From the NCBI RefSeq assembly GCF_001723175.1, contig NC_064655.1:2418001-2482000 (forward strand): a stretch of DNA of 64,000 nt. Reading direction: 5' to 3'. Below are positions 1 through 64,000 of this stretch, piece by piece (the stretch's first letter is position 1; each line of letters opens with the position of its first letter). The position numbers and the translations under genes are program-made. Under the pieces are notes generated by a model. The model did no database searches. It worked only from the letters and a program-made list of their open reading frames with translations, and was not told where the DNA came from. The DNA is from Penicillium oxalicum (taxonomy: Eukaryota > Ascomycota > Eurotiomycetes > Eurotiales > Aspergillaceae).

Positions 1-1100
1 CGAACGAACCTTTAGCGATATTAATACTAAGAAGATAGCTAAACGTAAATTAAAACGAATTCGATAAACTAGGTTAGTATCCGCCTATATAGCTAAGTTT
101 ATATAACTTATAGCGATACTATAATAGGAAGACTACGCTTTAATTCTATACTACGACTATAGACTTAAGCCCTATATTAAGGACGAACTTACGCGAATCG
201 ATCGACTAGATACTATAGAAAAACTTATTAATATAGTAGTACGAATTAATAATCGCCTATATAATCGATAAATAGAAAAAAGAGAAATCGAAGGATAGCG
301 CTAAGGTACTAGCTAACTATTATACTATCGATATAATAAACGACTAAACAGACCTATAAGGGATAGCGATCCCTATAATTAAAGCTAATAGAGCTTAACG
401 TAGTAAGACTCCTAAGTAATAAAGAAAATAACGAAGAGATAATAACTTATACTTTAAATATAGAAAAGCAGGATATAGGGCGCGTAAATATAAGAAAAAG
501 TATAATAACGCAAAGCTATAGGCGTATAAGCGTAATAAAAGACGTAATAACGCAAGGCTATAATAAATAAGGGTAACCTAGGATAATTAGGTTCTGCCTT
601 AGTAGCTACGAGCTACTAATAATAGCTCTAAGACGCTACTACGTAATAGTAAGAAGATATATATTACTACTATCTATAAAGAGAAATAGGTAAATATATA
701 GAACTAAACTACGAAGGGTAAAACCTCGGATACCTTTAACAACTATAAAGAATAGGCGGAAGTAATATAATAAGTTACTAAGGATATAAGCCCTAGAATC
801 TTTATAGATAATATAGTTTACCGTAGCCTAATTAGCGTAAAGTACGCGATAGAAGAATTCCCTGAGATAGATTAGGAGAATATCGAGAGTTAAGGGTAGA
901 CCTAATATAGTCTATAGGATCCTACCGACTCCTAGGAGTTATTCTACGAAACCTAGGAAGGAGCAGGAAGGACCCTAGGAATACTAAGTAAGAACCTAGG
1001 AACTCTAGAAATCCTAGAAACTCTACTATAATTCCTAGAAGAGGATACTACTATATAGCCTTAAGGAAGAAACCCCTAAGAGAATATAGAATAATATCTA
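1..1100 (+). pseudogene. G1 gag relic with CCHC zinc knuckle
   Basis: Gag forms the virus-like particle and binds the element RNA. The reading frame is riddled with TAA and TAG, but a retroviral-type zinc knuckle can be read at 450-491 with exact C-x2-C-x4-H-x4-C spacing. All three Cys codons and the His codon now read Tyr (TAC/TAT), the result expected from RIP of TGC/TGT and CAC/CAT. Downstream (900-1150) the frame is rich in repeated ccta/tagga words and reads as a low-complexity spacer before the protease. The N-terminus is cut by the window edge. The 5' gag boundary is not visible. Confidence 0.65.
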
Positions 1101-1349
1101 TATAATAGCCTAAGATATATATATAGAGGATATATACGATACCCTTAGTATAATCTTAGAGCTATAGTAGGTTATTATAATAATAGATATTAGGTATATA
1201 TATTAGGGAAGGTTAAGAGGAGCCTCGAACCTAGACCTCTATAATAGGAAAAGAAATCTAACTAGAAACTAGAATATATAGGAGTCTAGTTTAGAAAGAG
1301 AAAACTACGCGATAAATAGTAATAACTTATAGCGATAGTATAGGGATAA

Positions 1350-1720
1350 TATATAAGGATTATAGCTAATATTATACTTAGATTAACTATAGTAATAATT
1401 AACTCGGGTATAGCTAGTAACTTTATAGATCCTAGATATAAGAACCGCTACTAGATTAAAGGACAAGAAAAACCCTAGATTATACTAATTATCGGACTTA
1501 ACAGAGAAAGTCTTAGACTAGGGATTACCTATAAAAGCGGACTACTACTAATAGTTATTAGAGATTACTTCGAAGTTATTAACTTCGATATAACCCCGCT
1601 AGGATAGTACGATATCGTTCTAGGTATTCCTTAGTTAAGAAAATATAACCCCGATATTAACTAGTAAACTAACGATCTACTCTTTAGGTATAACTATCGA
1701 GTCACGAGTAAGAAATAGAC
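1350..1720 (+). pseudogene. G1 aspartic protease relic
   Basis: The frame at 1392-1415 reads V-I-I-N-S-G-I-A-S-N-F-I, which matches the retropepsin active-site strand of Ty3 elements (usually I-D-S-G-A-T-S-N-F-I). The catalytic Asp codon GAC/GAT now reads AAC (Asn), a G-to-A RIP change, so the enzyme would be dead even without the stops. It lies in frame with RT and after gag, as in Ty3 polyproteins, where it would cut Gag-Pol inside the particle. Confidence 0.7.
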
Positions 1721-2029
1721 TAGAAGGAAATAAAATATACTAACGATACTTAGCTATAGAGTAGTAGGTACTTATAAGAACCCTTACGAAGAAGAACTTA
1801 AGAGGAGTTTTCGGCTAGGAGATAGACCTAATAGAAATATAATTAATACCTAAGATATCGCGATAGTTAAGTAAGGAAGTAATATAACTAATAAAGAACT
1901 AGAGGAATATATTCTCGTTTATAACGTAGTAATAGCTCTATATACTATAGAAGCGCTAGAAGAAGAATATAAAATACTAGCGGAATATATAGAATTCTAA
2001 GATATATTTATACTACTAAAGGATAGCGA

Positions 2030-3370
2030 GCTACTAGAGTATAGTCCGTTCGACTATAAGATAAAAATTAAGGATAGTAAGAAACTAAAGTTTATACCGA
2101 TCTATCTACTATCGCAGAAGAAGTTAGCGATACTAGAGGAATATATTAAGGATAACCTTAAGAAGGGGAATATTTAATACTCGAAATCTTTAGTAGGATA
2201 TCTAATCCTATTTATACTAAAGAAAGGAGGGGAACTTAGAATATATATTAACTACTAATAATTTAACGATATTATAATTAAGGACTAGTATCTATTACTA
2301 TTAATTAACAAAATTTAAGATATTATTTAAGGAGCGAAATATTTTAGTAAGTATAATATTACTAACGCGTATAATTAACTCCGAATTAAGGAAGAGAATA
2401 AATAGAAGATAGCGTTTAGAACTAAATATAGGTACTATAAATATAAGGTTATATTATTTAGTCTTACTAATATATCCGTATTATTTTAATAATTTATCTT
2501 CTATACTCTATAAGAATACCTCGATAAATTTATAATTATATACCTCGACGATATCCTAGTATTCTCTAAGACTAAGGAAGAATATATCGAGTATAATAAG
2601 AAAGTACTATAACGACTTAGGGAAGTAAAGGTAACGCTTAAACTTAAGAAATACGAGTTTTATATCTAATAGATAAGTTTCCTTGGATATACTATTAGTC
2701 CTAACGGACTAGAGATAGAATAAGATAAAGTTAAGAGTATACTCGAATAGCTAACGCTAATATATATTAAGGACGTACAGAGTTTTCTTAGACTTACGAA
2801 TTACTATCGAAAATTAATACTATAGTACTTAAAGTATATAGTAGGGCTATACTAATTTACTAAAAAGGAGATACTATTCTAGTAGGACGAAGAAGTAGAA
2901 AAATTATTTACTATACTTAAGGGAATATATAATAAAAAGATAGAAGAAGCGATCCTAGCTATATTTAACTACGATATACTAATTATTATAGAAACTAACG
3001 TATCTAATTTCGCGCTTAGAGTATAGCTTATATAACTAGGATAAGATAGTAAGCTTAGACCTATCGCTTTTTAGTCTTATAAGATAATACTAGTAGAAAT
3101 TAACTACGATATTTACGATAAGGAACTACTAGCTATAGTATTAGTATTTTAGACGTAGAGAGCCTACTTAGAAGAGGCTAAATATATAGTAATCGTTCGA
3201 ACAGATTACTATAACCTTACGTATTTTATAACCACGAAGAAACTTATAAGGCGGTAAGCTAGATAGGCAGAGACCTTAGCCTAATATAACTTTAAGATTA
3301 TATACTATAAGAGGACCGAAAATACGGTCGCGAATACGCTTAGTCGACGACCTAACTATAAACTAGATAC
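2030..3370 (+). pseudogene. G1 reverse transcriptase and RNase H relic
   Basis: The RT is recognisable through the L-R-I-Y-I-N-Y box (normally L-R-M-C-V-D-Y) near 2229, followed by N-D-I-I-I-K-D, and an intact Y-L-D-D-I-L-V-F-S catalytic box at 2541-2567. F-L-G-Y and the T-N-Y-Y-R region of the thumb/connection follow at about 2680-2810. RNase H follows, with E-T-N-V-S-N-F-A near 2991 (normally E-T-D-A-S-D-F-A) and the terminal S-R-R-P motif near 3340. Stops are TAG/TAA at former Trp and Gln codons. RT copies the RNA and RNase H removes it, both in the cytoplasmic particle. Confidence 0.9.
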
Positions 3371-3499
3371 TAAGGAGGTAGTACTAGTAATCTTAGCAAA
3401 AGATAATAAAGGAAATATTATCTATAATTATTAGACGCTCGTAGCGACTAGCGAGGTCTAGAATAACGAATAGATCGAAAAGATTCGAGATAGTACGCG

Positions 3500-4730
3500 A
3501 ACTAACGAATTACTATAAAAGGTTCTAGGTAATAATATAGCTCTAATAAATAATAGCTTAGTCTATATTTATAGACTAGTATATATTCCTAGAGACCTCT
3601 AAATATAGATTATATAGCTATATTACGACGAACTAATATAGAGATACCCTAGTATTAAAAAAACTATCGAAAAGATTACGCGGAATTACTATATTCTAGC
3701 GCTATATAGAAAAGTCCGAAAGTATATCTAATAATATAACTCGTATTAATAAAATAAGATATTACGATACGTACTATATAGAGAAATAGAATTAGCCGAA
3801 GTACTATAGTAACTATAGGAATAGATTATAATAGACTTTATAACGAAGTTACCTATCTTAGAAGGAAATAATATAATAATAGTAGTCGTCGATCGACTAA
3901 CTAAGTACGTATATATAATACCGATAACGGAAACTATCGATATATAATAGATAGCTAATCTACTATTTAAATATATATTTATTAACTATAGAATACCGAG
4001 TAAAATTATCTTAGACAGAGATAAACTATTTATATCGAATATATAGTAGTTATTAGCGGATTAACTCGGTATTAAGTATAGACTCTCTACTATATACTAT
4101 CTATAGACTAATAGATAAACCGAAAGAGTTAACTAGACTCTAGAATAATACCTATAATACTACGTTAATTACTAGCAGGATAACTAGATAGGGTTATTAC
4201 TAATAGCGTAGTTTATATATAATAACGCTATATACGCTACTACTAGAGAAAATACTATTCTTCGCTAATTATAGGTTTAATCCTACTATTATTAGGAGAA
4301 CTATTAGAAAATAGCTACTTATAGAATCGTTAAGACTACTAGCGACTAGGCTTAAGTAACTATATTTATAGCTAATAAGAGATATCGAGTTTCTTAATCT
4401 ATATATAAAAAACTATTATAATTAGTCGCGCTAGGAGGCGCTAGACTTTTAAAAGGAGGAGAAAGTTTATCTCTTATAATATAATATCTATACTAAATAA
4501 CCTAGCGTAAAACTTAATTATCTTAAACTAGGACTATTTAAAATCGAAGTAAAAATAGGACTACTTAATTACTAATTAAAGCTACCTAATAATATATAAT
4601 ATATCTATACTATATTTTATATCTTATTATTAGAAAAGGTATCTAAGAATACCGAAATCGCTACTAATATAGAAATAGGAGAAGAAACTAAAAACGAATA
4701 TAAGATTAAAGAAATCCTAGATACTAATAA
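3500..4730 (+). pseudogene. G1 integrase relic
   Basis: Integrase inserts the cDNA into chromosomal DNA. The catalytic core is marked by D-F-I-T-K-L-P near 3835 and V-V-D-R-L-T-K-Y at about 3882-3905, followed by I-P-S-K-I-I-L-D-R-D near 3998-4020 (second catalytic Asp region) and the Y-Y-L-x-T-N-R-x-T-E-R-V-N box near 4095-4130 (third acidic residue). The N-terminal zinc-binding region upstream (about 3600-3760) is too eroded to score. RIP stops and at least one later frame change make it inactive. Confidence 0.85.
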
Positions 4731-4850
4731 AATTAGTAGAAAGCCTTACTACTTAGTAAAGTAGAAAGGATATAATATCTCGGAAAATATATAGAAACCT
4801 ATTAAGAACCTAAGAGGCTACTACTAGCTAGTTCGATAGTTTTACTAATA
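4730..4850 (+). pseudogene. G1 chromodomain relic at the integrase C-terminus
   Basis: Codons from 4747 read Y-Y-L-V-K-stop-K-G-Y-N-I-S-E-N-I-stop-K-P, a close match to the chromodomain core found at the end of chromovirus integrases (L-V-K-W-K-G-Y ... E-N-T-W-E-P). Both stops are TAG at the expected Trp positions. In living chromoviruses this domain binds histone marks and steers insertion to heterochromatin, which fits the repeat-rich setting. It is one frame away from the upstream pol motifs. Confidence 0.85.
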
Positions 4851-5029
4851 GAAGAAGGCGACCTAGTATTCCTAACTAACTAAGAGGAGTCTAGGTCGGC
4901 CTAAGAAAAGGAAGGATTATTTAATAACTAAGTTAGAGTAGGATCCTCTAATAACGCTATAAGAACCTAGCTACTAGCTATAGTAGATAGAGGAACCCTA
5001 ATCGTAATATAGGTACTCTCTATAGTACG

Positions 5030-5470
5030 CTTATTTTATTTAGATTCGAGACGCTCTTATTTAAGCCTCTCTTTTTTAAGGCGTTCGCGTTCTTTAATCT
5101 CGCGACGCTCTAACTCTTCTAACTTAGCGACTTCCTTAAAGTCTCTAGTAATAAAATTATTAGTATATTTTTATAATAAACGTTTTTGCTTTTAGAGCTA
5201 AAGAAGCTTAGCTAGGATAGCCTTCTCCTCCTTCTTAATTTAATTTTAGGACTTAACTAGATAGCGCTACTCCGTATTAGTAAATAAAGGAGATAGTATT
5301 ATATACTTTATACTACTACTAGTATATATATAATTACTATAGTAGTTAGAATAATTAGCGCGAATATATACTTATTTTAAGCGAATATAATATTTATAAG
5401 GAATTATAGATTAAAAACCTTCGTCTTCGATACAATAAGTTAAGGCGTTCTTACGAACAGAAGCCTTAGA
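5030..5470 (-). pseudogene. Antisense Cys-rich and coiled-coil ORF inside G1
   Basis: On the minus strand, between the chromodomain and the 3' LTR, one frame can be followed for about 140 codons with only TAA/TAG interruptions. From its upstream end (about 5470) it reads a short acidic stretch, then a segment with six or more regularly placed Tyr codons (TAT/TAC) that are best explained as former Cys codons, then a Ser run, then a long Lys/Glu/Arg-rich helix-forming segment (about 5030-5250). A putative zinc-binding head followed by a coiled coil is my inference. I have a general memory of similar Cys-rich plus coiled-coil hypothetical proteins in fungal genomes but cannot name a function. 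The opposite orientation to gag-pol is unusual. Confidence 0.55.
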
Positions 5471-5598
5471 AAATATAGTTATTAGAATAGGCTATAAGAA
5501 AAGAAATAAGGAGAAAATAGAAAAAATAGTAAATAAACCTAAGAGGGATACTAATATTTAAATCCTTTAAGAATAAAGGATAGGGAAGAAGGGGATAA

Positions 5599-6337
5599 TA
5601 TTATAGATCTTAAAGAAGCGCGAGGGCTATAGTTATTTAAGTAACGACCGAGAACTAATTATTCTACAGACACTAAGGATTAGCGTTATTATATACGTTT
5701 CGGTATACTTAGGTATACCCTAGGGACTTAAAGTAAGGGTAGTTAGGACGGGAGCTAGAAATAATCTACGGCTAACTAATACGAACGATACTTCCTTACT
5801 CTATAGGACGATTAGCGCGACGCAAGAAATAGCTACTATTTTACTAGCACCGGAATTATACCCTAAGTACGAGTAACTAGTAACTTATTATATAACTATA
5901 TCCTATCGGTAATAGGATAGACTTATCGGTAATAAGTCCTAGCGTATTAGTAATAAGTCTTAACTTATTAGTAATAGGAAGGACTAGATATATAAGGACA
6001 CTCTTTTTAGTATTATATATTTAGTTCTTCGCGATTAATTATATATTATTACTTAGTTACTACCTTAAAGCACTTTATACTCTACGGTTTAACTCTAAGA
6101 TAAACCTAACCTATAGGTAAGAGATTCACCTAGTAGTAATACTTAGTAATTAACCTACTTAGCGCGCACCTCTAGCACGTCTTATAAGACACTTAATAGG
6201 ATCTAACCCGTAGTAAGGCTTTACGAAGCAACGGTACGATTAAGAGACCTAGTTTTAGGATTAGAAGTTAGGATAGCAGGTAAGTATTAGCCCGGGACGT
6301 TCTAACTCATAGTAACTAGTCGGCACCGCGTAATATA
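5599..6337 (+). repeat. G1 3' LTR and possible flank
   Basis: A purine-rich tract ends in ggggataata, and the LTR begins at 5599 with TA (former TG). The stretch has no coding signal. It contains a cluster of short repeats (5903-5985) and a TATA-like stretch near 5986 (tatataagga), a plausible promoter. The right edge of the LTR is not certain. G2 sequence starts at about 6338, so the LTR either ends before it or is interrupted by it. The partner 5' LTR is outside the window, so the length cannot be confirmed. Confidence 0.6.
5903..5985. repeat. Four-unit short repeat in the G1 LTR
   Basis: Four diverged units of about 20-21 bp share the core tat(c/t)(g/a)gtaata, and each is itself nearly an inverted repeat (for example gacttat ... 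ataagtc). They lie just upstream of the TATA-like stretch, where transcription-factor sites of an LTR U3 region would be expected. The function is inferred from position only. Confidence 0.6.
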
Positions 6338-6655
6338 TAGGTCGAGTCATAGAGGAACTAAACTAAACCTATAAGTATATAAGTCCTAGAATCCTCTAAG
6401 GTAATCGTGAGATCCGATATTAGGTACTAAAGGTAGGAATTAAAAAGAGAGTGATATTATAAGTATAAGGAATCCGACTATAAAGACTGTCTAGAATCCT
6501 CTGTCTAAACTATTAATTAAGTATCTTAGTAATACCGGATCCTGTAAGCTAGGTCCTAGATAACCTTCCTCGACGGTAAGGCTCTTAGGTATCTCCTACT
6601 ACTAAATATCCGCCTTTAAGTATATATAACCGAATCCCCTACTATATAACCTTCC
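6338..6655 (-). repeat. G2 LTR-like terminal segment, copy 1
   Basis: This segment is shared almost base for base with 59255-59577, and both copies diverge from their surroundings at taggtcgag on the left. On its right side (upstream on the minus strand) is a polypurine tract (plus-strand pyrimidines at about 6656-6668), as expected just before a 3' LTR. No matching 5' copy is in the window, so calling it an LTR rests on the tract, the shared edge and its position after the last ORF. Confidence 0.6.
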
Positions 6656-6747
6656 CTCCTATAATTTACTATCCCTTAGTTAATTTCCTATATCCCTCGA
6701 TAGTAACGTTAGGTCTCCTAAAGACCCTTAGGCTAACTTATTAGGCT

Positions 6748-6925
6748 TGATAGACCTACAGGTCTACAAGGCAAGGAAGCAATCTGGAGGCGAGACAACT
6801 GGGATTGGGAAGTCTAAAGAGAAGGAAGAAGAGAGAGAGGGAAAACCCATGAGCGGGAGAAAAACCCTTAAGATACATGACCGCTGCTAGGCCTAGCAAA
6901 CATCTAGAGAGGGCAAACTCTCTCA
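6748..6925 (-). repeat. Copia A 3' LTR
   Basis: One of fifteen complete copies of the same LTR in the window. It starts TG and ends CA. It carries a 16-base palindrome (tagacctacaggtcta) at the primer-site side, a second short palindrome around gctaggcctagc, a polypyrimidine run (purine-rich on this strand), and a small inverted repeat at the other end (gagag ... ctctc). Confidence 0.95.
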
Positions 6926-6937
6926 CACCCTCCCTAG
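6926..6937 (-). promoter_or_regulatory. Copia A polypurine tract
   Basis: On the minus strand the bases immediately before the 3' LTR read cctagggagggtg. Other copies have a longer G run (gggggg). It is the expected primer site for plus-strand DNA synthesis. Confidence 0.8.
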
Positions 6938-7049
6938 GACTAGCAGCAATATGAAGAATAACATACATAATAGTGTAATATAATAAAATTTTGAAGGGGA
7001 GGGTTAGTTAGGATCTCTTATATACAATAATCTAGCACGATTATCTTGA

Positions 7050-8750
7050 AAAATCCTATTAGGCTTAGTTTTAGTAAGCATATTAGCGGTATTATCCTTG
7101 CTCGGGATACTAGTTAGTTAGATAAGGTTCTTTTTAATAAGGTCTCTGATTAAATAGTATCTCGTGCTAATCTAGGATAATTTTGGGCTAACTTTAGGGT
7201 TCATAACGGTCGTATATATTATCGGAATCACAAAATAGGGTAATTAGGATATTTTTATCGAATTCTTTATCTTGGTTTAATAGGGGTATAAGTAAAAGGT
7301 TAGTAGCAATTTTAGCAAGGTAAAGTCCCTCTTTCGCTACGGTCGCAAGGGCATAGTATTCGGCTATAGTCGATAAGGCTACTACGATATCTTGTCTTTT
7401 TGAGCTCTATAAGATTAGGGCACTAGCAAAGAACTAAATATATACTTCGGTAGATTTTCTATCCTCTGTATTAGCGTACGATAAGTCGATAAATCCTTCT
7501 AGACCCTTTGAGGGTTCTTTTCTAAATAGGATTCCTAAATTTGTAGTACCTATAAGGTATTGCAACAAAACTTTGTACGCTACTATATTATCTTTTCTCG
7601 GGTGTGCGTTGCGGCGCTATAGTTTAGATACGGTCGCTATAATATCCGGGCGTATTTTATTAAGAGCTAACCGATCTTTCCTATTATTTTAGTATAGGCA
7701 CCCTAATCGAATACGTTATCCTCTGTTAGATTATTTGATAGGGGATTTTCTAAGAGGGATTTATTAGAATTAGCGAAGGATTACAATTTTTATAGCCCTT
7801 ATTATAGATTAAATTTGTTAAATAAGCCTATTAGCTTATAAAGATATAGCCAGAGGGTTCTTTAATTATATTATATCCAAGGAATCTTTTGAATAGGAGG
7901 GTCTTTAGTTTTCTTTTATTTAAAAGGCCCTTTTTCATAGAGTTTAATTAATCCTTATATCTAGTCGCGAGGATATTATCTATATAGATTATAACAAATA
8001 TAGTATAGTCCTTATTAGTGAAGATATATAGTTCGGAGGGGATTAGAGAGAGGCCTAGGCTAGATAGGTTATCTTTGAAAAGTTTATACTAGAGATATCC
8101 TGCTTATCGCAATCTATAAAGCGCCTAGTTTAGTACGTATACTAGATCTTCTCCTTTTAGGCTAAATTATTTATATCTAGTTAGTTGCTTTATAAATATA
8201 ATACGGTTATTAATAGCGGTATTAAGGTAGGCTCTAATTACGTCCTACTGTTCCTTTTCTAATTGCGGATAGTAGCTATAGTAATAAATAACTTGGCCGA
8301 TATATCTAAGATAACTAGGGTATATCTTTCGTCAGGTTGGAAGTCTACGCCTAGACTTTAGCGGTTGCTATATACGACCTATCTAGCACAGAATTCTAGG
8401 ATATATCCTTCGGTATCCTATTTAATATTATAGACCTATTTACCTAGAAGGATTTTAGTACCTTTTAGGGGTTTAGTTACTAAAGTTATTATATTAGATA
8501 ATTCAAACTTCTTTAATTAGGTCTCTTCGGCTTTAAGCTATTAATTAGCGAATTAGGATTTTATAGCTTCCCTATAGGTTTAAGGGATTTTGACTATTAC
8601 CGACCGTATTATCTTAGTAGCTGCTTAATATACTAGGTCTAATTAAGTTGTCTTCGGTAGACGTAGCGAAGTATAAACTTCCTTTCGTTCTCTCTTTATG
8701 CTCTTCCTTAACTAGTCCTTTTATAGTATCTACTATTCCTTCTATAAGTT
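7050..8750 (-). pseudogene. Copia A reverse transcriptase and RNase H relic
   Basis: Minus-strand RT is marked by the catalytic box Y-I-D-N-I-L-A at 7975-7986 (normally Y-V-D-D), preceded by a frame reading A-L-Y-x-L-R, and followed by the copia RNase H: S-x-A-N-T-E-D-R-K-S-T (about 7490-7455), V-A-L-S-T-x-A-E-Y near 7370, and R-Y-x-L-I-R-D-L near 7150. The second catalytic Asp of RT reads Asn through a G-to-A change. The better-preserved sister copy at 42270-42675 confirms the assignment. Confidence 0.88.
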
Positions 8751-9299
8751 ATCTCGGAGTATATCTCCGTAGGCTTCTTCTTACTAGAGAGATAGAGCGT
8801 CTCTAGTCGCTCGTGAAATCTAGTTAATTTATCGTGATAGTATCGATAGGGTCCGCTAATAAAGCTTATAATATTAGGTAGCTACGGAACCTCTAAGGAA
8901 TTACTACTAGAGGGGGGAGTTATAGTTAAATTAATTAGGATAGTATCTTAGACTTTTTAATAGTAGGATTTAGGTTAGATTCTGGCGTAGGTAGGAATTA
9001 TCCTAGTATAGTCCTTCTCTTAATTAACGGGATTAGACTATCCGGGTTCTAGCGTAAAAAAATTCCTTCCTAGTTAGGAATTAGGTCTCTAGGGATTTAG
9101 ATTTTAGGATCCGGTCGAGTATTAGGGGCTCTTTTCCTTAGTTATATCGGTAAAATTTTGCGATATTAGGAAGGTTATAAAATTAGGATATTTTAGTCCT
9201 CTAGTATAGTTAGTAGTATACTTAGAGGGATTAGAGCGGGTTAGGGAAAAATTCGTCCCTCGCGTAATTCTAGGTCTTTTAGGAATTAGACTTAAGGAG

Positions 9300-11000
9300 G
9301 TAAAGATTATATCCCCTTCCTCTTTCCTGTTAGAGAGGTGAATTTTTAGAGTAGGAAGTTTGTGAAATTTAGATTTCTTCGTAGGTATCTAGGCTTATAT
9401 TAGAGTAGGTATTACGGTCGGGATCTTTATAGTGTTATCCGCGCGGGTAGTCTTTTAGGTAGGCCTATTTAATCGTTTCACGGTTATATCGGTTGTCTTT
9501 TTAATATTTTAGATCTTTATATTATAGAACCTTTCTTGTATAATCTGTTTAATTCGATTATCTAGGTCTAATAGCAGTATAGATAGTTCTTCCCAAAAGT
9601 CTATATCTCTTCTGATTATAACTTTTCTCTTATATAGGTCGTAAATCCTGTATTAGTAGCTATTCTTACTATTATATCTAACTAGGTATCTAATCTATGC
9701 CCTCGGGGCTATCTTTTGTCCTTAGGTTCGTTATTCTTTTAGAATATAGATATAGGCTTTAGAATACTAGATACGTAAAAACCCTAAATCGATTAGTTGC
9801 TTTACCCTAGAGCTATTAGTATTATGCTAGTACTTATTCTATCTTTCTAAAGGGGACAATTTTTTATTTAGTTTACGGATTCGGTTTATGATATAGGTAG
9901 TAGTAACTATAGCTTTAGGCCACAAAAATACGGGAGCTTAGGGCGTAGCTACTATAAGGGTTCGGGCCCCCTATATAATAAGATATCCAGAGCTTTTAGC
10001 AATACTATTTTGTTTATAGGTATAAGGGGCGCTTATTAAGAAAGTGCAACCCTTCTACTTAGCCTATTCTTTAAATTTAAAGAAACTTCTCTATCTGTGC
10101 GGATTTCGGAAGGCTAAGTGCTAGTAGAAGTAAAGATACGCTTTAGTATTTGATTAGGATATCCGAGGCTTAGCCTTTTATCTTTATTAGAATAGCCTAT
10201 CTAACCTAGTAGCATCGTTAACTACGATTAGGACGTATAATATATTCCCGATTCTAAGGGGGGTGCATAGCTAGATATTAATATAGATAAATTCCTATAG
10301 TATCTCAGAGCGTGTCTAGTTTATATAGGATACGATCCTCTTAGATTTTGCAATCTTGTAAGCTTTATAATTAAAATATTTGTTACTATAGACCTCCTTA
10401 CCGATTTTGTGATAGTTGATTTTTGCGGTAGGCTATCTAATATAACCTAGACGGTAATAGGCTACTTCTAGTGAAATTATGGTAAAGGAATATACGGTCG
10501 CTATAATTAGGGGGGCCTTCTTTTCGTACGCTATAGATAGTTTAATTAAAGTAGCCTTCAGAAATAGGATACCTCGTTTCCTATATACGTATACTATAAT
10601 CTTTTTTATTATCTAGGTTACAAAAATATTCTCTAGTCTTTCTAGCCTATTTTATAGTCCTTATATATTTAGGTCGTAGATAGGAGGTTAAAGTCACCTA
10701 TTAGTATATATTCGCATTATATATTAAGGGTTTTAGTGCCTTCTAGGAGGATTAATTTAATTCGAGCGATCACTTTTCTAAGAGATTTGACAGTTCTTCT
10801 ATCAGAGGTCTAGTATTAATAGCTATATAGGTTACTTTGAATTTTATAATTGCATTTCTATTAACACAAATCGAGCGTAATATACCTAAGTTAACGATCT
10901 ACTTAGTAGAGGGGTTTCTTTTGATTAAGGCTATAGCAAGCTAGGGATCTAGGCGGTCGGCGAAGTCGAATTCTACTACTATAAGGGCGTAGTAGTACTT
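9300..11000 (-). pseudogene. Copia A protease and integrase relic
   Basis: The minus strand at 10890-10910 reads stop-I-V-N-L-G-V-S-R-S-I, matching copia protease W-I-V-D-S-G-A-S-R-H-I with Trp lost to TAG and the catalytic Asp to Asn. D-F-N-L-L-S follows near 10710, a normal part of copia pol before integrase. The integrase zinc-binding region lies at about 10480-10370 (paired His then E-x-C-K-x-x-K-S in better copies). The core runs to about 9900, with the D-x-x-x-F-F-K-F-K-E region near 10080. The stretch to 9300 is the integrase C-terminal linker. Confidence 0.82.
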
Positions 11001-11249
11001 ATCTTCTTCTTTACTAGCCTATATTACTATATTTACGCTCGTATTATTATCCGTATTACCTCCCGTATTAGTATCTTCCTCTTTAAGATCCCTTCTATAT
11101 AGTTAGGATTAGGGTTAGGCCCCTTTAAGGTAATCGAATTCTTGTTCCTATTATTCTTTCTAATAGAAATTAGTATTATTAGATTTTGTTAGCTCTTCTA
11201 AGGATTTTGGAAGGTTTAGGTAGAATTCTGGGTATTACCCCGTTCTTCT

Positions 11250-12325
11250 TAATTCTATTATTATTATTATAGTCTACCCTTCTAGCGGTAGTCTATTTAG
11301 ATTATCTATATTCCTCTATAGGGTATTCACCTAGATACCTTTAACAGGCTTCTAATCTAGGGTTCGCGATATAATAACTAAATAGGCGCAGTCTTTAGTA
11401 GCATAGCCTTTTCTTCCGCAAAAGAAGTAGTTACCGTTCGGGGTAACCTAATTTAGGCCTTTAGTCTATTCTTTTACCTATTCCTATAGCGATTTACCTC
11501 TCGGAGGTATATACTTCAACGGGAGGTATTCATATTTATCTAACGAGGGTTTTGAAGATTTTCCGGTTATCGTAGTTATAACGCTCGAGAATTAGTAATT
11601 CACAATTTCTAGTTTATAGATTACCTTAGTGAAGGTTCGGAAAAGGTCTAGTACTATAATCTTTACAATATTTTCGTATCTGTTAGAATAATCTGCTAGT
11701 CTAGCAGTACAAAGGTTAGGATATTACTTTGTAATTTATCAAGAAGTAGGGAAACGATTATACCTAGGGCAAGTTAGACTTCTTCTGTTACTTTAGTATA
11801 GGCACTACGAAATTTATACACAAAATCGATTACCGATAGGTAGTTAGCTCGGTAGGTTCGCAGAACCCTAGTCACCTTCTTTTTGCTAGGAATAAAGCTA
11901 GTAGTATAGAGGGCCTTTTTCAAGCTAATAATATATTTATTAGCGAATTCGCATCAATCTCATAGCTTAACTATCGCATCGATATCCTTCGAGATAGATT
12001 GTTAGAGCTATATCTGTATAGTATAGGAGTATTCGACCCAAGTTTCTGCTTCGTCAGATATCACTTTAGGCCTATTACATTTTAGGTTAACGAGGCGATA
12101 GAGTCCTTTCTTTTTAAGGATTTAGTATATATCTCTAAACCAGTCCTCGAAGTCTTCTGTTCTTTCTAACAATTTAAGTAGGTTAAGGGTGAATTCTTTG
12201 GGGGCGCTAGTAAGTTAGTTTACTAGCTAGCCTCGGGATTTCAGGGTAAAGAATTTGCTATAGTCCTCACGAGATACAGGGAATTCTTCAACCCCGGCCG
12301 CTTAGCCGAGATCTTCTTTAGCTAT
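11250..12325 (-). pseudogene. Copia A gag relic
   Basis: The start is placed at 12325, where the conserved ATG of the family reads ATA followed by codons for A-K-E-(D/E) (a G-to-A RIP loss of the start). The frame reads an all-helical Gag with L-K-K-K-G-L-Y-R-L near 12110 and a terminal zinc knuckle at about 11432-11388 (C-G-R-K-G-Y-A-T-K-D-C in the best copy, His read as Tyr). TAG/TAA interruptions sit at Trp and Gln positions. Confidence 0.82.
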
Positions 12326-12539
12326 AGTTAGTATTTAGGAATATAATTAAGGTTTAGGTAAATTTGATGATTTAGGTGATTTAGGTAGGATTTAGGGATA
12401 GAATTTAGTAAGAAGGGAGGTTTGTAGGGGATATATGGTATTGTTGTGTTGTGGTGTGGTTTGAAGTGAGAGATATTAATATTATAGTAGTCCTAGCAAA
12501 CATTAATAGACGCGTCTTTTCTTTTAGTAATATTGAATT

Positions 12540-12700
12540 TGGCTTCCACAGCCTGGTTGAATTTGTTGTATTTGATAAGTTTCTGGCTTCTATAGCCTGG
12601 TTAGATTTGTTGATTTGTATTAGATTTGATGATTTGAATTTAAATTTGGTGATTTGGTGATTTTGGTGATTATGGCTTCTATAGCCGAATTTAATGAATT
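12540..12700 (-). repeat. Copia A leader repeats
   Basis: Three copies of a short motif (ggcttctatagcc or a close variant) lie at 12541, 12585 and 12671. The first two are part of a 44-base tandem unit. The motif is a near-palindrome and lies between the primer-binding site and gag. Other copia copies carry different numbers of the 44-base unit. Confidence 0.75.
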
Positions 12701-12755
12701 TGGTGATTGAAAATTTGAGAACTTGTGGTTTTCACAAATTTAGGCCTCACTATTA

Positions 12756-12772
12756 CGATCGGGCTCATAACC
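12756..12772 (-). promoter_or_regulatory. Copia A primer-binding site (initiator tRNA-Met anticodon-arm type)
   Basis: Directly after the 5' LTR the minus strand reads ggttatgagcccgatcg. Its complement, cgatcgggctcataacc, fits the region of initiator tRNA-Met from the end of the D arm through the anticodon CAT. This is the layout of elements primed by a half tRNA, as known for Drosophila copia, and not of a primer pairing with a tRNA 3' CCA end. The motif is repeated next to every 5' LTR of the family here. Confidence 0.75.
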
Positions 12773-12950
12773 TGATAGACCTACAGGTCTACAAGGCAAG
12801 GAAGCAATCTGGAGGCGAGATAACTGGGATTAGGAAGTCTAAAGAGAAGGAAGAAGAGAGAGAGGGAAAACCCATAAGCGGGAGAAAAACCCTCAAGACA
12901 CATGACCGCTGCTGGGCCTAGCAAACATCTGGAGAGGGCAAACTCTCTCA
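12773..12950 (-). repeat. Copia A 5' LTR
   Basis: Pairs with 6748-6925, which it matches closely; the differences are mostly C/T and G/A. TG...CA ends are intact and it is followed by the TSD aggct. It is one of the less mutated copies. Confidence 0.95.
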
Positions 12951-15650
12951 AGGCTATATAAAATTTAGTAAAACTAATAGACCCTTCTCCTTTCGCAGAA
13001 AATAAGAGTATACGCTAAATTACTACTATTCGGCCTTTATTATTATCTTAAAATATAGTAGGTAGGCCTATCTCGCCTAGTCGCGCTACTCCTAGATTAA
13101 TCTATACGCTTATTACTAATTCCGGCTAAAAAGAACGTCTAATTCTTCGATAACTATAGGAGAATCCTATCTTTCGCGACCGATTAGCGTATCTCTAATC
13201 GGACTTAATTCTAGTAACTAAATTAATATAGAAAAAGGATACGTAAGCCGACTACTATATTTCTAACTAGATTATCCGGAAGGAGTCTTTTTAGATAACG
13301 AAAAATCGCGATAATAAGCTAAAAGTTTAGACTAAGTACCTAATTCGGGACTATCTAAGGTCTTATAATCTTCTCTGATACTAATAAACTATAGTAAAAC
13401 CGTTCGCCGAAGATAGATCGCTAGTCCTATTAATCTATAAGAAAGGTATAGCTTCGAAATATATATATCTTCCTACCTATAGATAACCTTTTCCTAGAAG
13501 AGACTAAATTTCTCCTTATCTTCTACTATCTATATCGTAGCTAATATCTTATAGATTAAACTATCTTTCTAGTAACTACGATCGTATAGATCCTGCTACT
13601 ACTCGGCGAGATAGTTTTATATCCTAAGTAGTATTTTAGTATAATTTCGTAGGTTCTTATCTGTTAAAGAAACTATCCCTTAGATCGTATTCGCTATTTA
13701 TTAGGATATAAGGAGGTCCGTTATATTAATATTAAGATAGCGGAGAGTAGTCTATTTACTAGAGTATATACTCTTCGCGTAGTAAGGAAACGAAATTAGC
13801 CGATATTAATAATCCGGTCGTAGTAGAATATAGAGTAGGTAGTAGGTATAGTCGCGCTATACTAGTTACTAGATACTACTATATTATACGTTTTTAGCCT
13901 ATCTAACCCTTAGTATATACTTTCGCGATTAGTAATACTAGTTATATATATTAAATTCCTCCTCGATTATATCTATTAGACCGCGAGGATAATAGCCGTC
14001 CTAATCGTTACGTAGCTATATAAAAATTAGCACTACTACGCTTCTGTTAACGTTCTAATCCCTCTCTATTTTCTTCCTAAAACTTAGTAGAACCCTTCTA
14101 AAATAGCGAAAACTTATATCCTAAAAAGTTAGATACTATATCTTCTCGAAATTAGATACTAGAGATTTTCGTATCTTAGAAGGGAATCGAAAATAGCTCC
14201 TAAGTTCTTTTCCGGAGGATAGTTTAAACTAGACTTTAAATTCCTTCTTAGCCCTATCCTAGTTACTGAGCTAGGCGTAAAGGTATCGTAAGCGTTATAC
14301 TAGAGTCCTATAATCGATACTATTAGTATAAATATACAAAAGATATACTAGCTAAGTTATATACCCCTTTTAAATCGAATTAGGGCTAATTTCGGTTATA
14401 TTTTCGCGAATAGACCTACTAATAAGCCAAAAAATTACTAGCGCTTCGCGCTTACTTTTAGTATCTAATTTTGTCTTCGGAATCACTTTAGCTAGCCTAG
14501 AAGTATCTATTTTATATCTATAGGGTACTAACTTTAATAAATCTTACGATATCTTCGGTTTCTTAGTAGTGGGCTCTGTTAATAGTTCTAATTTCTGCGA
14601 TTATTTATTATTATATTATCGTTATCGTCGTTACTTAGTTCTAGGCTCTATTTACGCGATTAGATTTCTTCTATAGAAGAAATTCGGCTTCCTTCTAGAT
14701 CCTAGTTTCGCGATAAGATTTCTTCTATAGAAGAAATTTAGCTTTTATCCTTATCTAGAGCTACGCTTTAATCCTTATCTATCTTATCTAAAAGTCGCGG
14801 TATCTAATAGTATTCGTATATAAATCTATCTTTATTAATCGATAGATATTATCTTAATAGTCTTTCTAGCGTTAATTCTGTTAAATCCGGCGATTTATAG
14901 GCGTTATCGAGATTATCTTATATAACCTCTTTAGCTCTTCGGATCCCCCGCCTATATATTTCTTTCTTAAGTCGTTAGAGAATAGCGTTATTAACTCAGA
15001 GCTATATCTCTTCGAAACTAATCCTATACCTTACTAGTTTACTAACCTTTTTAGCGAAAGCTTTTGTTTAGACTCTGATTATAATCTTTTTAGCGTCCTA
15101 TTCTAAGCTTATAGCGCTATATATATTACTTACTAGATATAGTTCTTATTATATTCGTAACGATTAATTACTTCTCTTACTACTATCTAGCTATCCTTAA
15201 AACCTTCCTAAGTCTTATATCCCTTCCAAAATTCGCTATCTTTTACAAAGGTATAGAGTTCGATCGCGACTAAGTCTAAAAATACCTATCGTTTTTCGCA
15301 AATCTTATATAAATAGAACTTTACCGTCTTAGAGACCTAGTCTGTAGGTAGCGTTCGTAATTCTTCGATAATCTTAGCAGGGGAAGTAATTAGTATTAAA
15401 CGATTACTTAGTATCGAAGATATAATATTAAGGTACTAGCTTACGGCGGATATCACAGCCTAGTTTATTATATTAAATTCTTTTACAGAAGAAATTCGTA
15501 GTATTTAGCGAAAATCGTTATAATTTAAGCTCTTCCTAGAGACTTCCCTCCCCTCCTAAAAATCTTACCGTCCCTAGCAAGTTCCTTTTCTATTACCTTT
15601 TAAAATAGTCTTATAAATTACTAAATTTCTAAACAAAGATAAAATTTAGC
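12951..15650 (-). pseudogene. G2 third ORF (ORF3), long protein of unknown function, copy 1
   Basis: Downstream of integrase on the minus strand, a single frame runs for about 890 codons from near 15650 to a TAA-TAA pair at 6741-6743 and 6738-6740, the last codons being cut off by copia A (TSD aggct). I found only TAA and TAG interruptions in the part I translated, and no TGA. I do not recognise the family. Visible features: a mixed charged N-terminal half with no membrane segment; two copies of an F-L-L-x-K-K-S motif 54 bases apart (near 14670 and 14725), each encoded by a perfect palindrome; and a C-terminal third rich in Arg, Tyr and Ile. The same frame recurs at 59680-64000. An env-like role is possible from position, but no fusion or membrane feature is visible. 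It could also be a captured gene. Confidence 0.6.
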
Positions 15651-15789
15651 AAATTTAACAAATTTAATCCGTTTCTAAGAGAAATTAACAAAAATATAAA
15701 TAAATCCGAAATATTCGTATTAAACAGACTAATTAATATATAATATTTTAACAAAGAAAAATATCGAATTAACTTAACCCTATCCCTCT

Positions 15790-17530
15790 CGCGGTAGCCG
15801 TCCTCTTCTGCGCCTTTATATAGTAGGTAGCAATCCGTTCTTAGCCTTAATTCTTTTATCCTTATCTAAATTTCTTTTATCCTAGAGCGCCTAGTAATAA
15901 AATCTTTTTAGCCTACTACTATTAATACTAGCGCTCGCTTTATTTATCTATTAGTAAAGCGTGCTATCTAGTTCTTTAATTTTGTAAGCGCTATTTTTTA
16001 GATCCTTTCTAATTTAATATAGCCCTATCTATCGAAACCGGAGCTTATTTCTAGATATTATATCGTCTTCTAACCTAGTAATATAGAGAAGGACTAAGTC
16101 TTTTTCTTTTAGGAGCGTAATTCGTAGGTTTCTATAAGAGTCGTAATATTCTTTATTCTAAGCTCTCAGTCTTTCAAGCCGTATTATCGTAGCAGAGATA
16201 TCCTAGTCTCGTCTTTTAATTTATTTAGCTCGTAACGTAATTAGATCTGCGCGTATCTCTACCTTTTCCTAGGTAGTATCGACTAGGTAGATATATTTAA
16301 TTCTATTAGTAAGATAGTATCTTATCTATAAATAAATTAGAAGAGTAAGATACTAGTATATATATATAAAGTCGCTCTATTAGTAAGTATCACGGCTAGT
16401 AGCTTTTAGGACTATTTTAGTTTAATACCTTCTAATAGTTTACATCTATTCGTTATTTTAGATAAGGCGTCTTTTAGAGTTCGTATTACTCTCTTAATCG
16501 CCCTATTCGCCTATAGGTTATATACCGAAATTAAAATAGTATCGATATAGTACGATTTTAAAAAATTTTGTATTTCCGAATATATTTTAGGACTAAAATT
16601 TATAATAATCTCCTAAGATACCCTATACCTATAGATAATATCCTCCTAAACGAATCTAGTAGCGCTTTTACTATCTACTTTCTAGAGAATCCTTACTTCT
16701 AGCTATCTACTCGCTAAATCTCTTACTTAGATAACTCCTTTTTAACTATCCTTGTTAGATAGCGGGGTAGTATTAATATACTATTTCTCCTAGATTCGTA
16801 TTAGTCTTACGCTTCTAGCAGATTTATATAGTCTAATAGGATTACGCGCCTAGTATTCGAAGTATACTCGTATAAATTTCGTAGTCTTGTTATATATTCC
16901 TAGCTAATAGTACCGCGTAGCTAATAGGTTATAAGTAGCTTCGCGGCATTTATAGCCTAATTCTTTATATAAGCGCTATAGCGTCTCTTTTTATATCCTA
17001 GTATCGTCTAAAATCCTTCGTATAATTAGATCTCTGCTTTATCCTCTATAAAATATATATTAATCTTAGACTATAAATCTTAAAGCCTTTTTCTTAAACG
17101 TACTAAATTTACTACAAGATATCTTAGCGAGCCTATATAATATTATTAAGAACCTTGTAATTTTCTAAGATTCTTCTAAATATAATCCGTCTAGAATTTC
17201 TGTACTATTAGTCGTTTCTTCTATAGAAGAAATCTCTTAAGAAATAGGAATTTTAACAGAAACTATAGTTTCTACTAGGGAAATTATAACGCGAAGATAA
17301 GAGATTTTAGCTATAATAAATTTTTTAATATCTCTCTCCTTTTCTTGCTCTTCTAATTCTTCTAGCGTAGTAGGCTTCCTAGATAGGCTATTAGCGGTAC
17401 TATTTTTTATCCTAGGAATATACTTTATATTAAAATCGAAGAGCCGAATCTAAGTAAGCTATCGCGTTACTAAAGTACTAGGTAAGTCCGAAGCTAGTCG
17501 ATTTAATTATATTACTAACGTATTAGTATT
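15790..17530 (-). pseudogene. G2 integrase and end of RNase H, copy 1
   Basis: From 17530 leftwards the minus strand reads the end of RNase H (L-F-D-F-N-I-K-Y-I-P then S-L-S-R-K-P-T), a linker, and an integrase N-terminal region (about 17120-16880) with the L-x-K-E-L-G-Y-K-C-R-E-A-T-Y pattern of the zinc-binding domain (His now Tyr). The core continues to about 16430, with Y-N-L-stop-A-N-R ... D-A-L-S-K, typical of this fungal Ty3 lineage. After about 15790 the reading becomes AT-rich and weakly coding for roughly 150 bases before ORF3. Copia H separates this block from the upstream half of pol. Confidence 0.75.
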
Positions 17531-17709
17531 TGATAGACCTATAGGTCTACAAGGCAAGGAAGCAATCTGGAGGCGAGATAACTAGGATTAGGAAGTCTAG
17601 GGAGAAGGAAGAAGAGAGAGAGAGGGAAAACCCACGATAGGGGAAAAACCCTTAAGATATATAACCGCTACTAGGCCTAGCAAATATCTAGAGAGGGCAA
17701 ACTCTCTTA
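17531..17709 (-). repeat. Copia H 3' LTR
   Basis: Begins TG and ends TA (former CA). It is followed by a plus-strand C-run, which is the polypurine tract of the minus-strand element. Confidence 0.93.
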
Positions 17710-17819
17710 TACCCCCCCTAGGACTAGTCAATGTAAATAATAATATATAGTAGTATAATATAATAAAATTTAAGGGGAGGGTTAGTTAGGATCTCTTATA
17801 TAATAATCTAGTACGATTA

Positions 17820-20800
17820 TTTTAAAAATCCTATTAGGCTTAGTTTTGGTAAGTATATTAGCGGTATTATCCTTGCTCGGGATACTAGTTAGTTAGATAA
17901 GGTTCTTTTTAATAAGGTCTCTGATTAAATAGTATCTCGTGCTAATCTAGGATAATTTTGGCTAACTTTAGGGTTTATAACGGTCGTGATAGTATTATCG
18001 GAATCACAAAATAGGGTAATTAGGATATTTTTATCGAATTCTTTATCTTAGTTTAATAGGGGTATAAGTAAAAGGTTAGTAGTAATTTTAGTAAGGTAAA
18101 GTCCCTCTTTCGCTATAGTAAGGTATAGTATTCGGCTATAGTCGATAAGGCTACTACGATATCTTATCTTTTTGAGCTCTATAAGATTAGGGTACTAGCA
18201 AAGAACTAAATATATACTTCGGTAGATTTTCTATCCTCTATATTAGCGTACGATAAGTCGATAAATCCTTCTAGACCCTTTGAGGGTTCTTTTCTAAATA
18301 GGATTCCTAAATTTGTAGTACCTATAAGGTATTATAAAAAACTTTGTACGCTACTATATTATCTTTTCTCGGGTATATATTACGGCGCTATAGTTTAGAT
18401 ACGGTCGCTATAATATCCGGGCGTATTTTGATTAAGAGCTAACCGATCTTTCCTATTATTTTAGTATAGGTACCCTAATCGAATACGTTATCCTCTATTA
18501 GATTATTTAGATAGGGGATTTTCTAAGAGGGATTTATTAGAATTAGCGAAGGATTATAATTTTTATAGCCCTTATTATAGATTAAATTTATTAAATAAGC
18601 CTATTAGCTTATAAAGATATAGCTAGAGGGTTCTTTAATTATATTATATAAGGAATCTTTTAATAGAGGGTCTTTAGTTTTCTTTTATTTAAAAGGCCCT
18701 TTTTTATAGAGTTTAATTAATCCTTATATCTAGTCGCGAGGATATTATCTATATAGATTATAATAAATATAGTATAGTCCTTAGTGAAGATATATAGTTC
18801 GGAGGGGATTAGAGAGAGGCCTAGGCTAGATAGGTTATCTTTAAAAGTTTATACTAGAGGTATCCTGCTTATCGCAATCTATAAAGCGCCTAGTTTAGTA
18901 CGTATACTAGATCTTCTCCTTTTAGGCTAAATTATTTATATCTAGTTAGTTACTTTATAAATATAATACGGTTATTAATAGCGGTATTAAGGTAGGCTCT
19001 AATTATATCCTACTGTTCCTTTTTCTAATTACGGATAGTAGCTATAGTAATAAATAACTTAGCCGATATATCTAAGATAACTAGGGTATATCTTTCGTTA
19101 GGTTAGAAGTCTACGCCTAGACTTTAGCGGTTACTATATATACGACCTATCTAGTACGAATTCTAGGATATATCCTTCGGTATCCTTTTAATATTATAGA
19201 CCTATTTGCCTAGAAGGATTTTAGTACCTTTTAGGGGTTTAGTTACTAAAGTTATTATATTAGATAATTTAAACTTCTTTAATTAGGTCTCTTTAGCTTT
19301 AAGCTATTAATTAGCGAATTAGGATTTTATAGCTTCCCTATAGGTTTAAGGGATTTTAACTATTACCGACTATATTATCTTAGTAGCCGTGCTTAATATA
19401 CTAGGTCTAATTAAGTTATCTTCGGTAGATATAGCGAAGTATAAACTTCCTTTCGTTCTCTCTTTATACTCTTCCTTAACTAGTCCTTTTATAGTATATC
19501 TAACTATTCCTTCTATAAGTTATCTCGGAGTATATCTCTAGGCTTCTTCTTACTAGAGAGATAGAGCGTCTCTAGTCGCTCGTAAATCTAGTTAATATTA
19601 ATAGTATCGATAGGGTCCGCTAATAAAGCTTATAATATTAGGTAGCTATAGAACCTCTAAGGAATTACTACTAGAGGGAGTTATAGTTAAATTAATTAGG
19701 ATAGTATCTTAGACTTTTTAATAGTAGGATTTAGGTTAGATTCTAGTAGGTAGGAATTATCCTAGTATAGTCCTTCTCTTAATTAATAGGATTAGACTAT
19801 CTAGGTTCTAGCGTAAAAAAATTCCTTCCTAGTTAGGAATTAGGTCTCTAGGGATTTAGATTTTAGGATCCGGTAGTATTAGGGCTCTTTTCCTTAGTTA
19901 TATTAGTAAAATTTTGCGATATTAGGAAGGTTATAAAATTAGGATATTTTAGTCTCTAGTATAGTTAGTAGTATATTTAGAGGATTAGAGCGGGTTAGAG
20001 AAAAATTTTCCCTTACTAATTCTAGGTCTTTTAGGAATTAGACTTAAGGAGATAGAAGATTATATCCCCTTCCTCTTTCCTATTAGAGAGGTAGAATTTT
20101 TAGAGTATAGGAAGTTTATAAAATTTAGATTTCTTCGTAGGTATCTAGGCTTATATTAGAGTAGATATTATAGTCGGATCTTTATAGTAGTCGTTATCCG
20201 TGCGTAGTATTTTAGGTAGGCCTATTTAATCGTTTTACGGTTATATTAGTTATCTTTTTAATATTTTAGATCTTTATATTATAGAACCTTTCTTATATAA
20301 TCTTTTAATTCGATTATCTAGGTCTAATAGTAGTAGATAGTTCTTCCTAAAAGTCTATATCTCTTCTGATTATAACTTTTCTCTTACTTAGGTCGTAAAT
20401 CCTATTAGTAGCTATTCTTACTATTATATCTAACTAGGTATCTAATCTATACCCTTAGGGCTATCTTTTTCCTTAGGTTCGTTATTCTTTTAGAATATAG
20501 ATATAGGCTTTAGAATACTAGATACGTAAAAACCCTAAATCGATTAGTTACTTTACCCTAGAGCTATTAGTATTATACTAGTACTTATTCTATCTTTCTA
20601 AAGGGGATAATTTTTTATTTAGTTTAGATTTAGTTTATAATATAGGTAGTAGTAACTATAGCTTTAGGTACAAAAATACGGGAGCTTAGGGCGTAGCTAC
20701 TATAAGGGTTCGGGCCCCCTATATAATAAGATATCTAGAGCTTTTAGTAATACTATTTTATTTATAGGTATAAGGGCGCTTATTAAGAAAGTATAACCCT

Positions 20801-21750
20801 TCTACTTAGCCTATTCTTTAAATTTAAAGAAACTTCTGTCTCTATCTATACGGATTTCGGAAGGCTAAGTACTAGTAGAAGTAAAGATACGCTTTAGTAT
20901 TTAGATTAGGATATCCGAGGCTTAGCCTTTTATCTTTATTAGAATAGCCTATCTAAACCTAGTAGTATCGTTAACTACGATTAGGACGTATAATATATTC
21001 CCGATTCTAAGAGGGGTATATAGCTAGATATTAATATAGATAAATTCCTATAGTATCTTAGAGCGTTTAGTTTTATAGGATACGATCCTCTTAGATTTTA
21101 TAATCTTATAAGCTTTATAATTAAAATATTTATTACTATAGACCTCCTTACCGATTTTATAATAGTTAATTTTTATAATAGACTATCTAATATAATCTAG
21201 ACGGTAATAGGCTACTTCTAGTAAATTATAGTAAAGGAATATACGGTCGCTATAATTAGGAGGGCCTTCTTTTCGTACGCTATAGATAGTTTAATTAAAA
21301 TAGCCTTTAGAAATAGGACACCTCGTTTCCTATATACGTATACTATAATCTTATTTATTATCTAGATTAACAAAAATATTCTCCTAGTCTTTCTAGCCTA
21401 TTTTATAGTCCTTATATATTTAGGTTATAGATAGGAGATTAAAGTTACCTATTAGTATATATTCGTATTATATATTAAGGGTTTTAGTACCTTCTAGAGG
21501 ATTAATTTAATTCGAGTAATTACTTTTCTAAGAGATTAATAGTTCTTCTATTAGAGGTCTAGTATTAATAGCTATAAGGTTACTTTAGAATTTTATAATT
21601 ATATTTCTATTAATATAAATCGAGCGTAATATACCTAAGTTAACGATCTACTTAGTAGAGGGGTTTCTTTTAATTAAGGTATAGTAAGTAGGGATCTAGG
21701 CGGTTAGCGAAGTCGAATTCTACTACTATAAGAATATAGTAGTACTTATC
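17820..21750 (-). pseudogene. Copia H pol relic (protease, integrase, RT, RNase H)
   Basis: Colinear with A. The RT catalytic box Y-I-D-N-I-L-A is at 18744-18755, RNase H lies between about 17860 and 18260, integrase at about 20550-21250 and protease near 21640. Almost every Trp, Gln and many Arg codons are now stops or changed, and small deletions shift the frame several times. Confidence 0.82.
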
Positions 21751-22049
21751 CTCTTCTTTATTAATCTATATTACTATATTTACGCTCGTATTATTATTCG
21801 CGTTATCGCCTATATTACTATCTTCCTCTTTAAGATCCCTTCTATATAGTTAGGATTAGGATTAGGTTCCCTTTAAGGTAATCGAATTCTTGTTCCTATT
21901 ATTCTTTCTAATAGAAATTAGTATTATTAGATTTTAATAGCTCTTCTAAGGATTTTAGAATATTTAGGTAGAATTCTAGGTATTATCTCTGTTCTTCTTA
22001 ATTCTGTTATTATATATTATAGTCTACCCTTCTAGCGGTAGCCTATTTA

Positions 22050-23076
22050 GATTATCTATATTCCTCTATAGGGTATTTACCTAGATACCTTTAATAGGCT
22101 TCTAATCTAAGATTCACGATATAATAACTAAATAGGCGTAGTCCTTAGTAGTATAGCCTTTTCTTCCGTAAAAGAAGTAGTTACTATTCGGGTAACCTAA
22201 TTTAGGCCTTTAGTCTATTCTTTTACCTATTCCTATAGCGATTTACCTCTTAGAGATATATACTTTAATAGAAGGTATTTATATTTATCTAACGAGGATT
22301 TTAAAGATTTTCCGGTTATCGTGGTTATAACGCTCGAGAATTAGTAATTTATAATTTCTAGTTTATAGATTATCTTAGTAAAGATTCGGAAAAGGTCTAG
22401 TACTATAATCTTTATAATATTTTCGTATCTATTAGAATAATCTACTAGTCTAGTAGCTATAAAGGTAAGAATATTACTTTATAATTTATTAAGAAGTAGG
22501 AAAACGATTATACCTAGGGTAAGTTAGACTTCTTCTGTTACTTTAGTATAGGTACTACGAAATTTATATATAAAATCGATTACTAATAGGTAGTTAGCTC
22601 GGTAGGTTTATAGAACCCTAGTTACCTTCTTTTTACTAGGAATAAAGCTAGTAGTATAGAGGGCCTTTTTTAAGCTAATAATATATTTATTAGCGAATTC
22701 GTATCAGAATCTTATAGCTTTGACTATTATCGATATCCTTCGAAATAGATTATTAGAGCTATATCTATATAGTATAGGAGTATTCGACCTAAGTTTCTGC
22801 TTTATCAGATATTATTTTAGGTCTATTATATTTTAGGTTAACGAGACAATAGAGTCCTTTCTTTTTAAGGATTTAGTATATATCTCTAAACTAGTCCTCG
22901 AAGTCTTCTATTCTTTCTAATATTTTAAGTAGGTTAAGAGTAAATTCTTTAGGAGCGCTAGTAAGTTAGTTTACTAGTTAGCCTCGGGATTTCAGGGTAA
23001 AGAACTTACTATAGTCCTCGCGAGATATAGGGAATTCCTTAATACCGGCCGCTTAGCTAAGGTCTTCTTTAGCTAT
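22050..23076 (-). pseudogene. Copia H gag relic
   Basis: The start position (ATG now ATA) is at 23074-23076, by alignment with the other copies. The zinc knuckle lies at about 22185-22140. The family L-K-K-K-G-L-Y motif is near 22860. The frame is heavily interrupted. Confidence 0.78.
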
Positions 23077-23284
23077 AGTTAGTATTTAGGAATATAATAA
23101 TAGAGGTTTAGGTAAATTTGATAATTGAGGTAGGATTTAGAGATAGAATTTAGTAAGAAGGAAGGTTTGTAGGGGATATATAGTATTAGTATATTATAGT
23201 AGGGTTTAAAATAAGAGATATTAATATTATAGTAGTCCTAATAAATATCAACAGACGCGTCTTTCTTTTTGTTGATATTAGATT

Positions 23285-23398
23285 TAGCTTCTATAGCCTA
23301 GTTAATTATATTATATTTAGTGAATTTCTAGCTTCTATAGCCTAGTTAATTATATTATGTTTAGTGAATTTCTAGCTTCTATAGCCTAGTTAAATTTG
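23285..23398 (-). repeat. Copia H leader tandem repeat (44-base unit)
   Basis: The unit starting tagcttctatagcc is repeated at 23285, 23329 and 23373, with a 44-base period. A further isolated motif copy lies near 23466. Element A has one unit fewer and F fewer still, so the array varies in length within the family. Confidence 0.8.
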
Positions 23399-23563
23399 TT
23401 AAATTTATATTAGATTTAATAATTTGAATTTTCAATTTAGTAATTTAGTGATTTTCGTGATTATAGCTTCTATAGCCGAATTTGATAGATTTAGTGATTA
23501 AAAATTTAAGAACTTATAGTTTTCACAAATTTAGGCCTTACTATTACGATCGGGCTCATAACC

Positions 23564-23742
23564 TAATAGACCTATAGGTCTACAAGGCAAGGAAGCAATC
23601 TAGAGGCGAGACAACTAGGATTAGGAAGTCTAGGGAGAAGGAAGAAGAGAGAGAGAGGGAAAACCTACGATAGGGGAAAAACCCTTAAGATATATAACCG
23701 CTGCTAGGCCTAGAAAACATCTAGAGAGGGCAAACTCTCTTA
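23564..23742 (-). repeat. Copia H 5' LTR
   Basis: Both terminal dinucleotides are RIP-changed (TA...TA for TG...CA). The primer-binding site complement precedes it at 23547-23563 on the plus strand, and the TSD gtatt follows. Confidence 0.93.
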
Positions 23743-25115
23743 GTATTAGTTTCTAGTATAAACCTTACCTTATATAGCTAATACTATAGCTTTTTGAATA
23801 CCTTTATTACCCCGCGATATTCTAATTTTCTAGTATTATATATTTACTCTAATTTAGACTAAACCCCTAACTTATATCGTACTACTCGTTATACCCCTTC
23901 TCTTTTCTATATTAAAACGCTATCCCTATCCTATTTTTAACGCGTCTACTATAAGTATTAGGTCTAATAGATTCTAGCTATAATCGACTAGCATAACCGC
24001 TAGAAAACTATATAGTATCTCCTTAATCTTCTTAAAGGTATTCTGTTTATTATTACTCTAATCGAATATCGTATCCTTCTGTAATATCGTATATAATAGC
24101 GCTATAATATACTAAAAATCCTTTACTAGAATTCCAAAGTAGACTATAAGACTAATAAAAGAGCGTACCTTATCGCGATTAATAGGGACTAGCTAGTCGG
24201 CTAACTTAGAAATTTTTCGCTTATTAGATCTACGCTCGTTAGAATCATATACCTAGCCTATAATTTTAAGGCCGGATATTATAAGTTACGATTTTTCTGT
24301 AGAAACTCTCGCTCCTATAAGTTCTAAAATGTATAGGGTCTTATCTAGATTTTATATATATTCTAAGATAAACCTCCTAATCCCTAGTCTTATAAACTCG
24401 TTATTATACTAGGTCTTAGGTTCTTTAACCGGAATATTATCTATAAAAGGTTTAGTAATATATAGAATATTAGCTAGGATCTATATAACTACTCTTTAGA
24501 ATTACGGTACAGAACTCGAAGCCTCTTATAATAATATAGTCTACCTTAGTAAACCTATTAGGGTCTAAATCGCTATTATATTTCGATCGCGACTATCTAG
24601 AGTTATCTAGTTATACCCGGAAAATAGATTAATAGTAGATAATATTACTATACCTAAATATTCTTTCGTCTATATTAGGGAGTATATTCGTATCTTGTAC
24701 TATTACTTTATTAATATATATTATAGTGTTTACTATACGATATTTTCTATTCTTCCTACGTACTAAAAACTAAGGATTTCGGTAGGGACTATCGTAATAT
24801 TCTAGGACCCCTTTTTATAATCTTTCCTATAATATCTCTTTAACTATATCTTTTAGTACTAGCGGGATTCGAAATCTAAGATACTACTAGGCCTTATACC
24901 AAATCGTCTTAATATATTATAGCGGTATTACTTCTAGGAAAATTAAAGATATATAGGACTAATCCTACGCAAAATAACCTTCTCTTTTGAATAGTATCTC
25001 GCGTAATAATTCTCTTTCCTTTAGTAGAAGATCCTTTCTAATTAATATTTTCTGCTCCCTTTTAGGTATTAGACGCGTACCTCTTACGATTATAGAGATC
25101 CGTAATATTAGTAGA
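23743..25115 (-). pseudogene. G2 reverse transcriptase and start of RNase H, copy 1
   Basis: The minus strand from 25110 leftwards reads a pol N-terminal part, then RT. F-L-V-R-R-K-N-R-K-Y-R-I-V and I-N-K-V-I-V-Q-D-T-N-I-L-P-N-I-D-E (about 24790-24680) are hallmarks of a fungal Ty3 branch. The catalytic box is at about 24430-24447 as F-I-D-N-I (normally F-I/L-D-D). V-Y-F-G-I-L-V-K-D-F follows near 24150 and leads to the RNase H start, where copia H has inserted (TSD gtatt at 17526-17530 and 23743-23747). One frame change in the middle of RT is needed to follow the family pattern. Confidence 0.8.
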
Positions 25116-25294
25116 TAAGAGAGTTTGCCCTCTCTAGATGTTTACTAGGCCCAGTAGCGGTCATGTATCTTGAGGGTTTTTCCCCCGTCGTGGGTTTTCC
25201 CTCTCTCTCTCTTCTTCCTTCTCCCTAGACTCCCTAATTCTAGTTATCTCGCCTCTAGATTGCTTCCTTACCTTGTAGACCTATAGGTCTATTA
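25116..25294 (+). repeat. Copia B 5' LTR
   Basis: Complete LTR with RIP-changed TA...TA ends. The primer-binding site ggttataagcccgatcg follows at 25295. Confidence 0.93.
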
Positions 25295-25754
25295 GGTTAT
25301 AAGCCCGATCGTAATAGTAAGGCCTGAATTTGTGAAAACCATAAGTTCTCAAATTTTCAATCACCAAATCCATCAAATTCGGCTATAGAAGCTATAATCA
25401 CGAAAATCACTACCAAATCACTAAATCACTAAATCACCAAGTTCAAATCATCAAATCTAACACAAATTATCAAACTTAACTAGGCTATAGAAGCCAGAAA
25501 TTCACCAAGTACAGTACAATTAACCAGGCTATAGAAGCTAAATCCAATATCAACAAAAAGAAAGACGCGTCTGTTAATATTTGTTAGGACTACCATAACA
25601 TTAACATCTCTCACTTCAGACCCTACCACAATACACTAACAATAATACTATATATCCCCCACAAACCTTCCTTCTTACTAAATTCTATCTCTAAATCCTA
25701 CCTAAATCATCAAATTTACCTAAACCTCTATTATTATATTCCTAAATACTAACT

Positions 25755-26760
25755 ATAGCTAAAGAAGACCTTAGCTAAGCGGCCGGTATCGAGGTATTCC
25801 CTATATCTCGCGAGGACTATAGCAAGTTCTTTACCCTGAAATCCCGAGGCTAACTAGTAAACTAACTTACTAGCGCCCCTAAAGAATTTACCCTTAACCT
25901 ACTTAAAATATTAGAAAGAACAGAAGACTTCGAGGACTAGTTCAGAGATATATACTAAATCCTTAAAAAGAAAGGACTCTATCGCCTTATTAACCTAAAA
26001 TACGATAGGCCTAAAGTAATATCTAACGAAGCAGAAACTTAGGTCGAATACTCCTATACTATACAGATATAGCTCTAATAGTCTATTTCGAAGGATATCG
26101 ATATAATAGTTAAAGCTATAAGATTCCGATACGAATTCGCTAATAAATATATTATTAGCTTAAAAAAGGCCCTCTATACTACTAGCTTTGTTCCTAGCAA
26201 AAAGAAGGTAACTAGGGTTCTACAAACCTACTAAGCTACTTACCTATTAGTAATCGATTTTATATATTAATTTCGTAGTACCTATACTAAAGTAACAGAA
26301 GAAGTCTAACTTACCCTAGATATAATCGTTTCCCTACTTCTTAATAAACTACAAAGTAATATCCTAACTTTTATAGCTACTAAACTAGCAGACTATTCTA
26401 ATAGATATAAGAATATCGTAAAGATTACCGGCCTAGACCTTTTCCGAACCTTTACTAAGGTAATCTATAAACTAGAAATTATAAATTACTAATTCTCGAG
26501 CATTATAACTATAATAACCGGAAAATCCTTAAAACTCTCGTTAGATAAATATAAATACCTCCCGTTAAAATATATACCCCCGAGAGGTAAATCGCTATAG
26601 GAATAGGTAAAGGAGTAGACTAAAGGCCTAAATTAGATTACTCCGAACGGTAACTACTTCTTTTGTAGAAGAAAGGGCTATACTACTAAGGACTACGCCT
26701 ATTTAGTTATTATATCGCGAACCCTAGATTAGAAACCTATTAAAGATACCTAGGTAAATA
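25755..26760 (+). pseudogene. Copia B gag relic
   Basis: Starts at the conserved position 25755 (ATG now ATA) after a leader with two long-unit repeats. The zinc knuckle is at about 26650-26700, with one Cys and the spacing still readable. The frame has many TAG/TAA codons. Confidence 0.8.
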
Positions 26761-27149
26761 CACTATAGAGGAATATAGATAATCTAAATAGACTACCGCT
26801 AGAAGGGTAGACTATAATATATAATAACAGAATTAAGAAGAACAGAGATAATACCTAGAATTCTACCTAAATATTCTAAAATCCTTAGAAGAGCTATTAA
26901 AATCTAATAATACTAATTTCTATTAGAAAGAATAATAGGAACAAGAATTCGATTACCTTAAAGGGAACCTAATCCTAATCCTAACTATATAGAAGGGATC
27001 TTAAAGAGGAAGATAGTAATATAGGCGATAACGCGAATAATAATACGAGCGTAAATATAGTAATATAGATTAATAAAGAAGAGGATAAGTACTACTATAT
27101 TCTTATAGTAGTAGAATTCGACTTCGCTAACCGCCTAGATCCCTAACTT

Positions 27150-28843
27150 ACTATAACCTTAATTAAAAGAAACCCCTCTACTAAGTAGATCGTTAACTTA
27201 GGTATATTACGCTCGATTTATATTAATAGAAATATAATTATAAAATTCTAAAGTAACCCTTATAGCTATTAATACTAGACCTCTAATAGAAGAACTATTA
27301 AGTCTCTTAGAAAAGTAATTACTCGAATTAAATTAATCCTTCTAGAAGGTACTAAAACCCTTAATATATAATACGAATATATACTAGTAGGTAACTTTAA
27401 CCTCCTATCTACGACCTAAATATATAAGGACTACAAAACAGGCTGGAAAGACTAGGAGAATATTTTTATAAACCTAGATAATAAATAAAAGATTATAGTA
27501 TATATATAGAGGAAACAAGGTATCCTATTTCTAAAGGCTACTTTAATTAAACTATCTATAGCGTATAAAAAGAAGGCCCCCCTTTATAGCGACCGTATAT
27601 TCCTTTACTATAATTTTACTAGAAGTAGCCTATTACTATCTAGATTTTATTAGATAGCCTACTATAAAAATTAACTATTACAAAATCGGTAAGGAGGTCT
27701 ATAGTAACGAATATTTTAATTATAAAGCTTATAAGATTACAAAATCTAAGAGGATTATATCCTATATAAACTAAATACGCTCTAAGATACTATAGGAATT
27801 TATCTATATTAATATCTAGCTATATACCCCTCTTAGAATTAGGAATATATTATACGTCCTAATCGTAGTTAACGATACTACTAGGTTTAGATAGGCTATT
27901 CCAATAAAGATAAAAGGCTAAGCCTCGGATATCCTAATCTAAATACTAAAGCGTATCTTTACTTCTACTAGCACTTAGCCTTCCGAAATCTGTATAGATA
28001 GAGACAGAAGTTTCTTTAAATTTAAAGAATAGGCTAAGCAGAAGGGTTATACTTTCTTAATAAGCGCCTCTTATATCTATAAATAAAATAGTATTACTAA
28101 AAGCTCTAGATATCTTATTATATAGGGGGCCTAAACCCTTATAGTAGCTACGCCCTAAGCTCCCGTATTTTTGTAACCTAAAGCTATAGTTACTACTACC
28201 TATATTATAAACTAAATCTATAAGCTAAATAAAAAATTATCCCCTTTAGAAAGATAGAATAAGTACTAGTATAATACTAATAGCTCTAGGGTGAAGTAAC
28301 TAATTGATTTAGGGTTTTTACGTATCTAGTATTCTAAAGCCTATATCCATATTCTAAAAGAATAACGAACCTAAGGATAAAAGATAGCCCCGAGGGTATA
28401 GATTAGATACCTGGTTAGATATAATAGTAAGAATAGCTACTAATATAGGATTTACGACCTAAGCAAGAGAAAAGTTATAATTAGAAGAGATATAGACTTT
28501 TAGGAAGAACTATCTATACTACTATTAGACCTAGATAATTAAATTAAATAGATTATACAAGGAAGGCTCTATAGTATAAAGATATAAAGTATTAGAAGGA
28601 TAACCGATATAACTATAAAATAATTAAATAGGCCTACCCAAAATACTACTCGCGCGGATAACGACTACTATAAAGATCCCGACCGTAACTTCTACTCTAA
28701 TATAAGCCTAGATACCTATAAAGAAATCTAAATTTTATAAACTTCCTATACTCTAAAAATTCTACCTCTCTAATAGGAAAGAGGAAGGGGATATAATCTT
28801 CTACCTCCCTAAGTCTAATTCCTAAAAGACCTAGAATTACGCG
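27150..28843 (+). pseudogene. Copia B protease and integrase relic, cut at 28843
   Basis: Protease (I-V-N-L-G-I) lies at about 27190-27215, then the D-F-N-L-L region near 27400, the integrase zinc-binding region near 27650-27740 and the core to about 28330. The C-terminal linker ends abruptly at 28843. In element C the same linker continues as agggac. Confidence 0.8.
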
Positions 28844-29022
28844 TGATAGACCTATAGGTCTATAAGGCAAGGAAGCAATCTGGAGGCGAGACAACTAGGA
28901 TTAGGAAGTCTAGGGAGAAGGAAGAAGAGAGAGAGAGGGAAAACCCACGATAGGAGAAAAACCCTCAAGACATATGACCGCTGCTAGGCCTAGCAAACAT
29001 CTAGAGAGGGCAAACTCTCTTA
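28844..29022 (-). repeat. Copia LTR, minus orientation, without partner
   Basis: A complete 179 bp LTR facing opposite to element B. Its flanks (acgcg and aatag) do not match, so it is not a simple solo LTR. It most likely marks a second copia insertion whose body, together with the rest of B, was lost by recombination. Confidence 0.88.
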
Positions 29023-29676
29023 AATAGATAAACTTAGTCTATCTAAACTTTATATAGAGTTAGTTTATCGCTTTAGAAAGGTTTCTATAGGCGGCTAATA
29101 TAAAGATCTTACTAGAAGAGAATACTATACTAAAATAGTAGTTACAAAATTCTTCTATAGAAGAAAACACGAGAAAAACGTATACTAAACAGATCACGAA
29201 AAGCGATAAAAAGGAAAGGAACGGCTATAAAAAGAGAGAACGAAACTAGAAGAAAAATCGAAAAGAATTAGGAACTATACTACTATCTAGACTAGCTACT
29301 AATTTTACGACTTCGTTAAATTTAAAGAGTTAATTACTTTACGAATCTTGCTATATCCCTTAGGATACTATTATACCTAAAAAACCCTAAAAATATCCGG
29401 ACTAGATAGGGCCTACGAAGCTAAAGTAATTATCGTAATCTAAATAACTAAATAACTATAGAATATCTTTAGATATATCTATAAATATAACCTCTTTTAA
29501 TACCTATCGTAATCCTAGCGATCGAGCCCTTTCTAAGTCTACTAAAAGATCGCCTAAAGGGTTTAGCGAGAGAGTACTACTATCGCTATCGCTACCGCTG
29601 AGACTAGCTCCTTTACCGATACTAACGTAAGTTTATACGCTAAATTCGGAAATATAAACTTTGCGATATATAGTTA

Positions 29677-29857
29677 TGAGAGAGTTTGCCCTCTCCAGAT
29701 GTTTGCTAGGCCTAGCAGCGGTTATGTGTCTTGAGGGTTTTTCCCCTATCGTGGGTTTTCCCCCTCTCTCTCTCTTCTTCCTTCTCTCTAGACTTCCCAA
29801 TCCCAGTTGTCTCGCCTCTAGATTGCTTCCTTGCCTTGTAGACCTGTAGGTCTATCA
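29677..29857 (+). repeat. Solo copia LTR (TSD agtta)
   Basis: A complete 181 bp LTR with intact TG...CA, flanked by the duplication agtta (29672-29676 and 29858-29862). It is the product of LTR-LTR recombination after a plus-strand insertion. It is among the least RIP-mutated LTRs here, so it is the best reference for the family LTR. Confidence 0.93.
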
Positions 29858-31400
29858 AGTTAGGACTATAACTAAGCTAGGGACCCCTAGTACGCTACGA
29901 TTCGAAGGCAGAAATATATTAGAATTCTTGGATAGCTTTAAATATATATATAAGCGCTATAATATAAGGAATAATACGCGAATTTTAGAGATCCTTCTAG
30001 ATTAGTATAGTTAGTTATAATAGGTATAGGTTAAGGCGAATTCTAACTAGTAAGCGAAGAATAAGGAAGAGTTTTTCTAGGACTTTAAAGATTAGTATCG
30101 CGATACTAATAGCCTATAGGCTATCTATACTCGTATCTAGTTACAGAGCTTCTATAGAAATTATATTAAATAGGATAACTTTTATATATATTTAACTATC
30201 TTTTTGTCTATTTCCTTATATCTGGTAAAGAGAGGATATTAGCGATTTAGAACGATATACTTAGTTTATTAAAGGACTACCCGAAAAGTTAAGATCGAAA
30301 TTAATTAAGAAGGAGAAAATCAATATTAACTACCCTTCTAGAAGTAAAAGACAGATCTCTTCCGATTAGATTAAAAAAGCTACTAGGGATCTAAATTAGG
30401 ACTAGAAGGATTATAATCTCGCGATAAGCTATATAGTACCTAAGAAAGAAATCTAGGTCTATGTAGATTCTAGAGAAAAATCGTATAAGGAACGGAAAAT
30501 AATAGATACCCCGAAAAATAGAGATTCTATAATTAAGAATACGAGCTCTCTAAGAGGATAGGATTTAGAAAGTTTAACAAAAGCTTTTAATAGTCTATTA
30601 GTAAATATACTAAAGGTTATTAAAGACTAGTAGAAGGCTACTCATAAATAGAGAGTCTTAGTTTAGTACCTAATCGCGAAAAATAATAACCGAAATAACC
30701 TTACTTATATACCTATAAGATAGATATCTAATAGTTACTACTAGTATAGGAATAAAGGATATTAAGTAACTAGTTATCCTATCTATATAAGTATATAAAA
30801 TAAAGGATTATACTACTAGAATAAACTAAATTAGGTAGTACTTAGAAGGATTAGTAAGAATAGACTAGAGGCGCGTAAGAGAGGTAACTTATTTTAGAAG
30901 GATATAGTTCCGGACTAGTACTAGTAGTAGAAGAATTAACGTATAAGCGTTAACGCTATCTCTACTATTACTACGCCTTAATTATATTTAGGGGTCTATT
31001 CTTACTATACTCTGTAAATTTATACTACTTAGGTAGATTAAGTAGGGATTTCTCTTAGAAAAGACGCTAATTTCGAAGGATTAGAAGGAAGCGAAGACGA
31101 AATATACAAGAGAGAAGTCTTCGCTGTTAATAGATAACTAGCTAGTCGTAAGCGCTCTAACTAGTCTAGAAATTATATAAAAGTATATAATATACGACCG
31201 AGCAGATACTATCTAGCGACTATTAATAAAGACGATATAATAGCGGATATAGTACTAGCCCCTTTATAAATTTCTTCTATAGAAGAAATTTATAGGCAGG
31301 AATAGGATCGCTAACTAAATAGTTAGCCGCGAGATTCTTCTATAGAAGAAATCTAAGACTAGGGTAGTCAGACCTAGAGAGCTAGTTAAGACGTAAGATT
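29858..31400 (+). pseudogene. G2 gag relic, copy 2
   Basis: The frame reads a fungal Ty3-type Gag: an early E-F-L-D-x-F motif near 29920, the L-V-K-R-G ... L-P-E-K-L-R-S-K region near 30220-30290 (typical of the capsid C-terminal half), and a zinc knuckle at 30736-30777 with exact C-x2-C-x4-H-x4-C spacing, all Cys and the His now reading Tyr. The basic and Ser/Arg-rich tail after it carries two palindromes (31265-31294 and 31335-31350). The N-terminal part continues left of the solo LTR to about 29300. Confidence 0.72.
31265..31294. repeat. 30-base perfect palindrome in G2 gag
   Basis: The segment is identical to its own reverse complement over all 30 bases, centred on the core ttcttctatagaagaa. 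The 16-base core recurs in G2 at 14666, 14720, 17216, 29150 and 31335. CTATAG at the centre is what RIP on both strands makes of CTGCAG. Confidence 0.85.
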
Positions 31401-31769
31401 TTCGACGCCTGCTTACCTGTCTAGACCAGGAAATTCGTCGACTATCTAAAAGCGCCTAAAACCTTCCGCGGATGCTACTACCTAACGTAAGGAAGAAATT
31501 ACTAGATAATTACTAGCTATTCCTATACCGCCTATAATTATACTAGGTGATCTGATATTTATGTTACCGCAACTACGTAGCTAAGTCAGAAATATTGCGA
31601 ATACCTTCGAACCTTCGGTGCCTACGAATGCTACGAATGCTGCTACGCCCGTATACTTCGGTACTACTTAGCGAGTTACAAAAGTAGATAAAGTAACCGC
31701 GCGGGTGCAGGATCTTAGAAGATCGGTGCGAATCTCTGCGCCGCGAAATTCGGGTACGTTTAAGGAATA

Positions 31770-32260
31770 AGCTAGAGGGCTCTTGCGTACGAAGGTATAC
31801 GTATATAGGTATAAGCTTAAAGCTATAATTAATTAGGGATTATTAGTTAATCTTATTTCCCTAGAAATAGTATATATATTAAACCTTAATATTCGAAAAA
31901 ATCTAAAGCTATATATAGTACCTATTAATAGCCGAACGCGTCCCTTTTATAGAGTTACGGAAGGCTTACCTATTTTAATCGGCGATATTATAACGCACTC
32001 TTACTATATAATTATAAAGGATTGTATAGTAGAGATTCTTCTAGGATAAATCTAGTTACGCGATATAATAGCTTCTACTACGGAGAAAGTTAATAGTTCT
32101 GTTAAAATAGTAGTCTTTTCGGAAGATTAGACTAGGAAGTTAGTCTTTAAGATATATTCTCCGAGTAAGGAAACTTCGGTCTAGGAGTATTAGCTATAGC
32201 CTAAAGATTTTGCAGCACCTACGAATACGGAGGTAGATTTTTTAGGATATCCGGAAGCCT
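31770..32260 (+). pseudogene. G2 protease relic, copy 2
   Basis: Codons at 31822-31839 read A-I-I-N-stop-G, the RIP form of A-L-I-D-Q-G, followed by L-V-N-L-I-S-L-E-I. This is the active-site strand of the protease of this Ty3 branch, with catalytic Asp read as Asn. I-G-D-I-I-T-H-S-Y follows near 31985 and I-L-L-G near 32040 (second hydrophobic-Gly motif of retropepsins). It is followed by a linker that runs to the copia D insertion. Confidence 0.75.
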
Positions 32261-32709
32261 AATTAGCGATACTTCTAGTATAATAAATAAGATACTAATA
32301 CTAAAAATAGGCTATAATTTACTATACGTTTTAATAGTATCCTCTAAAAACGCTATAAAAGTACTAAAAATATTTCAAAATACAAGAGACGGAAAGATAT
32401 TAAAAATTTTAGATAAATTAAGATTTAGCTACGACTATAAGATTCCGTATAGGTAGCTATAGGATATTACTACAAGATTTCTACGACTAAGATATCTTTT
32501 AACTATAAATATAAGCCCTAGACCGATAGGTATAGATATACCGGTTTATACTTTGTTTAAAAGAGTAGCGGATAAGATTAAACTAATTAACGCGACTAAA
32601 AACGATAGATTAGTACTAACTAGTTATACGAATTAGAAGGAAATCTACGAAAAGAAATACTTTACTAAATATCGCGCGTCTAATATTAAAAGTAAATTTA
32701 ATAATCTAC

Positions 32710-32887
32710 TGATAGACCTATAGGTCTACAAGGCAAGGAAGCAATCTAGAGGCGAGAAAACTGGAATTAGGGAGTCTAGGGAGAAGGAAGAAGAGAGAGA
32801 GAGGGAAAACCCATGATAGGGGAAAAACCCTTAAGATATTAACCGCTACTAGGCCTAGCAAATATCTAGAGAGGGCAAACTCTCTTA
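32710..32887 (-). repeat. Copia D 3' LTR
   Basis: Complete LTR, TG start and TA end. The polypurine tract (plus-strand C run) follows at 32888-32900. Confidence 0.92.
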
Positions 32888-33059
32888 TACCCCCCCTAGG
32901 ACTAGTAGTAATATAAAGAATATTATATATAATAGTGTAATATAATAAAATTTAGAAGGGGAGGGTTAGTTAGGATCTCTTATATACAATAATCTAGTAC
33001 GATTATTTTAAAAATCCTATTAGGCTTAGTTTTAGTAAGTATATTAGCGGTATTGTCCT

Positions 33060-34780
33060 TACTCGGGATACTAGTTAGTTAGATAAGGTTCTTTTTAATA
33101 AGGTCTCTGATTAAATAGTATCTCGTGCTAATCTAGGATAATTTTAGGCTAACTTTAGGGTTTATAACGGTCGTGATAGTATCATCGGAATTATAAAATA
33201 GGGTAATTAGGATATTTTTGTCGAATTCTTTATCTTAGTTTAATAGGGGTATAAGTAAAAGGTTAGTAGTAATTTTAGTAAGGTAAAGTCCCTCTTTCGC
33301 TATAGTTATAAGAGTATAGTATTCGGCTATAGTCGATAAGACTACTACGATATCTTATCTTTTTGAGCTCTATAAGATTAGGGCACTAGCAAAGAACTAA
33401 ATATATGCTTCGTAGATTTTCTATCCTCTGTATTAGCGTACGATAAGTCGATAAATCCTTCCAGACCCTTTAAGGGTTCTTTCTTAGGATTCCTAAATTT
33501 GTAGTGCCTGCAAGGTATTGTAACAAAACTTTGTACGCTACTATATTATCTTTTCTCGGGTATACGTTATAGCGCTATAGTTTAGACACGGTCGCTATAA
33601 TATCCGGCGTATTTTTAATTAAGAGCTAACCGATCTTTCCATCATTTTAGATAGGTACCCTAATCGAATACGTTATCCTCTATTAGATTATTTAGATAGG
33701 GGATTTTCCAAGAGGGATTTATTAGAATTAGCGAAGGATTACAATTTTCATAGCCCTTATTATAGATTAAATTTATCAAATAAGCCTATTAGCTCATAAA
33801 GATATAGCCAGAGGGTTCTTTAATTATTTATATCTAAGGAATCTTTTAAATAGGAGGGTCTTTAGTTTTCTTTTTTTAAAAGGCCCTTTTTTATAGAGTT
33901 TAATTAATCCTTATATCTAGTCGCGAGGAATATTATCTATATAGATTATAATAAATATAGTATAGTCCTTGTTAGTGAAGATATATAGTTCGGAGGGGAT
34001 TAGAGAGAGGCCTAGGCTAGATAGGTAGGTTATCTTTAAAAGTTTATACTAGAGGTGTCCTGCTTATCGCAATCTATAAAGCGCCTAGTTTAGTACGTAT
34101 ACCAGATCTTCTCCTTTTAGGCTAAATTATTTATATCTAGTTAGTTACTTTATAAATATAATACGGTTATTAATAGCGGTATTAAGGTAGGCTCTAATTA
34201 CGTCCTACTATTCCTTTTTCTAATTACGATAGTAGCCATAGTAATAAATAACTTAGCTATATCTCTAAGATAACTAGGGCATATCTTTCGTTAGGTTAGA
34301 AGTCTACGCGTAGACTTTGGCGGTTACTATATACGACCTATCTAGCACGAATTCCAGGATATATCCTTCGGTATCCTATTTAATATTATAGACCTATTTA
34401 CCTAGAAGGATTTTAGTACCTTTTAGGGGTTTAGTTACTAAAGTTATTATATTAGATAATTTAAACTTCTTTAATTAGGTCTCTTTAGCTTTAAGCTATT
34501 AATTAGCGAATTAGGATTTTATGGCTTCCCTATAGGTTTAAGGGATTTTGACTATTACTAACTGTATTATCTTAGTAGCCGTGCTTGATATGCTAGGTCT
34601 AATTGAGTTATCTTCGGTAGACGTAGCGAAGCATAAACTTCCTTTCGTTCTCTCTTTATACTCTTCCTTAACTAGTCCTTTTATAGTGTATCTAACTATT
34701 CCTTCTATAAGTTATCTCGGAGTATATCTCCGTAGGCTTCTTCTTACTAGAGAGATAGAGCGTCTCCGGTCGCTCGTGAA
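33060..34780 (-). pseudogene. Copia D reverse transcriptase and RNase H relic
   Basis: Minus-strand RNase H at about 33450-33080 and RT with its catalytic box Y-I-D-N at 33932-33943, colinear with A and C. Small deletions relative to A (for example near 33640 and 33870) break the frame besides the RIP stops. Confidence 0.82.
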
Positions 34781-35299
34781 ATCTAGTTAATTTATCGTGA
34801 TAGTATCGATAGGGTCCGCTAATAAAGCTTATAATATTAGGTAGCTACGGAACTCTAAGGAATTACTACTAGAGGGGGGAGTTATAGTTAAATTAATTAG
34901 GATAGTATCTTAGACTTTTTAATAGTAGGATTTAGGTAAGATTCTAGCGTAGGTAGGAATTGTCCTAGTATAGTCCTTCTCTTAATTAATAGGATTAGAC
35001 TATCCGGGTTCTAGCGTGAAAAAATTCCTCCTAGTTAGGAATTAGGTCTCTAGGGATTTAGATTTTAGGATCCGGTCGAGTATTAGGGGCTCTTTTCCTC
35101 GGTTATATCGGTAAAATTTTGCGATATTAGGAAGGTTATAAAATTAGGATATTTTAGTCCTCTAGTATAGTTAGTAGTATACTTAGAGGGATTAGAGCGG
35201 GTTAGGGAAAAATTTGTCCCTCGCGCAATTCTAGGTCTTTTAGGAATTAGACTTAAGGAGATAGAAGATTATATCCCCTTCCTCTTTCCTGTTAGAGAG

Positions 35300-36785
35300 G
35301 TAGAATTTTTAGAGCATAGGAAGTTTGTGAAATTTGGATTTCTTCGTAGGTATCTAGGCTTATATTAGAGTAGGTATTACGGTCGGGATCTTTATAGTAG
35401 TCGTTATCCGCGGGGTAGTCTTTTAGGTAGGCTATTTAATCGTTTCACGGTTATATTAGTTATCTTTTTGACATTTTAGATCTTTATATTATAGAACCTT
35501 TCTTGTATAATCTATTCAATTCGATTATCTAGGTCTAATAGCAGTGTAGATAGTTCTTCCCAAAAGTCTATATCTCTTCTAATTATAACTTTTCTCTTAC
35601 TTAGGTCGTAAATCCTATATTAGTAGCTATTCTTACTATTATATCTAACCAGGTATCTAATCTATACCCTCGGGGCTATCTTTTGTCCTTAGGTTCGTTA
35701 TTCTTTTAGAATATAGATATAGGCTTTAGAATACTAGATACGTAAAAACCCTAAATCGATTAGTTACTTTACCCTAGAGCTATTAGTATTATACTAGTAC
35801 TTATTCTATCTTTCTAAAGAGGATAATTTTTTATTTAGTTTACGGATTCGGTTTATAATATAGGTAGTAGTAACTATAGCTTTAGGCCACAAAAATACGG
35901 GAGCTTAGGGCGTAGCTACTATAAGGGTTCGGGCCCCCTATATAATAAGATATCTAGAGCTTTTAGTAACACTATTTTATTCATAGGTATAAGAGGCGCT
36001 TATTAAGAAAGTATAACCCTTCCGCTTAGCCTATTCTTTAAATTTAAAGAAACTTCTGTCTCTATCTATACGGATTTCGGAAGGCTAAGTGCTAGTAGAA
36101 GTGAAGATACGCTTTAGTATTTAGATTAGGACATCCGAGGCTTAGCCTTTTATCTTTATTAGAATAGCCTATCTAAACCTAGTAGTATCGTTAACTACGA
36201 TTAGGACGTATAATACATTCCCGATTCTAAGGGGGGTGCATAGCTAGATATTAATATAGATAAATTCCTATAGTATCTCAGAGCGTGTCTGGTTTGTATA
36301 GGATACGATCCTCTTAGATTTTATAATCTTGCAAGCTTTATAATTAAAATATTCGTCACTATAGACCTCCTCACCGATTTTGTAATAGTTGATTTTTGCA
36401 ATAGGCTATCCAATATAACCTAGATAGTAATAGGCTACTTCTAGTAAAGTTATAGCAAAGGAATATACGGTCGCTACAATTAGAGGGGCCTTCTTTTCGT
36501 ACGCTATAGATAGTTTAATCAAAGTAGCCTTCAAAAATAGGACACCTCGTTTCCTGTATGCGTATGCTATAATCTTTTGTTCATTATCTGGGTTGACAAA
36601 AATATTCTCCCAGTCTTTCCAGCCCATTTTATGGTCCTTATATATTTAGGTCGTGGACAGGAGGTTAAAGTCACCTATTAGCATATATTCGTATTATATA
36701 TCAAGGGTTTTAGTACCTTCTAGGAGGATCAATTCAATTCGAGCGATCGCTTTTCCAAGAGATTTGATAGTTCTTCTATCAGAGG
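35300..36785 (-). pseudogene. Copia D integrase and protease-integrase junction
   Basis: The minus strand reads the pre-integrase region, with an open stretch at 36406-36627 (W-K-D-W-E-N near its start, then K-A-T-L-I-K-L-S). It is followed by the zinc-binding region with E-A-C-K-I-I-K-S near 36340-36310, where a Cys is still present, and the catalytic core to about 35870. It is one of the better-preserved integrase pieces here. Confidence 0.82.
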
Positions 36786-36964
36786 TAAGAGAGTTTGCCC
36801 TCTCCAGATGTTTGCTAGGCCTAGCAGCGGTCATGTGTCTTGAGGGTTTTTCCCCCATCGTAGGTTTTCCCTCTCTCTCTCTTCTTCCTTCTCCCTAGAC
36901 TTCCTAATCCTAGTTGTCTCGCCTCTAGATTGCTTCCTTGCCTTGTAGACCTGTAGGTCTATTA
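36786..36964 (+). repeat. Copia C 5' LTR
   Basis: Complete 179 bp LTR, RIP-changed ends. It still contains the runs gtttgccctctccagatg and tgtcttgaggg and is less mutated than most. Confidence 0.93.
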
Positions 36965-36981
36965 GGTTATGAGCCCGATCG
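36965..36981 (+). promoter_or_regulatory. Copia C primer-binding site
   Basis: Reads ggttatgagcccgatcg directly after the LTR. The complement matches the anticodon arm of initiator tRNA-Met (gggctcataacc), as in element A. Confidence 0.75.
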
Positions 36982-37382
36982 TAATAGTAAGGCCTGAATT
37001 TGTGAAAACCACAAGTTCTCAAATTTTAATTACTAAGTTTACTAAATTCGGCTATGGAAGCTATAATCACCAAAATTACTAGATTAGTAAATATAAATCA
37101 ATAAATCTAACTAGGCTATAGAAGCTAGAAACTTATCAAATCAACAAATTTAACTAGGCTGTGGAAGCTAAATTCAATATTACTAAAAGAAAAGACGCGT
37201 CTGTTGATGTTTGCTAGGACTACTATAATATTAATATCTCTTACTTCAAACCACACTATAATACAATAATACCCACATCCCCTACAAACCTCCCTTCTTA
37301 CTAAATTCTATCCCTAAATCCTATCTAAATACTAAAATTATCAAATTTACCTAAACCTTAATTATATTCCTAAATACTAACT

Positions 37383-38400
37383 ATAGCTAAAGAAGATCTC
37401 GGCTAAGCGGCCGGGGTTGAAGAATTCCCTGTATCTCGTGAGGACTATAGCAAATTCTTTACCCTGAAATCCCGAGGCTAGCTAGTGAATTAACTTACTG
37501 GCGCCCCTAAAGAATTCACCCTTAACCTACTTGAATTGTTGGAAAGAATAGAAGACTTCGAGGACTGGTTCAGAGATATAGACCAAACCCTTAAAAAGAA
37601 AGGACTCTATCGCCTCGTTGACCTAAAATGTGATAGGCCTAAAGTAATATCTGACGAAGCAGAAACTTAGGTCGAACACTCCTATGCTATATAGATATGG
37701 CTCTAACAATCTATCTCGAAGGATATCGATGCGATGGTCAAAGCTATGAGATTCCGATGCGAATTCGCTAATAAATATATTATTAGCTTGAAAAAGGCCC
37801 TCTATACTACTGGCTTTATTCCTAGCAAAAAGAAGGTGACTAGGGTTCTACGAACCTACCGAGCTAACTACCCATCGGTAATCGATTTTGTGTATGAATT
37901 TCGTAGTACCTATACTAAAGTAACGGAAGAAGTCTAACTTGCCCTAGGTATGATCGTTTCCCTACTTCTTGATGAATTATAAAGTAATATCCTAACCCTT
38001 GTGGCTACCAGACTAGCAGATTATTCTAATAGATACGAAAATATTGTAAAGATTATAGCACCAGACCTTTTCCGAACCTTTACTGAGGTAATCATGAACT
38101 AGAAATTGTGAATTACTAATTCTCGAGCGTTATAACCACGATAACCGGAAAATCTTCAAAACCCTCGTTAGATAAATATAAATACCTCCCGTTGAAGTAT
38201 ATGCCTCCGAGAGGTAAATCGCTATAGGAATAGGCAAAAGAATAGACTAAAGGCCTAAATTAGGTTGCCCCGAACGGTAACTACTTCTTTTGCGGAAGAA
38301 AAGGCTATGCTACTAAGGACTGCGCCTATTTGTTATTATATCGCGAACCCTAGATTGGAAGCCTATTAAAGGTATCTGGGTGAATGCCCTATAGAGGAAT
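37383..38400 (+). pseudogene. Copia C gag, best-preserved copy
   Basis: Gag starts at 37383 (ATG now ATA). Most of the protein can be read in one frame, including a clean open stretch of 67 codons (37734-37937) that reads M-V-K-A-M-R-F-R-C-E-F-A-N-K-Y at its start. L-K-K-K-G-L-Y-R-L precedes it near 37590. The zinc knuckle at about 38284-38325 reads F-C-G-R-K-G-Y-A-T-K-D-C with two Cys intact. The remaining stops are TAG at Trp or Gln sites and there is some frame loss near 38050-38110. Gag would build the particle and package the RNA. Confidence 0.85.
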
Positions 38401-38699
38401 ATGGATAATCTAAATAGACTACCGCTAGAAGGGTAGACTATAATATATAATAATAGAATCAAGAAGAACGGGGGTAACACCTAGAATTCTACCTAAACCT
38501 TCCAAAATCCTCAGAAGAGCTAATAAAATCTAATAATGCTAATTCTATTAGAAAGAATAATAGGAACAAGAATTCGATTACCTTAAAGGGGGCCTAACCC
38601 TAATCCTAACTATATAGAAGGGATCTTGAAGAGGAAGATACTAATAGGAGGTAATGCGGATAATAATACGAGCGCAAATATAGTAATATAGGCTAGTGA

Positions 38700-40540
38700 A
38701 GAAGAAGATAAGTACTACTACGCCCTTATAGCAGTAGAATTCGACTTCGCCGACCGCCTAGATCCCTAGCTTGCTATAGCCTTAATTAAAAGAAACCCCT
38801 CTACTAAGTAGATCGTTAACTTAGGTGTATCACGCTCGATTTGTGTTGATGGAAATGTAATTGTGAAATTCCAAAGTGACCTATATAGCTATTAATACTA
38901 GACCTCTGATAGAAGAACTATTAAATCTCTTAGAAAAGCGATCGCTCGAATTAAATTAATCCTCCTAGAAGGCACTAAAACCCTTGATATATAATACGAA
39001 TATATGCTAATAGGTGACTTTAACCTCCTGTCTACGACCTAAATATATAAGGACTATAAAATAGGCTAGAAAGACTAGGAGAATATTTTTGTTAACCTAG
39101 ATAAATAAAAGATTATAGCATACGTATACAGGAAACGAGGTATCCTATTTCTGAAGGCTACTTTAATTAAACTATCTATAGCGTACGAAAAGAAGGCCCC
39201 CTAATTATAGCGACCGTATATTCCTTTACTATAATTTTACTAGAAGTAGCCTATTGCTATCTAGGTTATATTAGATAGCCTACCGCAAAAATTAACTATT
39301 ACAAAATCGGTAAGGAGGTCTATAGTAACGAATATTTTAATTGTGAAGCTTGCAAGATTATAAAATCTAAGAGGATCGTATCCTATATAAACTAGATACG
39401 CTCTGAGATACTATAGGAATTTATCTATATTAATATCTAGCTATATACCCCTCTTAGAATCGGGAATATATTATATATCCTAATATAGTTAATAATACTA
39501 CTAGGTTTAGATAGGCTATTCAATAAAGATAAAAGGCTAAGCCTCGGATATCCTAATCTAAATACTAAAGCGTATCTTTACTTCTACTAGTACTTAGCCT
39601 TCCGAAATCCGTATAGATAGAGACAGAAGTTTCTTTAAATTTAAAGAATAGGCTAAGCAGAAGGTTATACTTTCTTAATAAGCGCCTCTTATACCTATAA
39701 ATAAAATAGTATTACTAAAAGCTCTAGATATCTTATTATATAGGGGGCCCGAACCCTTATAGTAGCTACGCCCTAAGCTCCCGTATTTTTATAGCCTAAA
39801 GCTATAGTTACTACTACCTATATTATAAACTAAATCCGTAAGCTAAATAAAAAATTATCCTTTAGAAAGATAGAATAAGTACTAGTATAATACTAATAGC
39901 TCTAGGTAAAGCAACTAATCGATTTAGGGTTTTTACGTATCTAGTATTCTAAAGCCTATATCTATATTCTAAAAGAATAACGAACCTAAGGAAAAAGATA
40001 GCCCGAGCATAGATTAGATACCTAGTTAGATATAATAGTAAGAATAGCTACTAATATAGGATTTACGACCTAAGCAAGAGAAAAGTTATAATCAGAAGAG
40101 ATATAGACTTTTAGGAAGAACTATCTATACTACGATTAGACCTAGATAATCGAATTAAATAGATTATGCAAGAAAGGTTCTATAATATAAAGATCTAAAA
40201 TATCAAAAAGATAACCGATATAACTATAAAACAATTAAATAGGCCTACCTAAAATACTACCCGCGCGGATAACGACTACTATAAAGATCCTAACTATAAT
40301 ACCTACTCTAATATAAGCCTAGATACCTACAAAGAAATCTAAATTTTATAAACTTCCTATACTCTAAAAATTCTACCTCTCTAACAGGAAAGAGGAAGGG
40401 GACATAATCTTCTACCTCCTTAAGTCTAATTCCTAAAAGACCTAGAATTACGCGAGGGACGAATTTTAGGATATAATCTTCTACTTCCTTAAGTCTAATT
40501 CCTAAAAGACCTAGAATTACGCGAGGGACAAATTTTTCCC
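38700..40540 (+). pseudogene. Copia C protease and integrase relic
   Basis: Protease at 38815-38860 reads I-V-N-L-G-V-S-R-S-I-C-V-D, with catalytic Asp at 38818 now Asn. The G-D-F-N-L-L-S region is near 39020 and the integrase zinc-binding region at 39245-39370 has E-A-C-K. The core runs to about 39900 and the C-terminal linker to 40540, where a 69-base tandem duplication sits (40401-40538). Confidence 0.82.
40401..40538 (+). repeat. 69-base tandem duplication in copia C
   Basis: The unit beginning ga(c/t)ataatcttctac occurs at 40401 and again at 40470. Other copia copies have it once. The two units differ by a few C/T changes, so the duplication predates part of the RIP. Its length, a multiple of three, keeps the frame. 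Confidence 0.8.
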
Positions 40541-40949
40541 TAACCCGCTCTAATCCCTCTAAGTATACTACTAACTATACTAGAGGACTAAAATATCCTA
40601 ATTTTATAACCTTCCTAATATCGTAAAATCTTACTAATATAACCGAGGAAAAGAGCCCCTAATACTCGACCGGATCCTAAAATCTAAATTCCTAGAGACC
40701 TAATTCCTAACTAGGAAGGAATTTTTTTACGCTAGAACCTGGATAGTCTAATCCTATTAATTAAGAGAAGGACTATACTAGGATAATTCCTACCTACGCT
40801 AGAATCTGACCTAAATCCTACTATTAAAAAGTCTAAGATACTATCCTAATTAATTTAACTATAACTTCCTCCTCTAGTAGTAATTCCTTAGAGATTCCGT
40901 AGCTACCTAATATTATAAGCTTTATTAGCGGACCCTATCGATACTATCA

Positions 40950-42260
40950 CGATAAATTAACTAGATTTCACGAGCGACCGGAGACGCTCTATCTCTCTAG
41001 TAAGAAGAAGCCTACGGAGATATACTCCGAGATAACTTATAGAAGGAATAGTTAGATATACTATAAAAGGACTAGTTAAGGAAGAGTATAAAGAGAGAAC
41101 GAAAGGAAGTTTATGCTTCGCTACGTCTACCGAAGATAACTTAATTAGACCTAGTATATTAAGTATAGCTACTAAGATAATATGGTTAGTAATAGTTAAA
41201 ATCTCTTAAACCTATAGGGAAGCTATAAAATCCTAATTCGCTAATTAATAGCTTAAAGCTAAAGAGACCTAATTAAAGAAGTTTAAATTATCTAATATAA
41301 TAACTTTAGTAACTAAATCCCTAAAAGGTACTAAAATCCTTCTAGGTAAATAGGTCTATAATATTAAATAGGATACCGAAGGATATATCCTAGAATTCCG
41401 TGCTAGATAGGTCGTATATAGTAACCGCTAAAGTCTAGGCGTAGACTTCTAACCTAACGAAAGATATACCCTAGTTATCTTAGATATATTAGCTAAGTTA
41501 TTTATTACTATAGCTACTATCCGTAATTAGAAAAAGGAATAGTAGGACGTAATTAGAGCCTACCTTAATATCGCTATTAATAACCGTATTATATTTATAA
41601 AGTAACTAACTAGATATAAATAATTTAGCCTAAAAGGAGAAGATCTGGTATACGTACTAAACTAGGCGCTTTATAGATTACGATAAGTAGGATACCTCTA
41701 GTATAAACTTTTTAAAGATAACCTATCTAGCCTAGGCCTCTCTCTAATCCCCTCCGAACTATATATCTTTACTAATAAGGACTATACTATATTTATTATA
41801 ATCTATATAGATAATATTCTCGCGACTAGATATAAGGATTAATTAAACTCTATAAAAAAGGGCCTTTCAAACAAAAGAAAACTAAAGACCCTCCTATTTA
41901 AAAGATTCCTTAGATATAATATAATTAAAGAACCCTCTAGCTATATCTTTATAAGCTAATAGGCTTATTTAATAAATTTAATCTATAATAAGGGCTATAA
42001 AAATTATAATCCTTCGCTAATTCTAATAAATCCCTCTTAGAAAATCCCCTATCTAAATAATCTAATAGAGGATAACGTATTCGATTAGGGTATCTATACT
42101 AAAATAATAGGAAAGATCGGTTAGCTCTTAATCAAAATACGCCCGGATATTATAGCGACCGTATCTAAACTATAGCGCCGTAATATATACCCGAGAAAAG
42201 ATAATATAGTAGCGTACAAAGTTTTGTTATAATACCTTGTAGATACTATAAATTTAGGAA
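40950..42260 (+). pseudogene. Copia C reverse transcriptase relic
   Basis: RT reads Y-I-D-N-I-L-A-T at 41804-41827 for the catalytic Y-V-D-D box, preceded by Y-R-L-R near 41680. It is heavily RIP-mutated, in contrast to the RNase H that follows. Confidence 0.85.
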
Positions 42261-42269
42261 TCCTATTTA

Positions 42270-42675
42270 GAAAAGAACCCTTAAAGGGTCTAGAAGGATT
42301 TATCGACTTATCGTACGCTAATACAGAGGATAGAAAATCTACCGAAGTATATATTTAGTTCTTTGCTAGTGCCCTAATCTTATAGAGCTTAAAAAGACAA
42401 GATATCGTGGTAGCCTTATCGACTATAGCCGAATACTGTGCCCTTGCGACCGTAGCGAAAGAGGGACTTTATCTTGCTAAAATTGCTACTAACCTTTTAC
42501 TTATGCCCCTATTAAACCAAGATAAAGAATTCGATAAAAATATCCTAATTACCCTATTTTGTGATTCCGATAATGCTATCACGACCGTTATAAATCCTAA
42601 AGTTAGCCTAAAATTATCCTGGATTAGCACGAGATACTATTTGATCAGAGATCTTATTAAAAAGAACCTTATCTA
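42270..42675 (+). CDS. Copia C RNase H fragment, partly open
   Basis: The copia RNase H domain. A region that is nearly free of RIP opens at about 42390, giving an 89-codon clean frame (42407-42676) ending in a TAA. It reads V-A-L-S-T-I-A-E-Y near its start, A-K-E-G-L-Y-L-A-K, then L-F-C-D-S-D-N-A near 42555 (an acidic catalytic position), and R-Y-Y-L-I-R-D-L-I-K-K-N-L at the end. The upstream part (42270-42390) has stops. Its function in the element is degrading RNA in the RNA-DNA hybrid. The fragment alone is not a working gene. Confidence 0.85.
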
Positions 42676-42856
42676 ACTGACTAGTATCCCGAGCAAGGAT
42701 AATACCGCTGATATGCTTACTAAAACTAAGCCTAATAGGATTTTTCAAAATAATCGTACTAGATTATTATATATAAGAGATCCTAACTAACCCTCCCCTT
42801 CCAAATTTTATTATGTTATACTACTATATATATTATTATTTATATTGCTACTAGTC

Positions 42857-42868
42857 CTAGGGGGGGTA
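42857..42868 (+). promoter_or_regulatory. Copia C polypurine tract
   Basis: The tract ctagggggggta lies immediately before the 3' LTR. It is the plus-strand primer site of the element. Confidence 0.8.
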
Positions 42869-43046
42869 TAAGAGAGTTTGCCCTCTCTAGATGTTACTAG
42901 GCCTAGTAGCGGTTATGTATCTTAAGGGTTTTTCCCCTATCGTGGGTTTTCCCTCTCTCTCTCTTCTTCCTTCTCCCTAGACTTCCCAATCCCAGTTATC
43001 TCGCCTCTAGATTGCTTCCTTGCCTTATAGACCTGTAGGTCTATCA
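42869..43046 (+). repeat. Copia C 3' LTR
   Basis: Complete LTR (TA...CA), one internal small deletion near 42895. It is followed directly by gaaaccaaac, the junction sequence of the deletion derivative and not a target duplication. Confidence 0.93.
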
Positions 43047-43227
43047 GAAACCAAACTTTATCTAACAGATCAGAGCTCACCGAACTAAGCCTAATAGGAT
43101 TTATTAAGATAATCGTGCCAGATTATTGTACATAAGAGATCCTAACTAACCCTCCCCTTCAAAATTTTACTATATTATACTATTATGTATGTTATTCTTT
43201 ATATTGCTACTAGTCCTGGGGGGGGTG
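43047..43227 (+). mobile_element. 3' stub of an internally deleted copia derivative
   Basis: The 181 bases between two LTRs start with gaaaccaaactttatctaac and continue into the normal copia 3' end and polypurine tract. The same start is found at the second deletion junction of element G (62460). Autonomous copies have a different sequence here. It is therefore the tail of a second member of the gag-only subfamily, joined to element C within an LTR. Confidence 0.8.
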
Positions 43228-43408
43228 TAAGAGAGTTTGCCCTCTCTAGATGTTTGCTAGGCCTAGTAGCGGTTATGTGTCTTAAGGGTTTTTCCCCTAT
43301 CGTGGGTTTTCCCTCTCTCTCTCTCTTCTTCCTTCTCTCTAGACTTCCTAATCCTAGTTATCTCGCCTCTAGATTGCTTCTTTGCCTTGTAGACCTGTAG
43401 GTCTATCA
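43228..43408 (+). repeat. Copia LTR, 3' end of the deletion derivative
   Basis: Complete 181 bp LTR with TA...CA ends, preceded by a G-run polypurine tract. It is followed by G5 sequence. No target duplication is visible. Confidence 0.92.
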
Positions 43409-43621
43409 AATAGCAATAAAAGGAAGCGCGATAGGACGAGTGTACTAGCAGAAAGGACTAGCTCGCGCAAGACGCGCAAAAGACGCGCAGGAATACCCTA
43501 TATAGGTAGCTTAAGAACCCTAAATAGAATAGCGACCCGCTATAAGAAAGGGACGCTATAAGAAGCGGGCGTACTAAGCTAACGTAATAGCCTAGAACTA
43601 CTAACCTATGTCCTAGCCTTA

Positions 43622-44030
43622 TTATACTACAACAGAAGACGCGCGATAGCAAGACGCGCGACTCCGATAACGAATAAACGCGCTATCTGCTTTAAAAGGG
43701 GGAGGAGGCGGAGGCAGAGGCGGCGGAGAAGGAAGAGGTACGTTAGGGTCTGTAGGGACTTTACCCCTCCGAATCGTAGCTACTAGACGCAGATAGGCAC
43801 CTCGGAACTCGCGAAGAGTAGTAGTAAGAGTAGCACCGCTAGTTAGAAGAGTATTCAGAACCGTATTCGCGGGAGTACTAGTACGCGGATCGACCTATAT
43901 AGATATATAAGTTAGACAAACTCCCGTAGAAGACGAAGAGGACTTGCCGAATAATAAGACTAGCGCCTAGCAGAATAATATAAGCAGATACGCTAGCTAG
44001 TAGGTATTACGTATTAGTATTAGGGATTAT
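43622..44030 (-). pseudogene. Antisense Pro-rich ORF inside G5
   Basis: A minus-strand frame is open for 90 codons (43894 down to 43625), and for about 20 more above one TAG. It reads a Ser run and a Thr-rich segment with A-N-T-V-L-N-T-L-L, then L-R-E-F-R-G-A-Y-L-R-L, then a run of about 15 mostly Pro residues near 43690-43720, and ends at TAA-TAA. The upstream part (43960-44030) is hydrophobic. I do not recognise it. Its place, antisense just before a 3' LTR, parallels the antisense ORF of G1. Confidence 0.5.
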
Positions 44031-44288
44031 AGCGTAAGTACTTAAGATAGCGGACGTACTATATTCTCGCGGGATTCCCGGGAATATTCTAAGGCACGAA
44101 GTTCGAAGATATTACGAGGGACTCTAATCGAGATAGAGAGTAAGACGCAAAGGAAATATAGCGCCCTTATACCTCTACGATAACGCCTAACTATATCGCG
44201 GAATAGGGAGAGAGGGACGCTTAAAGAAAGAGCTATAACTACAAAAATAGTAATATCTAGGTTAAAGAGTAATATATTAAAGAAGTAA

Positions 44289-44386
44289 AACGTTTACTCC
44301 TATATCTGTATACACGAGATAAAGGCGAGGAAGATATATATAGACCAAACGCGTACTCCTATATTTATATTCCCTAAGATAAAGGT
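44289..44386. repeat. Two 39-base direct repeats in G5
   Basis: The units aacgtttactcctatatctg... (44289-44327) and aacgcgtactcctatattta... (44348-44386) repeat with a 59-base period. They lie in a stretch without coding signal before the LTR. No function is visible. Confidence 0.55.
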
Positions 44387-44498
44387 ATAAACCGTATAAT
44401 AGGAGAATACGTAGAAGGGTAAAAAGGTATTACTAAGAGGAGCTACTAAGAGGAGCGTAATAGGCTATAGGGATATAGCCCTCTAAGGAGAGGGATAA

Positions 44499-44723
44499 TA
44501 TTACAACCTAGCCGTACTACGTATATAGGGCCTATAGGCCGCTAGAGTACTTTTGCGTAAGATATAGTTATATCCCGCTATACCCGCGGGCCCTAACTAC
44601 TACTTATAGGAGCAGCTACCTTAGTTCCTTAGCGATTGGTCTAAATCATATACTAGGGGTCACCCTAGGACCTTCACTCTGATCCGAACCTCCGCAGGAC
44701 TAGACGGGTAGTCCTAACATACT
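44499..44723 (+). repeat. G5 3' LTR
   Basis: Begins TATTACAACC (former TGTTACAACC) right after a polypurine tract and ends near cctaaca, where G2 gag sequence resumes. It carries a palindromic GC-rich segment (gcccgcggg-like) near 44588. Its 5' partner is absent, so the length of about 225 bp is inferred from the G2 junction. Confidence 0.6.
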
Positions 44724-45099
44724 CACCCGTCTAGACCGGGAGATTCGTCGACTATCCAAAAGCGCCTAAAACCTTCCGCGGATGCTGCTACCTAACGTAA
44801 GGAAGAGATTACTAGAAAATTGCTAGCTATTCCTATACCGCCTACGATTATACTAGGTAATCTGATATTTATATCACCGTAACTACGCAGCCAAGTCAGA
44901 AATATTGCGAATTCCTTCGAACCTTTAGTGCCTGTGATTGCTACGAATACTACGAATACTACGAATGCTACGAATGCTACTACGCCTGTATACTTCGCTA
45001 CTACTTAGCGAGTTGCAAAAGTGGATAAAGTAACCGCGCGGGTGCAGGATCTCAGGAGATCGGTGCGAATCTCTGCGCCACGAAATTCGGGTACGTTTA
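44724..45099 (+). mobile_element. G2 copy 3, gag tail, left of G3
   Basis: A plus-strand G2 segment, nearly identical to 31398-31757 and less RIP-mutated than most G2 sequence. It is interrupted at gttta by G3 and resumes at 51815. A short expansion of ctacgaatg-like units (44930-44990) distinguishes it from copy 2, with more repeats here. Confidence 0.82.
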
Positions 45100-45354
45100 T
45101 GTTAGGGGGTCTGTATCGCAGGACAGAGAACCTGTTAGCTAGGCAGAGAGTCCAAGTCTATAGGGTCTGATTTCAAAGACTGAATCTTAGGGTCTGGTAG
45201 TCTCTACTAGTTCCTATAATATATATATAGCGTTTCCGCGTACCGAGTTCCTATAGCCCTACACAGAGCCCTTAGGGTTGTTACCCTAAGACGACGCGGG
45301 GTCGATTCGATCGTGAATCGTCTTGAGTTACTACGTATAACTTACGCCGTGATA
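45100..45354 (-). repeat. G3 3' LTR
   Basis: Starts TG at 45100 and ends TA (former CA). It contains a strong inverted repeat (cccttagggttgttaccctaag, positions 45270-45291) and a conserved block around 45295-45330 that keeps CpG. It is less mutated than the partner at 51560. Confidence 0.93.
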
Positions 45355-45370
45355 ACTGTTTCCCTCTTCT
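45355..45370 (-). promoter_or_regulatory. G3 polypurine tract
   Basis: On the minus strand the bases before the 3' LTR read agaagagggaaacagt, a normal plus-strand primer site. Confidence 0.75.
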
Positions 45371-46899
45371 ATACTAGTCGCCCTGACTAGGGATATTTCT
45401 ATCTAGGGAATACTCTGATCCGGGCTTTATCGTAGTACTAAGGGAATAAATCGTAGGTATATCGTATACGGAACGCTATATCCTTAAAATTAGGAGATAT
45501 AGATATAAATAAAGGATTCCTGTATTATATAGCCGTACTTTCCTACTACTATTAGCGATACCGTTTAAAAGAAAGCGCGCTAGGGCGTTTAATCCCTATT
45601 CGATAGATTAGCGTTAGTTAGGGAGCTAAGAATCTATCCGCGATAGAGTATTTTGTTAACGATTCGCTCTCGAAGATTTATAGAATCGATATTCCCGCGG
45701 ATAAGGATATTCTAACTTTAATCTATTTCTCTTGCTCGAACTTAGTTCTAGAATATCCTATCGTTATCGGAATTATTATCGCTATAAGGCTACTAGCGGG
45801 ATAGGCTATATACCTCCTACGCTAAACTTCGTGACTATAAGCCCTAATTTTCTCTAGTATCTAAAGTATTTTAGTAGGGCTAAGATAGAGTACGACTATC
45901 TAGTTATAATAGTCCCTTTCGCTATAGAGTATAAGTTTAACTACTTAGGGTTAGTACTCTATAATACCTATAAGAATAACTATAATATTTATAAGACTAT
46001 AAGTTTTCTGCTCTTTCCTAAAATAATTCCGAATTACTAATAGATCGTAAGACTCCTATATTAATAATCTAGGATATATAGGTATTCTATTTTCTCTTAA
46101 AGATTTATTAGGTAATCTTTAATAGTACCTAGGAGATTATTATAGCGCCTAGGCTATTATACGTTCCGACTTAGCTAGTTAGTATTTATTCTAATCTATT
46201 TTAGATAAGTAAGGATCTTACTATAACTTTCTTAGGGGCTATATAGGCCTATAAGAAGGAGTATATTTTCGAAGGTCCGAAGTATATATAAAGGATATAG
46301 ATTATCTATAATTCCTTAACGATTCGTTCTAATAAATTCCCTTTATAGAGATATCATTATTTTTATTCGGAAAAGATAGCGTTATATTACTAGAACCTTA
46401 TTATAGTTTTTAGTCCTCCCTTAATATATATAGACTAATATCTTAGTCTTAAAGAAGGGGATACTAGGTTTATATTATAGTAGACTAGGCTAGTAAACTT
46501 TACTAAGCGCTTAGAGACTACGATAATAGCGAATAGTATACTTATAGTAGAAGTAACCGCGATAAAGAATATAGTATTAGAGTTTATAGAGTATTTCTAA
46601 GATAAATCGTAGCGGATTTAATCTAGTTTCGTCTTATATATTTCTATATATTTTTAAACTTCGCGATAGATTATTTTATATTTTATATATTCTCTTTAGG
46701 TACCTATTCGTTATATTTAGAGGGCTAGTCCTTCTATTTAACTAGGAAATAAAGTTATCTATTAATCTTCGTCTTTCCTTTAACTTCTTCGACTTTATAT
46801 TCTTAGCTATCTTTAACGAGGTTAGAAAGCGGGAGTATTTTAGGAGCGCTTTGTAATAGATTATTATACTATTTTTCTAGAAGGGAGACGTAGAAAACG

Positions 46900-48100
46900 T
46901 TATAGAGGCGTATATACTTTTAGGGTAATATTAGTCTATACGCCTAAGTTCTAATTACTTATAGGATTCGGAATAGGCTAATTCTCCTAGGAGCGAGCTT
47001 CCTAGATTCTTTAATTTAAAGTTTTGCGTAGAAAGTATTATAAGATCGTTACGTTTAAATATTATAGGAGTTCTTTTTATATTATAGTATTTATTATCGA
47101 TTCGTTAGCCTTTTACTAGTAAGTTATTAAATTCTTACGTAAGCTCTATAGTCTCTTAATTCTAGCTTATACTCCCGGTAGCCCTCTTTCTTCTATAGCG
47201 GCCTTATTATATATATAGAAGGATATATTATATCCGAAGAGTACTTCGTAGAGGCTAAATTTTATTATATTATTTTAGTATAGATTATAATAAACTCTGC
47301 TATTTATAGTAAGCTTAGCTATATAGTCTATTCTTCCCTATAAAGTATCTTAGGTAATATTCGAGGGTTTAGTTTATCTATTCTATTTAGCTATCGGTTT
47401 ATAGATAAAACGCGATTAAAAACCTAAGTTTCGTCTTTAATATATTAAATAGTAATAGCTAGAATTTACTAGTAAATACTAGACCCTAGTTAGATATAAT
47501 TCCTTCTTACGGTCCGTAGATTAATTCGATCTTATTATAATATAACTTAGCTAGCTATATAGCGTTAATCGTTATATATACTAGGAAAAATTTTACGAGT
47601 TTAGTAAATCTGTCTACGATAACTAGGATCGAGTCGACTTTGTTTCTTTATAAATCGTAGGTAGGAGGCCTATAATAAAGTCTATTAAGGTTTCTTACTA
47701 TAGTTAGGTTAGAATTAGAAGGGGCTTTAAATAAGCTATACTTCTTATACCTAGGTAGTATAGCTCTCTAGTATATAGGATAGAACTTTACGTATTTATC
47801 TACTTATTTATAGAGATTCTTCTAGTAAAATTTTTAACTAATTAATTTAATCGTTTATAACTAGCCGAAGTAGCCTCCTATTACTAGATTATTATAATAT
47901 AGCTTAATTAGCTCTTACTTTAGTTTCTTATTAGTTAGAATATATAGTCGTCCCTTAAACTATATTAATTTATTAGGATCGACTAACTAGTACCCTAATA
48001 TCGGGATATTCTAGTTAATTAATAAACGAATCTCCTCTATATTAGGATCGTCTCGCTAGGCCTTAAGTATTATACTTCGTAGATTACTAGTTATATTTAA
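46900..48100 (-). pseudogene. G3 integrase relic
   Basis: The minus strand near 47640-47590 reads D-S-I-L-V-I-V-D-R-F-T-K-L, the Ty3 integrase core start with its first catalytic Asp intact. The upstream zinc-binding region lies at about 48000-47880 and is poorly preserved. The rest of the core continues to about 47100. I looked for a chromodomain at 46650-46800 and found only a weak resemblance. Confidence 0.8.
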
Positions 48101-48399
48101 GATAAAGGTATATTACCCGAGATAATAATCTACTACTTTTTTATAGTAGGAGTAATAGGCGCGACCTAGCTCTTATCTCTAGATATCTAAGGTACTATCT
48201 AGCTCTTAAACCCCTAAATCCGGTAATAATTCGTTTTTAAATTAATAAAGATCGGTTAGTACTAACTATACTATCGCCTAGCTCTATTCTAGTACCTTTT
48301 TAGTTACTATTTAGGTCTATAATAGATTTTATAGAGTAGTATTTAAGGCGTCTCTCGAAGCTAGCTCTATTATTCTTAAGGATATATCTACTAGGTTTT

Positions 48400-49720
48400 T
48401 CTTTCCTACGCGATATAGAATTACAAAATTAAATATAGAAAGGGTTATATACTATTATACTTAACGCCTATATAATTATAGGTTCTATATAAAGAATCTT
48501 AAATTATTATAGTCCGAAAAGACCTTAATTTAGTACCGAGACCCTTTAAGATAATACTGCTAAATCTTAAAACTATATATAATCGCGTATAGCTCTTAGT
48601 CTCTAGTAGTATAGCGGGATTTAGTATTAGAGAACTTACGAGACTAAAATACGACCGGGTACTAGATTCCTTCGTTATCGGGTTAGGATAGTATCCTAGC
48701 TATTTCCTACTATAAGATATCCGTTTCTAGTCGGATAGTATAATTAGGATCGAAATATCGTAGAATTAGTACTAACTCGAAAGCGAGGAGTAAATTATAA
48801 AAAGCCTTAGTCGCGTTAGTACTAAGTTCGATCCTATCTAGTCGTTTTCTCTTTCCGAGCCTCTTTATAAGGTCTATAAGGAGTTTTACGATAGTTAAGT
48901 AGTTATAAATAAAGTAGTAGTAGAAGTTATAAAATCTAAGAAAGGATTAGATCTTCTTAATTATAGATAGTAGTAGCTACTCCCGAATTAACTTAATATA
49001 TAAAGGGTCTATCGATATTCTAGTAGTATTAACGATATAGTCTAGGAATTCTACCTAGTCTTAGTAGAAGAAGTATTTATTAGGATTAATATAGAGTTCG
49101 TGTTACCGAAGTCTTTCGAGAATAAGTTAGATATATTTCGTATATAATTCGATATCCTCTAAAAAGATTAAAATATTATCTAGATAGGCTATATAGAAAA
49201 GGTCTAGGTATCCTTATAGTATAATATAGATATAGTTCTAGAATATCGCTAGAGTATTAGTAAGACCGAAAGGTATAACTATATACTTATAGTAGCTATA
49301 TCGCGTTTAGAATACGGTTTTCTACTTATCGCCTTCTTTAATACTAATATAGTAATAAGCCTCTCGAATATCGATTTTAGAGAACTTCTTAGCGTATAAG
49401 AGGTAATCGAGGATTTCGGAGATAAGTAGAAAAGGGTAGCGATTCTTTACTAAAATATAATTAAGTCCTCGGTAGTCTATATAGAGTCGTAACCTACTAT
49501 TCTTTTTTAGTACGAAGAGAATAGGTACGCCTATAGGACTTTTTAATAGGCAGATTCGACTATTCTCTATATTTACGCGAATATATTCTCTAAGTTCCTA
49601 GAGCTTAGCGCGAGAGAGGAGGTAGATAGGCCTATAGGATAGAGTAGAGCCTAGGATAAGATTAATTATATAGTTAGTCTTCTTATACTAGAATAGGGTC
49701 CTTACCCTTTCCGCTAAGTA
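48400..49720 (-). pseudogene. G3 reverse transcriptase and RNase H relic
   Basis: RT reads P-I-G-V-P-I-L-F-V, L-R-L-Y-I-D-Y-R-G-L-N (about 49470), K-I-D-I-R-E-A-Y-Y, V-I-P-F-G-L-T-N and the catalytic Y-L-D-N-I-L-I-F at 49175-49186 (normally Y-L-D-D). RNase H at about 48760-48480 reads K-F-S-N-T-K-S-R-Y and E-L-Y-A-I-I-Y-S-F-K, then F-S-D-Y-N-N-L. The stops are TAG at Trp and Gln codons. Confidence 0.9.
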
Positions 49721-50179
49721 TAAGTCTTCGAAGTTATAAAGTTCTTTAGGCTAACTAGCGATTCCTATATAATTTATAGTCCTTTCGGGGTTCCCTCTAA
49801 TACTAGTAGGCGGGAGCGAGCTATCGAAGAGCGGATTATCGAGAGTATTAAGGTCTATCTCTAGGTTAATCTAATAGAGTACTACTATAAAGATATATAT
49901 CTTATTACGCGTACGTCTCGCGAATTAATAGGGAGTAAGTAAATCAAGGTTTCGGTAGTTAACCCCGAAGTACTAATAATACGTACCCGTATTAATAACG
50001 ATTCCCTATATATATAAACTAGGTATCCCTAGTAGTATAGGGGGTCCTATTTTTTAGTTAATAGTATAATACTCTATTATCTAGATCTTTATAATTTCCT
50101 ATTAATCGGTTACTATAATTAGGACACAGAAAGCCCTCTTAGCGTTACTATATTAATCCTAGAAGTTATAGAGCTCGGG

Positions 50180-51480
50180 TATCCAGAGAGTAGCTTACTA
50201 TAGTTTATAAGATTTTATAAGATCGTAGTTAATAACGCTTATACTTATACTAGTATCTAGGCTAATTTTAAGGATAGTATCTTTAATACGTATAATAGTC
50301 TTAATTATTAGGAGGATCTCTACGAGTAGCTATTAAGTTAGGATTATAGAGTTTACTCTGACTCGCTAGCGTTTCCCTAGTCTTCTATAGTTCCGTTATT
50401 AGTAGTAATTTCGCTAATACGCGTATTTAGACGTCCTTAGCCTAGTCTTACCTAGGGATAGTTAGGAGCAAAATATCCCTTTTTCCTATATATATAATAG
50501 GTAACTAAGGTTAGGTCCCTATTTCTATAAAACTAATAATAGGGTAAGATAGGAGTATTTTAATTAGGGTTTATAGTCTCCCGCCTGCGGAAAGAGGGTT
50601 AGTACTTCTTAGTATTTTCCTATTATCCCTTTTAATCCTAGTCTTCCCGGTTTCGCTTCTTCGGGTTTATCCTAAGTAGAGAAGGGTTCTAGCGTCCTAT
50701 ACCTCGGCTATCCTATATACGAATCGCGGCCGAAACTATATTAGTATAATTCTCTAGGAGGTCGTTCTAGTATAATACTTAAAGTTTATTTTTAAGGACT
50801 AGGTATAGCTTTACGTAGTAGCTAAGAGTACGCTCTTTCTCCTAAATATTTATATAATTTTTAATAGATTAGAGATAGTTATAAAACGCGCGTAGATCTT
50901 AGTTCTTAAGCTAATAAGCGCTATAGTATTCTTTTATAATATTAGCCTCGGTAAATTAACTACCCTAGATAAATTCGAGTATCTAGTTAACGAAATTATT
51001 CTAGGTAGGTTATTAGGCTATAAACTTAGTCTTCTTATAATTTATCTACTAGGTCTATTAGGTTAGTTCTAATATAAAGAATCCGATAGGAATCTTATAT
51101 AAATTACTTATATATTAGTTAGGACTTATTTCGAAGATATACTCTAGTTTATTAAGCTACTAGATATATTACTCTAAGGTTAATATAGAGCTTAGTTAGT
51201 ATAAGATATTATTAATTTTAATCTCTACGCCTCGGGATCGATAGGGAGGAGGAGGCGTAGATAGTAGTTCGGGGGTATCTTATTACCGAATCGTAGCTTT
51301 ATATTTAAGTTACTAGATCCGCGCTAGGAGGCGATTAAGAGTATTTTGTTCGTTTAGTCTAGCCTATTCAGGAGACCGTACCTTATAGCTAGACCTATCT
51401 TCTAGGTCCCGAGGGGTTAGGCTAAGCTTACTAGAGGGTTATCTAAGTCTCTTACTAACTCGTTAGGATCGTTCCGCTAC
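50180..51480 (-). pseudogene. G3 gag and protease relic
   Basis: Zinc knuckle at about 50530-50485 on the minus strand reads T-Y-Y-I-Y-R-K-K-G-Y-F-A-P-N-Y, which fits C-x2-C-x4-H-x4-C with each Cys and His turned to Tyr. Protease follows at about 50290-50230 as L-D-T-S-I-S-I-S-V-I-N, the RIP form of D-T-G-A-S. The N-terminal gag (50600-51480) is read only weakly, from its helical, charged codon pattern. Confidence 0.72.
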
Positions 51481-51559
51481 TATAAGATAGGCGGATCGTT
51501 AATAGGTCGTCGGTATAGATATTTCTTCTCTAGGTAGCTAAATAGGAAGATTTAGTAAT

Positions 51560-51814
51560 TATTAGGGGGTCTGTATTATAGGATAGAGAACCTGTTAGCT
51601 AGGTAGAGAGTCTAAGTCTATAGGGTCTGATTTTAAAGACTAAATCTTAGGGTCTAGTAGTCTCTACTAGTTCCTATAATATATATATAGCGTTTCCGCG
51701 TACCGAGTTCCTATAGCCCTATATAGAGCCCTTAGGGTTGTTACCCTAAGACGACGCGGGGTCGATTCGATCGTGAATCGTCTTGAGTCACCACGTATGA
51801 CTTGCGCCGTGACA
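51560..51814 (-). repeat. G3 5' LTR
   Basis: Partner of 45100-45354; the differences are almost all C-to-T or G-to-A. It ends CA at 51814 and is followed by the TSD gttta. Confidence 0.93.
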
Positions 51815-52251
51815 GTTTAAGGAATATGCTAGAGGGCTCTTGCGTACGAAGGTGTACGTATATAGGTATAAGCTTAAAGCTATAATTAATTAGGGATTAT
51901 TAGTTAATCTTATTTCCCTAGAAATAGCACGTATATTAAACCTTAATATTCGAAAAGATCTAAAGCTATATATAGTGCCTATTAATAGCCGAACGCGTCC
52001 CTTTTACAGAGTTACGGAAGGCTTACCTATTTTAATCGGCGATATTATAATATACTCTTACTATATAATTATAAAAAATTATATAGCAGAGATTCTTCTA
52101 GGACGAATCTAGTTACGCGATATAATAGCTTCTACTACGGAGAAAATTAATAGTTCTGTTAAAATAGTAGTCTTTTCGGAAGACTAGACTAGGAAGTTAG
52201 TCTTTAAGGTATATTCTCTGAGTAAGAAAACTTCGGTCTAGGAGTATTAGC
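51815..52251 (+). pseudogene. G2 copy 3, protease part, right of G3
   Basis: Continues the G2 frame after G3: the protease active-site strand (A-I-I-N-stop-G-L) is near 51872-51890, followed by I-G-D-I-I and I-L-L-G. It runs nearly base for base with 31758-32205 and is cut at 52251 by copia F. Confidence 0.8.
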
Positions 52252-52430
52252 TAATAGACCTATAGGTCTACAAGGCAAGGAAGCAATCTAGAGGCGAGAT
52301 AACTAGAATTAGGGAGTCTAGGGAGAAGGAAGAAGAGAGAGAGAGGGAAAACCTACGACAGGGGAAAAACCCTTAAGATACATAACCGCTACTAGGCCTA
52401 GTAAATATCTAGAGAGGGCAAACTCTCTTA
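52252..52430 (-). repeat. Copia F 3' LTR
   Basis: Complete LTR with TA...TA ends, followed by the C-run that is the polypurine tract on the other strand. Confidence 0.93.
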
Positions 52431-52539
52431 TACCCCCCTAGGACTAGTAGCAATATAAAGAATATTATATATAATAGTATAATATAATAAAATTTAGGAG
52501 GGGAGGGTTAGTTAGGATCTCTTATATAGAATAATCTAG

Positions 52540-55500
52540 TACGATTATTTTGAAAAATCCTATCAGGCTTAGTTTTAGTAAGCATATTAGCGGTATTATC
52601 CTTACTTAGGATACTAGTTAGTTAGATAAGGTTTATTTTAATAAGGTCTCTGATTAAATAGTATCTCGTGCTGATCTAGGGTAATTTTGGGCTGGCTTTA
52701 GGGTTTATAACGGTCGTGATAGTATTATCGGAATTATAAAATAGGGTAATTAGGATATTTTTGTCGAATTCTTTATCTTAGTTTAATAGAGGCATAAGTA
52801 AAAGGTTAGTAGTAATTTTAGTAAGGTAAAGTCCCTCTTTCGCTATAGTCGCAAGGGTATAGTATTCGGCTATAGTCGATAAGGCTACTATAATATCTTA
52901 TCTCTTTAAGCTCTATAAGATTAGGATACTAGTAAAGAACTAAATATATACTTCGGTAGATTTTCTATCCTCTATATTAGCGTACGATAAGTCGATAAAT
53001 CCTTCTAGACCCTTTAAGGGTTCTTTTCTAAATAGGATTCCTAAATTTATAGTACCTATAAGATATTATAACAAAACTTTTGTACGCTACTATATTATCT
53101 TTTCTCGGGTATATATTACGGCGCTATAGTTTAGATATAGTCGCTATAATATCCGGGCGTATTTTGATTAAGAGCTAACCGATCTTTCCTATTATTTTAG
53201 TATAGGTACCCTAATTAAATATATTATCCTTTATTAGATTATTTAGATAGGGGATTTTCTAAGAGGGATTTATTAGAATTAGCGAAGGATTATAATTTTT
53301 ATAGCTCTTATTATAGATTAAATTTATTAAATAAGCCTATTAGCTTATAAAGATATAGCTAGAGGGTTCTTTAATTATATTATATCTAAGGAATCTTTTA
53401 AATAGGAGGGTCTTTAATTTCCTCTTATTTAAAAGGCCCTTTTTTATAGAGTTTAATTAATCTTTATATCTAGTTATAAGGATATTATCTATATAGATTA
53501 TAATAAATATAGTATAGTCCTTATTAGTAAAGATATATAGCTTAGAGGGGATTAGAGAGAGGCCTAGGCTAGATAGGTTATCTTTAAATAGTTTATACTA
53601 GAGATATCCTACTTATTATAATCTATAAAGCGCCTAGTTTAGTATATATACTAGATCTTCTTCTTTTAGGCTAAATTATTTATATCTAGTTAGTTACTTT
53701 ATAAATATAATACAGTTATTAATAGTATTAAGGAAGGCCCTAATTATATCCTACTATTCCTTTTTCTAATTATAGATAGTAGCTATAATAATAAATAATT
53801 TAGCCGATATATCTAAGATAACTAGGTTATATCTTTCGTTAGGTTAGAAATCTATACCTAGACTTTAGCGGTTACTATATACGACCTATCTAGCACGGAA
53901 TTCTAGGATATATCCTTCGGTATCCTATTTAATATTATAGACCTATTTACCTAGAAGGATTTTAGTACCTTTTAGGGGTTTAGTTACTAAAGTTATTATA
54001 TTAGATAATTTAAACTTCTTTAATTAGGTCTCTTTAGCTTAAAGCTATTAATCGGCGAATTAGGATTTTATAGCTTTCCTATAGGTTTAAGGGATTTTAA
54101 CTATTACCGACTATATTATCTTAGTAGCTATACCTAATATACTAGGTCTAATTAAGTTATCTTTAGTAGATATAGCAAAGTATAAACTTCCTTTCGTTCT
54201 CTCTTTATACTCTTCCTTGACTAGTCCTTTTATAGTATATCTAACTATTTCTTCTATAAGTTATCTTAGAGTATATCTCTATAGGCTCTTCTTACTAGAG
54301 AGATAGAGCGTCTCCGGTCGCTTATAAAATCTAGTTAATTTATCGTAATAGTATCGATAGGATCCGCTAATAAAGCTTATAATATTAGATAGCTATAGAA
54401 CCTCTAAGGAATTACTACTAGAGAAGGGAGTTATAGTTAAATTAATTAGGATAGTATCTTAGACTTTTTAATAGTAGGATTTAGGTTAGATTCTAGTAAA
54501 GGTAGGAATTATCCTAGTATAGTCCTTCTCTTAATTAATAGGATTAGACTATCTAGGTTCTAGCGTAAAAAATTCCTCTCTAGTTAGGAATTAGGTCTCT
54601 AGAGATTTAGATTTTAGGATCTAGTCGAGTATTAGAGGCTTTTTCCTTAGTTATATTAGTAAAATTTTGCGATATTAGGAAGGTTATAAAATTAGGATAT
54701 TTTAGTCCTCTAGTATAGTTAGTAATATATTTAGAGGATTTAGTAGATTAGAGAAAAATTCGTCTCTTATATAATTCTAGGTCTTTTAGGATTAGACTTA
54801 AGAAGGTAGAATATTATATCTACTTCTTTTTCTATTAGAAAGTTAGAATTTTTAGAATATAGGAGTTTATAAAATTTAGGTTTCTTTATAGATATCTAGG
54901 CTTATATTAGAGTAGAAGTTATAGTTAGGATCTTTATAGTAGTTATTATCCGCGTAGGTAGTATTTTAGGTAGGCCTATTTAATTGTTTTATAGTTATAT
55001 CAGTTATCTTTTTAATATTTTAGATCTTTATATTATCGAACCTTTCTTATATAATCTATTTAATTTAATTATCTAGGTCTAATAATAGTATAGATAGTTC
55101 TTCCTAAAAGTCTATATCTCTTCTAATTATAACTTTTCTCTTACTTAGGTCGTAAATCCTATATTAGTAGCTATTCTTACTATTATATCTAACTAGTATC
55201 TAATCTATACTCTTAGGACTATCTTTTATCCTTAGTTCGTTATTCTTTTAGAATATAGATATAGGCTTTAGAATACTAGATATATAAAAACCCTAAATCG
55301 ATTAGTTACTTTACCCTAGAGCTATTAGTATTATACTAGTATTTATTCTATCTTTCTAAAGGGATAATTTTTTATTTAGCTTGTAGATTTAGTTTATAAT
55401 ATAGGTAGTAGTAACTATAGCTTTAGGCTACAAAAATATAGGAGCTTAGGGCGTAGCTACTATAAGGGTTCGGGCTCCCTATATAATAAGATATCTAGAG

Positions 55501-56500
55501 CTTTTAGTAATACTATTTTATTTATAGGTATATAGGGCGCTTATTAAGAAAGTATAACCCTTCTACTTAGCCTATTCTTTAAATTTAAAGAAACTTCTGT
55601 CTCTATCTATACGGATTTCGGAAGGCTAAGTACTAGTAGAAGTAAAGATACGCTTTAGTATTTAGATTAGGATATCCGAGGCTTAGCCTTTTATCTTTAT
55701 TAGAATAGCCTATCTAAACCTAGTAGTATTATTAACTATTAGGATATATATATATTCCCGATTCTAAGAGGGGTATATAGCTAGATATTAATATAGATAA
55801 ATTCCTATAGTATCTCAGAGCGTATTTAGTTTATATAGGATACGATCCTCTTAGATTTTGTAATCTTATAAGCTTTATAATTAAAATATTTATTACTATA
55901 GACCTCCTTACCGATTTTATGATAGTTAATTTTTATAATAGACTATCTAATATAATCTAGACGGTAATAGGCTACTTCTAGTAAAATTATAGTAAAGGAA
56001 TATATAGTCGCTATAATTAGGAGGGCCTTCTTTTCGTACGCTATAGATAGTTTAATTAAAATAGCCTTTAGAAATAGGACACCTCGTTTCCTATATACGT
56101 ATACTATAATCTTGTTTATTATCTAGATTAACAAAAATATTCTCCTAGTCTTTCTAGCCTATTTTATAGTCCTTATATATTTAGGTTATAGATAGGAGAT
56201 TAAAGTTACCTATTAGTATATATTCGTATTATATATTAAGGGTTTTAGTACCTTCTAGAGGATTAATTTAATTCGAGATTACTTTTCTAAGAGACTTAAT
56301 AGTTCTTCTATTAGAGGTCTAGTATTAATAGCTATAAGGGTTACTTTAGAATTTTATAATTATATTTCTATTAATATAAATCGAGCGTGATATACCTAAG
56401 TTAACAATCTACTTAGTAGAGGGGTTTCTTTTAATTAAGGCTATAGTAAGTTAGGGATCTAGGCGGTTAGCGAAGTCGAATTCTACTACTATAAAGTATA
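52540..56500 (-). pseudogene. Copia F pol relic
   Basis: Colinear with A, H and C. The RT catalytic box Y-I-D-N is at 53484-53495, RNase H lies at about 52600-53000, integrase at about 55300-56000 and protease near 56400. Among the copia copies it is one of the most heavily RIP-mutated and has several small deletions. Confidence 0.82.
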
Positions 56501-56799
56501 GTAGTACTTATCCTCTTCTTTATTAATCTATATTACTATATTTACGCTCGTATTATTATTCGCGTTATCGCCTATATTACTATCTTCCTCTTTAAGATCC
56601 CTTCTATATAGTTAGGATTAGGATTAGGTTCCCTTTAAGGTAATCGAATTCTTATTCCTATTATTCTTTCTAATAGAAATTAGTATTATTAGATTTTAAT
56701 AGCTCTTCTAAGGATTTTAGAATATTTAGGTAGAATTCTAGATATTACCTCCGTTCTTCTTAATTCTATTATTATATATTATAGTCTACCCTTCTAGCG

Positions 56800-57840
56800 G
56801 TAGCCTATTTAGATTATTATATTCCTCTATAGGGTATTTACCTAGATACCTTTAATAGGCTTCTAATCTAAGATTCACGATATAATAACTAAATAGGCGT
56901 AGTCCTTAGTAGTATAGCCTTTTCTTCCGTAAAAGAAGTAGTTACTATTTAGGGTAACCTAATTTAGGCCTTTAGTCTATTCTTTTGCCTATTTCTATAG
57001 CGATTTACCTCTTAGAGATATATACTTTAATAGAAGGTATTTATATTTATCTAACGAGGATTTTAAAGATTTTCCGGTTATCGTAGTTATAACGCTCGAG
57101 AATTAGTAATTTATAATTTCTAGTTTATAGATTATCTTAGTAAAGATTCGGAAAAGGTCTAGTACTATAATCTTTATAATATTTTCGTATCTATTAGAAT
57201 AATCTACTAGTCTAGTAGCTATAAAGGTAAGAATATTACTTTATAATTTATTAAGAAGTAGGAAAACGATTATACCTAGGGTAAGTTAGACTTCTTCTAT
57301 TACTTTAGTATAGGTACTACGAAATTTATATATAAAATCGATTACTAATAGGTAGTTAGCTCGGTAGGTTCGTAGAATCCTAGTTACCTTCTTTTTACTA
57401 GGAATAAAGCTAGTAGTATAGAGGGCCTTTTTTAAGCTAATAATATATCTATTAGCGAATTCGTATTAGAATCTTATAGCTTTAACTATCGTATCGATAT
57501 CCTTTAAGATAGATTATTAGAGCTATATCTATATAGTATAGGAGCGTTTGACCTAAGTTTCTGCTTCGTTAGATATTACTTTAGGCCTATTATATTTTAG
57601 GTTAACAAGGCGATAGAGTCCTTTCTTTTTAAGGATTTAGTATATATCTCTAAACTAGTCCTCGAAGTCTTCTGTTCTTTCTAATAATTTAAGTAGGTTA
57701 AGGGTAAATTCTTTAGGGGCGCTAGTAAGTTAGTTTACTAGCTAGCCTCGGGATTTCAGGGTAAAGAATTTGCTATAGTCCTTACGAGATATAGGGAATT
57801 CTTTAACCCCGGCCGCTTAGCCGAGATCTTCTTTAGCTAT
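56800..57840 (-). pseudogene. Copia F gag relic
   Basis: Start at 57838-57840 (ATG now ATA). Zinc knuckle at about 56945-56895. L-K-K-K-G-L-Y-R near 57620. The leader (57841-58220) has only one long-unit repeat plus the motif near 58140. Confidence 0.78.
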
Positions 57841-58238
57841 AGTTAGTATTTAGGAATATAATTAAGGTTTAGGTAAATTTAATAATTTAGATGATTTAGA
57901 TAGGATTTAGGAATAGAATTCAGTAAGAAGGAGGTTTATAGGGGATATATAGTATTATTATTAGTATATTATAGTAGGGTCTAAAGTAAGAGATATTAAT
58001 ATTGTAGTAGTCCTAACAAATATCAACAGACGCGTCTTTCTTTTATTAATATTAGACTTAGCTTCTATAGCCTAGTTAATTATATTATATTTGTATTAGG
58101 TTTAATGATTTGAATTTGAATTGGTGATTTAGTGATTATAGCTTCTATAGCCGAATTGATGGGTTTAGTAATTAAAAATTTGAGAACTTACGGTTTTCAC
58201 AAATTCAGGCCTTACTATTGCGATCAGGCTCATAAACC

Positions 58239-58417
58239 TGATAGACCTATAGGTCTATAAGGCAAGGAAGCAATCTAGAGGCGAGACAACTAGGATTAGG
58301 AAGTCTAGGGAGAAGGAAGGAGAGAGAGAGAGGAAAACCCACGATAGGGGAAAAAACCCTCAAGATATATAACCGCTACTAGGCCTAGCAAACATCTAGA
58401 GAGGGCAAACTCTCTCA
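58239..58417 (-). repeat. Copia F 5' LTR
   Basis: TG...CA ends intact. The primer-site complement precedes it on the plus strand (58221-58238) with one extra base in the run ataaacc. Confidence 0.93.
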
Positions 58418-58556
58418 ATGCTATACAGATATAGCTCTAATAATCTATCTCGAAGGATATCCCTCTCTCTCTCTTCTTCCTTGTCCTTAGACTTCCTAAT
58501 CCCAGTTGTCTCGCCTCCAGATTGCTTCCTTGCCTTGTAGACCTGTAGGTCTATCA
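58418..58556 (+). mobile_element. Copia debris: gag scrap joined to a partial LTR
   Basis: Bases 58418-58460 match copia gag (plus strand, compare 37684-37726). They are joined at 58461 to the last 96 bases of a plus-strand LTR, which ends CA at 58556. Both have few RIP changes. The joint shows a deletion or repair event within copia sequence. Confidence 0.85.
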
Positions 58557-59254
58557 TATACTAGCTATAAGAAGTCATAGTTAGCTTAAGGTTATAATTA
58601 CTCCTAATCTATAGAAGGAGAGGAAGTCTACTAATATATACTTCTTCACTAGGTTCGCTAATATAAAGAAGTCTTAGTAGTTCCTCTTAGCTAGTAATAG
58701 AGACAAAGACTATAAGAATAAGAAAGATAAAGAAGAGGAGAAGAATAATAAGATAGAAGTTATTAATCTAGAGATATTAGATATATAGAAGATTAATCCT
58801 AAGTATAACTATAATAATAGTATTTCTCTATCAGAGATATAGGATCTAAATTATATTAAGCTAGAGGATAATCTAGAGCTAGTAGGCGAGTATAATTATA
58901 AGTATCTTCTTTCTTATATATTAATTAAAGCTAACGATTTTATAGAGATAGAAGGTCTTAATATAGCGTAGAATCCTCCATCTTCCGCTGATTTTAGTAG
59001 GACTATAGCTAAGATTACTTTAGTAAAGCGTATCTAGAATATAGACTAGCGCGATAAGCCGAAACTAATAATTAATATCTAGCGGATAAGGAGCTATCTT
59101 ATTTAATAGGTAGATCGGATTACACCTACCTAGTAGGAGTATATAAATTATCGTAATAGATATAGGCTATTTAAGAGCTATTATATACTAGTAATTAGGG
59201 ATTTGTTATAGTTTAATAGGAACTATAGTAGCTATTAAAGAGGGGAATGCTCAC
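58557..59254 (+). pseudogene. Unidentified coding relic
   Basis: One plus-strand frame (codons in phase with 58564) can be followed for about 225 codons with TAG/TAA interruptions only. It reads a Lys/Glu/Asp-rich segment with K-N-K-K-D-K-E-E-E-K-N-N-K near 58709, then N-P-P-S-S-A-D-F-S near 58974, then V-D-R-I-T-P-T near 59113 and a Tyr/Arg-rich tail. I recognise no family. It does not match any other part of the window that I could see. It ends against the G2 LTR-like segment. It may be a piece of a further transposon or of a host gene. Confidence 0.45.
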
Positions 59255-59577
59255 GGCAGTCTGATCTCACCAGATAGGTCGAGTCATAGAGGAACTAAAC
59301 TAAACCCACAAAGCACGTAAGTCCTAGAATCCTCTAAGGTAATCGTGAGATCCGATATTAGGTACTAAAGGCAGGAATTAAAAAGAGTGTGATATTGCAA
59401 GTATAAGGAATCCGACTATAAAGACTGTCCTAAATCCTCCGTCTAAAACTGTTAATTAAGTATAATAATACCGGATCCCGTAAGCTAGGTCCTAGATAAC
59501 CTTCCTCGACGGTAAGGCTCTTAGGTATCTCCTACTACTAAATATCCGCCTTTACGTATATATAACCGAATCCCCTA
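59255..59577 (-). repeat. G2 LTR-like terminal segment, copy 4
   Basis: Near-identical to 6338-6655 and less mutated. It is bounded on its right by the pyrimidine run taatcccccccctcc, which is the polypurine tract (aggaggggggg) of the minus-strand element. Its left edge is at the same base as in copy 1. Confidence 0.62.
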
Positions 59578-59965
59578 CTATATAATCCCCCCCTCCTATA
59601 ATTTACCGTCCCTTAGTTAATTTCCTGTATCTCTCGATAGTAACGTTAGATCTCCTAAAGACCCTTAGGCTAACTTATTAGGCTATATAAAATTTAGCAA
59701 AACCGATAGGCCCTTCTCCTTTCGCAGAAAATAAGAGTATACGCTAAATTACTACTATTCGGCGTTTATCGTTATCTTAAAATATAGCAGGTAGGCCCGT
59801 CTCGCCTAGTCGCGCTACTCCTAGATTAATCTAAACGCTCGTTACTAATTCCGGCTAAAAAGAACGTCTAATTCTTCGATAACTATAGGGGAATCCTATC
59901 TTTCGCGACTAATTAGCGTATCTCTAATCAGACTTAATTCTAGTAACCGAATTAATATAGAAGAA

Positions 59966-60142
59966 TAAGAGAGTTTGCCCTCTCCAGATATTTGCTAGGC
60001 CTAGCAGCGGTCATGTGTCTTAAGGGTTTTTCCCCTATCTTAGGTTTTCCCTCTCTCTCTTCTTCCTTCTCCCTAGACTCCCTAATCCTAGTTATCTCGC
60101 CTCCAGATTACTTCCTTGCCTTATAGACCTATAGGTCTATTA
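59966..60142 (+). repeat. Copia G 5' LTR
   Basis: Complete 177 bp LTR. It shares with its partner a shorter CT run (ctctctcttcttcc), unlike most other copies, so the pair was made in one round of reverse transcription. Confidence 0.92.
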
Positions 60143-60566
60143 GGTTATAAGCCCGATCGCAATAGCGAGGCCTAAATTTATGAAAACCACAAGTTCTCAA
60201 ATTTTTAATCACTAAATCTATCAAATTCGGCTATAGAAGCTATAATCACCAAATCACTAAGTTCAAATTATCAAATCTAACACAAATTAACAAACTTAAC
60301 TAGGCTATAGAAGCCAGAAATTCACTAAATATAACACAATTAACTAGGCTATAGAAGCTAAATCTAATATTAATAAAAAGAAAGACGCGTCTGTTAATAT
60401 TTATTAGGACTACTACAATATTAATATCTCTCACTTCAGACCCTACTATAATACACCAACAACAAAACTATAACAAACCTCCCTTCTTACTAAATTCTAT
60501 CCCTAAATCCTACTTAAATTATCAAATTTACCTAAACCTCTATTATTATATTCCTAAATACTAACT

Positions 60567-61700
60567 ATAGCTAAAGAAGACCTTAGCTAAGCGGCCGGTA
60601 TTAAGGAATTCCCTATATCTCGCGAGGACTATAGCAAATTCTTTACCCTAAAATCCCGAGGCTAGCTAGTAAACTAACTTACTAGCGCCCCTAAAGAATT
60701 TACCCTTAACCTACTTAAATCGTTAGAAAGAACAGAAGACTACAAGGACTAGTTTAGAGATATATACTAAATCCTTAAAAAGAAAGGACTCTATCGCCTC
60801 GTTAACCTAAAATATAATAGGCCTAAAGTAATATCTAACGAAGCAGAAACTTAGGTCGAATACTCCTATACTATATAGATATAGCTCTAATAGTCTATCT
60901 CGAAGGATATTAATATAATAATCAAAGCTATAAGATTCCGATACGAATTCGCTAATAAATATATTATTAGCTTAAAAAAGGTACTCTATACTACTAGCTT
61001 TATTCCTAGTAAAAAGAAGGTAACTAGGGTTTTACGAACCTACCGAACTAACTACCTATTAGTAATCGATTTTGTGTATAAATTTCGTAGTACCTATACT
61101 AAAGTAACGGAAGAAGTCTAACTTATCCTAGGTATAATCGTTTCCCTACTTCTTAATAAATTATAAAGTAATATCCTAACCTTTATAGCTACTAGACTAG
61201 TAGACTATTTAAACAGATACGAAAATATCGTAAAGATTACCGCCCTAGACCTTTTCCGAACCTTTACTAAGGTAATTTATAAGCTTAAAATCACTAGTTA
61301 CTAATTCTTAACCCTTATAGTTACTAAGCCCCTACGCTCCCTACTAATCTTACTATTATCCTTACTATTATTCTTATCCTTATCCTTATTAATTAAGTAT
61401 AAATACCTACTATTTAAATATATACCCCCGAGAGGTAAATCGCTATAGGAATAGGTAAAAGAATAGATTAAGGGCCTAAATTAGATCGCTCCGAATAGTA
61501 ACTATTTCTTTTATAGAAGGAAGGGCTATACTACTAAGGAATACGTATATTTAGTTATTACCTCACGAACCGTAAAGTAGAAACCTATTAAAGATATTTA
61601 GGTAAATACCCTATAGAGGAATATAGATAATCTAAATAGAATAGCGCTAAATAGTTAGACTATAATATATAATAATAGGATTAAGAAAACTAGTAGCTAG
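60567..61700 (+). pseudogene. Copia G gag relic
   Basis: Starts at 60567 (ATG now ATA). The helical body matches gag of C. The segment at about 61300-61400 differs from other copies, carrying a run of tta/cct/tat codons not seen elsewhere. The zinc knuckle is at about 61500-61550. RIP stops are throughout. Confidence 0.78.
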
Positions 61701-62639
61701 GATTAAAATTAGCTAAAGCTAATTTCTGTTAGAAAGAATAATAGGAATAACAATTCGATTACCTTAAAGGGATCCTAATCCTAATCTAAAAGGAACTTTA
61801 AAGAAGAAGATAATATAGGCGTAAATATAGTAATATAAATTAATAAAGAAGAAGATAAGTACTACGCCCTCGCTATAGTAGAATTCGACTTTACCGATCG
61901 CCTCGAACCCTACCTCGCTACGACCTTAATTAAAAGAAACCCTTCTACTAAGTATATTATATAAGAAAGGCTCTATAATATAAAGATCTAAAATATTAAA
62001 AAGATAACCGATATAACTATAAAATAATTAAATAGGCCTAACCAAAATACTACCCGCCTAGATACCTATAAAGAAACCGACTATAATACCTACCCGCTCT
62101 CTAATATAAGCCTAGATACCTATAAAGACACCCGAATTTTATAACCTTCCTATACTCTAAAAATTCTACCTCTCTAACAGGAAAAAGGATAAGGATAAGA
62201 TTTCCTACCTCCCTAAGTCTAATCCCTAAAAGACCTAGAATTACGCGACGAATAAATATTTCCCTAAGCCGCTCTAAACCCTCTAAGTATACTACTAACT
62301 ATACTAGAGGACCAAAATATCCTAATTTTACAACCTTCCTAACACCGTAAAATTCTACTAGTATAACTAAGGAAAAGAGCTCCTAATACCCGACTAGATT
62401 CTAAAATCTAAATTCTAAGAGACCTAATTCCGAACTAGGGAGAGATTTTTTCACGTTAGAAACCAAACTTTATCTAACAGATCAGAGCTTACCGAACTAA
62501 GCCTAATAGGATTTGTTAAGATAATCGTGCTAGATTATTGTATATAAGAGATCCTAACTAACCCTCCCCTTCAAAATTTTACTATATTACACTATTATAT
62601 ATATTATTCTTTATATTACTGCTAGTCCTAGGGGGGGTG

Positions 62640-62816
62640 TAAGAGAGTTTACCCTCTCTAGATATTTGCTAGGCCTAGTAGCGGTTATATATCTTAAGGG
62701 TTTTTCCCCTATCTTAGGTTTTCCCTCTCTCTCTTCTTCCTTCTCCCTAGACTCCCCAATCCCAGTTATCTCGCCTCTAGATTGCTTCCTTGCCTTGTAG
62801 ACCTATAGGTCTATCA
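62640..62816 (+). repeat. Copia G 3' LTR
   Basis: Complete LTR preceded by the G-run polypurine tract (62626-62639). It ends CA and is followed by the mutated duplication aaaaa. Confidence 0.92.
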
Positions 62817-64000
62817 AAAAAGGATACGTAAGCCGACTACTATATTTCTGACTAGACTACCCGGAAGGAGTCTATTTAGGTAACGAAAAATCGCGATAAT
62901 AAGCCGAAAGTTTAGACTAAGTACCTAATTTAGGACTATCTAGGGTCTTATAATCTTCCCTAATACTAATAAACTAGGCAAAACCGTTCGCTAAAGATAA
63001 GTCGCTAGTCCTATTAATCTATAAGGAAGGTATAGCTTCGAAATATATATATCTCCCTATTTATAGATAACTTTTTCCTAGGAGAGACTAAATTTCTCCT
63101 TATCTTCTACTATCTATATTATAGCCGATATCTTATAGATTAAACTATCTTTCTAGTAACTACGATCACGCAGATTCTGCTACTACTTAGCGAGGTAGTT
63201 TTATATCCTAAGTAGTATTTTAGTATAATTTCGTAGGTTCTTATCCGTTAAAGAAACCGTCTCCGAGATTATATTCGCTATTTTTAGGATATAAGGAGAT
63301 CTGTTATATTAATATTAAGATAGCAGAAAGTAGTCTGTTTACTAGGGTATATACTCTTCGCGTAGTAAGGAAACGAAATTAGCCGATATTAATAATCCGG
63401 TCGTAGCAGAATATAGAGCAGATAGTAGGTATAGTCGCGCTATACTAGTTACTAGATACTACTATATTATACGTTTTTAGCCTATCTAATCCTTAGTATA
63501 TACTTTCGCGATTAGTAATACTAGTTATATATATTAAATTCCTCCTCGATTATATCTATTAGACCGCGAGAATAATAGCCGTCCTAATTATTACGTAGCT
63601 ATACAAAAATTAGCACTACTACGCTTCTATAATATTCTAATCCTCTCTATTTTCTTCCTAAACTTAGTAGAACCTTCTAAAATAGCGAAAACTTATATCC
63701 TAAAAAGTTAGATACTATATCTTCTCGAAATTCGATACTAAAGGTTTTTGTATCTTAGGAGGGAATCGAAAGTAGCTCCTAAGTTCTTTTCTAGAGGATA
63801 GTTTAAACTAAACCTTAAATTCCTTCTTAGCCCTATCCTAGTTACCGAGCTAGGCGTAAAGGTATCGTAAGCGTTATACTAGAGTCCTATAATCGATACC
63901 GTTAGTATAAATATACAAAAGATATACTAGCTAAGTTATATACCTCTTATAAATCGAATTAGGGCTAATTTCGGTCGTATTTTCGCGGATAGACCTACTA

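What the first reader, a model, noticed from the sequence alone, without database searches (positions are those of the whole stretch)
12951..15650. A long third ORF of unknown function in a Ty3/gypsy element
Seen: one minus-strand frame of about 890 codons lies between the integrase and the LTR-like end of G2, interrupted only by TAA/TAG in what I translated. The same frame recurs in an independent copy (59680-64000), with substitutions of the RIP type. Known: Ty3/gypsy elements normally end after integrase; those with an extra downstream ORF usually carry an env-like gene. Here I see no signal peptide, fusion or membrane segment. Inference: this is either a new accessory gene of a fungal retroelement or a captured gene. 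This is my best candidate for something undescribed.
Basis: partly seen in the sequence, partly recalled or inferred. Interest (0 to 1): 0.75.

Follow-up and report, generated by a model that had tools for sequence, protein, structure and literature searches.

The report
Retrotransposon carrying a dioxygenase-like gene
A fungal jumping gene of the Ty3/gypsy type carries, behind its usual genes, a third gene whose product looks like an iron-dependent oxygenase, an enzyme class that other mobile elements have taken up and that may help this one escape silencing by its host.

Summary
The third ORF is real, but the evidence first given for it was not. In the window copy the claimed frame has as many stops as the others, and two length changes make it the coding frame only from about 14604 down. 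Homology settles the case: ORF3 is collinear, in both halves, with undamaged uncharacterised fungal proteins (20 of 29 are 845-984 aa; Penicillium, Coccidioides, another Onygenales species, a partial one from Phaeosphaeriaceae). Their C-terminal domain of about 350 residues carries the HxD...H...R signature, matches Pfam PhyH in 4 of 29, and is modelled like Fe(II)/2-oxoglutarate oxygenases, closest to DUF1479 (YbiU, Gig2). ORF3 belongs to the element: all 27 long integrase matches in the genome have it downstream, 25 at the same spacing, and nine LTR pairs are 10.66-10.82 kb long. Stops and shared transversions show the coding pattern that the integrase shows. The copies read are RIP-damaged. 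Ten paper searches listed no fungal LTR retrotransposon with such a gene; [quoted passage not shown] Substrate is unknown; counter-silencing is my best guess. Whether pol lies beside the homologs in other fungi could not be tested.

The parts
12951..15496 (-). ORF3 of G2 copy A: accessory gene, RIP-damaged, frame changes at about 15096 and 14634-14605; start codon not determined; its last codons lie beyond the nested element, from 6747 down
   Evidence: blastn to copy L015; tblastn of homologs
12951..14604 (-). By position: CxC about 14522-14514, CxxH about 14372-14361, then the double-stranded beta-helix oxygenase domain with HxD about 13739-13731, distal His about 13439-13437, Arg about 13409-13407
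   Evidence: P0014 residues 404-856 match 14312-12957, E 4e-52; site positions derived
14819..15261 (-). N-terminal helical part of ORF3, in two other frames in this copy (15261-15154, 15103-14819)
   Evidence: P0018 84-120 and P0011 115-207; N-terminal homology of copy L015
15789..17533 (-). end of RNase H, and integrase to the end of pol homology
   Evidence: P0038 523-1100
23700..25111 (-). reverse transcriptase and start of RNase H, separated from the integrase by a nested element
   Evidence: P0038 66-465 and P0039 537-607; L035 1974-3341
29880..32714 (+). gag-like, protease-like (by eye) and RT-start part of a G2 copy, in inverted orientation
   Evidence: P0043 (E 9.5e-6), P0044, P0039; L035 1-1984
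17524..23740 (-). nested LTR-type element (copia-like by eye; Pfam only sub-threshold) splitting G2; not part of G2
   Evidence: self-alignment to 6733-12948, 91.5%
6748..12950 (-). nested element of the same family splitting the end of ORF3 from the 3' LTR; not part of G2
   Evidence: self-alignment
6331..6747 (-). end of ORF3, G-rich tract and 3' LTR (about 6645-6331, truncated) of G2 copy A
   Evidence: L035 7891-8305; LTR limits
59225..64000 (-). G2 copy B: ORF3 pieces 64000-62817 and 59965-59680, then 3' LTR to about 59225; insertion at 59966-62816

Best explanation
G2 is a 10.7-10.8 kb Ty3/gypsy retrotransposon of a fungus with the order LTR, gag and pol (RT, RNase H, integrase), ORF3, LTR. 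ORF3 (about 850 codons by homology; start codon not fixed) encodes a protein with an N-terminal helical region, a conserved Cys/His cluster (CxC...CxxH) and a C-terminal Fe(II)/2-oxoglutarate oxygenase domain of the PhyH/DUF1479 type. Shown: its presence behind every long integrase match, its homology, the conservation of the metal- and 2OG-binding residues in relatives, and a coding pattern like that of the integrase. Inferred: it was an active enzyme made from the element, and it oxidised a group on nucleic acid or chromatin so that the element's RNA or DNA escaped host silencing, as proposed for AlkB in orchid Ty3 elements and TET/JBP in fungal DNA transposons. The copies read in this genome are now mutated by RIP, so it did not protect them in the end. 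My confidence: oxygenase-fold protein 0.93; integral part of the element 0.95; catalytically active when the element was active 0.75; counter-silencing as its role 0.35.
Against: No activity was or could be tested. No copy without stops was seen, so activity in this species is inferred from relatives. The fold does not tell the substrate: the PhyH-type enzyme PHYHD1 acts on free nucleosides and not on RNA (PMC12709175, abstract). No Pfam Tet_JBP or AlkB match in any of 29 relatives. The copies carry RIP. Transversions seen in single copies show no clear codon-position bias (40/34/51, p 0.17), and one reverse-strand frame has slightly fewer columns with any stop (107 against 111). Adjacency of pol and ORF3 in other fungi was not shown: none of the 12 pol relatives shares a listed longest-contig length with an ORF3 relative.
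Confidence: 0.6

Rival explanations
1. ORF3 is a captured metabolic oxygenase carried as a passenger, with no role in the element's life.
For: The closest folds (DUF1479 group, then EctD, GriE, fungal PrhA and others) are not known to me as nucleic-acid enzymes.
Against: It follows 27 of 27 long integrase matches, its shared transversions favour third codon positions as in integrase, and the family keeps an N-terminal region of up to 500 residues that lies outside the matched structures. The P. majusculum cluster P0014 shows two locus tags with one prefix, which fits mobile copies.
Confidence: 0.2
2. ORF3 hydroxylates a protein, for instance the element's own Gag or a host chromatin or translation factor, and so acts in particle assembly or expression and not on nucleic acid.
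For: 2OG oxygenases of the same superfold hydroxylate proteins (general knowledge); ORF3 sits behind pol.
Against: No direct evidence either way; no protein-hydroxylase family among the Pfam matches of 29 members.
Confidence: 0.2
3. ORF3 is an env-like gene.
For: Position downstream of integrase.
Against: No membrane segment by hydropathy in 12 relatives (highest 19-residue Kyte-Doolittle mean 1.51); homology and fold are of an oxygenase.
Confidence: 0.01
4. ORF3 is a chance stretch between RIP stops or a host gene next to one insertion, not part of the element.
For: In the window alone the frame is no more open than the others.
Against: 24 matches of 2.3 kb or more, fixed position between integrase and LTR, homology to undamaged proteins.
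Confidence: 0.01

Closest known systems
Phalaenopsis orchid Ty3/gypsy elements with an AlkB-type 2-ODD gene (PMC9289625; abstract and Results section 'Screen for Non-canonical Domains' read)
   Same: A Ty3/gypsy LTR element carrying an additional ORF for a 2OG-Fe(II) dioxygenase
   Different: Plant; about 25 kb element; AlkB domain with m6A demethylase activity shown in vitro. Here a fungus, 10.7-10.8 kb, PhyH/DUF1479-type domain, no AlkB match in 29 relatives, activity unknown
TET/JBP-carrying fungal DNA transposons (PMC12730594; passages read)
   Same: Fungal mobile elements that carry a 2OG-Fe(II) dioxygenase; proposed escape from methylation-based silencing and RIP-like mutation
   Different: DNA transposons and Helitrons; [quoted passage not shown] Here an LTR retrotransposon; no Tet_JBP match in 29 relatives
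DUF1479 proteins: YbiU, Gig2 of Candida albicans (PDB 7twe and 6akz bear the name DUF1479, 4rgk the name YbiU; that 2dbi, 2dbn and 2csg belong with them is recalled)
   Different: 12-15% identity, no DUF1479 Pfam match in 29 ORF3 relatives; not carried by retroelements so far as I know
PHYHD1 and related PhyH dioxygenases (PMC12709175; abstract read)
   Same: PhyH-type enzymes that act on modified (2'-O-methylated) nucleosides
   Different: Free nucleosides, not RNA; the abstract names no retroelement link
Bdelloid rotifer LTR elements with enzymatic ORF3 (PMC5408684; abstract read)
   Same: ORF3 in LTR elements encodes an enzyme and not an envelope
   Different: GDSL esterase or DEDDy exonuclease, not an oxygenase
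Uncharacterised fungal proteins P0006-P0034 (for instance Penicillium longicatenatum N7484_000242, Coccidioides posadasii P0020)
   Same: Same family as ORF3; P0014 and P0015 compared over both halves
   Different: Without internal stops; about 30-36% identical to the damaged copies over long matches; their genomic setting could not be seen

Membership tests
Ty3/gypsy LTR retrotransposon | pol order RT, RNase H, integrase | tested here: met
   tblastn of P0038 along window and L035; in one damaged copy RVT_1 at 20.1 bits, below the curated cut-off; relatives carry RVT_1, RNase H and H2C2 domains, two of 12 also PF00665
Ty3/gypsy LTR retrotransposon | paired LTRs | tested here: met
   9 pairs 10.66-10.82 kb apart; LTRs of about 344-346 bp with T(G/A)...(C/T)A ends, preceded at the 3' LTR by a G-rich tract
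Ty3/gypsy LTR retrotransposon | target-site duplication and tRNA primer site | tested here: inconclusive
   No clear duplication in the one copy (L039/L035) whose two ends I compared; no primer tRNA assigned
Fe(II)/2OG oxygenase superfamily (PhyH-like) | HxD...H metal triad and 2OG-binding Arg | tested here: met
   At least 90% conserved in 29 relatives; in the genome's own copies the expected residue survives in at least one copy at each site
Fe(II)/2OG oxygenase superfamily (PhyH-like) | double-stranded beta-helix fold | tested here: met
Fe(II)/2OG oxygenase superfamily (PhyH-like) | family profile match | tested here: met
   PhyH in 4 of 29 relatives at E<=10, 2 of 10 scanned seen above the cut-off; 25 of 29 and the damaged copy itself gave none
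Fe(II)/2OG oxygenase superfamily (PhyH-like) | 2OG-dependent oxidation | not testable with these tools
   Needs an enzyme assay
TET/JBP dioxygenase | Tet_JBP profile match | tested here: not met
   0 of 29 relatives at E<=10; HMMER's filters drop most matches above about 0.1
TET/JBP dioxygenase | closest fold | tested here: inconclusive
   Not among the 50 rows listed; such a list does not exclude
AlkB | AlkB-type 2OG-FeII profile match | tested here: not met
   0 of 29 at E<=10
DUF1479 | family profile match | tested here: not met
   0 of 29 at E<=10, although it is the closest fold
Retroelement envelope | membrane segment | tested here: not met
   12 relatives, highest 19-residue hydropathy mean 1.51; no signal-peptide predictor was run

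The most novel reading that the evidence does not exclude
A lineage of Ty3/gypsy retrotransposons in Ascomycota encodes its own nucleic-acid- or chromatin-directed 2OG oxygenase, of PhyH/DUF1479 type with a zinc-site-like module and so distinct from TET/JBP and AlkB, as a counter-measure against RIP or methylation-based silencing; the uncharacterised ~870-aa proteins in Penicillium and Onygenales are ORF3s of living members of this lineage.
Probability: 0.3. Interest if true: 0.85.

Novelty: new variant of a known kind. Interest (0 to 1): 0.62.

Why it matters
Capture of 2OG oxygenases has been described for fungal DNA transposons and for one plant LTR lineage; a fungal LTR retrotransposon with a different oxygenase type would be an independent case. 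Undamaged relatives exist, so the substrate can be tested directly, and with it whether retroelements in RIP-proficient fungi fight back against DNA or RNA modification. It also offers a likely identity for a family of 'hypothetical proteins' annotated as genes in several Penicillium genomes and in Coccidioides.

Tried and rejected
Rejected: env-like gene (no membrane segment); chance frame; host gene in this genome (51 of the 53 matches overlap the ORF3 matches, and the other two are decayed divergent fragments). TET/JBP was my first guess by eye; no profile match supports it.

Led nowhere: Pfam on a damaged copy gave only RT, RNase H and zinc-binding hits, all below their curated cut-offs; PDB by sequence gave no match and one chance match; NCBIfam gave what look like chance hits. 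Searches for related loci in viral contigs and genome contigs found no relative, so the setting of the homologs stays unseen. Most other Pfam rows (CDC45, Nop14 and the like) I take for low-complexity chance matches. The divergent ORF3-like fragment at C8:742989-743963 was read in L040; pol of G2 read as P0001-P0003 matched nothing beside it but LTR. The nested elements are copia-like by my reading only; Pfam gave sub-threshold rve and retroviral SH3 matches.

Papers: ten searches; among the titles and abstract starts listed, none describes an oxygenase gene in a fungal LTR retrotransposon. Three of them listed only a part of what they found: 15 of 115, 12 of 47, 10 of 194. PMC3248453, PMC5872316, PMC4112212 and PMC4595289 were read only as passages for chosen words; those passages describe no such gene. 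The library lacks most subscription papers, and Repbase was not searched.

Rows dropped before counts: in the coding-frame count 'windowB' was removed because it is the same genomic copy as L023 (29 rows kept of 30; still held it). In the integrase control L002, L006 and L013 were left out as doubles of L032, L034 and L038; L010, L012, L016, L020, L030, L031, L033, L035 and L037 were not in the list either; of 26 sources given, 25 gave a row. Structure models are of relatives P0020 and P0033, not of G2.

Full report
What the window shows. The window (G000:C6:2418001-2482000) belongs to a 30.8-Mb genome in 17 contigs. It is AT-rich (32.6% GC) and CpA/TpG-poor, as expected under RIP, and is a nest of repeats. 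The finding's region, 15650-12951 minus, lies in a Ty3/gypsy element (G2) cut by two nested elements of 6.2 kb at 17524-23740 and 6748-12950; I read these as copia-like, but Pfam gave only sub-threshold integrase matches. RT lies at 25111-23700, RNase H and integrase at 17533-15789, ORF3 at 15496-12951 and on from 6747, and the 3' LTR at about 6645-6331. The second copy runs from 64000 to 59225 with an insertion at 59966-62816.

Frame.

Copies. A DNA search of the genome gave 50 matches to the ORF3 region, 24 of them 2.3 kb or longer (recounted). Integrase gave 35 matches. Of the 27 of at least 1.4 kb, all have an ORF3 match next downstream on the same strand: 25 with 240-251 bp between the two matched segments (the queries themselves lie about 250 bp apart in the window, so this is the same spacing), one at 411 bp and one at 1557 bp. 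Of the 8 shorter pieces, 4 have it at 243-251 bp and 4 do not. Among the 27, an LTR match was found downstream within 15 kb for 16: 14 at 2986-3050 bp, the others at 3371 and 5862 bp, none nearer; 11 had none, but only 40 of 83 LTR candidates were scored. Nine of 15 same-strand LTR pairs closer than 15 kb span 10,658-10,824 bp, and each of the nine holds one of the 27 integrase matches. So ORF3 is part of the element; no copy with a long integrase match but without ORF3 was seen. Three LTR pairs only 1.8-2.2 kb apart were not examined. A search with an undamaged relative found 53 matches; 51 overlap ORF3 matches, and two are divergent fragments (C8:742992-743972 and C1:2675010-2675975). No undamaged host gene was found, with the limit that only the best candidates are scored. 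A search with a related pol gave 61 matches; 58 lie within 4 kb of an integrase match on the same strand, one is the window's own split RT, and two (C5:1559241-1560464, C8:731499-732038) were not examined.

Coding signal. For 29 copies aligned to L015, codon columns with a stop in any copy number 111 of 884 in the coding frame against 131 and 153 of 883 in the other forward frames; stops present in all copies 25 against 38 and 44; TGA in any copy 6 against 26 and 28. In each of the 29 copies the coding frame has the fewest stops of the three forward frames. On the reverse strand one frame has slightly fewer columns with any stop (107) but more with stops in all copies (42) and more TGA (18). 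Transversions, which RIP does not make, when shared by at least two copies fall 21/11/35 on codon positions 1/2/3 (chi-square p 0.0015; relatedness of copies is not modelled); those in single copies fall 40/34/51 (p 0.17). The integrase of the same element behaves alike: 45 of 438 columns with a stop, 17 in all copies, shared transversions 3/1/12 (25 rows). This fits purifying selection on ORF3 while the element spread. Of 357 gaps against L015, 324 are not multiples of three, as expected after loss of function.

The genome's own copies at these sites. At the first His, the Asp, the distal His and the Arg, at least one of 27-28 readable rows (of 30, one copy held twice) keeps the expected residue; at the two His and the Asp the others carry what C-to-T change on either strand gives, and at the Arg the rows split evenly between Arg and a stop. 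This fits an enzyme with its active site in place before RIP. I did not reconstruct it.

Mechanism. Shown: position, copy number, homology, fold of relatives, conserved active site, coding pattern. Inferred: expression after pol across a spacer of roughly 300-400 bp by a means not known; enzyme activity; and a role in evading silencing. The last rests on two precedents. Orchid Ty3/gypsy elements carry an AlkB-type gene with m6A demethylase activity shown in vitro (PMC9289625). Fungal DNA transposons carry TET/JBP genes thought to counter methylation-based silencing or RIP-like mutation, and the paper notes that no retrotransposon was found with one (PMC12730594, passages). Against it: the domain is of PhyH/DUF1479 type, and the PhyH enzyme PHYHD1 acts on free nucleosides but not on RNA (PMC12709175, abstract).

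Novelty. In ten paper searches no listed paper describes a fungal LTR retrotransposon with an oxygenase gene; I judged most by title and abstract start only. The kind (mobile element with a captured 2OG oxygenase) is known; the host group, element class and domain type together are new to me. Hence: new variant of a known kind. Open: whether the relatives in other fungi are also retroelement genes. The cluster P0014 shows two locus tags with one genome prefix and P0016 has 30 member sequences, which fits mobile copies but does not prove them.

Noticed in passing
window 29880-32714 (+) and 25111-23700 (-): The gag-like to RT-start part of a G2 copy is on the plus strand while the rest lies on the minus strand, with the break at nested elements: looks like an inversion between inverted copies of these.
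   Followed up: partly
G000 3' flanks of G2 LTRs (loci): Bases just after many G2 LTRs resemble CTAGNTA or ATATATA, which suggests a target-site preference.
   Followed up: no
window 14660-14740, about 17230, 31267-31356: A short palindrome (ATTTCTTCTATAGAAGAAAT and variants) recurs within the element; in the window the larger ORF3 length change lies some 30 bases from it.
   Followed up: no
L040 487-1434 (C8:742989-743963, minus) and C1:2674989-2675981, minus: Decayed fragments of a second, divergent ORF3-like family (31-32% identity), without recognised pol beside the one read (L040).
   Followed up: partly
C7:2087060-2088903, C4:3347841-3350014, C4:3414497-3416439: LTR pairs of G2 only 1.8-2.2 kb apart, perhaps internally deleted forms or neighbouring solo LTRs.
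   Followed up: no
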